Positions 1-64,000 of a DNA stretch of 64,000 nucleotides are shown in pieces. Under the pieces are notes generated by a model. It saw nothing but the letters and a program-made list of their open reading frames with translations, did no database searches and was not told the origin of the DNA. How positions within the stretch are numbered: the first letter of the stretch is position 1; the number at the start of each line of letters is the position of its first letter. This DNA is from Tubiluchus corallicola (taxonomy: Eukaryota > Priapulida > Priapulimorpha > Priapulimorphida > Tubiluchidae), in assembly GCA_030141605.1 (NCBI GenBank), contig JAQGDQ010000039.1:681146-745145 (forward strand), given 5' to 3'. Position numbers and translations under genes: made by a program.

Positions 1-237
1 GCGACTTCTGTGCACAATTTTTAAACAAATTATCAGTGTTCTTACTGCAGAACAAAATTAAGCAACAGCATGATCTTTGTGAGATTGCTTTTTATTTATG
101 ATTCGAAAATTTAGTCGAACATCTTTAAAATTGAATTTGATTCGGATTCGAAATCTTGAAGTGCGGTTTGATTTGAGTCTGAAGGTCAAAAATTCTATTC
201 GACTCGAATTCGTTTCTGATAGAGAATGCTCACGCCT
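1..237 (+). mobile_element. hAT-like MITE, family A, copy 1 (cut by window edge)
   Basis: This stretch matches the 3' part of the full-length element at 21141-21527. Both share a GTGCACAATTTTTAA block, a run rich in GAATTC/TTCGAA motifs, and an end resembling AATGCTCACCCCTA (here GAGAATGCTCACGCCT). The 5' half lies outside the window. It is non-coding; the open frame across it is only a by-product of the GAATTC-like repeats. Confidence 0.7.
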
Positions 238-3200
238 TTTCTCTTCCACACGATGAGTGTGACATCACACAGCTTTTTTGGTTAGGCTTATAGAGATTAG
301 TGGCTACAATAAAGACTTAATTAAGCGTGAAATAGTATGAAATGGAGGTTGAGATATCACTAAATATGAAATATATTGCGTATAAAAACTTTCTTGTCGT
401 TTCTTGTATACCTTTTCCTAAGTCACTATCGGAACAACCCAGTCAACAACCAAGGAAAAACCAAGTAAACAACCAAAGAACAACCCAGTGAACAACCAGG
501 GTAAAACCAAATCAACAAACAAGGAAACAGCGAAACTTCTTAAATGCCAAAACAAAAGACAACATCGTAACAGAACTATCAACGTACATGCTCACTAATT
601 TATCAGCCTATCACTACAAATAATGCAAAATTTCTCGTCTGTAAGCTTCCGTTCACCGAATAGAAAATTATAGTACCACTACAAAACGTGATAACTTAAG
701 CCCATGCACTTGTTAATAATATTTTTACAGATTCATCGTTTATAACAAAAATATATTATTACAGTTGCGACACGAATCATTTGATACTACTGCATTATTA
801 TGTACGATCGGGCAATTTAGCTAGCTTAACATATTGGATGCTAATCTTTATTTCTAACTTACAGCAAGAAACGGCGGCTAAATTCTCATTTGATAAACTA
901 TTGCGTCAGCGCAAGATGTACAGTGTTCGAAAGTCTGTCAGATTGTAAATTCATCAGGCATCAATTCGTTAATCATTCAAATATCCTGCACTCGCATCGC
1001 AGCTGTTTTGTTTCAAATTTCGATGGCTAAGTGAATGAAAATCTATATGAGACCACCATGTTAATGCTATATAAAATGGGTGGTTGAGTAGAGTACAGCC
1101 AGCAACTGGATGACACCAGTGACAACTGGAACCCTCGGATCGCTGCTACAGTTTGTTGGTTGCAGTTAAGCACACGGCAAGCCCCTAGTTTGCACTCAAT
1201 GACAGGACTACTTATTCCGTTGATGGGTGTGGCAGGACCGAAACATAGCAAAGTATTAAAGATAAAGGTTTAAGATGATAAATTATGCTTTGTTGCCAGT
1301 GATGTCTAGCTGTCTGTCCAGTGGCGCCACAGACAGACATGTATTTGCTTCAATGAGAGAAATAATTGGAGGCGCTATGGCATATGAAACCACTGGTCAC
1401 CCATCCACTTACTTAACCAACTATTCTTACTGCTATTGCAGTATTTTGTGAATGCAGGGCATCTTGTTACCTTTGTTGCTGCAGTTACATTTGTGTTATA
1501 ACTAGTTGTTGATGTTGTCGTGATACTTTAACTTTATCAGCAGCTGCTGTCTGTCTTCGTCGCTGTCGCTAAAATATGGCCACGACGAATAGGCCACATT
1601 CGGATGAACGCACACAGGAAGACCCTGTCTCGAGAAACTGGGTCAATATCGACTTCCGAACCGAACGCGTAAACGTCAACAAGACATACACGCAAAAAGC
1701 CTTATGTTGATCCATTCAACAAACGTATAATATGGAACGTGTTTATAGTAACGTGTAGTAAGCCAAAATTAGGGGTGAGATTGCTTACGACTGACGAGAC
1801 GTGATCACGTGCACTACACGTGGCGCTGACAGAAAACCTACGTATCAAGCCGAAAGACATTCACGGTATACATCCGTGTGATAAAGACAGATGGCGACGC
1901 CTTAGCAATTTCTTGACTAATCCTAGTAATTCACTATGTCAGTTTGTCAGTAATTCACTATGTCACCACCACTTTGTCAGTAGTCACCGGGTATCGGACA
2001 CTGCACAGCCATTGTCCAGCGACTTGGTACTCACCCTACTCCGTAACTAAAAATTTTGCATTACAACATTATGCCCACTATTGCACTTTTTACCATGGCT
2101 CATTTAATAAAATAACGATTATAACTAATTTTTGAAGGTAACTAGGAGCCTAGTAACGCTGTTATAATATGCAGTCAATTATAGGCCAATAAACGCCTAG
2201 TCCAGGTACGTGGGTAACAACAATAATCACTAATGTGTGTCAGAGGTAAAAATAGGGCTGTCGTTATGCTGCGTGAAAGCAAAAAGTGGACCCTGGCTGG
2301 CTGCAAGTGTTAAAAGTCACAACAATAAACACAAGCCTAGTCAAAACTTTGTGCTCGGTGTAGTAGGTAAATAACATAAACATTGACAGAAATAGCAGAA
2401 AAAACAGTTGTTTCATTCCTCTTTTGCTTAGAATAAACCGTTCCACGCAGGATATTCAGTCGGATTGTCAATATTAGAACAGAAAAAGTGCATTCAGTGC
2501 CTTTCACACAATCGGACAGCAATGCCAACTTATCCGGCTATGCGATGCCGTTTTCATATGCGAAGAAAATTGCCAAAAATGCTGTAATAATCAACTAATC
2601 AACACTTGTTTAAGTTTACGGGATGCAAGGATACATTAATCATCACCTGCTCTGTTCTTATTTCTACTGCTGCACGTGCGAATACAGTTAAAGTTTCCTC
2701 AACTACCATATATTGGGAAGTTACCTAACATTTTTTTCTTCTTAGACTTATGCAATGGTTATGTAGCCTACTAAAACAATTTAAACAGAGCACATTACTG
2801 GAAGGGAGAAGTGCAAGATCGAAAGCATCAAAAACAATCCTAAAGTAATCAGCTTGCAATTGCCATCAACTGTGAAACAGTTAAAAAACATAAGCGGTTT
2901 TAAGGGAAACTAGCTTTCCAGTATTATCTTTTCATGTCTTTTGAATAATATCCCGTGGCCCAGTATTGGACTTGCTTTCTGTACATTTTAAAGATGTACA
3001 CTGTTCTTAGAGTACATTCTCTCTCACTTTTGAAGTTTTCCTCTGAATGAAATTTCTTTCCTAATTATTCCCAGGATAAAATTGCGACCCTTGAATTTAA
3101 AATTCATACCTTGGCAAGCAAATGAGGACTTCCGTATGAGAATCACTTTTTGATTCAAAAAAGTAATATTCGCGGCATGTAATAATTGATAATAAGGACA

Positions 3201-6200
3201 TGTAGATAATTGGCACATGTAAATAATATTATTGAATTTACTAATTATGATTAGAAAGTTTGCAGTGTGTCTGCAGTAAAGTCTGCATGCTCATCTAGTT
3301 GACGAATTAAGAAAAACAGACAAATGGCAAGTTAATAATTTATTCTTGATTTAACTACTATGGAATCATTACACCACAAACGGTTGCAGGTTCAGAACCA
3401 CGTTCAAAGTTCTTACATCTACTAACGTATTAGGTAAAGTGCATATAAACAATCGCCATTAACAAAAAAGTGTGCTCCCAGTATCATATAAGTCTTGAAA
3501 ATTCGTTCGTTTACTAATTACTTTCAAGCTAGCGCCGCTTCAATCTATGTACAGTATATACAGTACAGAAACTCTGTTTCTAAAATTCTGCGAGCAATTA
3601 TCTCTTTAATTGAAGCATAAAATCGCTGTTTTTTCCTCGAACGCGGTAATTTCGACGATAATTATTACTGGTTAGACTAGTTTGTTAGAAATGTAATTAA
3701 ATTGTGCCTTGAGTTTACACTAATGAATTTCTTTTCATGTCTTTTGAATTCACTTGATTTGAATTGAATTGAATTTTATTTGTACTTTTATTAGCTCTGA
3801 GCGTAAGCTGAACAAAAAATCAAAAACTATGTGGTAAGTTTCTTGCCAAACACCGCAGTGACTTTTCTTCATTGTTGTTCCGGACTAAATGTACAACACT
3901 AGCGCCCCTATAGGCAAATTTTGAAAACTCGTATCTCCAGGCCACGTAAAACCACTAAAAATGTTAAAAATCGCTTTTCAATAATTATTAATATAAGTTT
4001 TCTGAATTTCTGTTTTCTCTACAGAAACCCCACTTAAATATATCCGTTCGCAAAACAAGTCTCCAAACCATTTGAATTTTAGATTACGTTCGATATTAAT
4101 TATTTAAAGAAGAGACTTTGCATTGATTGAATGAAAGTAGAAGATAAAAAGTGCTGTGCAGGGCTTGCCGGCGGCAATATTAGGCTTATTGATCATCCAT
4201 ATCCATCTTCTTCTAACAATTAAATCATTCCGCCAAAAAGACGCTTCTCTTTACCCATCACAACTCAACATGTCGACTGTTCGAAATTGGGCAGCTGCAC
4301 GAAAGCACAGAAGATTACCGGCGGTAAACCGAATTAGCATGCTCCTGCCAAAACTAATTCTTCTTACTTATGAGAACATTTGAGTTCACAACTTGTATTG
4401 AAGCAAAATACGAAGAGGATTAAAGACTGGGTTGGCAAAAGTTCAAGCTGACATCTTTCTTTTCAGGACATTCCTTTCCATGCTTATTTTCATGACTGAG
4501 AGACGCCAAAGTCAGGTACAAGCGAGGGTGCCAGAACTAAATTTAAGAGGTTTTGTAAAACGGCCACTTCATAAAAAGGGAACTCTACTTGACGGCCACG
4601 ACGTTGATGGTCGCGGTGATGATAATGATAAGCATATGCACAAATGACATACGATTGCCCAACCATTACTTTTATGGGAAAATGCTTGATTACTGATGCA
4701 GCTATTTGCGTGGACATAAATTGGAAATAATAATAGTCTTACAATACAAGCCTTTATATTTTAATAGTTATTTTTAAAAATTGAAAATTTTAAATTACAA
4801 AAGATCTAGATAGGTCTGGGTCTATGGAATCGGTCCTTTTGACTTTTTTGCACCTATTAAAACATTTTATAACAATACATGTACTGCATAACATTAAACA
4901 CTACGGATTGTCTCTAACGACCGATAACTAACTTGATTACACCACATCAAAGAAACAGTTTTTATTTAGAAATCGATACAACAGCTGCCATCTACTAACA
5001 ACTTTATGAACTAATCATTCCATGCATATGCTACATGCGACATCTTATAATATTCTATAATGAATTAAGAATAGAACCAACAATGTACAATCGATGAATC
5101 AAAATTGCACAAAGCATTGTAGAAGCTACAGCTCTATTTATAGCAATTATTACAGTTAATTGATAAAATTCAGTCTGCAAGTAATTATGCAGATGCGTAT
5201 CTCCAGGAAGCGGTGCTAGCGCGTACATTAACCGCTCTTCAAACTTCTCTTCAAATTTCCCATAAACTATTTAATTACCGGTTGCTGCATGAATGACTTA
5301 ATTTGCTAATGCTCAAAGTTTTAGCCAACTGGGGCGGATTCAGCACAGCAGTAGTGCAACAATAATTCCATTACTACAACACGACAACCACAAAACCATA
5401 ATAAAATGTTTCATATGCATACTGCACAAGTTTTTGTAACTTAAAGGGGAACCACCTTATGATGCTTTATCCTTTATTGCCACCAGGTGTCACAACATTG
5501 TGCATAACAACATTCATATAATCTAATTATAACTTGCAAACAATAGTGTACTTTGAGATTTAGACTTTCCTAATTTTCGCAAGTACAGAGCGATCGATAA
5601 TAACCTATCATTTTATCAAAAACACCCAAAAACATAAACGCCCTAAACGCGAAATAATGAGTCTCGAACATAATGTCTGCTACTTAATGATTTAAATTAT
5701 AATAAAATGTGTAAGTACTGCTCATTAGAACAGTGTAAATCAATATTACGTCAAAGCGAAAGGCGAAACCAAACACAGACTTTATACAGCAGAAGCATTG
5801 TAAAACACATTGTATCATCGCAGTCATTGTCATCATCACCATCATCATCATCATCACCTCCTCACTGCCAACGCTACAGCGGCTTACATCAACAGTTTGC
5901 ATGCAGTCTTACCCACAATCACAATATTAACATGAGCATCACATTATCGCAATCATCCTCATTTTCGTAGCTATAACTGTCTTTGAAATTACATCGCCGC
6001 TGTCGCCAGCATCACCATTTTGTCGACAATGAAGCCATTATCGTCATTTTTCACCTGTCTAGCGAGGTGTTGTAAAGTAAAGAGGGTTTTTACACGACAG
6101 ACCATGAAACTACTCTGGCGAAATCAGCAGAAACTGAATTAAATTGAAACATAGGATACAATAGGAATGGGTGATCAACACAAGATCAAACACCAGCGTG

Positions 6201-6664
6201 ATCTGTGATGGTAACAGCTGTTACTAGCGAAATCGACTTCGGAAGGCATGCCAGAATGACAGTATCTACACAGAGGTACCAAATTAGCTATTTTTGCTCA
6301 TTCCCGGAACACCATGTAGAAAAAAATGCCTGTGGGTCCTTTTTACAAATGCCCCTACCAGGACGAACAATAACAAGATAATTTGAGGTAACGTTTATTA
6401 TCTGGACATTCAATGACTCGATGAGTTGAACTGCTGAATTTAATATACTTGCCTTTATCAAGTTCAGTTTTAATAACTTTGTTATCTTGTTAAAATTGGT
6501 ATTATTTTGCTTTAATTGGTCATCGGTTTCAGGATTCCAAGAGTCTGTCAGAATTTAGGGTCCAAGGCTTATTAACCTTAACCTGTAACCTTATTAACCT
6601 GATGGTTAATCCGCCTCTGGAACTTACCATAAATAATATAGGAAATTTATAGGTTTTACACGTC
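238..6664. other. A+T-rich stretch with no gene recognised
   Basis: No open frame here exceeds about 90 codons and none has a recognisable domain or convincing splice context. Visible content is limited to a CAT trinucleotide run near 5830-5857 and the TTGAA-repeat tail listed separately. Distant non-coding elements or short exons cannot be excluded. Confidence 0.5.
3752..3795 (-). repeat. Possible LINE 3' tail with TTCAA repeats (minus orientation)
   Basis: Read on the minus strand, this is ACAAATAAAATTCAATTCAA: an AATAAA-like signal running straight into short TTCAA repeats. That is the form of the 3' end of the non-LTR elements seen elsewhere in this window (28675 and 45523), although those have TTGAA units. 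No coding part is attached. Confidence 0.3.
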
Positions 6665-6669
6665 AAAGG

Positions 6670-6795
6670 TAGACATAGAAATTTCGAATGTGTTTTGGTA
6701 ACTCAAAAGTGACTTAGGTAAATCAAATGTAGACATAGGAATTTCGAATGTATTTTGGTAACTCAAATGTGACTTAGGTAAGTAAAATGTAGATG
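6670..6795. repeat. 60-bp tandem repeat, about two copies
   Basis: The unit beginning TAGACATAG and containing AATTTCGAATGT and GGTAACTCAAA starts at 6670 and again at 6730. A partial third unit (GTAAAATGTAGATGCAG) follows near 6785. The period is 60 bp and the copies differ at a few positions. It is non-coding. Confidence 0.75.
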
Positions 6796-8261
6796 CAGTA
6801 CTTTGAATAAATCGGTAATTAACTCATTTAAGTGCAAATTACGAAAAGATAAAACCAAATAAAAATTATATTTTATGGTCACGGTGCTATCGATACAACG
6901 ATAATTCGGTGGACAAATATAATGCAACGTCGACAAATTATAGTATATAATGAGTGTGCAGCGATATAAAAATATAAATTTTTCTCGTAACTGGTGATGC
7001 AAGCAACCTTGACATTGGCAGTAAAGCGGATGAAACTACTGCGGCCACATACAGGGCACGCATGAACAGCTAGCTACATGAACAAACACCATTGGAGAAA
7101 CTTGACAACTAAAATAGACAAGAAATTGACTACATAGAAAGAACGTTCGATTGTTTGTTTTGCTTGAACAATCTGGGAACACTTGTGGGATGGATGCTTG
7201 AACTAAGAGTGATTGATATTGTTGACTCTCAAACGTTCGTGTTTGGACAGACTGTGGGAGGGAAGATAGCTCTCTCTCTCGGTGTTGCTTTTGCATTGCT
7301 TACTGGTTTGTTCTTAGCTTATAATTTTGCTGATTAAGCAAAACTAACCAAAGGTAGCTTAATTGAGCACTTGCGGTTAGTAAAATACACTACAAAGAAT
7401 CTGGGCTCAAACTGCTGCAACCACAGAAGAGTGGCAAAAAGTTATAAAAGTCTGGTAAAATAAGCAGGTTAAAAGCAAGGAACAAGCTCTGCGTTTAAGC
7501 ATTATCGGAGAAGCCTGGCCAAATAGTCAGATGAAAATACAATTAACATACTCACGCTGAAAAGGTTCACTTAGTGTCTCAAAATGTTTGTACTAGCCTT
7601 TCGCACCGTTTTGAATGCATATCTTTAGTTACAAATGCGAAGTAATTCTACAATCATGGATTTTTGAATTCCTTTAAAAAATCTACCACATCTTTATGAA
7701 CATGCACATATTAAAATGACAATATGCCAACCTGTCCAACAAGAATGGTGAACTGCTTGCCTAAGCTAGCCAGATAAACAATAATTTAACCAGTTTAGAC
7801 AGTCATTTTGTCGACACAGTTTGAACCTAAACTACAAGAAACGTACCTTTTCCGGCAGCATCGACATCATAATGTCTTTATTAAAGCTTCGTTCACACTT
7901 CCCCAATCCTCCAGGGTAAAGCAATTTCCGCTCAACTTTAAACCTATGTGATAATATTGACACTATATGGTGTTTGTTATGCAAGCACAATTAATAAAGA
8001 AAAACTCAAAATATGAGCACTGTGTTTATCAATTCTCAGAACAGAGGTCGGATAATGGGTCTTATCAAAATAATTAAAATTGTGAGTGATATTTGAAAAA
8101 TAATTATTAGAGAGCTCCGTTTGTATTCGTTTGTCGTTTGTTTTTGCCCAGGATGCTGGTATGTTTTAGTCATCAACAAAAGATGGCAGCGCCCATGCAG
8201 GGCCTGACTGAAAGTGCAAGCAACTTTATGATGTTGCACTGATGCACTGGGCGCATGTATT
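6796..8261. other. No gene recognised
   Basis: A 60-codon plus-strand frame at 7155-7337 ends in a short hydrophobic segment, but it has no partner exon, family match or start context, so it is not called. Nothing else is seen. Confidence 0.4.
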
Positions 8262-10997
<2,736 letters not shown>

Positions 10998-11461
10998 CAG
11001 GGCTCGATTTACCAATATGCATAGTAGGACATTGGCCTAGGACCCGCGGGTATTTGGGGGCTCGCTGAAACTAATTTGTCGCACTGCGAGCTAACCTACA
11101 AGTTATAACCTTTCTAGTGTGTACCGGGTATTTCATTATAATAATATGTTCAAAGTCAAGGGCTCCTGTACAACAAGTAAGCCTATGGGGCCCTAAGTAA
11201 GTATAAGGCTCGGCGTATGAGGGCTCTGTACTATAAGTATACATATGTCCATTGTACTGAAATTCGTATTTCTTAAATTATAGTAGGCCTAAGTATGACA
11301 TTATGTAGTATTGGTTGACGCTTGGCCATTGCAAAAAATTACAGTTATGCAATACAATATACATAATATTGGATACTGAAACATGCCAACATTTCTATAA
11401 ATTTGGCGGCCTACTCGTGAGTTGGGCATAGGACCCAACAGTATAGGTAAATCCGGCCCCG
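10998..11461. mobile_element. hAT-like MITE, family B
   Basis: The left end reads CAGGGCTCGATTTACC and the reverse complement of the right end reads CGGGGCCGGATTTACC, so these are imperfect terminal inverted repeats. The flanking 8-mers AGTTTACA (10990-10997) and ATTTTACA (11462-11469) match at 7 of 8 positions, the duplication length made by hAT transposases. The interior has no transposase, so this is a non-autonomous element. Internal direct motifs (GGGCTCNNTGTA) are visible. Confidence 0.75.
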
Positions 11462-12521
11462 ATTTTACAAAAAAATCATGCCTTGTCTACCAACAAATGT
11501 TTTAATGCGTGTAAAACAAAAAAACAGCATCTTAATTGTTTCATTAATAAACAAGATTTGCTTTTGGTCATCGATGGCGGACCAAGTGGCCCATTATTAA
11601 TTGTAACCTTTAATTATTATGCAAAAAAGAGGTAAATATGTCTACAAGCTTCTTGTAAAAGTAAACTAATAAAATATACGTTGCTACATGTATAATTTTT
11701 TTCCTTAGAGGCCATATATTTCACAGAAACCTGTTTAGCCTTTAATAATTAGTTCAACCTGTTTTGTACATTTACACGTTGAAACAGGTAACTTGATCAT
11801 AACCACTAACTTCGCGACTTTTGTCGACTGCTAATTATTACAGGCCAACAAATTAGGCTGAAAATTGGCGGACTGAAAGCCTTTTTTCATTTTCCATCAG
11901 AAGCATTTTATCAAACATCAGAGTCAGAGTTCTGAGGACTTTTACAAATTGATACTTACAAAGAGACAGCACAAACGTACTTTTTTGAAACACACTTAAC
12001 CTCGTGATTTTTAGGTCCACATCGCCATAGTCACAGTCAGCATCTTAGTGATCACGAAAGGTCTCTTGACTGGCCCAGCAATTAGTAAGATTTTTTGCTA
12101 CCTTAAATCCTTTGGCTTTTTGCACAGTCATAATCTGTCAAGTTTTAAAGGGTATATTTTCAGGAAAGTAATAGGGGTACGCTGCTAAATTCAATGTCAA
12201 CTCTTGATTGGCTTGCTCTTGGTAACTCACTAATCACTGATCAAGAAAACTGTTTGTTACGTTGATATTGAAAATTTCGGAACAGACATCCACCCTCATA
12301 GATCGCACAAAAGTCAACGTAAATACATGTACAATATTGTACATGTAGGCAAATTGTTAACTAATATGTAATCAATATTAGGGCTACCCACTTAGGCCAT
12401 ATCTACATCTAGGTCTACAGTGTGATCCGTTTAAAAAAGGAACAAGAATAAAGTTGATGGCTACATAAATACGTAACTGCTGAGCTCCGGTCTAAATTAC
12501 CAAATTTTAGTGAAAGTTAAC
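11462..12521. other. No gene recognised
   Basis: This is A+T-rich sequence between two MITEs with no long frame, RNA gene or repeat that can be supported. Confidence 0.4.
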
Positions 12522-12755
12522 CACTGTCGGATTAAGGTATAAGCTAAACATATTACACCTTAGGGCCTTTCAAGAAGATTCAAGATTGGCGTTATACTCA
12601 TTTTTATAATTAAGTAATAATTTAGTCATAAAATAATAGGTATTGTTCACTTTGCTATTAAATAATTAATATTTCAAGTTTTCTGGAACCAGCTGGTGTA
12701 ATTTAAAAAAAGGTTCTCATAGCTTAAGGACTCAGTAAGTCTAAATCCGGCACTG
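12522..12755. mobile_element. hAT-like MITE, family C (234 bp)
   Basis: The left end CACTGTCGGATTAAG pairs with the reverse complement of the right end, CAGTGCCGGATTTAG. The flanking 8-mers AAGTTAAC (12514-12521) and AGGTTAAC (12756-12763) match at 7 of 8 positions. The short length and lack of coding capacity mark a non-autonomous element. Its ends resemble those of the element at 10998-11461 (a CGGATT core), which suggests related transposases. Confidence 0.75.
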
Positions 12756-15700
12756 AGGTTAACACTTACTCATGCCCTTACTCTTCATCTACAGTAAGTG
12801 TTACAATCTGCATATTGCTGAGGACTTGGTGGACTTGAGAAACGCACTGAAGGAGTAGTAATCTTACAAAAGAATATGTGTGGGCACAGTGCAATAGGCG
12901 AAATTGTAATACATATCAAAATAGGGCAAGGAGCAAACGATGAGGTGGACAGCCTATGAAATTTAAGAGAAGCATACCTATAATTGCTGATGAACACAAT
13001 ATGGTTCGTAACAAACTGGTACCAATTAACATCACTCACAAGACAAATAAACAAATTACAGTATTTTGCGGCTTGTTATTGTTAATTTGTTATTAATAAT
13101 CACCCTAACAATACAATGAGTTTTTCATTAATTTACATTAGGTAAATCTATTAATAAGGCCCATCACGACCACAGTTACTACAAAAAAAACTTAGATATA
13201 GTTCATTTAACCTATTATTAATTTTGGTTGTAAAACTCATGACTGTCATGTCTCTGGATATCATTAGACTTTTCCTTAATTTTATCCTATTTATCAATCA
13301 ATTTATTTATCAATTAAATCAATCTTTCACAGGAAGGTTACACTCCTGCAAAAGTAACAGTAAATACATTTTGCAAAATATTGATGATGCCCCTGTCACA
13401 TTCTTATAAAGTTATTAAACACTGTTACGAATGTACTGCTTTTTTCTTAAATTTTCAGCGTTGAAATGGCCTTTATACAAATGTGATCGCCTGTTCTTAA
13501 TGAACAACAAGTTGGTTACTAGGAACTGGCTCTTTCATCTATTTATTGGGAATGGATGTAATATAACGGGATGAATACAAGACGAAGGTGCCTAACAGTG
13601 TTACACTATCACAAGTTAATATGAAACCAAACAAAACTGTACGAAAACTGCAAAATTAGATGTAATACATTTACAGGAGCCTACAAAGACAAATCATTCT
13701 ATGCTCAGGAAAACGTACAATTATGCATCAAAACTTAATCTTGTGCGTACCACATAGTACATTTTACACATATATTTCAAATGACACATAGTCCTAGTGC
13801 GTCAACTAAATTCACAGTAAAATAGCTTCGAAAACTGGCCTAAAATCTTACTGGCCGTTTATAATGTCACATTGTCAACCAGTAATACTAAACTCTGCTA
13901 CATGCTTTCTGCAGTAACTGCAATAGTTGAATCTGGTACTTCATCAGTTTTAACAACTAAAATTATCACAAATAGACAATGAAAGGAATTAACTCTGGAG
14001 TAATTAACTTGTAATTGTGGTGTAAATTAGGAGATAAAAAATGCCTATGTCTATGTCTAACTGTAAAATCACAGAAACAAAATGTAGTGAGCTCTTAGCA
14101 TCACAGCTCCAGTACTAGCTTAATTAGCACTAAAGCAATAAGATTAGCTTTTATTTACAAATATAATATAGGATGCAGCCTTACCAACAAACAGAAATTT
14201 CTCATACAGATTAAGATAGGTTAAGCCGGATTTAGGTTAGCCTAATTACCACTATTATGGATCTCAAAAAAGTTTGCTTTTTCATTAGGCTGTGACAATG
14301 AATTAATTCACTTTACTAGCAGTCAAAGTGCTCAAAAGTCACAATTATTTTATCTTTTTAAACATATACTGCAATCTTGTACACATTTACTAAATTTAGT
14401 TCAATACTATACTTATGCTATACTTGCCACGGAAAGCAATATTATCAGACGTTTGACTTCATTCTTGTAAATCATTAACTATCTTAACTATCTAAGTAGT
14501 TAATAAACAAACACACACATATGCAAATCAAACAAGCAGGTAATAATTTTCTAGTAGTAGACTTTGCTTGAAATATTATAACGTAACAATCACAAAATTT
14601 TCTATCCACTATCTTTATACTAAAAACAGTACATCTACTTTATATTTCTTCAGAGGTACAGTTTATACCAGAAGTACACAACTCTTACTGCCAACAATAT
14701 AGTTTTAGTAGTTAAACATAAGTGATGTAAATACATTATTAATGTACACTGCATATGAATTTAATCACGCGGTGACTTGTTAGCTGCTCTTTTAAAGTCA
14801 CAAACATCAATGAGCCAATAACCACAATTTATGCAATCATGAAGCCACAATGTTAAAAACAAGTGAATTTTAGTACCATTACATAATTCAAATATAACAT
14901 CAGTTCTACAGTCTACAAGGAATGATGGAAGCAGGTGCTCTATTTGGAATACAATTGCTCGAAATGCGACGACTTGGAACTTATTTTTATGACCAAAACA
15001 CATTTTGAACAATTTTACGAGTCCAAATTTTTGTGAAATTTTGACGCACAGTCAGGGATGGCTTGACCAGGTAGGGGCCAATCTTAATTTTCAGTTGCTC
15101 AAAACTGATGTAACCATATAAACAATGGAATATACTGAGCCTCAACGACTGTTGCTCTTGTGAAACTGCCGTCAGACTTGCAGTCTAAGATGATATCATT
15201 ATCTTTGTTACTTCATTTGTAATACCATTGTAATAAATTTTATGAAAAGAGACGTGAAAGGGGGAGGGGAATGTCGATGGGCCCTGCCATAGGTTAATAC
15301 TGCACTGTTTGAGATCGTAAATAATTGGAATGGTATTAAATAAGTTCAGCAAATACTCAGATAATGCCCAAAAGAAAACAATCTGTCAAACACTTAACAA
15401 CAATGCATTACAGATAAATTAAAGTTCATTAAAATGAAAGTTCAACAAAAATGGCTACCAGTTAACATTCTGCAGGAATTCTTTAAACTGCAACTTTGAC
15501 TTCGAAAAAATGAAGAATGAACTGTAGATAAATGCCAATTCCTAGTTCTTAATAAAAAGGGCTTACTGGAAAGATCTCACTACCAGAATCTTATAGAAGT
15601 GGTACATGCTGGCTGCAGCTAGTAAACATAGGCTACAAAAAGATGAGTACCAGATAAGTTATTGCTTAAAATGGATTTGTTTAACTTTAAGTCTGATTTT

Positions 15701-15919
15701 CAACCCCCGGGGGATTCTCAGCACATACGTAAATACTATAATCACTCAACTTTTTTTTCAGGTAACTAACAGCAATTTCTTCAATTTCTAAGAACAGAAA
15801 ACAGTAAGCAGACACTTATTTTGCGTAAATTTGTGATTAGTGCATAAAGTTTGCAAAATCAGCTGTTCCTGTCAGACATGAACAAGGCAAAGCTTTTGCA
15901 CATGATATAGACTTTCTCT
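12756..15919. other. No gene recognised
   Basis: Two minus-strand frames of 83-89 codons (12785-13054 and 14761-15012) show no known domain and no convincing splice partners, so they are not called. Nothing else can be supported in this A+T-rich stretch. Confidence 0.4.
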
Positions 15920-15920
15920 C

Positions 15921-16111
15921 TTATGACCTCAAAATCTCAAAATGATGATGCTCACTTTTACGACTGAAACCTTAAAAACCCAAATGATGCTGTTCACTAT
16001 TAGAACTGAAACCTCAAAAACCTAAAATAATGCTTATCATGCTTGTGACTGAAACCTCAAAAACCTAAAATGATGCTAATCATTTTTATGACTGAAACCT
16101 CAAAAACCTAA
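15921..16111. repeat. Minisatellite of about 47 bp, four degenerate copies
   Basis: The unit contains GACTGAAACCTCAAAAACC followed by AAAATGATGCT and is repeated four times with small changes. It lies about 500 bp past the stop codon of the minus-strand YeeE-like gene and is non-coding. Confidence 0.8.
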
Positions 16112-16628
16112 AAGCTACTGACCACCAATGAAATATAAGAATCACAGAGATAAACAATATGTAGCAATCTCAGATATTAGTCTTAGCATTAAATGCCAGA
16201 TAGATTAAAAGTCGAAATTATATAAACACGAATATAATGCCTAGGACATAGCATATGCAGTTTTCACTGGTATTAAGAGACCTTTTTCACAAGAAAGTCT
16301 AAGGGTTAGGTAGGTATTACACTAAATAATCTCTGCTTACCCAATTTTTAATCATATGTATCTAAACCTTGCTAAATTTTTCATAATAAAAAGACACATA
16401 GTAAACACGGTAATACAAAGAGGTAAAAAAGTTTAGCTGTAATAATAGTTATCAAATTATATCACACCAATTTGTTAGAATATTAGAAAAGCTTTATGTG
16501 TTAAACATTATGGATGAAGCCAAAACTGCATTCAGAATCTAAGAAAATCCCATTTAGTAGCTTGACGATGATTCCAACGGTTACAAAAAATTTCTCCCCA
16601 TCTGCGTGGTCAGGACAGCCATTAAATT
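16112..16628. other. 3' flank of the YeeE-like gene
   Basis: This is presumably 3' untranslated and downstream sequence of the minus-strand gene that stops at 16629. I see no clear polyadenylation signal on the minus strand, so the transcript end is not placed. Confidence 0.35.
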
Positions 16629-19600
16629 TTAATGAGTTTTCTTGTGGAACAGCCATGCAGCAGTACCAGCCAACACCATAAACAGAGTGTTGACCATTGG
16701 TAGAGTGGACAGCAGAGAGATAGTAGAAATGGCATGGCCACTGAAAAAAATAAATAAAACATACCTGTAGCAGTAAATAATGAATAATGACAACAGTATA
16801 ATTATGACTGAGTGAAGTGCTGATTGTCACATAAAAATTCAAGAAGTGGCTACATCGTATATATGTGCCACTGTGCAAAATTTTGGGATGACTCCTAAAG
16901 TTTCGAATTAGAATTATCACTAAAAATCTGTCTTCCCTATCTGATCTGATATACATATATATATATATAAAATATAGAAGCACTAAGTAAGATTTCATTA
17001 AGATAACGAGTGCTTTTGAAGTATGATATCATCACCGGTATCTTGGAATTGCGATGTCACACTAGAAACTCTGGACTTCGTTCAACTATCCCTTAAATTT
17101 AATTACGATCGGCTGTGAAATTATACACTTCAACTTTGTGATCCAACAATCTTTTTTATTTTATTATTTTCTCTTCTTAATTTTTGCAACTTTTAACTAT
17201 TGCAAATTTGTCTCACACCACAGCAGCAGAGTAGTGCTTGTTGTAAAACATAAATGTAAGCTGTACACAATATATGAACATTAACAAGCTGTTAACGCAC
17301 AAAGTGAAAGTTCCTGTATATTCCTGTAAAATTTGTAAATATTTAAGTGCATATAGAGCTGCTTAAGTCCCATAATTCACATACTGATGTTGTTTATTAA
17401 TGACCATTTAATCTCGAGCAGTGAAAATGACTGTCTAATGGTCCACTACAACTGTAACACAAGCCAGACAAAAACCTAATTTGGACTTCTTGATGCCAGA
17501 CTAAACTGACTCATAAACAAATAGAACACCAAGAAAACTGTTAAAATGCCTAAACGTTGCAAAAAATTAAAGTATTTTACTGTCACAGCAAGTAGCATGT
17601 TCTCTCTTTTGACGAATGTTGATATTCCAAAAATAATCCAAGAACAAAATCCTGTTGAAAAAGGGTTACAACGTTTTGAAAAAAGCTACAGTAACAAAAT
17701 ACTCATTTACTTACCTTGCACACCCATGAGCTGTCCTGGCACCAAAGATCATTAATGCACCACCAATGAGGGCGTGCACTTTACTTGGACCAGGAATTTC
17801 ACCAAAAGTACCAGAAGCTCTAGCTGACAGGAATCCACCAAGAGCAATGCCACCACAAAAGAAAATCTAGAACAATAAATGAAACAATTTACAAACAACT
17901 ATTAGATATGGATGCAACATGTGTCAAAGATTTTCATTTGCAGTGATTTCTGTAATTGCTAATTATACTAAAAATTACTTTGCTAATGATCGTGCTCCCT
18001 AGAGCATAATGAAGTGCTGACAAAGCGAATGTCATCACGAAGTCAAATGATGGAATCGTTTGTTTTTTTCTATGAGTCTATTTTGAAAAACTAGTACAGA
18101 ACGAGAAGCATTGTTCTCAAATAGGTTACTCAACTAGGTCATTTAGAATGCCATTTAATGTTGTCATGAATCCCTTTTTTCATTAATATGTTATTTAGAA
18201 TACTGTTTATCCGTTTATCCAATTTACCATAAAAACTTAGAATACAGAATGCAAATCTATTATGATGTCACAATATAAAAACTGACTAAGAACTTATTAC
18301 AGGGAACAATGAGAATGAGAACAACACCACAGTAAAATGGATGACTTTGTAGAGTTTCTTTACAAGTGAGGACAAGTGAGGAACCCAACAAATATTTAAC
18401 AAGTTTAGCTATGCCATTTTTGTGAGAAGTTTTTGGTGTGCTGCTGCAGATAACTTACTTTACCATGCGGTTTTCTATGACCTCGAAAACAAAGGCTCCA
18501 ACAACAACAATAAAATGTCAAAATATTTGCATCAGAACATATCTTGGCCAGTACTTTTTCATTACACATGATCTAGGACTCATCAGGACATATATACAAA
18601 CCTGCCACCAATTTTTCATTCCGCTACGAGTTTTTGCAAGATATGGCGATATTTTCTGCAGGGGATTGCAACAGAAGGCTTGCGAAACAATTGAACAGTA
18701 ACTTGTGCTTGCACCCACGTGTTTGCTCAAGATTTGCACAATTGGAATGTTCAGCAAACCAATCGTGACGCCTGTGAACAATCAAACAATCAAAGCTACT
18801 TTCAATTGTACTGTACATAACTATGGACAATGGTAACAAATGATGTATTACAATTTTAAAATTTATTCCCCAATCCTTGCCGTTGTACATTGCATACATA
18901 CATATATCCAGGTAACTCTTTGAATCATTAGCCTTGTTTAGCACTTCGCAAGCTGGATGCCAGTAACTCAGCAGCAGCAATGCCTAATTGCCTACTGAAC
19001 AAAGACGGATATAAATGGCAAAACTGGAAATTATCTAATTCTCAAAGACAATCCTCTAAGATGAGACACACACACACGGGTGGCAAAGGTGTCTTAACAA
19101 CATCTAGAAATATAGATCCTCCAAGAGTGAAGTAAATAGTTGCAGCTGTAAGTAGCAGCAGCAAATAGTACTACGAGCATTATGCCAAGTGACTATGCCA
19201 CTGCTTATCCATTACTTTATTGATTATACTCAGTGTTTCTTAACTTAAGCCAGTGGTTACCCATCTATTTACGATCAGTCTTGCTGTTGCTTAGCTTAGA
19301 TCTCTCTACGTCTACGCATATTATGACCACTCAGCTATTCTCCTGTGTACACTAATATTCCTGTGTAAGTTTAATAATTGCATATTGGTGACATGTCTTC
19401 AACAAACTCAGCCTAGCTTATAAATGCTATACTGTCCTTTCCAACTCCAACTCTCCAATAGTAGGGAAGGGTGGCTCATTACATTTATCTTCACATTGCT
19501 TAAGCTGATCAATAATTATTTTTGATCAGGTAAAAAGCATTAAACTGGTACTGTACGATTCGTTCACATTTGCTGCAAAGACTGTAGTTGGGTTTACACA

Positions 19601-22600
19601 AAATTTTATAGGCACTATTATCGAAACAACTGAAACTATACAAGTTGCAAACACAACATAGACAATATTGACAATATCTTTCTCCATCCTATCAGATATC
19701 CATTCCCTCAAAAAGCCTAAAGGGTACTAATATAGCATACCTCAGATCATTTTATTCATGGTAGACTTCTATGAATTATTTGCAACAAATTAACAATAAC
19801 ATAAAAATAAAACGTAGCAGCAATTCTTAACCAGATATAAATTATGGTATTTCATTAATCAATAGTAACAGTTGTTGGGAAAAAAGGTAACATCTTTTAC
19901 AAGGTTGTTTTTCACTTAACTTGAAGCCAAATAACTGAAGAAGCTACACTGAAAATTAAACTCTATCTACAACTAGGAGTAAATTGTCTTTCATTGAGCA
20001 ATAATAAACATTATATAATCATAACTGAATAGTGAATGAAAGTAAATAGTAAGCAAAAGGTTACCTGCCAGCCAAGGTGCACAGGCTTGCTGACTGAGCC
20101 AGTTATCAGCTACCGTTTCCACAACCTAAGAGAACAAAAAACATTTTATTAAAAGCCATTTACAGTAAATAATTCGGAGAAGTTATATTAAGAAACTATG
20201 TGAATTAAAAAAGGCTGATGTGCATTAATCATACTCAGCATTGTTTATGCTGTGTCATTTTTATGGCAGCATTACAAGCTGTCAAGCTCTACTGATGAAC
20301 AGGACAAATCCCCACTCATTTCCCCCATGTGGACAATCCCCAGTGGCTTCTTGTTACATCAAAAAGTAGTAATTGTGAAATACTTTTTTGAAAATTTAAA
20401 TTATTAAAATAAATGTTAGCTATTATATTTAGCTAATATGTGTAGTAGCCAAAAATGATACACAGAATAACTATTTCAAATTAGTTAGCCAACATAAGGA
20501 AAGCAATACACTGCAAGGATTATATAACATGGGAAAAGAGAGACGGTTTGCTATTATGTTCGTTATAAGTTATTACAGACATGGATTGTCAATACTAGTA
20601 GTTGTTATGGATTTAGATGTATAAGTTTAGCAAAATCTGGAATCATGTTTGCTGTGGCCTCAGTCTCGAATGTTTTAAAAAATTGTAGAGACACTTGGAA
20701 CAACAAACCACAGGTTGAATCATTCAACCTGTAATAATTTAAAAGAGACAATCTTCATCTGTGGTTACCACACTTTGCTGCCATTCCAGAGTTTAAGGGT
20801 TCGAATTCTGCAAGCATCAAGGTTTTTTTAGCCATGTTCGAACCCTAGGACTCTTTGGTCACTTTCCTAAGTTTCCTCAGCCTTAATTTAATTCACGTAC
20901 TGTGGGAAGAAAGACGACTGAGTGACAGGCTAACCAACTTTCCCCCTCCATCTATTTTAACACATCCAGGCATACGTTATTCTTACTTTTCTTTGTCATC
21001 ATATTTCAATGATTTTAGTGAGACATCAATAATAATAATATAAAATAAGATACTAATAAGATGAGATATTAATAAGATGTCAATGCTGCTTAGAAAATGT
21101 ACGAAAATCGTGTTTATACGTTTATACTATTTGCAAAGACTAGGGGTGAGCATTAAGCGTTTGAGTTTGAACATCTGAATCAAATTCGAATGAGTTTTTT
21201 TTAGTTTGAATTCGATTGGAACCTAAAATTACAGATTCGAGTAATTCAGCACTTTAACCACATACGACCATTATCATTAAAACATTTGAAACATCATGCA
21301 ATTAGCATAATTTAGCTCCAATTTTTGTGCACAATTTTTAAGCAAATTATTGACCAAAATCGAGCATTGCTTTGTAAGACAGCTTTTCACTGGTGGTTTG
21401 AAAACTTGTTCGAAAACAGTAAAAATCACCTCGAATTCAAAATACTGAAACTCAGTTCGATTTGAATTCGAAAATCACAAATTCGATTCGATTTGATACG
21501 CTTTCTGTTAGAAAATGCTCACCCCTAGCAATGACCACCAAATTTAAGATAGAGTAAAATTGTTAGAGATAGGCAAAACAAGTCACCTTAAGCAGTGCTA
21601 ATGCGAATTAATGTGTAGTGTGTTAAGATGAAAAGTATGGCCACTGACAACTGCAACAATTGATAAACCATAGCCTCTGTTATTGGTCTCTTTTCATTTT
21701 TTCGTTGTAATATAGATCTGACTTAGATCATTCATTCAGTCTTGTTTACCTTATAATATAAATTACCTCTTCCTTCCAAGGGAAAAACTTCTCAAGTAGC
21801 CAAATGTCCCCAACAAGAACAAGAGCTATCGGTGGAGCTAAGAAAAAATAGGGTGTTGAGAACATCGCCTGAAGCCTAAAAATAAAAAAATATAAATAAA
21901 TATGAATAAACAATTGCATTTTAATAGTAACTACCAAATAAAATTGGCATATTTTACAAAAAACTCATGAGGTAACTACAGAACGCTAAAGAATATTCCG
22001 TCTTAATAGAAATTGTCTTAGAAAGACAGTATGAAAGAAGTAAGAACATAGACACGACTTATTAACTTTCACAAATTATTTTCCCACAAAACATGCGTAT
22101 CATAAAACATAGTAAAACTAAGTACACTAATTTAATCAAAATGATGAAAGAACGCCATTATGGGGATTTAGGCAATTTTTACTTAAAGAAGAGCCAAAAT
22201 AAAGACTGTTGCTTTTGTGGAATAAGAATGACAGGTTAATTTTTTACGAAACTGACTGACATCTAAGGCATTTACACAAAGTAAGTAAATTCTGTTTGCA
22301 ATGTCCATAACAACTGCCGTAGGAACTTTCTTATAAACAGGAACTTAGTCAGCTAAAACTTAGCCAACAAGCATGGTTACAATAGTTAAAAAACAAACAT
22401 TGTTTTATACGTTTGTTGATGATAGTCATCGGGAATGTAGGATTCAAACAGCAAGGCTATTCACGCACGAATGAAGCAGCAGTACGCAAGTCTTGCATAC
22501 TCGGCTATATTCAAACATGGCATAAAATTCTTATCTGGAACACTAATGGCGCATTCAGACTAGCGAGTTTTCGGTCGCGAGTTTTTTTATGTGACAGGAA

Positions 22601-25600
22601 ACTCGCCAGTGTGAACTGCTTTGAGAGTTACTGTCGGCAACATATTCAAAACTCTCTGACAGTTGCTGCAAGTTGATTAAGTGTCTAGTGTGAATGCCTC
22701 ATTGAGTTACTCTTGACACTTCTCGTAGCGATTAGAGAAGTGAGTGTCAGCTTGTGCTTACTGTCAGAGAATAACTGGTAGCAAGTTTTGCTCTCTAGTC
22801 TGAACACATTTGCAAGTTACTTGGTGAGAAAACTCGCTAGTCCGAACGAGTTGTAAGCAGCATAAGGCCAGAAGGAAAACAACAATGTGCTTTTACAAGA
22901 ATTCTCATCGGGACAGTTTCAGAACAAACATGATTGTAGTGGAATTCAATTTCAAAACAAGCCAACACAAACGACACTACTTAGCTCAAATGTTTCAAGA
23001 GTTTCATTTCTTGAAATGCAACTTGAAGCAGGAAATTTGTAGGCAATTTGAAAAATGCTACAAAAAAGATACATTCTTGGGGAAGAAGGGGGAGGACTTG
23101 GAAAAAAGTTTCAGCTAACTTGCCTCTACGAGTGCTAAGCCAACTTAGCTTACGTGTATCTAAGTCAAATAAGTCAACAAGTATGTAAAAAGATATGTGT
23201 GATTACAAATATTACGTGTATCTTTCAGGTAACATCAGTCCTTTAGGTGCCGTAAGCGAAACTACAAATGGTTCCAATAACCCATATGTTAGAGCACCGA
23301 TGTATCCACCCAGTAAAGTATATGCTAGAAACAAAAAACAAAAAGGTGAAAATTTTTTTACCATAAACAGCAGCTATACACAACTGCTATTGAACTTTTG
23401 CTATTGTTTACCTAAGAATTTAAACAGTGCATCAAGTGAGTGCACGGCTCTGATATACAAGTTTGCTTAAGTTTTTCTCCTTTATGCATTGGACACTTTT
23501 GACAGATTTGACCATAACAGCCAAAAATTAAACCAGATACAAAACTTGCCAAGTAAGTGTTTAAAGCTTCTATAAGGATATGTAAAAGCAATCAAACACA
23601 AAATGTGTTAAAAGATTGAGTTAATAAGTTGATTATTTCATGCAACCAAAATTTATAAATAACTAGCATGATTAGAACAATAAAGTGACTGTGTAACTGC
23701 ATAAAAATCTTGAAATTTTATGTTTTATGTGTAGACGCTAAAGAAAAAACAATTTTTACCGATTTCGTGGAGCACCATTCTCGTACATTTGGCTTAATGG
23801 CTTTAAAATTTCTCATGTGAAAATGTATGGTGCAAAAATTACCATTCATTCTAGTTCTAAAAAGTGACGAGAAGCTGATGTAATGAGTTTTCAAACATCC
23901 CCCTTTGAACTGCTGGCATAACAATGACAGTACATCTGCACTTTTGACTTTTGCACCGCAAATCAATAAGCTGGGTCGGAGTGGTAGTGATTACCTTCAA
24001 GCTGTGGTAATATTTGCTAAAAAAATCTATTTTATTCACTGGGGTTGTGTTGAATACAACAAAAAATAACCATTCTAGTTCATTTAAAGAACTTGCAATA
24101 AGTTTACTTCAAGCTATGTAATTGTGGCTTACTATATCACGAGTAAAATATATTCAAGACAGGTGCAGGGCGAGTCAAGAAGGTGGCTCCGTTTGAGAAA
24201 GAGCATAATTTCATTATCCTAGAGGCCTCAAAAGGTCATAATCAGGCCCTGGCCTTTACAGCTTCAGTTAAGGCTCAAGCAAACTAACTTAATGACTGTA
24301 CAAGCATTTTTAAATAGCCATGAAAAACAGATCGGCGCTACAAAACTCTCTAACTTTTTATTTTTTAACTAACAAGGAACTGTAAAAACTTCACATAACC
24401 ACCATAGCACACACGCAACTTTAGTATAACACACTAAATAGGGTAACATCTGTATGCTCAATACACCAGCATGTAACAGGGTACTTATCTAAATTGTACT
24501 CTGCAAAGCACTTGTTGAATTGATACTCTGCAAGTAACTAATGAGAAAATCTGTATTAAATTCTGCAAACAAATAGAAAATTGAGGTCTGATTAAATCAG
24601 AAGATAAATATTCTAATCTATAACAAAACCGTCATCGTATAGGTGCTTTTACGTTCTAACATGGCACGTTCCACCTGTTGATGCCAGTCCACTCCACTGC
24701 TTAAGCCCGCTGCATCATCCTTCAAATTGCAAGGTGTTTGTTAAATCTTTTTGCAGTATATCTATATATGTCAGTAACTACTGACCTTAACAGAGGCTCT
24801 TGAGGTAGTCTTAGGGCATGACCAATCCAATGCAACCTTCTTATTTGTATTTGTTTACTACAAGGATTTTTCTTCACCACATCATATAGATCATCATTGG
24901 ATATTCTGACAGGCCATTTAATATCTAACAATTTTCTATAGAGACATATTTGAAAAGTGTCAATTTCCTTCTGCTGTTTAACTTTTAACTGGTGATTAGA
25001 TGAATTGTTGACCAGTGACCACAGCTAAAACGCTGTGTGACTAGAAATACAAAGCATGCTTATTTCTTTTTGGCTATGAAACAACATAGAAGTGACCAGA
25101 TCTATTCTTTTTGTGGTGGTATGCATGTAACATAGATTTTACCAAGTCACATGTAAATGCCTTGTTGTCTGCCATGGCAGCAGATTAATTTGTAAACAAC
25201 AGCTTCTCGGAAAATAAATTAACTTTATTTGCTAAACCGCTTAATGAATTTTAATTTATTTTGCTTAATTTATTTTTATTTCCACTTTAAATTCACATTT
25301 TTTTCTCATACTCACTGTTACATGGATGGTTTAATTTTATACAACTTAAAACAATAACCTGATATAAACATAAATTTGAAGACTAATTAGATTAGTATTT
25401 TTTTAACCAAGACTACAAACTTAAAATCAGAATTTGGGCATGTCTAACAAACAAAATCAGTAGTGCAGACTGTGTTTAATATGCAGAGATGCTAGCTTTT
25501 CTTCAACATTTAAAAGATACAAATGTTTCAGATAACTGTGAAACCTCAGTTATTATTAAGATAAAATTGATGAAGTTGCTAAGTGCTACAAAAGTACTTA

Positions 25601-28600
25601 TTCAAACTGAGAAAATGGTGAAATCGTAGGTGGCTAGAGGCATAAAAAATATAGTGAGTGTAGTCACCATATTCTAGATTACTGATTTAAAACATCTCAG
25701 GAATTGTGAACAGTAACAGCTACCCAGCTAAAGTGGCATGAGCTTGTAATTTACTCTTTTTTGCTAATGTAACAAATCGTATGCTTTTTACACAACTGCC
25801 ATAAACATTCACAATATACCAAAATATATGCGGTAGCATTGTATACTGTTTCATGACACTCTAATAAAACTGTGTTAATGAACTATAATCTGAATCACGT
25901 TCTGGAATGACAACTTAAAACATTTGAAACTGATCAAAATGATGAATTTTTAGCTATTTAAAAAACACTACAAACTAAATTGATTTACATGATAATCATA
26001 AAAAATAATATCTGTTACTAAGATATTGTCAAGGTAAATAATTACATACTGCTTCTCAGTTAAAAAGCTGTAAATAACAAATTAGGGATCATTACACTAG
26101 TAGTCGCTTTGAGAGAAGAACAATGTAACAGTTATCACACTACATATACACTATATATAGTAACAGATCTTACTATATATCATTCCATTGCCTTAGTTGG
26201 AACTTTACCAACACCTTGGTTAATCCTGCTTATGCCTTGACTTCCTGGAAGTTGATTATGTAATATTATCATTAACCCAAAAACATCAGCAAACACAACT
26301 ATGAGTTGGTGAAATTAAATTTAACTACTTATGGCATATAAAATCGATATAACAAAATCAGTACCCAGCGTCAAGAACAAGTAAGAAGTACATACTCGTG
26401 AAAACAAATTTATTATTTCTATTTCATGATTCATGACCAGCATGAACAAACAGATGTAAAATTCCTACATATGCAAGATGAACGTTGATTTTCTAAGTTG
26501 CAATAAAATTTTCAAGTTATGTGCAAGTTTTGCACCAGCTTTCCTTAAAATCATAAAGCATTTATTTATCAACCTCTCAACCCGCCTGCCATGAGATCCT
26601 ACCAAGACCTATGGTTTACTGGCATGACAAACTACACAAAAATTTACATACACACTACATGTAACAAATTAAAACATTTTACGAAACTATATTACATAAT
26701 CAATTATGTATTAATATTACATAACTCTGTGGTATAACACCAAGACCTATGGTTTACTGGCATGACAAACTACACAAAAATTTACATACACACTACATGT
26801 AACAAATTAAAACATTTTACGAAACTATATTACATAATCAATTATGTATTAATATTACATAACTCTGTGGTATAACGTAAAAATAAGCTCTGCTTTTAGT
26901 CGTCTGTTTTTTTAATTCTAAAACAATAAACGATACAAAAATCCAATTACCACAGTAGCAATGAGTGGAATGATGTAAGTCCAGAGTCTTGACAAATAGC
27001 ATAAACTCAGGTCAGCAACCAAATGACATAAAACATGTTTTTTGTCTGCTTCACAGGCTACCAAACCTTTTGAAAGAATCTGTTTCATCTCTTCCATGTC
27101 TGTTTCATCTTCAGGGACCTTTTCTTCAATGATACGCAGCGCCTTGTAAAAGATGGCTTTCACAGCATGTATTGTTGTGGCATCAATCATCATGCGAACA
27201 GCTTCGCCTTTCCGAATTTTTACGACACTCCTCAAAACAGCTGGGTTGTTCTAACACCTCTCTAACGTGGCAACAGCCATTACTTGTGGTATTGCGCAAA
27301 AATTAAAGACGCTTTGATTATGAAGTCATGACAGATACAACGTCACATCAGGAACATGTTCTAGGGCATTAGCAATTAACTCATTTAAGCACGGAACTCC
27401 AAGGGATTCGTTACTGGCAAAATTTCCGAGATCGTCTGCGTACTTCTGCCAACATTCTTTAGGCCAAAATTTCCATCCATCGTTGTGGTCTTCAAGGTAG
27501 TCACGGATTATGTTAGTTTTTTGCAAAAATAAGCCCATGGAATTCGCTAGTTTGTCATCCTTGCCAACAATCTCGTCTTCAAGCTTGGAAGCAGAGAACA
27601 ATCTAGACAATCCTATGCCAACAAGACCTGCGACGTAGTGACAATATTGGTCCCATTCTGAAAATGTGTCTATGTCCTTTTCAAGAAAAACCGTCATTCC
27701 TGCCCCCATTTTCGCACAAATGTCTGATATCACATCCTGATACATTACGTCCAGAGAGCGAAATTCTTCGGAAACATCAGTAAACTGTTCCAGAACTATA
27801 CCATTTTTATCATTACTGTCCCAATAACACCATTCTGGGTCGTACAGATGTTGATAGAATGTTTTCAGCATTGGTATTTTCTCCTCGGCCGGGATCGTCA
27901 TGTCGTCTTCAATGGTATCCAGCGCACGCAAAACAATGTAGAATATACACACTGCGTGTCTTAGCTCTCCCTCCAAAGCTCGTATAACGGCGGCAAAACT
28001 TCGACTTGTTTTGTTTAGCAAATTGTAACAAGTACGAGCTGAATCCGTCATGTCATCTTCGTCTACTTTACTCGAAATAGACACAATTTTGCCACTCTTA
28101 AACTGGAGAAGAGCAAAGACCTCTTCCGGATGACTGAGAGACCGCAGGAAATCCATGGCTGTTGCACAAGTGTAAACCTTTGTGACTTGTACTAACCTGC
28201 AGTGATTAATTTTTTGAATAATAATTAAACGGCAACATATCCTTGCAATAACAATACTAACATAAAGCAACGCCGACAGTAAATGTTTAGTGTTGTAACA
28301 CAGCGTGTCTACCGATGCATGGTGAAAGAACTGTACCAGGAACACTATTGGCTGTTTACAAACTCCACCAGTGCATTCAGCGAATGAGCGATTCCGAATA
28401 TCAGCTGATCATGTTATGACAGCTAACTAGCTGTGCGCAGAAACTGATGCAGACTGAGGAATGCTGAAGATCGAGTTTATAAAATTGATAGAATTTTCTC
28501 TCAACGCAGTTTGAGTTTTTAACGAATTGTATTCATTCAGTGAATCATGAATTAATTGTTATTAAACAGTTATGATTTTTTTTCGGTTTATGTACTGTAT

Positions 28601-31600
28601 TTGACATTTATATTATATTACTTTGCCAATGTACATTGTATGTATTTGTGAAAATAAAATTGAATTGAATTGAATAGTTAACGATAGTGTAAAATTGATT
28701 TTTGTGTTTTCGTCAGTTTCTGCATAATATCATGTATGCAACAAGTCTACAACTACAACCTGACTTGTGTACTGGAACAAATCATTCAAAAATTTAGAGC
28801 ACATTCGCCGCTGGACAGGGCTAATTTTCACCAGACCACATAAGTCAGCGCATTTTACAAAGTTATCGAGCAAGAAAATGTAAGAGTTATAATGCGAAAT
28901 CGGCAGCAGAAACATACATCACGTCTACTATACTTGCAACAATTACAATCAAACGTGGCCTTGTACATATGATACAACGATGCTAACCTAATGACGGAAA
29001 TCTAAATTGGGTTGAATCTCCATAAGTGCTTAGTGGATATCCAAGAAGTGACGTCTAACATAATGTCAATCATTTTCGTTGACTGCCCAATCAGCGTGCA
29101 AGTTATTTCACACCCTTGCAGAGTTTACTTAACACTGAAACGTTCGGGACATTTAGCTACAGTTGCCTCTAATACTGTCACGAAAAATGCTCAACTTTTC
29201 GTTAGTCAGCGGGAAAAATATTGACCTGACTCTAGACTTTATTATTGTCAATTGAAATTGCAAGTGAATTAGTAGAAATATATAGTCTAGTTTCGTTTAT
29301 AGGTAGAAATGCACACAGCTTACGCCTATATAAATTGCAAGTGAATTAGTGGAAATATATAGTCTAGTTTCGTTTATAGGTAGAAATGCATACCGCTTAC
29401 GTCTATAAGTTGCTGAGTAAACCATTTCGCAATCAAGAAAATACACAGTTTAGTTTATGGCTTTGCATGTTAGACAAAAACAACTATTTCATTAACTTTA
29501 AATTAGGACAAAACAAAAAGTTTTCTTTTCTGGCCAGGTTTTATTAACCTTAATGAGATCTTCAGAGTCAAAATTAATTCAAAAGTGGTCAAAACTTATA
29601 TTATACATCAATGTAATGTTAGTTAATTTTACACTATTTTTCTGGTTATAATCGGGGTTAAAGGCGCCATTGGGAATTATGTGACTCGGGCATTCAATAT
29701 AAAGGTCGTCAATGGAATTGAACTATTAAATTTATTCCATTTCCGTAGCCTGACAAACGGAAAAATACAAAAACTTAATAAATCTTGCAGACAAGCACAT
29801 GATTAATTAATATAGGAAAATACATCGCAGACTTAAAGGCAAGAGAGACCTGCAAGGCAAACTGACTTAGTTTCTTTATTATACTCATGTCTCTATATTT
29901 TGTAGTGCTTTGAAAGTTCATGTCTACATTCTGTTTAAATTGAAAAGTCATTTTTTGGCTACTTGAAGTGTTAATTTCGAGTAAGAAATAGCTGCTGCTC
30001 TGCAAATTTGTGCTTATGAAAAAGTGCAATCAGTTTAATCTGCTGATTAAACATTAGTTGTGACTGTCATGATGTTTAGTTTAGTTTAGTTTAGCTTAGA
30101 CAGTTGTTGACCTGCGCGAGCTGTTGTCCCAAATGTAGCTGAGCTTGCTTACGTTACAGCGGGGGCAGAGCGATATTTGACGTCAATTGTTTTGCAGGCT
30201 ACAATGCTCTGTCAAGTTAGAATAAAACACAAATCAAATGCTAAATAGTTCTTTATTGATCAGGCTTAGACAATGTTATTATTACACTATATATTTTGAA
30301 AATGTGGTATATGGGCAATTTTGTGTATATTTTTGTACTTTTATGTACACAAATCAATAAGTGATTATTTTCTTAAGCTGATGAAAAATGATACAACTTG
30401 GTAATTATCCAAGAAACTGCCACATTTCTTGCACTTTTCTTGATTTTTCTTTTTTATCCATTTTCCTCTTTTTCCATCTAATTGTTTTTTCATTTCTTAT
30501 ATATATATATAGATATAGATATACATAATTGCATTTTCAAAATATATAGGGTAACAATAACATTTATATGCATTTTCATAATGACAAATGCAATAATAAC
30601 ACAAATGGTTAGTATTTAGTGGCTATTTAGAACGTTAATAAGAATAAAAGTACGTTTATCAGCTGATATACACGTTAAGCTAGTCTGTTAGTTAATTAAC
30701 AGCGTATTTAGTAAAAGCATGATATCATTGTTTGAGAAGCTTGGTATTACATGTGACTCACAAGACAAAATTTTATGCCATTATCCCAACATTGCGTTAA
30801 CTTATATAAGTGCAAGTGCCTTTAGCATTTAAACCTTCAGCATATCCCTCTGACACTTGACTCTCAGCCTCATATTACTCATCATAAAATTTCCACCCCT
30901 CCCACATTGTATTCTATAAACTTTTTCCTTTGTGTTTCATCCCAGATTACTTTATCCTTCTGATTCTGAATTTTTACTCCAGTTACATTTCAAGTTTTCA
31001 ATTCTCTGATATACTGCATGTCTTTCTATACTTGAGTTACAATTTCTCAAAACAACACAAAAAATTTATGCCCTTTTTAAAATTCTACTATGATTATAAT
31101 GTAATGTCGTATAATATAACTATTTTAACTGTAAAACAAGAGATTTGGAGATTTAGTGCACACAACTGGTTATTTGCTTTTACTTGTATTCATTTGAGCA
31201 TCCGCAAACATACATTCACTCACAGTATGTGCAACTATTTCCGTAATTCAACAACATAATAATGTCTGTCGACTCTCTGTTCTGGTATTTGGGCAATTAT
31301 GTGCCTATTTTTGTACTTTCATTTACACAAATCAATACGTGATTATTTTGTTAAGCTGATAAAACATGATACAACTTGGTCATTATCCAAGAACTGTCAA
31401 ATTTCTTGCACTTTTTTGATTTTTATGTATTTATCCATTTTTACTCTTTTTTTCCATCATCCCTTCCTTCAGTCCTTATGCCCAATTTTGTTTTGTTCTA
31501 TTTTATTTATTAACAGGCAAGTCTAATAAATTGCAAAAGCTAAACAGTGCCACATTGTCAAGATGCCTTATATCGCTTTTACAGGAAAACCGTTTTGCAT

Positions 31601-32726
31601 AAATCCCTAGGCAAGCCCTACTGTGCGAAAATATGTAACACTTAATTAACAACGATTAAAGCAAAGCGACTACACAATAGGTTTGCCCTATTCAGACAGG
31701 TGTTAAACGTGTTAGCTTCACGCTGGGTTAGGCAACCGGAATATTCACTAAGGTAGGTACGTGTTAATAATTTTGCTGGGTGTCCCTTAAAGTGCTGCAA
31801 GACTGCTAAAACACCATGGATGTTCACGCAAGTCAGCAGTGGGAAAACACGCAAGTAAAAATTTTTTCTGCATTTTTATCTACAGTAACTGCGCACCTGA
31901 TGATCACCCCCAGTACATAATGCAAAAGCGGAGCAGTGATCTCAGCCGCCGCAAGAGTTAGCTGGCCTTTTGTTATTAGTTAATCGTTTAGCGGTTGGTT
32001 CCAACCTCCACGGTCTTCATATAAAAGCTGTGTTAGACTACTACTATTCCATTCCCCAAGCAAGCTAATTACAAAATATAAAAAAATGAATAGCACTCTA
32101 AATATAAATATCGGAAAAGTACAGCAGTTTCTCTCCTTTAAGAAGTTTCAATTTCATTGCTGGATTTATGTAAAATATTCAACTAGCTCTCTTTTTCAAG
32201 TCACAATTAAAACTACAGTGTTTCACTTCAATTTAGCATACTGACTGATTGAGATTAGCTACTGAAAAATTTTTTTTGAGTCTGTCAGTTACTACAGCTT
32301 TTTAAATGGGCAACTAGTATAAAAAAGTTTGCTTTCCAAGTTATTTTACCATGTTTAATAGAACATTTTCGCTAACAACACGAGAGAAACAAGAAAAACA
32401 GACACCAAACACGTAATGTAAAGAGATGACATTATAATTATAGAATGTGCACTATTGTGTAGTAACTAACAAGATAGAGAACAATTTAATTTTTTTATAG
32501 AACCACAAAATGGCCTCCAGCAGACTTTCTAATCAACAGGCAAAACTGAAGTCGAATACCTGCATTATGCAAAATGCTTGATTATAACATTTATTGACTT
32601 ATCTAGTACTTAAACTAGTAACTGTTAAATATCAAGCTAAGTAGCCCAAGCTATCAGAATAATTGACAGTAGAAACAGACCCAAAATTAATTATTAATTA
32701 TAAAATAAATTATGACATGAAAAGTA

Positions 32727-32758
<32 letters not shown>

Positions 32759-35700
32759 GTTTACCTCATACAAAAATATACAGCTTACAAAAATAACAGG
32801 TTTTAGTAGAATGTGATTAAATGGGATGCTAGTAACATATCTACAGAAATTCAACTTTGTAACATTCGCGCTGATTCACAGTACTCCTGTAATTGTATTA
32901 CAATATATGATGTTGCAAGAATATACTTAGTACCAGGTATCTTAAAACATAATCTTTTCTTCATAAAACATAATTTTAAATGAGTTCTTTATCTTTAACT
33001 TCACATTTTCGTTCAGATCTACAGTACAACAACATTTTAATCGTAAATTTATTTGATTTTTATTGACATAGTAGCAAAACCTTGGAATTCTCAACGTGCT
33101 AGATTTTGCAGTGTTTCTCACAAAATTTAATTTACGGCTATCTATTAAATATTTTGCAGGTATTGTGCCACAAAAATACATTAACAATTTACGCTTTCAT
33201 TTTGTCCAAAACCGAATATTTTTCTATAAGCAGTGTTCCACTCTACCCTGATGGCATTAACTTCGTGGTTTGATATACGACTAATTTTGTATGCGTAGAG
33301 CAAAATGTTAGGTAATATGTATTGATCGTAGAAGGCTATTATGTCATTACAATTGTGGCCCATACTTGAAGGCCAGTGTCAGTGTATTGGCCTTCATATC
33401 GTTTTTAATGCTACGGCTCCCAAGTGCAGCAATGTTGGTTCTGCACACACCCCTCTCTATTGAGTACTCATTGTACATCGTGACAACTGTTTCATGAGAA
33501 ATTATAGAGACTTAGGATCGAATTTTACAGAAATGGTTATTCCTTTTTTAAATACCATCTGCGTATGTTTTTGGGAGGCGTGTTGTCTCCACCTTGTGAT
33601 TCGTCATCGTTGCCATTATGTGATTCCACTGTACATCCTGTATTACTAAAGATACAGTACCAAAGCGCTCAATGCGTTTTGTACAGTGGTTGCCTAGAAT
33701 GTCTCCTGTTAAACTGTGTGTGGTTCTAGCTACAGTGAAGCTTTCCCCATGGCTGCCGGCGACAAAAGTAGCCGTTCAAATGTAGTGTATGCTTACACCT
33801 GTGGTGTGTGCCCGGCATCTTACAATGGTTAGATGAAACGTCATCTGTGCACTAGAAGTGGGAGGCATTGCAAGGACCAGCTTCGCTCCCACCATACTGC
33901 ATGCAGAGGTGATTTGGATGGCTTTGACTTTGTACTAACATCTTGCATAGTACAAAAAATATTCAGGATCTCAAAATAACACAGGCCTTGTACATAGGTA
34001 ACACCATGCTGCACTCTATCTATTTTTGTGTTTTAAATCATTTTGACTCAATTCTATCAGGCCCTGTAATGGTCCTCGTGGATCGAGTCTCTGCATTGCT
34101 TTCAAATATTGTAGGGTTCTGTTATTGTGTTTCCCCTGGTTGTAAAAAAGTGCAAATGCAAAGAAGTTGTTTGTTTTATTTTTCTAATGCTTATTTCTGT
34201 GGTTCTTCATGTAATCTTAGACTAATGGTTTACTGTGTTGTGAACTTTTTTGATATATAAAGTAATCTCATATATAAAGTAATTTTTTACATTTCTTTTG
34301 AATTTCTTTCTGGTTATATCATTCTGACAATTTAAATTCTAGTCTTTGAACTTGTAATGATATATTGTGTGCCTTAATATTGCAATATGGAATGTACTAA
34401 TTATTTCTTTTTGGCTTGATTTATAGCATTGAAAATGACTGTTACGATCATCTGTGCATAATGAACTTATTGACTCATAAAGGCCAGGACTCTTTCATGT
34501 ATAAAACAAACGTTTTTCCTGTGCAACAAACAGTCAAATTCTTAGTCTTAACTAGCACATTTCATACGTAGTTGTTTCGTATGCTTATAGTAGCGTATAT
34601 TTTAATGTTAAGCCAAATGAAATTAGTGATGTACGATTACCGCGAGGCAAAATAAATTCTACCTTACCTTATCTTGGACTTTCAAAATGTACAGAAATTG
34701 TAAATTTTTAATTACCAACTGCCACGAAAATAGAAAATTTTTTTGATATAGTTTTCTAGGAATACCACAAACAATTAAAATGATTAGTATCTGTTCATCT
34801 AAAATTTATAGTTCTTGATATCGACCATAATAATTTTTCACTTACCAGCATTTTCTACGCCTGCTCCAAGCTGACAATAAGCAATACTGGGAGTCTGCAA
34901 ATAAACTGAAATTAGAAAGTCTAAAAATAAATACTGAGGTGAACAAGATTGTCCGATCAGAACAAACATTGGATTGTCTCTACAATCTTGAAGTAAAGTT
35001 AAGTTAGATTTTAAGTTCATAGTGACCTGCAAAACACAACAGCAACCAATAGCTTTCATTGTTTACAAACCACTGTTATCAAACATTAAAAAGTTCGTTT
35101 TTCAATCATATCAATTTCACAAACAACACTCTTGCTTGACTATAGATGACTAGATATATAGACATATATTTTATCCTACATCAAAGTTAATCTACAGTAA
35201 TAATAATGGCATCGAAATGCTCACGAATAATAGAAGCTTGAGAATGTCACAATTATCAGAAAATAAGGCACATGGCCATAATTTGCAAACTAGTTGCCAT
35301 TTGACACAACAAGATACAAAATGCAGTTTGCATGACCTGTTAGAACTTTGTTTTTTGCACGGCTTCAAGGATTTTTACCTAACGAAACAGCTTGACAAAC
35401 CAAAGACAAGAACTAATGCTAATATCTCTTCAGTGGAAGTCATTTGGTGAGACATACTAGATTAAATGATGCAAGAGAAACTTTAGTAGCAAAGGCTTTC
35501 AGTTTATTTCAAAATTAACAAAACAAACAGGAAAAGGCCCAGCAATTATAAACTTTTATTATTATGAAAATATTAATCAAAAAGCAAAACAAACAGCTTT
35601 AAAATGCATATGAATTTCCAGAGAAAAAATAGTGGAGCAAAAAAATTATATTATAAGTGCACATACCGCACCACATAGGGCCATGCCTATACCATGAATG

Positions 35701-37121
35701 GAACCCCCAACAGCACAAGCTAATGGTCCCTTGTTGTTGTTTTTGAGACCATTAAGATGGTCCTGCAACAGCTGCCGAGTTTGCGGATGCATGTCGGGAA
35801 TTAGCATCATTGCACTAAAAGACACTAAACCTAGAAGACACAAATTATAATGTAGCTTAATACTTGAGGTATAAGATGTACGTAAGATGTAATAAAAAAG
35901 TATTATAGTTGACATATATAAAAGTATTTATTTAAATGAATGGCATTGTCTGCAAATGAATGATTTTGTTACACATTACTCCACTAAAGCAAGAAAACAG
36001 CTACAGAAAATTAATAGCAATTCATTACAAAATGTATGTAAATGACAAGAAATGAGAAAAAATAAAACTACCAGGCCTGGAGCTGATTGCAATTACAATT
36101 ACAAGTTCTGCTGTAATTACAACTGCAATCCTAATTATTCTTATAAATGACAAAAACGGTAATTATAATTGTGATATAGCCTAGTAATTGATGTAATCAG
36201 TTTTTAAAGATAAAAAATTTATGCTAAAATGCTTGCATTATTTTCATTCTTTATTGAATTGACGAAAACTAGGTCTACACATTCCTCCATTCACTTTAGT
36301 GTCTATGGCAGATTAACAAATAATGGTATGAGACACTCAAAAAGTACAAACCTTTCTTTTAGTTTCAAACAAAATAAGTAATTGTAACTGTAATTGTCAC
36401 TTTCTTAAGGGTGTAATCGTAATCCTGCAGTGTTCAAACTGTGACACAATTGCAATCGTAATCTTCCTACTATAATCGGCCCCATGCTTGCCTCCCAGCG
36501 TCGTCATTATTATTAATGAAATCAAACTGAAGAATATAATAACCATTGTACATACCAGTGGCAATGGCTGACATCCAAACTTTTGACATGCAGAACTGTT
36601 CCAGGCCAAACTGCCCCTGAATGAGTCTTGGTTCAACAACTGAAATTTATTAAATACTACTTTTTTGCACAGAGCTTATTGCAAATACTCAAAGTAGTTT
36701 AAAACTTTTCTAAGTCACAGCTACTCACTTTGCTAAAAATATAAGTGGACTCTTATATAATTTTTTACACTATTCCCAGCAAGACAAAAAAGTGAAGAAT
36801 ATACACACCGGACAGCTTCATAAAAAAACTGATATTAAAACAAATCCCTCTACCTCTACTCTTTTCCAAAGCAATTCCCATCACTATTCCAGAAGCAGAT
36901 GACAATCCAAGCTTGGCTAGCGTACTGAGCACAGACCATCCTGTGCTCGACTCTGCAGACTGAGATTGACCGCTGGTCGAATTCACATACAAAAGTGGTA
37001 GACCAACTAGAAACTTTCTATTTGATCGTAACTGGTGTAGCAATGGTGCTGGATGACGTATTTTACCATTTGATGAAGCTCCATTTGAGCAAATACTACT
37101 GTGCCACTTTAACGTACTCAT
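16629..37121 (-). CDS. YeeE/YedE-family sulfur-compound (thiosulfate-type) membrane transporter, 10 exons
   Basis: Exons in coding order: 37121-36854, 36639-36556, 35830-35667, 34894-34846, 23324-23216, 21875-21767, 20125-20065, 18771-18602, 17866-17715, 16740-16629. All have AG acceptors and GT donors with compatible phases, giving 425 residues. Bacterial family members import thiosulfate across the inner membrane. Matching features are repeated Gly-rich hydrophobic helices, VVEPRLIQGQFGLEQF (about 90-105), SIHGIGMALCGATPS (161-175), YTLLGGYIGALTYGLLEP (190-207), and the C-terminal GARTAHGCASGHAIS (380-394). Residues 1-56 have no acidic residue and many Lys, Arg, His and Ser, so a mitochondrial leader is possible (inference). 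The usual Cys of the first core motif is Thr173, with Cys170 nearby. The exon 5 donor is the least certain: gtaata is used, and a gttacc site 15 bp earlier in the coding direction would also stay in frame. Intron 4 (11,521 bp) contains a squalene synthase pseudogene. Substrate is inferred from family only. Confidence 0.88.
21141..21527 (+). mobile_element. hAT-like MITE, family A, full-length copy (intron 6 of the YeeE-like gene)
   Basis: The left end TAGGGGTGAGCATT is the exact reverse complement of the right end AATGCTCACCCCTA. The flanking 8-mers GCAAAGAC (21133-21140) and GCAATGAC (21528-21535) match at 7 of 8 positions, as expected for a hAT target duplication. The interior is rich in GAATTCGA-like motifs and carries no transposase. 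Three partial copies occur at 1-237, 38445-38634 and 43689-43843. Confidence 0.85.
22551..22850. mobile_element. MITE candidate, family D (intron 5 of the YeeE-like gene)
   Basis: The left end CATTCAGACTAGCGAGTTTTC is mirrored by the reverse complement of the right end, CGTTCGGACTAGCGAGTTTTC. Related words (ACTCGC, GTGTGAACTG, AGTGTGAATG) recur inside in both orientations, as in MITEs with subterminal repeats. I see no clear target-site duplication, so the exact ends and superfamily are open. Confidence 0.55.
24640..25030 (-). mobile_element. Non-LTR retrotransposon fragment, C-terminal end of the reverse-transcriptase ORF
   Basis: The minus-strand translation contains KLLDIKWPVRISNDDLYD and then IQIRRLHWIGHALRLPQEP. 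This is the sequence type found after the reverse transcriptase in many animal LINEs (a W-P-x-x-I-S-N segment followed by R-R-x-x-W-I-G-H). A later segment in another frame (GVDWHQQVERAML) may continue it. Stops and frame changes show it is dead. There is no RT core, so the clade is not assigned. Confidence 0.65.
26601..26876. repeat. Perfect tandem duplication of a 138-bp unit
   Basis: Bases 26601-26738 and 26739-26876 appear identical over the whole unit, from ACCAAGACCTATGG to GTGGTATAAC. It lies about 40 bp beyond the stop codon of the squalene synthase pseudogene, in what would be its 3' untranslated region. The identity implies a recent duplication or an assembly artefact. Confidence 0.85.
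26918..28156 (-). pseudogene. FDFT1: Squalene synthase copy, intronless, with two in-frame stop codons
   Basis: Squalene synthase joins two farnesyl diphosphates to make squalene at the ER membrane. From ATG 28156 (context GCCATGG) a single frame of 413 codons aligns end to end with animal FDFT1. It has SRSFAAVIRAL (51-61), the first Asp-rich motif DTIEDD (80-85), CHYVAGLVGIGLSRLFSAS (172-190), the second motif DYLED (219-223), QSVFNFCAIPQVMA, and a hydrophobic C-terminal anchor (WTYIIPLIATVVIGFLYRLLF). Codon 277 is TGA where the family has Arg, and codon 302 is TAG where it has Tyr. The region between them is conserved, so an intron cannot remove both stops without losing active-site sequence. 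No introns or frameshifts are present, suggesting a processed retrocopy, although no poly-A tract or target duplication is evident. It sits on the same strand inside intron 4 of the YeeE-like gene. Sequencing error is the main alternative. Confidence 0.85.
28577..28675 (+). mobile_element. Solo 3' end of a non-LTR retrotransposon
   Basis: The segment with TTGCCAATGTACATTG, GTATTTGTG, then AAATAAAA and three TTGAA units matches the 3' end of the longer element at 44240-45523. This is the expected form of a strongly 5'-truncated LINE insertion on the plus strand. Confidence 0.7.
29255..29408. repeat. 77-bp tandem duplication
   Basis: AAATTGCAAGTGAATTAGT starts at 29255 and again at 29332. Each is followed by the same sequence (ATATATAGTCTAGTTTCG ... 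GCTTACG) with a few differences. It is non-coding. Confidence 0.85.
30306..30484 (+). repeat. Dispersed direct repeat, copy 1 of 2
   Basis: The sequence from GGGCAATTTTGTG through ACACAAATCAATA, GATACAACTTGG and the T-rich tract ending TTTTTCCATC recurs about 980 bp away at 31285-31465 in the same orientation with moderate divergence. Function is unknown. Confidence 0.7.
31285..31465 (+). repeat. Dispersed direct repeat, copy 2 of 2
   Basis: This is the partner of 30306-30484, with shared blocks ACACAAATCAATA, GATACAACTTGG and ATTATCCAAGAA. The spacing would fit a duplicated segment or the terminal direct repeats of a small element, but no LTR hallmarks (TG..CA ends, primer-binding site) are seen. 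Confidence 0.7.
32731..32757. repeat. (ATT)n microsatellite
   Basis: Nine ATT units occur in a row. Confidence 0.9.
32945..33420 (-). mobile_element. Non-LTR retrotransposon fragment (post-RT region)
   Basis: Minus-strand frames give WNTAYRKIFGFGQNESVN, then in a shifted frame YFCGTIPAKYLIDSRKLNF. An A-Y-R-K-I-F-G-F segment followed by a short Leu/Ile-rich block and a K-x-x-F run is typical of the region after the reverse transcriptase in many invertebrate LINEs. Frameshifts show it is inactive. Confidence 0.6.
33750..34680 (+). mobile_element. Penelope-like element remnant (GIY-YIG nuclease end plus 3' region)
   Basis: The plus-strand translation near 33780-33860 reads VVYAYTCGVCPASYNG, a stop, then MKRHLCTRSGRH. 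This fits the V-Y-x-Y-x-C-x-x-C...Y-x-G-x-T-x-R-H pattern of the GIY-YIG endonuclease in Penelope-like elements. It continues as LRSHHTACRGDLDGFDFVL and, after a frameshift, DLKITQALYIG, matching the family's L-K-I-x-x-A/S-L-x-I segment. About 600 bp on, an ACTCATAAAGGCCAGGACTC segment recalls the conserved non-coding 3' part of such elements. The sequence ends in AAATAAATTCTACCTTACC. It is inactive and 5'-truncated. Confidence 0.6.
36072..36486. mobile_element. Palindromic repeat, possible MITE (intron 2 of the YeeE-like gene)
   Basis: The left side GCTGATTGCAATTACAATTA and the reverse complement of the right side, which contains GATTACGATTGCAATTG, are similar. (A)ATTACAATTAC-like words fill both arms. 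The outermost bases resemble CAGGCC and CATGGGGCC. I find no matching target duplication, so the ends and identity are uncertain. Confidence 0.4.
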
Positions 37122-38444
37122 TCTTGTGCTAGATTCAAGATAAAAGTAGAATATGATAAGTGAAACAAAAAAATAATAATTAGACAAATATGACTTATCA
37201 GACAATAAAGTATACTGTTACACGAGCAATCAGAGAAATATTAGGTGAGCAAAATGCTATAAGGACTAATCTAATTAGCCCAGCTACTAGTCCGACAAGC
37301 AATACACGCAGCAGATGCACAGCTATTAGGAAAAATATCGACCTACACAAATTTACACTTGTCTTCTGTTAACAACTAAAAGCTACTAATCTTGTTGATT
37401 AGTGTGAGCGCACTGTGCGCTACTTCGGCAAGTGCGTTAATTCGAGTCTGATATGGGGTTTGAAGAAAATTCAGGATCGAGGTTCATGGGTCATGAGCAT
37501 AACGACACCAATCCTGGACACCCCTAAGTACTCAAAACTATTGGTGCAGCATATACGCATTAAATGAAACATGCAAGGATATGCATTTTCGAAGGAGAAA
37601 TATAAAAACAAAAATTTTGTAACACTGTGCCCCCAAAAGATCAGATGTCCTAGGTTACAAATGTCTGCTTTGATTTAGCCTATTACTATTCTGGAGTCGT
37701 TGTAAATGTATATTTTCGACTTAGCTTATTACTAGTCTGAAGACACTTTAAATGTCTGTTTTTGACATAGCTTATTACTATTCTGAAGTCACTGAAAATG
37801 TCTGTTTTGACTGTTATTAATGTTCAAAAGTCACTGTTAATGTATGTTTTTGACTTAGCTTATTACTATACTGAAGTTACTGTTAACGTCTGTTTTGACT
37901 TCGATTTCTTGACTTTCGTAACTACTAATCTGAAGTCACTGTAAAGCCCAAGGTCTATTTTCACACGATGAATTGATTTTGTTATTTGTATGCTTTGTGT
38001 AGTCATGTAAGCTTTTATATATAATCCACTAGGCTCCTCCCTTCTCCCCACAACATTCTTTGCTTTTGAATATCAAGAATTAACATGTTTTATATTCTGA
38101 ATTTAAGTGATAATAAACTATCTAATCTAATCTAACGTGCCTATTGAAGCAATCCATCAAATCGAATACTCAATCTTTCGCCGAAAATCGACAGGGAACT
38201 GCATTGTGGTAGAGTGCAAAAACTACTTACAAAGTAAATTGTGCAGCCGACATTAAAATTAGTAGAAGCTACAATAATATAAAAGTTTACCCACACTTTG
38301 ACTCTTTCGCATCAATCGCGTGACCTTCAACTCAAACAATATGAGAGATCTTCCTGAATTTTCAATAATTGATCCTGGCGTGCCCACGGATATTATATTA
38401 TACCATGGATATATTACTCTATTTCTTCGGCTCAGTTCAATTAT
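37122..38444. other. 5' flank of the YeeE-like gene, no gene recognised
   Basis: This includes the presumed promoter of the minus-strand transporter gene, but no motif stands out. It contains the 56-bp minisatellite listed next and, at 38101-38136, AATAAACTATCTAATCTAATC, which has the form of a plus-strand LINE 3' tail. Confidence 0.4.
37661..37946. repeat. Minisatellite of about 56 bp, five degenerate copies
   Basis: The unit holds TGTCTGTTTTGAC, CTTATTACTA, TCTGAAGTCACTGT and AAATG in order and recurs about five times with substitutions and length changes. It is non-coding and lies about 0.5 kb upstream of the YeeE-like start codon. Confidence 0.75.
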
Positions 38445-38634
38445 TAGAGGCGAGTATCCTCTACCAGAAATCGAATCTAATTTGTGCCTTTCGAATTCGA
38501 ATCAAAGCGAAATTCAATATTTCGAATTCGATTTGAGCTTGAAAGATTTACGAACAAGTATTCGAACCCTCATTAAAAAGTTGTTTTACAAAGATCATGC
38601 AATGGCCCTATTACTCGATTTTGTTCTGCAATAT
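38445..38634 (-). mobile_element. hAT-like MITE, family A, partial copy
   Basis: Read in reverse this matches the 3' half of the element at 21141-21527 and, even more closely, the copy at 1-237. It starts TAGAGGCGAGTATCCTC at its terminal repeat and continues through GAATTCGAA-rich sequence to ACAAAGATCATGCA and TTTTGTTCTGCA. Confidence 0.65.
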
Positions 38635-38660
38635 AAAACCACCATTTAAACTATCTAGCA

Positions 38661-42560
<3,900 letters not shown>

Positions 42561-42868
42561 ATTGCACTTCAGAAATAGTTTTACTACAATGGCATTTGGT
42601 CCCTTCGATGATGGAACTCGATGCTATAAGTAACATTTAGTCCCAGTGAACCACGAAGTTTCACCACAATATCATCCATTTTGCGTTTTCCTATCAATAA
42701 TAAATAAACACAATAAGCAGTTATATTTGTTTTGGGACTACAATTCGAACTTATTAAATCACTCTTCGCATCAAGATGCAAAACAGCTGAGTTTCTTGAT
42801 ACTATTATTATTAATTATGTTTTTCCAGTTATTATTTGCTTCCAAAAAACTAATGTCACAAAAAATCC

Positions 42869-43095
42869 ATGGATAGCTCCAGCCATGTAATATATTACAC
42901 CAGTATCAAGCTCAAAAATAAAAAGTATAATTCATTGATCAAACAAACTTCAGATGCATCTGCAGCTGACTACAAACCATATCACAATAAACTAAATGAC
43001 ATTATTAAAAATGCTAAATCCACTTATTATCAAAATAAGTTAAACAATGTTAAAGTCAATTTAAAGAAAACATGGGGAATTATAAAAGGATAATT
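42869..43095 (+). mobile_element. Non-LTR retrotransposon fragment (linker between endonuclease and RT)
   Basis: The plus-strand peptide KNKKYNSLIKQTSDASAADY and then KPYHNKLNDIIKNAKSTYYQ...NLKKTWGIIKG has the basic, Tyr-rich form of the linker before the reverse transcriptase in animal LINEs (K-x-x-x-Y-x-N-x-L...A-K-x-x-Y-Y...W). It lies in the opposite orientation to the LINE just to its left, so it is a separate insertion. Confidence 0.65.
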
Positions 43096-43688
43096 AATAT
43101 ATACAAACTTACAAAGATAAATTAATCATTAATTTCTGTAGAACAGATGTGGCACGGCAATTCACTACAAATGTTGGTCCAAGGGTTGTAAAATATTCAG
43201 CCAAATCAAAAATTTAAAAAGAAATATAAAGCAATCATTTTCCATAAATACAACACTTCTTAATATCCTGCACCTACTGCAGCAGTCAACCACAAGCCTG
43301 GTACAGATTATGCAAAAACGACATCATTGATAAATTTTTGGATCTGATGTAAACATTGCACAATCTACTGTCTTTTTTCTACTATTTCCACTAACACATC
43401 ATTCTATCAGTCTTGTATGGTTTAACCTTTCTCCCTGTTCTTTTTTTGTTCACTTATCAGTTCATTTTTATCTGGTTCACATGACAGTGGGTTTATACAA
43501 GCCTCTGCTTCTCTTGCCCACAGCAGTACAATTATTCTTTTATGAATGAATCATAATAATTTATTGCAGTATGAAGTAACAATTTTATGTTCCCATGTAT
43601 TGAATGTCACTATGTTGTACTGAATTTGATAATAATAAAACTTAAAAAAAACTAATAATTAGTTTAAATGTTGTGCTCAGAAATCTCT

Positions 43689-43843
43689 ACTAAATTGCGC
43701 TAATTGTGTGACATTAAAACATTTTAATGACAAAGGAAGGTATGTGGTTGAAGTGCTGAATAATTGGAATCTACAATTTTAGGTTCGAATCGAATTCGAA
43801 CTAAAAAACTCATTCGAATTCAAACGTTTGATGCTCACCCCTA
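43689..43843 (-). mobile_element. hAT-like MITE, family A, partial copy
   Basis: The reverse complement matches the 5' part of 21141-21527, from the terminal AGGGGTGAGCAT through GAATTCGAATGAG, CCTAAAATT and TTCAGCACTT. The other end is missing. Confidence 0.75.
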
Positions 43844-44239
43844 TCAGTCACTCACTTAGTACCGTTTGCTGCTTAGCTCTAGCTTCGACCGGCTGAAATA
43901 AAAATAATAAAAAACGGATGCATAAGTTGAAAGGTATGTATGTAGCCTAACCAGCAGGCAGTAGACAGACAACAAAAAGAGATAAATAAAGAAATGGGCG
44001 TATAGACAGACAAGTGTACACAAACAGACAGATGAGGGAAATGATGGGCAGATGGAATGACAGAAAAATAGACAAATAAAAGGTTGCATGGACAAACAGA
44101 CAGAGGCAGATAAAATGTAATGCATAAGTGTTCTGCTGTGCAAAGTCGACAACCTAATGGTCACAACCCAAATGGCCTATTGGCTACTGTTCATATGTTC
44201 ACTGGTCAACTGTCTGCTGCCAGTTAACGGGTCTTAGGA
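43844..44239. other. No gene recognised
   Basis: A 102-codon minus-strand frame (43856-44164) is purine-rich on the plus strand and low in complexity (repeated ACAGACAGA-like words). It has no domain and is not called. Confidence 0.4.
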
Positions 44240-45523
44240 GTAAAGACAAAGGCATCCAATGTTGCCTGTAAGGCTGAACTGGGTTTATATCCTCTCCTTA
44301 TTGCAGCAGCAAAAAATCATACAAATTTTACTTGACTGCCGCCCACAAACCCTGAAAGACTATATTTAACACTCTGAACCATATGGCTCTATTCTTGCCC
44401 ACATGGAGACTTATCCCAAACTGTACAATATAACCTGAACAAAATTCTAAAAACAGGATATGAAAATCTATTTTTTACTGAAATGTATAATGATGATAGG
44501 AAAAAGGGAGGCCATAACAAGCTCAGATTTTACAGAAGGTTAAAATGCAAATACAAAATAGAGCTTTACCTACACATTATTATGAACAAAAATCATAGAA
44601 ACGCTATCACCAAACACCACGTGAGTGATCATGATTTGGAAATCGAACATGCTCGTTATACCGAAACACCAGAACAAGAACGAGTATGCAATTATTGCAC
44701 AAACCCCTCCCCTAAAAAACATGAAATAGAAAATGAAATGCACTTTGTTTATGACAGCCCACTTTTTGCTGAAAATAGAACAAATTATGAAAATAAACTT
44801 CACAGTCTAACTTTTTTCTCTAGAAATACCATCTCTCTCATGCGGCTGTTTAACAGTAGTGTTCAACAAGATATAATTCATTTTGGACAAGTGTATTTAC
44901 AAACTTCCAAATAAGAAAAACAAACAGCTAACACTGGCTACACCTTGTTGAACCTTTTCAATGTTTACTCATCTAGGTAATATCTAGGACTTTTTAATAT
45001 CTAGGTATACTTTTGCATTGCATAATGTATAGTTGTTAATTGTTTTTAATACTGTTTCCTTGTTTTTCGTAGACTTTGTTTTTAATACCGTTTCTTTGCT
45101 TTTTGTAGCCTTTCTGATTACAACTTCTAATTTATACATCTATGGCATCAATGCAAGAAACTTCTGGCAACAACTGCAGTCCCTAGGGAAGAACAAATCA
45201 GCACTTTGGCAGCAGACTCTAACCTCAATTATTTTCAACTCTCATTCTCTTATTTTTTTATAATCTTTCATATAAAAAGTTGGTACTGATACCAACTACT
45301 TTTAACCCATTTCTCTGTTTTCATTGCTAATTATACAATTTTTATGTAACTGTGATTTCTGTATCAGTATAACATATCTTAATATTAGTCTTTGTCTATA
45401 AGAATAACTTTGCATACAGCCTACTGTAATTTTTTCGGCTTATGTTGTATTTAACATGTAATATATTGCTTTGCCAATGTACATTGCACGTATTTGTGTA
45501 AATAAAACTAGATTGAATTGAAT
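44240..45523 (+). mobile_element. 5'-truncated non-LTR retrotransposon with 3' end
   Basis: An open frame of 143 codons at 44483-44914 contains LRFYRRLKCKYKIELYLH, HRNAITKHHVSDHDLEIEHA and RVCNYCTN...EIENEMHFVYDSP. This is the C-terminal zinc-knuckle-like domain (C-x-x-C...E-x-H-F) common in invertebrate non-LTR polyproteins. Upstream remnants in broken frames reach about 44240. A 600-bp 3' region follows, ending in TTTGCCAATGTACATTGC, AAATAAAA and TTGAA repeats. The same 3' end occurs alone at 28577-28675. Confidence 0.75.
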
Positions 45524-47089
45524 ATGTAAAAACTCAATGGGTTTGTTCCACACCGGTGCGTCAAAGATATCCTGGTAAATTTTTTGAAATCAGGGCGGGC
45601 TGTTTGTGAAATTTGTATTTAGAATTTGGGAAGCTCACTGTATCACCAAATAATTGACGTTTGTCAAAAATTATTTTGTGTCTTTTTATTTATTTATTCA
45701 ACTTAATGTCTGATTACACAAGAGAGTCTTCGCTGCCGTAAAATAATTTTTAAATACTGTTATTGTTAGGATTTAACATTAGAAGCACAGTAGTGCTCAG
45801 AATCACCATTAGTACTATTGTTATTATACCGGTAAGTTGTGGGTAACTGTTGGCGTACTAATACTAGTAGGTGGTTTTGAAATAAAGTAATTTTTAAAAA
45901 CATGAACAAGGAGGCTTGAGAGGTGAATCTGGAAATATCTATGTACCAATGCTTCAGATGCAAGCTCAACTGTTAAACACATCCTTTTGTAGTGTTTTTA
46001 GATTTACTAAGGATTTAATGGAAGGCTAAATGATATGACATTGGTCCTTTCAGTAGCGGATATTATTATTACTCCTGAAGCTGTATTAAAAAGATACACA
46101 AAACTCAACATTTCGAAGTCGGCGGTCCCAACCTTCTATCATTTATCTTGTCTTACAAAGTTATCCTTTCATCCAAGGATTCTAAACAAACTAGTCATTA
46201 GAACCGCTGTCCTGTTTTTTCAGTAAGTTGTTGGGTAAGGGACGATTACCAGGTACCTCAATTTTGGAAAGAGGCACATGTGACACCTACCATATATGTT
46301 TGATGGCAAACGATCTATTATCGGACTGCCTACACTGTTTTTTGAGCAAATTGTCTGGCATAGCTAATCTTCCTACTGAACTAGATGCTTAGACTATGGC
46401 TGTTGATAAAGGCAAACCTCGAGGGGAACTACGATTTTGCAATTTAAGCATTTGTTTTTATCCCACATGAACGCTTTCTTATTAAAGGAAAACCTTACCA
46501 TTGTTTAGACTCAATCTCATTTTAATTTACTGTCAAAAATATACATTTTCTTGCCTATAAAAGTTAGCAATTGTTTCTTATATTTGAATAGTTAGCTTAG
46601 AAAGTTAATTAACGGCAACCGAACACAGCTATTGCTTACGTCAGAAACTAACCACAGTTTGTGCATTCCCTTGCACGTCAAGCACATTTGTGTGAGTATT
46701 ACAATACTGCTTAAACGTGATGTCACAAAAATGCGCTCTATGTCATATGACGTCAGAAACTAACACTGCAGTTCATGATCATGGTACTGCATTCTATTTG
46801 TCAGCCACGCGCATGTGATAAAAAGGCGCCGTTGCCAATCTTAGTAGATTCACTGAGCCGCTCCTAGCTTTTAAAGTTTAACAAAATTTGAGTATTCGAG
46901 GTAATTATTATTAATCTAAGCTTTGATTTAAAAAAGCTATTGTAGTTTTCAATATTTTATTGGATTCTTTATTCTGAACTCGTGTTTACACAATCGTCTG
47001 GTTTTCTTTAAGCTACAAAGTTACAAGTTAGAGGGTAAGCTTTTAGTAGGGATTCGTCGGCTCCTAAAGGGATGCCACCAGTTTACAGT
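45524..47089. other. No gene recognised
   Basis: No supported coding sequence. A GACGTCAGAAACTAAC-like word occurs twice (near 46640 and 46750). Nothing else stands out. Confidence 0.4.
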
Positions 47090-48025
47090 AATTAGCAGTC
47101 ACAAATCTAATTTTTCACAACTAAAATCGAAGATTCCACAAGAAAGGGTACTTGGTCCGGTGTTGTACATTGTGTATGTGAATGACACTTCTGAGGTTGT
47201 GAAGTCCGACCTGCTGATGAATATTGGAATATGACACCAAGATGCACTGTTCTTGAAAAATTCGATAAAGCCACAAGCCTACAATAAGATTTGGACAGTT
47301 TCATAGAGTGGGATGTGATGTATAAATTGGTTACAAAACACACTCTTTGACTACATTATGAGACATGGATATTTAAGAACAGCCTCGGAAGCAACAGAAC
47401 TGGAGAATCCATGTGTGTGAATGTGGATTTTACCTTGAAGTTTTCCAAATACGTAGAAATTCAAGTGAGTAAGGCTAGCTAGATGCTTGGGTTAATCAGA
47501 AGGTCATATGAGTTCCTGGATGGAATGACATTAAAATTGTTGTTTGTTGCATTAGTCATGCCACACCTTGAGTACGGTATAACTGCACGGATGCCAGGTT
47601 TGTTAAAGATAGGAAACTAATTAAAGGAGTTATTCATAGAAAAATGGGATGGTCCCCTGGAATAAAGGAACTACCTTACGAGGCACGACAAAAGGCCTTG
47701 GATTTGTTTAGTATGTGATACAAACAGGCAGAAGGAAACATGATCATAGACGTATGTAAGTTTTCACGCAGAATGTACAGTATGTATGCTGAGATTCTGC
47801 TAAGCGATTATCAGGCAAGAACCAAGGGACACCCATACAAGTTAAAAAGAGAGAGGGCATCATCGCACTGCTACATGAAATAACTTCTTCAGCTTGAGGG
47901 TTGTGAGTTGATGGAACAATTTCCCAGAGAACATGGTTTCTACAAGCTCTGTGGCTTCTTTCAGACGAAAACTACATGAAACATGGCAGAACTACCAATA
48001 CAACGCTGTGCCACCAAAATAGACT
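47090..48025 (+). mobile_element. CR1/Jockey-like reverse-transcriptase remnant
   Basis: Broken plus-strand frames give KIPQERVLGPVLYIVYVNDT (degenerate form of the RT P-Q-G-S-V-L-G-P motif), MLGLIRRSYEFLDGMTLKLL, FVALVMPHLEYGITA and then KDRKLIKGVIHRKMGWSPGI with KELPYEARQKALDLF. The order and spacing match the palm-to-thumb region of CR1/Jockey-type elements. A C-terminal piece (SSVASFRRKLHETWQNYQ) ends near 48025. The active-site box is not recognisable and there are many stops. Confidence 0.7.
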
Positions 48026-49531
48026 TTGAAGTGTTAGATACGTAGTTATGATCAATCAACAGGTAGAGATACCTAACTCAGGAATCAGGATCCATTTGTT
48101 ATAACATACTGCAGGGCATCAACCGAGAGAGTTGTCAAGTTGCAGGAACGCTAATTACGAAAGAGTGAGACTTAAGTAATGTTGCAGTGAAGCGGGGATT
48201 TCAAGTCCAGAATCTGATAAAAATTGTTTTTCGGGTCCTGTAGGAAAAAACTTAGTATTCACACTATTCACTGATTTTTTAAGTGCACAAAAATCCCAAA
48301 CTGGTGTTCTACGATGTGATGGATAGAATAGCCATTGGCTGCTGGCTACAACTGAATATTACTTTTCCTAATGTTAAATTTGGCGTGCATTTTCTATAAT
48401 ACATGTTCATGTATTCAATAACGCTCAAATTTTTAAAATAGCGTCTTTTTAGTTTTATTTGGCATTTTTATCCGAAAAAAGTTTATTACGTTTGACTTAA
48501 CATTTTGGGTTTTAATGAGAAACTGACAGCTTCACAGCTTAAAGGTACTTTAGAATTACACATAGTCCTTACACTTGTTTCTGTTTCCATTTGTTTTTGA
48601 AGATTAACATGTTTGCTGAATGCTGCATGTATTAATTTATAAGCATGCCTCTGTTGTAAAAATTTCAAGCTTGTCAAATCAGTGCTCAAAGTGCCTGAGA
48701 AGAGCTGTAGGGTCTTGTTAGCTAGTGAATGTGGGTAATGTACAATGCTTGTGCATCCGGTCCTGGTCCAGTAACTGCAGGCCTGGTATATTCTTAGAAA
48801 TATGAGGGTGGGGTACATATTACTCCCCGCCTGTTGATGCAGTTGGATTTTGGAGGTCTTTTTTGAGATTAAGATCACAATTTTTGTCCCTAAAAGAAAT
48901 TTTATTTTGCTCTAATGATCAAGCAATAGTTACATAACTCTCGCTGTGATGCTGTCTATTTTCCTTATGCATAATAATGCCTCAGTCTGAAGATTAGTTT
49001 AGCTGCTTAATATTATAAGCACATTTTTATTGCTATATGTACAAAGATGTTAGGTTTAAGGCAAATTAAGAACTGTATGTTTTTCTCTAACAATAATATT
49101 CCACAGTAAATAATTAAAATTATGCAGATATGTAGTATTCCCGATGTGATATTATATTGATACTGGAGCCTCTAGGCTGTGTCATTTTGCTGCTTGAATG
49201 TTTCACTCTATGTCTGTAAGGCCAGTGGGGCCAAGCCAGTCAAACTTAGCTCATGTTAGTTAGTGCCAGGTGGGAAAAGCTCACTGTAACATATTTGTTC
49301 TTGTCATTGATCTTGAAGGCTGGCAGGCCTTTAGGTATAAGGTATTATAAATCACTTTTACTTTTGCTTATCATTTGCTTAAAGCCCTGTTTTTAACTTT
49401 CCTAAAACTTGTTACTTTAAATGGTTGCTGTTTCGTTAATAAGTTATTTTATGAAGAAATTTACTAATAACTGCCTAGTAGTAGAAATTATCCTGAAAGT
49501 TTATTACTTGTTTTCAGTTTGTGCTGTAAAG
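48026..49531. other. Upstream region of DLGAP5, no other gene recognised
   Basis: A 130-codon minus-strand frame at 48486-48878 has no recognised domain and is not called. Just before the DLGAP5 start, TTGTTTTCAG ending at 49517 looks like a splice acceptor, so a 5' untranslated exon may lie in this stretch. Confidence 0.4.
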
Positions 49532-51514
49532 ATGGAGCCAGGTCGTTCCAAACACATGGACAAGTACAAGTGGCAGCAGGCATCACGCCTTCCAAAGAGA
49601 AAACAAGAAAAGTTCAATAGAAGCAAGATTGCCCGCGATGAAACTCTCCAAAAGCTACGAAACATTCCAGAAGAACCGAACCTTCCAGAAAATAAACGTA
49701 AAAAGCTTACAAGAAAAGAGCAACTTGAAATGTGGCGTAAGAAGCGGGATGCAAAAAGAATGTCTGAACGTGTGAATAAGCAAAAGCAACCGTTCAAAGT
49801 TTACCACGTTTCACCAGATATATTTGGTGTAATGAAACAGGAAAAAGCTGATACTGCAACAGCACCGAAAGGTAGTGGTCAGGAAAGAAAACCTGCTATT
49901 ACCAAAATCCCAAAGAAAACTCAAAGGGGAATACTAATTGATCCGTGTAATAAACAGAAGGGAATGAAGCCAGAAAAGCTAAAAACAAGGTTTATGCCAA
50001 AACCTAATATCTCTTTTGCTCCTGAAAATTTTGTGTTTGGAGCACCATTAACAGAAAAACCGGCTGGTTCTTGCTGTTCGACGCCACTGGTTCAGAAGTC
50101 TGAAAATATTGTACACCTTGTCGATCCTATCGTTTCATCTCAATCATCTGCATCAGATGAAGATAGCAAACAAGTGAGAAATGATTCACCTGCAGATTTT
50201 GAAAACAAGGATTGCAAACAAAAAATACAAATGAATCATAATGCAAAATTTAATGACAAAGGGGTTATGCAGCAAGAAGGATCGGAACTAACGCTTAATG
50301 AAGATCAAGAGCATGAACAGAAAACTAAAGGTAACCAAAACACAAGCTGTGATGGCAAAAGTAATGCTCAGTTTATGGCAAATGCCAATGTAAAAGAATT
50401 TTCTTTGACTGGAAAAATGGATGCAGAACTTAAAAACAGAGGTTCAGTCTTTGGAGACACTTGTGCCATTGAACCTTTAAAGCACAACATGGATTTCAAT
50501 GACAAACTCAAATGTGCTACTAAACTTTTACCAAAAGATCACATAGAGGAGCATTCGACATTAAGGCAAGCTGAAGAGGATTCTTGCCACTCCAGCAGCT
50601 CTAGTGTAAAAGCATTTCGAGATCTAATTGCTTCTACAACTGACCAATTTACAATGGAGATTGAGAAATGGAATCCAAAGATTGAGAATGTACCAGAAGA
50701 AGTACAAGGTGAAATAAGATCTATTGTTGGACAAGCACAATTATTCATGAACGAGCGACTGGCACAATTTCAGACCCTTGTCGATAACTGCGAGCACAAG
50801 CATGGTGAGAAAGAAACAACATTATGTGACTTGCAAGGATTTTGGGATATGATTAGTTATCAGGTGAATGACCTCAAAAGGCAATTTGAAAAAATAGAGA
50901 GTCTGGAAATGAATAATTGGGAACACCTAGTCACCCCAAAGCCGAAATATATTCAGAAAAGGGTGAAAAAGAAAAGAGCTGTGAGCGAGAAGTCAAAAGA
51001 GAGAGCAGCTGCTGCCCAATCTCGTTTAACAGCTTTTAGAGCTACTTTGAGAACCCGTGCTAATATGAAGAAGATGGCTGCTTATAGCCCAGTTGTGCAA
51101 GCTGCTTTAGTGAAAGCACACCAAACGTCAAAAAGTAATAGCCCTTTAATTCAAATAGGAATATCTGCTCTCGCTAAGTTATGTGCAAGTCCAAGCAATG
51201 GAAGGGAAGCTACTCCACAAGTAGATACTGCACTAGTGACTCCTCCTGTTCAAGATGAAGGTAGCTCAAAAGAAAACAAGTTGGCTCACTCATTGCGACG
51301 GTCTTGCAGACTCACAGAAATAAGTCTGCTATACACACCAGCTCAAGAAAAAGAAACTATGTTAGTGGGTGAGGGTAGTGATTTGATGAAATTTTCCCCG
51401 TTTGTATCGCCAAAGGGGACTGATCATACAGAAACGAATTGCCTTTTGGAAAATCAAAATTCCATAGCCTCACCGTACTTGAGGAGATCTACACGATTAA
51501 CAAAAAAAAAGTGA
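49532..51514 (+). CDS. DLGAP5: HURP / DLGAP5 mitotic spindle protein, single coding exon
   Basis: HURP binds microtubules, stabilises kinetochore fibres and helps spindle assembly downstream of Ran and Aurora A. The 660-residue product has a very basic N terminus (KYKWQQASRLPKRKQEKFNR, then KNIP-like and KRKKLTRKEQLEMWRKKRDA) and FKVYHVSPDIFG near 89-100. It also has ISFAPENFVFG near 160-170 (cf. the F-A-P motif of vertebrate HURP) and a GKAP/SAPAP domain at about 355-470 with VGQAQLFMNERLAQFQTLVD and ETTLCDLQGFWDMISYQV. A KEN box at 580-582 fits APC/C control. C-terminal RRSCRLTEISLL and RRSTRLTKKK form a repeated motif. ATG 49532 is chosen because homology starts there; the frame is open 37 codons further upstream, but the extra stretch is hydrophobic and precedes a likely splice acceptor (49517). 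The lack of introns contrasts with the many-exon vertebrate gene. Confidence 0.9.
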   Translation: MEPGRSKHMDKYKWQQASRLPKRKQEKFNRSKIARDETLQKLRNIPEEPNLPENKRKKLTRKEQLEMWRKKRDAKRMSERVNKQKQPFKVYHVSPDIFGVMKQEKADTATAPKGSGQERKPAITKIPKKTQRGILIDPCNKQKGMKPEKLKTRFMPKPNISFAPENFVFGAPLTEKPAGSCCSTPLVQKSENIVHLVDPIVSSQSSASDEDSKQVRNDSPADFENKDCKQKIQMNHNAKFNDKGVMQQEGSELTLNEDQEHEQKTKGNQNTSCDGKSNAQFMANANVKEFSLTGKMDAELKNRGSVFGDTCAIEPLKHNMDFNDKLKCATKLLPKDHIEEHSTLRQAEEDSCHSSSSSVKAFRDLIASTTDQFTMEIEKWNPKIENVPEEVQGEIRSIVGQAQLFMNERLAQFQTLVDNCEHKHGEKETTLCDLQGFWDMISYQVNDLKRQFEKIESLEMNNWEHLVTPKPKYIQKRVKKKRAVSEKSKERAAAAQSRLTAFRATLRTRANMKKMAAYSPVVQAALVKAHQTSKSNSPLIQIGISALAKLCASPSNGREATPQVDTALVTPPVQDEGSSKENKLAHSLRRSCRLTEISLLYTPAQEKETMLVGEGSDLMKFSPFVSPKGTDHTETNCLLENQNSIASPYLRRSTRLTKKK

Positions 51515-52357
51515 GGCCTTTGCACGTTTGTTTGGGTCTTGTACACTTTGTTTAGAGTATGTATTTCGTTTGTCTGATGATTCTGTTATTGCAGTATGTT
51601 GTTGTATACTTATCACGTAGATCTGTTTTAGTATTGTTTGCATGCATGTTTATATTATGTTAGAATAGGCTCTGCTTATAATTTTTATACATGTACAACA
51701 TGATACATTTACTACATCATTGCTAAATTACTTCAAGCTATTTGTTTATTATCGTAATTTGAAATTCCCTCTCATAATTTTGAATAGATGCATTAAAATC
51801 TTAGAAAGTTTATGCCATTTCATTGCATGTGAAGATATACGTAGATTATTTAAATAACTATATATCAGCAATTTAATTGAAAGTCACAAAAATTTCTACT
51901 GTGTGCTATGGTCATGTTAACTTTTTTCTGTTGTGAGTTAAAGAAGTTTTCAAGTACATATGTATGGATGCCTAATAATATAAAAGTTTCTAATACAATT
52001 TTGCATTTATGTCTTTCATTATCTTGTACTCGCCACATAGCTATGAACATTTTAAACCATTTTCAGACCTCCATTTAAAGTACAACGCTTTTAAGGCTGC
52101 TTTGCACATAATCGTTATACCGATCAGTCTGCATCATTTGTTACACACATGTATACAAATTACATAGTGACATTAAGTTACATGTACTGTACCTTAGTAC
52201 TGTATTCTATAAAGTTCTGTATGCTTTCTGAGTCAATAACACAATTTTAGGACATGATGCTGTTCACATATTCCGGTGAGAAAATGCAAAATCAGATGGC
52301 ATGCTGCTATGTTTATATTTGCCATTTTGTATGACAGAATCTTGCCACATACAAATA
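51515..52357. other. 3' flank of DLGAP5, no gene recognised
   Basis: A+T-rich sequence presumably including the DLGAP5 3' untranslated region. A possible ATTAAA signal lies near 51791. No poly-A tract that would mark a retrocopy is seen directly after the stop. Confidence 0.4.
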
Positions 52358-53130
52358 CAGTCAACATCGGGCATAAGGGACAATATTTTCAGGTCCCGCG
52401 TAATAGAAACCCAGGTAAATTACCTCGCATATAAGGGACCCTATGATTGAATATTTTTTACATCCTAAAAAGCCTACGCTGAGACCCTGCGCGGGTCCGA
52501 CTGTATTCCCTGGTACTACGGTCGGGTCTTGTGGCTGTAATGATGCGGGTAACTAGTTGGTGGCAAGGGTAATGCCGGTGGATGGTCATGATGGATGAAA
52601 GAAATAGGTCGGAGCGCAATGTGTGACTTACTACCACAGGTCCATCGCAGCAAGTGACGATGCCGGGTTTATTGCATTGTAGTAATAGTAGTTACTGTTA
52701 ATGATTTTCAATCTCTCTGATTTGATTAGCCAGTTCCAGTTTGTTCGGTTACAACAAAATATAAATTAAATACCAAAAAGCTCTTTAGTGTCTCCGAAAT
52801 CGGTACAGTCTTAATATTATTTTCTACAGGCAGCTATATAAAACCAATTTTGATGGTGTGATAAACAACGTCATTTCACTGTTCTGGTAATTAGGATGAG
52901 TTTAAATAAACATCGAGTTTTGTGTTCAGCCCAAGACGATTGGATATGTTTCCATTAAATCAGTATAATATTGCAAACATTATGACAAACGATTCATTAG
53001 GCATTAGGCTACCAGATGAAACATATAGATCTCGCAGGTCTAGATACACCCTCAGTCTGACTTAACTTCGGATATAAGGAACAATTTTTTCCGTCCATTC
53101 CGGAGGCATCCCTTATTTCCGAGGATGCTG
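52358..53130. mobile_element. pogo/Tigger-like MITE (773 bp)
   Basis: The left end CAGTCAACATCGGGCATAAGG pairs loosely with the reverse complement of the right end, CAGCATCCTCGGAAATAAGG. Both are bordered by TA dinucleotides (52356-52357 and 53131-53132). CAGTC..CCTCG..ATAAGG-type ends with a TA duplication are typical of pogo-like mariner elements. Related inner words (CATATAAGGGACCC, GATATAAGGAAC) occur. There is no transposase frame, so it is non-autonomous. It separates DLGAP5 from the beta-TrCP gene. Confidence 0.65.
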
Positions 53131-53132
53131 TA

Positions 53133-53966
53133 TTACATTCTAAGGCCTACACATTTTACATGTAGTCAGCAAAAATAGAATATATGGGTTAATTACTGTT
53201 TGCGGTATGTGTACTGAACAGTATGTCTACAGCAGCATCGGTAAGCAAGGAGCAGACATGCAGCTGGTGTTTGGTGAATGGTAAAGCAGTTGCTTCGACT
53301 TACACATGAAGTGTTGTAGTATTTCCTGTATTAGCAAATTTCTGTTGTGTTGTTACATAAATTTCCTAGTTATTCTCTTAGCTACACGTTTTTCCAAATG
53401 ACTTCTGACAGTGCACGAAAAGCCCAGGGCCTAGCACTGTGTAGTCACATGTTGACCATTTACTTGACCTGACCGAGTGACAAATTTGTGCCCATTGCTC
53501 ATAGTAATAATTAAGAATTAATGCATTTGTACTATATGTAGGTCTGCCGGCTCAACTTAGAGTGTTAGCTTTGAATGTGCTTCAAATTCTGGTCTCATCG
53601 CAAACATCAAAACATTTTTTTTAAAAAATTAAATAGGTCCTGCATCTGTAAGTTGGATTTGCTTGCAGTTTGGTGAACAGTATAAAAATGTTTAAATGAT
53701 TTTCGTAGAAGAGTGTGTCAATATCATGTAAGTCTACTCCGTAGAGTTGTGGTCTGCTCAGGAGTCAGGAACATGGAAGCTCTTTTTACAGGTGTGGTGG
53801 TCGCAGCAGATTTACGCACTTATTGTCGGAAAGGGGTGTAATGGTCCAGTTGCTCCTTGCGGTTCTCTTTTTAAGGTCGAGCGTAATCTGTGTCATTCTG
53901 TGTCGTGTAAGTCTTTTCCGGTTAAGTTGGGAATTAAAAAATCTTTAACAATTTAGGTTAATTTAA
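53133..53966. other. Upstream region of the beta-TrCP gene
   Basis: Presumed promoter and 5' untranslated region. A 69-codon open frame at 53747-53956 has no recognised domain and is not called. No specific regulatory motif can be supported. Confidence 0.4.
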
Positions 53967-56900
53967 ATGGATGACACACTAGATGTTAGCATACAAAATG
54001 AGGTTAGTAAATTTCTTGGACTTGTGCGTTTTCTTTGTGTGGCATGTAAGTTATTTTTGCGAAAATTGCCTTCTTTATACCTAGCTTTTGCTTAGGCGGG
54101 CGCCATTTTTCTTCCTGTTTTTACTGTTACTGTATAGTAACTAACACGGGTATGATGGGTTTTATTGTTGGTGTGATGAGGATTACGCTTTTGGACTGTA
54201 TTTTCTTTCGCTAGCATGTTGTAATTATTGTAATTGCACTTTAATTCAGTCAGGGACTATGCAGCTGTGGAGATGATAAAGAAGCAAGTAATTCCGGTTA
54301 ATTTCTTAAGTTAATTTGGTAAATTTAACGATTATTATTAATTTACAGTAATGACAACTCCTAGCAGTTAGTTAACCTGATATATATACGTGCATGTGTT
54401 GTTGTGTTGTGCATATTTTTTCATTTTGTCAACTTGGTAGTGTCCGGAGATTGAAGAAGAAGGAGAGGAGCCGAAGATGGAGGACGGCAGAACTAGAGTT
54501 ACTTCATTAACTCAGAGATCTCTTTCCACTGACTCATCATCCAGTGGCCGACAAAAAGTATCCCGTCATCAGTTTCTCACCGAACGTGATCTTTGCGGAG
54601 ATTATTTTGAAAAATGGTCAGAGAATGATCAGGTGGATTTTGTTGAGTATTTAATATCACGCATGTGTCATACACAACATGGAGTCATCAATAGTTACCT
54701 CAAGCCATTGTTGCAGCGAGATTTCATTTCTCTTTTGCCAAGTACGTACCATTCTAAGTACTTCTGATATTTGGTGCAACTGATAGTATTTGGCGCAGGA
54801 TATGATTTTATGATTGTAGTGACTCATATCAGTGCATGAAAACTAATGTCATAGAGATGATGAGAAATAACGCTAATTTTTTATATAGTTTGCTAACTGT
54901 AGGTAGGTGCATTCCAAAGGTATGATTCTAGTTTTGGTGCAGCCGTTTTTTGCGGATTTATATCTGCTCGAACATGTATACAAGGTAGACACTACTTGGC
55001 TATTCACAATTTATTGGCTATTTTGCAAAAAGGCTAAAGTTACAATAGATATCTAATTATATTACTAATGGGTACATTACTGTACCTGGTTCAACCTACT
55101 CAACCTGTGTAATTGCTGGACATGTTTTGACCCAGAATCTTGCACTGTATTTTCATTTTACAAGAGAATCTCCTTTTCCAGAAAGGGGTTTGGATCACGT
55201 TGCAGAAAACATTCTTTCCTATCTTGACGCAAAGTCTCTGTGTGCTGCAGAACAGGTATCTAAAGAATGGTACCGAGTGATCTCAGAAGGTAACCTGTGG
55301 AAGAAGCTTATTGAAAGCAAAGTGAGGACGGACACCCTGTGGAAAGGTCTTTCAGAAAAACGTGGATGGTATGCATTTGCCTGTATTTTAGTTTAGTAAA
55401 TTAAATTGACTATAATCAATTTTTTTAGTTTTTTATCAGCATTCTTTTTAAAATCTTGCATGTTGTACAAAAGCCTCAACTGTTCACCATGCACAGTTAA
55501 CTAATTTAATGTTTCCAGATCTTTACTTCATGCTGGGTTTTTAGTAAGGTATTTTGGTGGTAAAAAGGGTTGATTGTAGATCAAATTTGATACTGAATTG
55601 TTCTTTCTAATAAAGAAGTTACTTCAAAAATGTGACTGTAACCTAATTGTGATAAGTGCAAAATGATCAGAAAACAGCTCCATTTACCATTAACACTAAG
55701 TATTATGAATAAGTGTTTTTTATGCAGCACACAGTTAATTGTGTTAATTAGAATTTGAAATTGTTAAATAAAATTGTCAGTATTTTTTGTTTCGTTTCTT
55801 AAGAAACCTGTGCACACATATTGTTCCACAAATGTACTTTGTTTGCAACTGAGCAAAATGCTGTCTTCAAATTATTGTCTAATGTCCTTTAACTCCACTA
55901 TGTGTTTATTTGGAATTCCTGAACAGTATTACAAACAAACATTTTTTAGTTAGAAAGCACAAATTCTTTTCCTTTATAAATTTATGCAAAACTACTGGAT
56001 GCTTGGTAGGGACCTTGGCTGAATATCAGCTAAGGATAAATCTGTAATTCTTATTCATTTAGGCATTTTTTTACCACACGCGATTGTATTTTGTTGATAG
56101 GAATAAGCATTTGTTCAAACCAAAGTTAGGAGAGCAACCAAAGGACCACAAATTCTATCGAGTGTTATATCCCAAGATAATACAAGATATTGAGGTATGT
56201 AAATTGTACGTTGAATGATCTTACTGTCGCATTGCTGTGTACTAAATCTTGTTCAGAAAATTTTTTTACTGTATCCATCCAACTGTTATGAGGTTCCATT
56301 CATATTGTTATAAATTACTTTTGTCTTTATTCAGGCTATTGACAATAACTGGAAATGTGGTCGACATAATCTGCAGCGGATACACTGTAGAAGTGAGAAT
56401 AGTAAAGGCGTTTACTGCCTTCAGTATGATGATCAGAAGATAGTGAGTGGCCTGCGGGATAACACCATCAAGGTATATATGTTGTTTGTTATGGTCTCTT
56501 TGCCTGATTTACATTCTTAAATCTAGTTTGGACTAAGCAAGTCCTCATCTAGACCAGCATTTAGACTGGCTGTGGACTACATAAAAAATGCAGAAAAATG
56601 CAATCAAAATCTGTTGATACAACTTAAAAAAATGATGCAAAATTTTTTGTATTGTCTCTCGTAAGTGTATATTTTTTAAAGCAAAAACCAAGTGTTTCAG
56701 GATATTGAGCTTATTTTAATATTTGTGAAAAATGTTTGAAAGTTTCAATAAAATTGCGGTACGTGTCTCTTGTAATTAGTAAAATCAATTTAAAGTCGTT
56801 ATCACTTCAATCCGCACTTGAGCGCACTCATTTTTAACGAAAATTGACGTCATCCGTTACTGTGCAAAATGTAAATACTTGCTATCCCTTCAAGTGCTTG

Positions 56901-57440
56901 AGCAAAGTTTTTTTGCAGCTACAGTTACTATTATCAATTACAGTCAATTAAAACTTTAAATGAGAAACTGTTAATGTTATTTTTTTTGCTTTTTGATGAA
57001 TTCTGTTGCCCGAAATGTAATGAAAACCATTTACCAACAACAACACAATAATCTCAAACTCAAAGTTTAATGCTACTTAATGCTTTATACCAAATAAATA
57101 TTTTACAAGTTAAAACTGAACTCTTTAAGCTAAGTGTAAAATCACCCAACACCTTTTTTATGTTTGCAGCCTTGCAGAATTCCATGCTTATATGTAATAT
57201 GTTGTGTAGTACATGCACATTTTGGGGTATAAACCTGCAGATTAATATTTACATAAACACCAAGATTTAGTGAGCTAGAATAGCAGAATTTCTGAGGGAA
57301 CTGCAGAAACTTTGTTAAGTGTGCCTCTTATGCTGTTCACCGGCTTACGCCATTTTTTCAAATGTGCCTGCAGCAAGATTCATTTGGTGAGAGACACAAG
57401 TGATTTAAATTTCTTTTGCATTATTAAACAAGCATTTTGC

Positions 57441-57484
<44 letters not shown>

Positions 57485-60400
57485 TAATTTCTATATTTTA
57501 AGTGGATATTAAAATACAATGTTGTTCAAGGGTTGTTTTTTTTTCTTAAAGTTAAAAAAGTATCTTCAGGCTGCAACTGTCTTTAACGTTCATGTTTAAT
57601 CTTTTGATTTTTCATTAAAGTCAGGCAAATTATAATCTTAACTTTTACAATTTGCAAATTATTTGCTAGTGATTCAGCGTAAGTAGTGGTCTTGGCCCTG
57701 GTTGCAGTATATAGAAAACAAAAAGTCTGTATGGACTTAATGTGGACTGGACTGGACTGCAAGCTGTAGATGTACAGTGCAATTCTGGTATAAAATCCTG
57801 TGTATTGTATTAACCTCTTTATGTGCGCAGAACGAAGTTTCTTTTCACTTTGAATTTTTAACCAGTTATTATAAGATAAGTCCAGGTGTCTGACCTCATT
57901 TTTTATCAGATTTTTAACTAGATTTTTGCTATTTTGCTGTGTTTTAACTATTTTTCTAGGCACTCTTTAAGTACATATCTTTGTCCATTTTCGCACAAAC
58001 ATGTTTATCATTAATACTAGTGATCAATAGATTACCTTTGGGCAAATCTTCATTATTTTGTTTTTCTTCCTGTACTAATTGATGTATCGTTATAGCAAGT
58101 ACCTTATTATTTACTATCTCTAGGCGAAAACTACATTAAATTCTATTACATACCTGTATATAATTGTGTTCCCTATGGCAAGAGTTCAGCATTGAACTTG
58201 TTGAGTTGTTGATTTAAGGATTAAGTCGTTACTCTGATCTAATTTATGTCAAATCCTGCTGAGTAATCAATCAGTTTACATCAGTTACAATTCAGTTTAC
58301 ATTGATTACTTGTAAAAAAATGCTAGTTTTTAATACTAATAAGTGGCAAGTTGGGTTGTCAGATTGTCCAGTAGTGCGTACTTGGTAACCGAAGTTAAGC
58401 AATGGTTAGCCTAGAGAGTGAGTAGATGAGTGGCATGGTTCAGTATTCGGTTGTGGCTCTTCCATTATTCCATTAGCTAGAGTGATTCTAAGGGTGCGTA
58501 AAGAGGATGGTATGATGCACTCATGAAAGGGTATAGCCACCAATCCGTGCTAAATTTTATAGAACATTGTGGCTTGGCAGTGGTCTGTTCTCCAAACTAT
58601 CCCATCTTAGTTGCTGAAGCAGTGATGTTACAATGCCTTCTTCTCGCTGATATTCATTTTTCACGAAACGAGCTGCTTGGTGTTGAACCTTCTCCCAAGT
58701 TGGTGATATTACGTTTTGTATAGAGCTCCACGCACAGCAAACATATTCCATATTAGGTCTAACTAAGGTGTGATAAACAATCTGCTTTACTTCCTCAGAA
58801 CTATCGGTGAGTGTGCTTCGTAGTAGAATGCTATTACTTTTAGATTTTATCTATCTGAATGGTCAACTTGTTTGACACTAGCCTGACTTCTAGTTACTAT
58901 TTAAGGAGATTTAGCATCACAAAGTTTTCAGTATTGAAAACTAATGTTACCGCTTTGTATTTACCTACTGTTGATTTTTCTTTACTCACAGATATGGGAC
59001 CGGAAAACGCTAGACTGCATTCAAGTGTTAACTGGTCACACAGGGTCAGTGTTGTGCTTCCAATACGATGAAAACGTTATTATAACTGGTTCTAGTGACT
59101 CAACAGTGAGGTAAGAATCACTTCTAATTAGATGTAGTAGTTCTTAATTCGTGAGTAGCACATTCTAAGAGAACCCTTTTTTGTTACGTATCCAGTTCAT
59201 GGATAATTACTTTTACTTTTACCGTTACTTTTAATTTCTGTAAACTAGCAAATACATAGCGTTAGTGTAGATACTTGTAGGGCAAACACCTCGGGCAGGG
59301 ATAAATACAATGGTTAAGTGAATGGTGAACTCAATCAAAAGGGTGAACGATACAGTTAGACAATGTTCGTAAGAAAACTACATTGAGTCGCTCTTTAATG
59401 CCGGGCAGTACATTAGTAACACTACAGCCTGTGGAAATGACAAACTGAGCCTTTGATCAAAATTAATACCAAACAACATTTTTTATGAATAACCCAAAAT
59501 AAAATGACTGGTCCACCTCTGTTATATTGTGCAATTGTTGTGCAGGTGTGGAGTTTAACTGTTGTTTAGGTGCCGTAAGTCATTTATTTCACATAACACA
59601 TTTACAACAATGTTGTGTACAAAAATACAGTGAAAAGGCCTATGATGAACATAGTACTATTTATTTACTGTTTCTGAATGAGAAACACCTCACAAACATG
59701 TCTACCTATATATAAATGTAAATGTGTTGTAGGGCAATCAAAAATCAGGGCTTGTAACATTGTCCCCACACTGTGAAAGTAAAAAAATGTAATGGATATA
59801 GGGTATATTGGGGTAATGTCAGCCACATTTAGATTTTTTTCAATGAGTTTCTTTGAACTTTGAATTTGCTTTAATATTTTATAAATACTATATACATATA
59901 CACACTATATAAATATTCTATAAAATGCCAGTCAGGTCATGTGACATAATTTTAGTGTATAATAATTGGGTGGCCGACATTAGCCGATGGCCGACATTGC
60001 CCCACTATATAAACTAAAAACTATAAGGTGAGTCACGTGATAAAGAAAAATATTTAGTGCTACAGAGCGGCATGATACAATGAATGAACCTCACATATGG
60101 GGTACTGTAAAAATCAAATCATTTGTGCATTCTGCTCCTGTATACTACTGCACACCTTTTTGGAACATTTCATTTTTTGTAATTTTTGCAAACTGTTGAA
60201 CTGCTTTGTGTTGATAGAGTGTGGGCTGTGAATACTGGAGAGATGCTAAACACAATCATTCACCATTGTGAGGCTGTGCTTCATCTTCGCTTTAGTGATG
60301 GAATGATGGTTACTTGTTCCAAGGTAATTACTGTTTATCGTTGTAATTTAAATATTTTCCTGTAAGCTGAGTTATTCTCACTGGTCGTACTAATCATACT

Positions 60401-63400
60401 ACTCAGTAGGCAATCAGTCTTGAAAGAGGCCCAATGTTTGTTTTGATTTGTCTTGGTTTTTTGATTTGATTATTATGACTTTATCAAGATATTTAATATT
60501 TTTTAGAATATTTAAAAATTTTCTCACATAAACATGTTCCAGACCTCTGACATAATGTTACGAAAAATAAGTGTAAAACAGCTTTACGCTACAGAATGTG
60601 TAATAAATGAATAAACGATTGACGTTTTTGTCTATAAAATACTTTTGTCTGTAATATAGAATATATTATGGATGTTTAGTTTTGCATTGCTCAACTCATT
60701 TAGATTACATAGAAAGTGTCATTCTGCTGATTTTGAATGTGTTAATAATGATGTATTACTTTGGTAAGCATTTGTTAGATTTTTTGGTTTTATTTCTTGT
60801 TTTCAGGATCGGTCAATAGCCGTTTGGGACATGCATTCACCAACAGAAATTAGTATTCGCCGTGTACTTGTCGGTCACCGAGCCGCAGTCAACGTGGTGG
60901 ACTTTGATCAAAAATACATTGTATCTGCGTCTGGCGATAGGACCATTAAAGTATGAAAAATATGTAGTACCTTTTTGTTAACAATTGTGTAGATACAATT
61001 TTGCTGTGTGACTATTATGAAGGTGACAAAGTTGCAAAATGATTGCATTGGTCATTGTTGTTTATTAAGGTATGGAACACGTCTACATGTGAGTTTGTAC
61101 GGACGCTAACGGGACACAAACGCGGCATTGCTTGCTTGCAATATAGAGACCGGTTAGTCGTTAGCGGCAGCTCAGATAATACAATTAGGTGAGTACTAGT
61201 TTTTGACAATTATAATTATCATCTATCACGTAACCATCATATCAAAATTTTCGCTATTTGTATTAATGTATCTGTGGACCAAAAATTTATTTTGCTGCCA
61301 AAAGTAGTGATTTGAAATGACAAATCTACTGTCAAAATTCATTACTGAATGATTTATAAAACAAAATTTACAAAATTGAGCTTACCTGTTGTTTTTGTTA
61401 AAAGTGCATGGTTTCTAATGTATACTGCAATTCTAATGCTTTTCTTTAAATATAGTTAACCAGAATTTTGAATATGGAATAAATTTTGTGATATAACATA
61501 ATATAATATAATTGTAATATTTAATTATTGTAAATACTGTTTATTAATATTATTATTATTTTTTTTGTATTGTATGATGATTATATCCCATGTGCGGGGT
61601 TCTGTCGGTGTAGCATTTTTGTATTGTAATGTATTGCATTGTATCTGTAATGCATTGTAAAGAATTGTAAAACTGTAGTGTCCTGAATCTTCAATATTTG
61701 TTTATAACTGAAGACTATACCCTTCAATGTATTGTGAGCCTATTTTTTGTGTAACAGGGCATTAATTTGTGTTTCTTATTTTAACAGGTTATGGGATGTA
61801 GAGTGTAATGTATGTTTACGAGTATTGGAAGGCCACGAAGAGTTGGTACGCTGTATACGCTTTGATAACAAGCGCATCGTTAGCGGTGCTTATGATGGGT
61901 ATGTAATAAAAAGATGTTCTTTTAGTTTTGTGCTACATAATTTGAAAACATTTATTTCCTAAGCTGCACATGAGGTACTAAGGCTGATTTCTATTTCTCA
62001 GTTTCAAAAAAATTTTATTTAAATTTTTCTTAGGAAGTATGAAATGGTTAGTTTCTTATTACAAAGTATAATTTTTTGTCTTGTTTCTTTTACGTTGACA
62101 TGTTGCATTTAGTTGAAAGCATCTCTGGGATCTATTTCTGTATTAGCTGACTTCATTAGACATGCATATGCATGTTCGTCTGTGGCCATAATATCATCAT
62201 GATTTTATGACATCATCATCGTTAGTCGACCATGAAAGTTCTAGATTCCAAGAAAAATTACCTGCAGTTAAGAAACATGAGCATCAGTTAATTGTTAATA
62301 TCAAATGCTTAATGTAGTGAATAAGATTAAAAGTACTTATTTATTATTTATATGGCACTATCATGTACAAAACATACAAAAATGTTGTACAGATGTAATA
62401 ACAGTACAAATAATAAAGCAAACATTTTACATAAACAAGCGTAATGTTTCCATGGGGAAGAATTAAAATACGATAGTAAAATGACCAAATTAATACTGTT
62501 ATTGATTTTATTGTACTAAGCTATTTTACAGTTCATTTCCTTGAGCAAATTTTGACTGTAAATGTTGCATAAATAATACAAGTTTTCCAAAATTGCCAAG
62601 ATTCAGTAGTTTAGCTTTTTTAAAACTTTGTGCATTTGTTGGTTCCCTGATATGGGAACCAAATGCAAAAAAACAGACATCAGATAGACCTGCGAGTATT
62701 AAGGAGTATTTAACTATTAAATTTTTGTTGCATGTTGTGTTTTTTTCTAGTAAAATCAAGGTCTGGGATTTGCAAGCGGCGCTCGATCCTCGTACGCCCT
62801 CCGGTCTCTTATGTCTTCGCACACTTGTTGTAAGTATTTTAATTAGATTATGTTATAGACTGAAGTTAACTATTAACTTGAGAAAATTAGTACTATTCTG
62901 TGATAAATAATGCTAGCTCATAATTTCCATTGGATTGCTTTTGTATAATGTTTTTTTACTTTATACTTATTACTTTATACTTTTTACTTTATAGCAACTT
63001 TTTACTTATGTGTTTTAATCCTACGGTAGACGGACAATAAAAATATTCTGTTTCTAATTGCCTGGGTAATATTTTTTATCGCACCCCTAGCCGGGAATAT
63101 TATAATTTTTTTATACGTTCATATACTTAACTTGACGCAGTATGAAAGCATATTTTTTGAATTAAAGATGTAAAACGCAATAATTATTGTAACATTGTTC
63201 TTTTGGGAACGCAGGATGCAGCCATGTTTTTCCACGGCTAACTCTCGGTGATGGTTGCAATTTTGTATGGTGGTCACTGTATTGGAGGCTAAAAAGTACA
63301 GAATTTTCTGCCAAATCCGTCTATTAACGACCGAGTAATGTTGCCACATACCATAATTATCAGAACATACACATTCGTGATACAAAAAAGAAACTATACA

Positions 63401-63914
63401 ATAATCGATAATTGTACAATAATTTAGTAATGCGCCACTAAAACTGATTTCAAAAATATTCCACAATTCAGCTTTAAACATTCACAGGGCTGTAAAAAAT
63501 TGTATTAAAGTTTATTATTCCCTCCCTACTGACATTTTTTGAGCTCATGAGGTAAGACAGAAACAAATCTTTTTTTGTGGACGGCCTTATAAAGAAAGCA
63601 GTCTCAGAAAATGGGTATTGTATATTGTTGCTTCTTTCACTGTATTGTATTTTTGTTGTGTACACACATTTACTATTACAAAGTTGTTTGTGGTATGGCT
63701 TGTGGTTGTTCTTGTAAACATTATAATTAATATGATTTTGCATCTTATTCAGGAGCACACAGGTCGGGTATTCCGGCTACAGTTTGATGAGTTCCAGATT
63801 GTTTCCAGTTCACATGATGATACTATTCTAATATGGGATTTCCTAAATGTACCAAATCCTCCTACCGACTCAACAAGATCTCCATCACGCACTTACACGT
63901 ATGTGTCTAGGTAA
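53967..63914 (+). CDS. BTRC: Beta-TrCP F-box/WD40 protein, substrate receptor of SCF ubiquitin ligase, 12 exons
   Basis: Exons: 53967-54002, 54441-54741, 55182-55368, 56101-56194, 56335-56472, 58992-59110, 60218-60323, 60807-60950, 61070-61188, 61788-61898, 62751-62829, 63753-63914. All phases agree, giving 531 residues, close to vertebrate BTRC/FBXW11. Beta-TrCP recruits phosphorylated DSG-type substrates (such as beta-catenin or I-kappa-B) to Skp1-Cul1. It has the dimerisation (D) domain ([20 protein letters not shown]...[18 protein letters not shown], about 68-112) and an F-box ([20 protein letters not shown], 114-133, ending near 160). Seven WD40 repeats (about 215-515) include [20 protein letters not shown] and [16 protein letters not shown], and the C terminus is [12 protein letters not shown]. 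The DNA-encoded start [12 protein letters not shown] is a 12-codon first exon chosen by frame and its GAG|gttagt donor; an alternative ATG at 54478 lies in exon 2. BTRC and FBXW11 are vertebrate duplicates, so this may be their single ancestor. Confidence 0.95.
57442..57482. repeat. (TA)n microsatellite
   Basis: About 20 uninterrupted TA units within intron 5 of the beta-TrCP gene. Confidence 0.95.
58370..58463 (+). repeat. 5S rRNA-like sequence, possibly a SINE head or pseudogene
   Basis: CCGAAGTTAAGCAA, then GAGTAGATGAGTGGC and AGTATTCGGTTGTGGCTCTT occur in the order of the internal promoter (A box and C box) and 3' stem of 5S rRNA. The spacing is shortened and the first 30-40 bases of a 5S gene are not recognisable. 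It is not an intact 5S gene. Chance similarity is possible. Confidence 0.3.
58500..58845 (-). mobile_element. Non-LTR reverse-transcriptase remnant (thumb region)
   Basis: The minus strand reads [20 protein letters not shown], then [27 protein letters not shown] and [13 protein letters not shown], followed after a frameshift by TMFYKI-stop-HGLVAIP. The L-V-R-P-x-x-E-Y...W-S...V-Q-x-x-A-A-R-F...L-x-W-x-x-L-E-x-R order is diagnostic of the region after the RT catalytic core in CR1/Jockey/RTE-like elements. It is antisense to the host gene. Confidence 0.75.
59804..60009. mobile_element. Short MITE with GGGGTAATGTCAGCCA ends (intron 6 of the beta-TrCP gene)
   Basis: The left end TATATTGGGGTAATGTCAGCCA, and the reverse complement of the right end with GGGGCAATGTCGGCCA, form an inverted repeat of about 20 bp ending in TA-rich flanks. 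The element is about 206 bp and non-coding. A TA target site is plausible, pointing to a mariner-like source, but the flanks are TATA-rich so this is weak. Confidence 0.55.
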
Positions 63915-64000
63915 GGGTTGGCATATGTGGGGTAACTTAAAGCTTCCTCTAACTGCATCGTGTTTCTTAATACATTTATGGAAGTATCTTTTGTGGTGAG

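Follow-up and report, generated by a model that had tools for sequence, protein, structure and literature searches.

For StYeeE, the YeeE protein of Spirochaeta thermophila, thiosulfate is thought to pass the cysteines C293, C91 and C22 in turn before it reaches C17 of YeeD, which contacts YeeE at R28, R98, E101 and E261, and in vitro StYeeE moves thiosulfate by itself (PMC11073785). The short forms PmpB and PmpA correspond to the N- and C-terminal halves of full-length YeeE and were reported to carry one cysteine each, at the positions of StYeeE Cys91 and Cys293, respectively (PMC11582611). Mutating either of these PmpAB-type cysteines abolished function in bacteria (PMC10812762, PMC11582611), and the same was described for any of the three cysteines of SoxT1B (PMC11582611). 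In Cupriavidus, YedE1E2 was reported to import zero-valent sulfur, for which both cysteines are needed, and pdo was present in 177 of 212 bacteria with YedE1E2 (PMC10812762). The genes yeeE-yedE-pdo2 of Acinetobacter were described as a BigR-regulated operon for sulfur detoxification (PMC7315123). The YeeE/YedE family moves sulfur compounds and is known chiefly from bacteria. Eukaryotic members have already been mentioned (PMC11073785), and in the sponge Aplysina aerophoba a host YeeE/YedE gene and SQOR, which is assigned to host H2S detoxification, were reported to rise together by day (PMC12879404), a pattern that fits a role beside sulfide oxidation.

We analysed a 64-kb stretch of DNA, called the window at its full length. 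Positions 37121-16629 of its minus strand hold an intact nuclear gene of ten exons that encodes a YeeE/YedE membrane protein, a single chain with about nine membrane segments (Table 1). The start ATG has an A at -3 and in-frame stops lie upstream of it. The ten exons sum to 1278 nt, i.e. 425 amino acids plus the stop codon, and the nine introns (214 to 11,521 bases) are all GT-AG, with phases 1,1,0,1,2,0,1,0,2 that keep the frame intact throughout. A ten-exon model with consistent phases had been proposed in the preliminary description of this DNA, and its coordinates match ours exactly.

Table 1 Exons, key codons and neighbouring ORFs of the YeeE/YedE gene. HMM E-values are those of the prokaryote-only models
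Feature	Position	Strand	Remarks
Exon 1	36854..37121	-	Start codon ATG at 37121; encodes the N-terminal extension and the first hydrophobic segment
Exon 2	36556..36639	-	HMM E 2e-4
Exon 3	35667..35830	-	Ends ...MALCGA, contains C170; HMM E 0.015
Cys170 codon	35673..35675	-	In exon 3; three residues N-terminal of the second-cysteine position
Exon 4	34846..34894	-	TPSIAYCQLGAGVENA
Thr173 codon ACT	34892..34894	-	Aligns with StYeeE Cys91; opens exon 4 right after the splice junction
Exon 5	23216..23324	-	Weak alone, HMM E 1.6
Exon 6	21767..21875	-	Encodes the larger part of the central hydrophobic segment 234-252
Exon 7	20065..20125	-	
Exon 8	18602..18771	-	HMM E 2.5e-4
Exon 9	17715..17866	-	Start of HGCASGHA, Cys387; HMM E 2.6e-6
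Cys387 codon	17720..17722	-	In exon 9; aligns with StYeeE Cys293
Exon 10 including stop codon	16629..16740	-	Stop codon ends at 16629; HMM E 0.026
GKAP-family ORF	49421-51511	+	Downstream; Pfam E 1.5e-15
Beta-TrCP D domain ORF	54441-54764	+	Pfam E 1.7e-22
F-box ORF	55049-55393	+	Pfam E 9e-12
Weak WD40 match	63543-63911	+	Pfam E 0.0021

Intron 4 also holds an intronless squalene-synthase copy (28156-26918, minus strand), the first part of which matches squalene synthase chains (best 8.3e-103). It is broken by two in-frame stops, TGA at 27328-27326 and TAG at 27253-27251, and is probably a processed pseudogene. A diverged direct repeat lies in the same intron (30305-30464 and 31283-31441, about 978 bases apart, 90% and 80% identity in two pieces). 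Elsewhere in the window, an ORF at 41337-40042 (minus strand) matches reverse transcriptase (RVT_1, E 2.6e-17), and the ORF upstream of it at 42339-41725 resembles, by eye, the endonuclease part of a LINE-type retrotransposon.

Residues 88-414 of the encoded protein, hereafter the query, matched the Pfam family PF04143 (Sulf_transp) with E 4.5e-32 and 112.3 bits (cut-off 27), covering profile positions 2-308 of 310, a result that bears out the YeeE/YedE assignment of the preliminary description. Nine hydrophobic segments, each a non-overlapping 19-residue window with a Kyte-Doolittle mean of at least 1.2, were found in the 425 residues, including one at 234-252 between the two halves. By its Pfam score, about nine predicted membrane segments and the cysteine C387 in the C-terminal half, the predicted protein is a member of the YeeE/YedE superfamily. 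The PDB structures 6LEO and 6LEP of TsuA/YeeE were matched weakly (E 0.0012 and 0.00075, respectively).

Because splice sites chosen by eye might favour a family match, HMMs were built without the query, from its 84 prokaryotic relatives alone, which themselves had originally been found and aligned with the query present. These models were scanned against 2,877 stop-to-stop segments from both strands of the window. The matches with E <0.1 were the five segments with exons 9, 2, 8, 3 and 10, which took the top ranks, all on the minus strand and in order. Sixth came a non-exon segment at 17479-17685 of the minus strand (E 0.12), and exons 1, 4, 6 and 7 were absent among the matches listed. When the spliced protein was scored, it reached 141.7 bits with the N-half model, which also includes whole single-chain proteins, and 85.4 bits with the C-half model.

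The relatives were drawn from a search of prokaryotic genomes, in which at least 451 of at least 594 candidate stretches were relatives; 80 prokaryotic loci were kept and four plasmid loci were added. Of the 84 loci, eight code for a single full-length chain and the other 76 for two half-proteins, a sample that leans to the two-gene type because the fetching alignment held two two-gene pairs. Among the relatives listed, the best identity over aligned columns was 88/275 = 32%, found for a locus of the two-gene type (L002). The top eight two-gene relatives were 30-32% identical to the query, in contrast to 19-27% for the eight single-chain relatives, with E. coli YeeE at 19%. In a FastTree tree of these relatives and the query (85 tips, 278 columns), the query had a branch length of 1.56 compared with a median tip of 0.18, and it sat in a 15-tip group (support 0.88) in which two-gene and single-chain forms were mixed, apart from the main two-gene Bacteroidota type. 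The preliminary description had proposed to compare the protein with its relatives in a phylogeny; in the prokaryotic part of that comparison no near bacterial relative appeared among those listed, but the tree neither dates nor places the gene.

The ORFs on one side of the gene belong to the GKAP, beta-TrCP D, F-box and WD40 families (Table 1), which we take to be animal-type, and the D-domain ORF also matched F-box/WD repeat-containing protein 1A in the PDB (2.8e-23). On the other side (1-16.6 kb), no Pfam family was found at E 0.001 in the 131 of 133 selected ORFs that were scanned, and Rfam and tRNA scans of the whole window found nothing. Two scans of viral contigs gave no relative and phages gave no match; plasmids gave seven matching records, four of which entered the set of relatives, the other three being further copies of E. 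coli yeeE. Since nine introns of spliceosomal appearance and animal-type neighbours coincide with the lack of a close prokaryotic relative (best identity 32% among those listed), bacterial contamination is unlikely as the source of the gene, in line with the earlier claim that it is a nuclear gene and not a contaminant. The wider suspicion of an artefact, be it contamination, a chimeric assembly or a wrong gene model, could draw on an exact tandem repeat of a 138-base unit in intron 4 that could be an assembly slip, but against the same introns, neighbours and distance from prokaryotes it appears extremely unlikely. The repeat (26601-26876, 100% identity) lies just downstream of the squalene-synthase copy and is either a recent duplication or an assembly slip.

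When the positions of the transport path were compared, the first cysteine, StYeeE C293, corresponded to C387 of the query and was Cys in 84/84 relatives. The surrounding GCxSGH motif is intact in the query; in the relatives, Ser at +2 was found in 83/84 (the exception being E. coli) and His in 81/84. The second cysteine, StYeeE C91, corresponded to Thr173, a position with Cys in 83 of the 84 relatives and a gap in the remaining one (L045), whose ORF ends early there. This rarity is judged against prokaryotic relatives, and Thr173 may not be unusual among eukaryotes. The third, StYeeE C22, corresponded to Val91 in an alignment with E. coli YeeE and was Cys in 2/84 relatives. The YeeD-contact positions are replaced by Q97, Q180, A183 and T358; glutamine is the commonest residue of the two-gene type at the first two (51/76 and 47/76, respectively), where E. 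coli YeeE has Arg.

These replacements bear on the reading of the protein as a thiosulfate importer like TsuA/YeeE, with a line of cysteines leading to a TusA-like partner. Family membership, the fold class as judged by sequence, the retained C387 and the in vitro transport of thiosulfate by StYeeE alone (PMC11073785) would agree with such an importer, which we nevertheless consider unlikely, given that the second and third cysteines and all four YeeD contacts are replaced and that the TsuA equivalog models of NCBIfam score far under their cut-offs (31.9 bits against 400 and 24.5 bits against 645). In view of Thr173, Val91, the contact positions and the TsuA scores, thiosulfate import, the activity named in the preliminary description, is not secured.

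Three residues before Thr173, position 170 is Cys in the query, Thr in 51/84 relatives and Cys in 4/84. All four of the latter also have Cys at 173, because the one relative with a gap at 173 carries Leu at 170. Thr and Cys at these two positions look exchanged in the query compared with most of its kin, and the relatives with Cys at both may plausibly represent an intermediate state. Since exon 4 opens with the codon of Thr173, a splicing error was considered. The stretch from GA to QLG is seven residues long in the query and in L002, and therefore no residues are missing at the junction. An alternative splice site or hidden exon supplying the missing cysteine was sought by a motif scan of both strands, which with the patterns used showed only the known exon 4. 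That in the sulfur path the second cysteine was shifted by one turn of the helix, giving a changed path without a YeeD-type partner and an animal channel for sulfane sulfur or thiosulfate that feeds sulfide oxidation, is a tentative reading to which we assign a small chance.

Since one of the cysteine pair essential in bacteria is missing in the query, sulfur transport may be lost, and by analogy with the bacterial proteins this missing cysteine weighs most heavily against the transport of any sulfur species of this kind. It seems doubtful that the protein has given up transport and now either has a different task or drifts; Thr173 stands where 83/84 relatives have a Cys whose bacterial equivalents were reported to be indispensable (PMC11582611, PMC10812762), but the reading frame stays open across all ten exons, their splice sites are consistent, GCxSGH is preserved and a new cysteine lies only three residues away.

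Neighbouring genes of the prokaryotic relatives were used as a further guide to function. Rhodanese was found in 32 and Lactamase_B in 27 of 98 ORFs (raw counts, with no background frequency); these ORFs had been selected by hand among 158 ORFs of 68 loci, in most cases as the closest to the gene on either side. Lactamase_B includes persulfide dioxygenases but is wider. Such gene company was seen in the prokaryotic kin, animal genes generally not being arranged in operons. By analogy, this context points to sulfane sulfur. In animals, the enzymes ETHE1, TST and SQOR, which correspond in kind to these prokaryotic neighbours, are located in mitochondria. Because prokaryotic gene context, published operons and animal enzymes of the same kinds agree, a role beside sulfide oxidation is our best guess; the neighbours of the prokaryotic genes lend indirect support to the connection with sulfide metabolism drawn in the preliminary description.

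Altogether, we see an about even chance that the YeeE/YedE protein moves reduced sulfur via Cys387 and perhaps Cys170 and thereby serves sulfide or persulfide oxidation or an antioxidant sulfur supply. Reduced sulfur, in the form of sulfane or zero-valent sulfur, persulfide or thiosulfate, would cross the protein centrally. Cys387 would be the putative contact on entry, and the role of the missing second cysteine may be taken by Cys170, which lies one turn earlier than the usual position. The protein would serve oxidation or antioxidant supply as is thought for its two-gene PmpAB (YedE1E2) kin, and not sulfur assimilation of the E. coli type with a YeeD partner. Its host membrane could be the plasma membrane or that of the mitochondrion.

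The N terminus was examined with regard to the latter. Residues 1-56 contain no D/E and six K/R, the first acidic residue being at 57. This is unremarkable because the protein itself is only 3.8% acidic, a composition at which 56 acid-free residues have a probability of 0.12, versus 0.001 at an assumed comparison figure of 11.5% acidic residues. Within residues 1-60, the highest amphipathic moment of an 18-residue window was reached by 3523/5000 shuffles, and an amphipathic presequence was rejected on this basis. Ahead of position 82 the query has 81 residues; the relatives, for which start codons were assigned mechanically, have a median of 35. Exon 1, folded alone, gave a structure prediction with a mean pLDDT of 47.9, too low to be informative. 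A mitochondrial inner-membrane carrier of thiosulfate or sulfane sulfur, imported via the N-terminal extension, would suit the basic, acid-free first 56 residues, the greater length of the extension and the mitochondrial location of ETHE1 and TST in animals, but with the moment within the shuffles and the acid-free stretch unremarkable at the protein's own composition we find this carrier quite improbable. Thus, the basic, acid-free N terminus noted earlier was seen again, while the mitochondrial targeting attached to it came out weak in two simple controls; such import is possible, but not supported.

To our knowledge, the membrane transport of thiosulfate and sulfane sulfur in animals is poorly understood. 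If this family, for which bacterial structures have been solved, has a conserved member in animals, that protein would be a tangible candidate for such transport, and the Thr173/Cys170 arrangement offers a clean test of whether the cysteine line proposed for bacterial YeeE needs exact geometry. Should eukaryotic members turn out to share Thr173 generally, this residue would set them apart as a branch of their own within the YeeE/YedE family. The gene is not the first of its kind in an animal, as the sponge host transcript has been published (PMC12879404). In the open-licence literature we found this one report on an animal YeeE/YedE gene and no paper that describes the cysteines of such a protein; what may be new here is the complete gene structure together with the state of the cysteines.

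Compared with known systems, the query is a single chain like TsuA/YeeE of E. coli and Spirochaeta thermophila and shares the first cysteine with both, and its nine hydrophobic segments compare with the nine helices reported for YeeE (PMC11582611). The query departs from TsuA/YeeE in lacking the second and third cysteine and the YeeD contacts, all of which are replaced, and the sequence match is weak. SoxT1 and SoxT2 of sulfur oxidisers, which have been linked to the import of sulfur for oxidation and signalling, are likewise single-chain, and three cysteines were reported as conserved and essential in SoxT1B (PMC11582611), which is likened to the query by description only. Also by description only, the host YeeE/YedE transcript of Aplysina aerophoba is, like the query, an animal member of the family (PMC12879404). 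Highest identity to the query, 32% over 275 positions in L002 among the relatives listed, was found in the two-gene type PmpAB/YedE1E2 (DUF6691 plus short YeeE), which resembles the query in Q97 and Q180 in most of the 76 pairs and, like the query, has no third cysteine. PmpAB/YedE1E2 consists of two half-length proteins with a cysteine in each half, whereas the query is one chain of 425 residues with a central segment that retains only the PmpA-type Cys387 and carries Thr173 in its N-terminal half.
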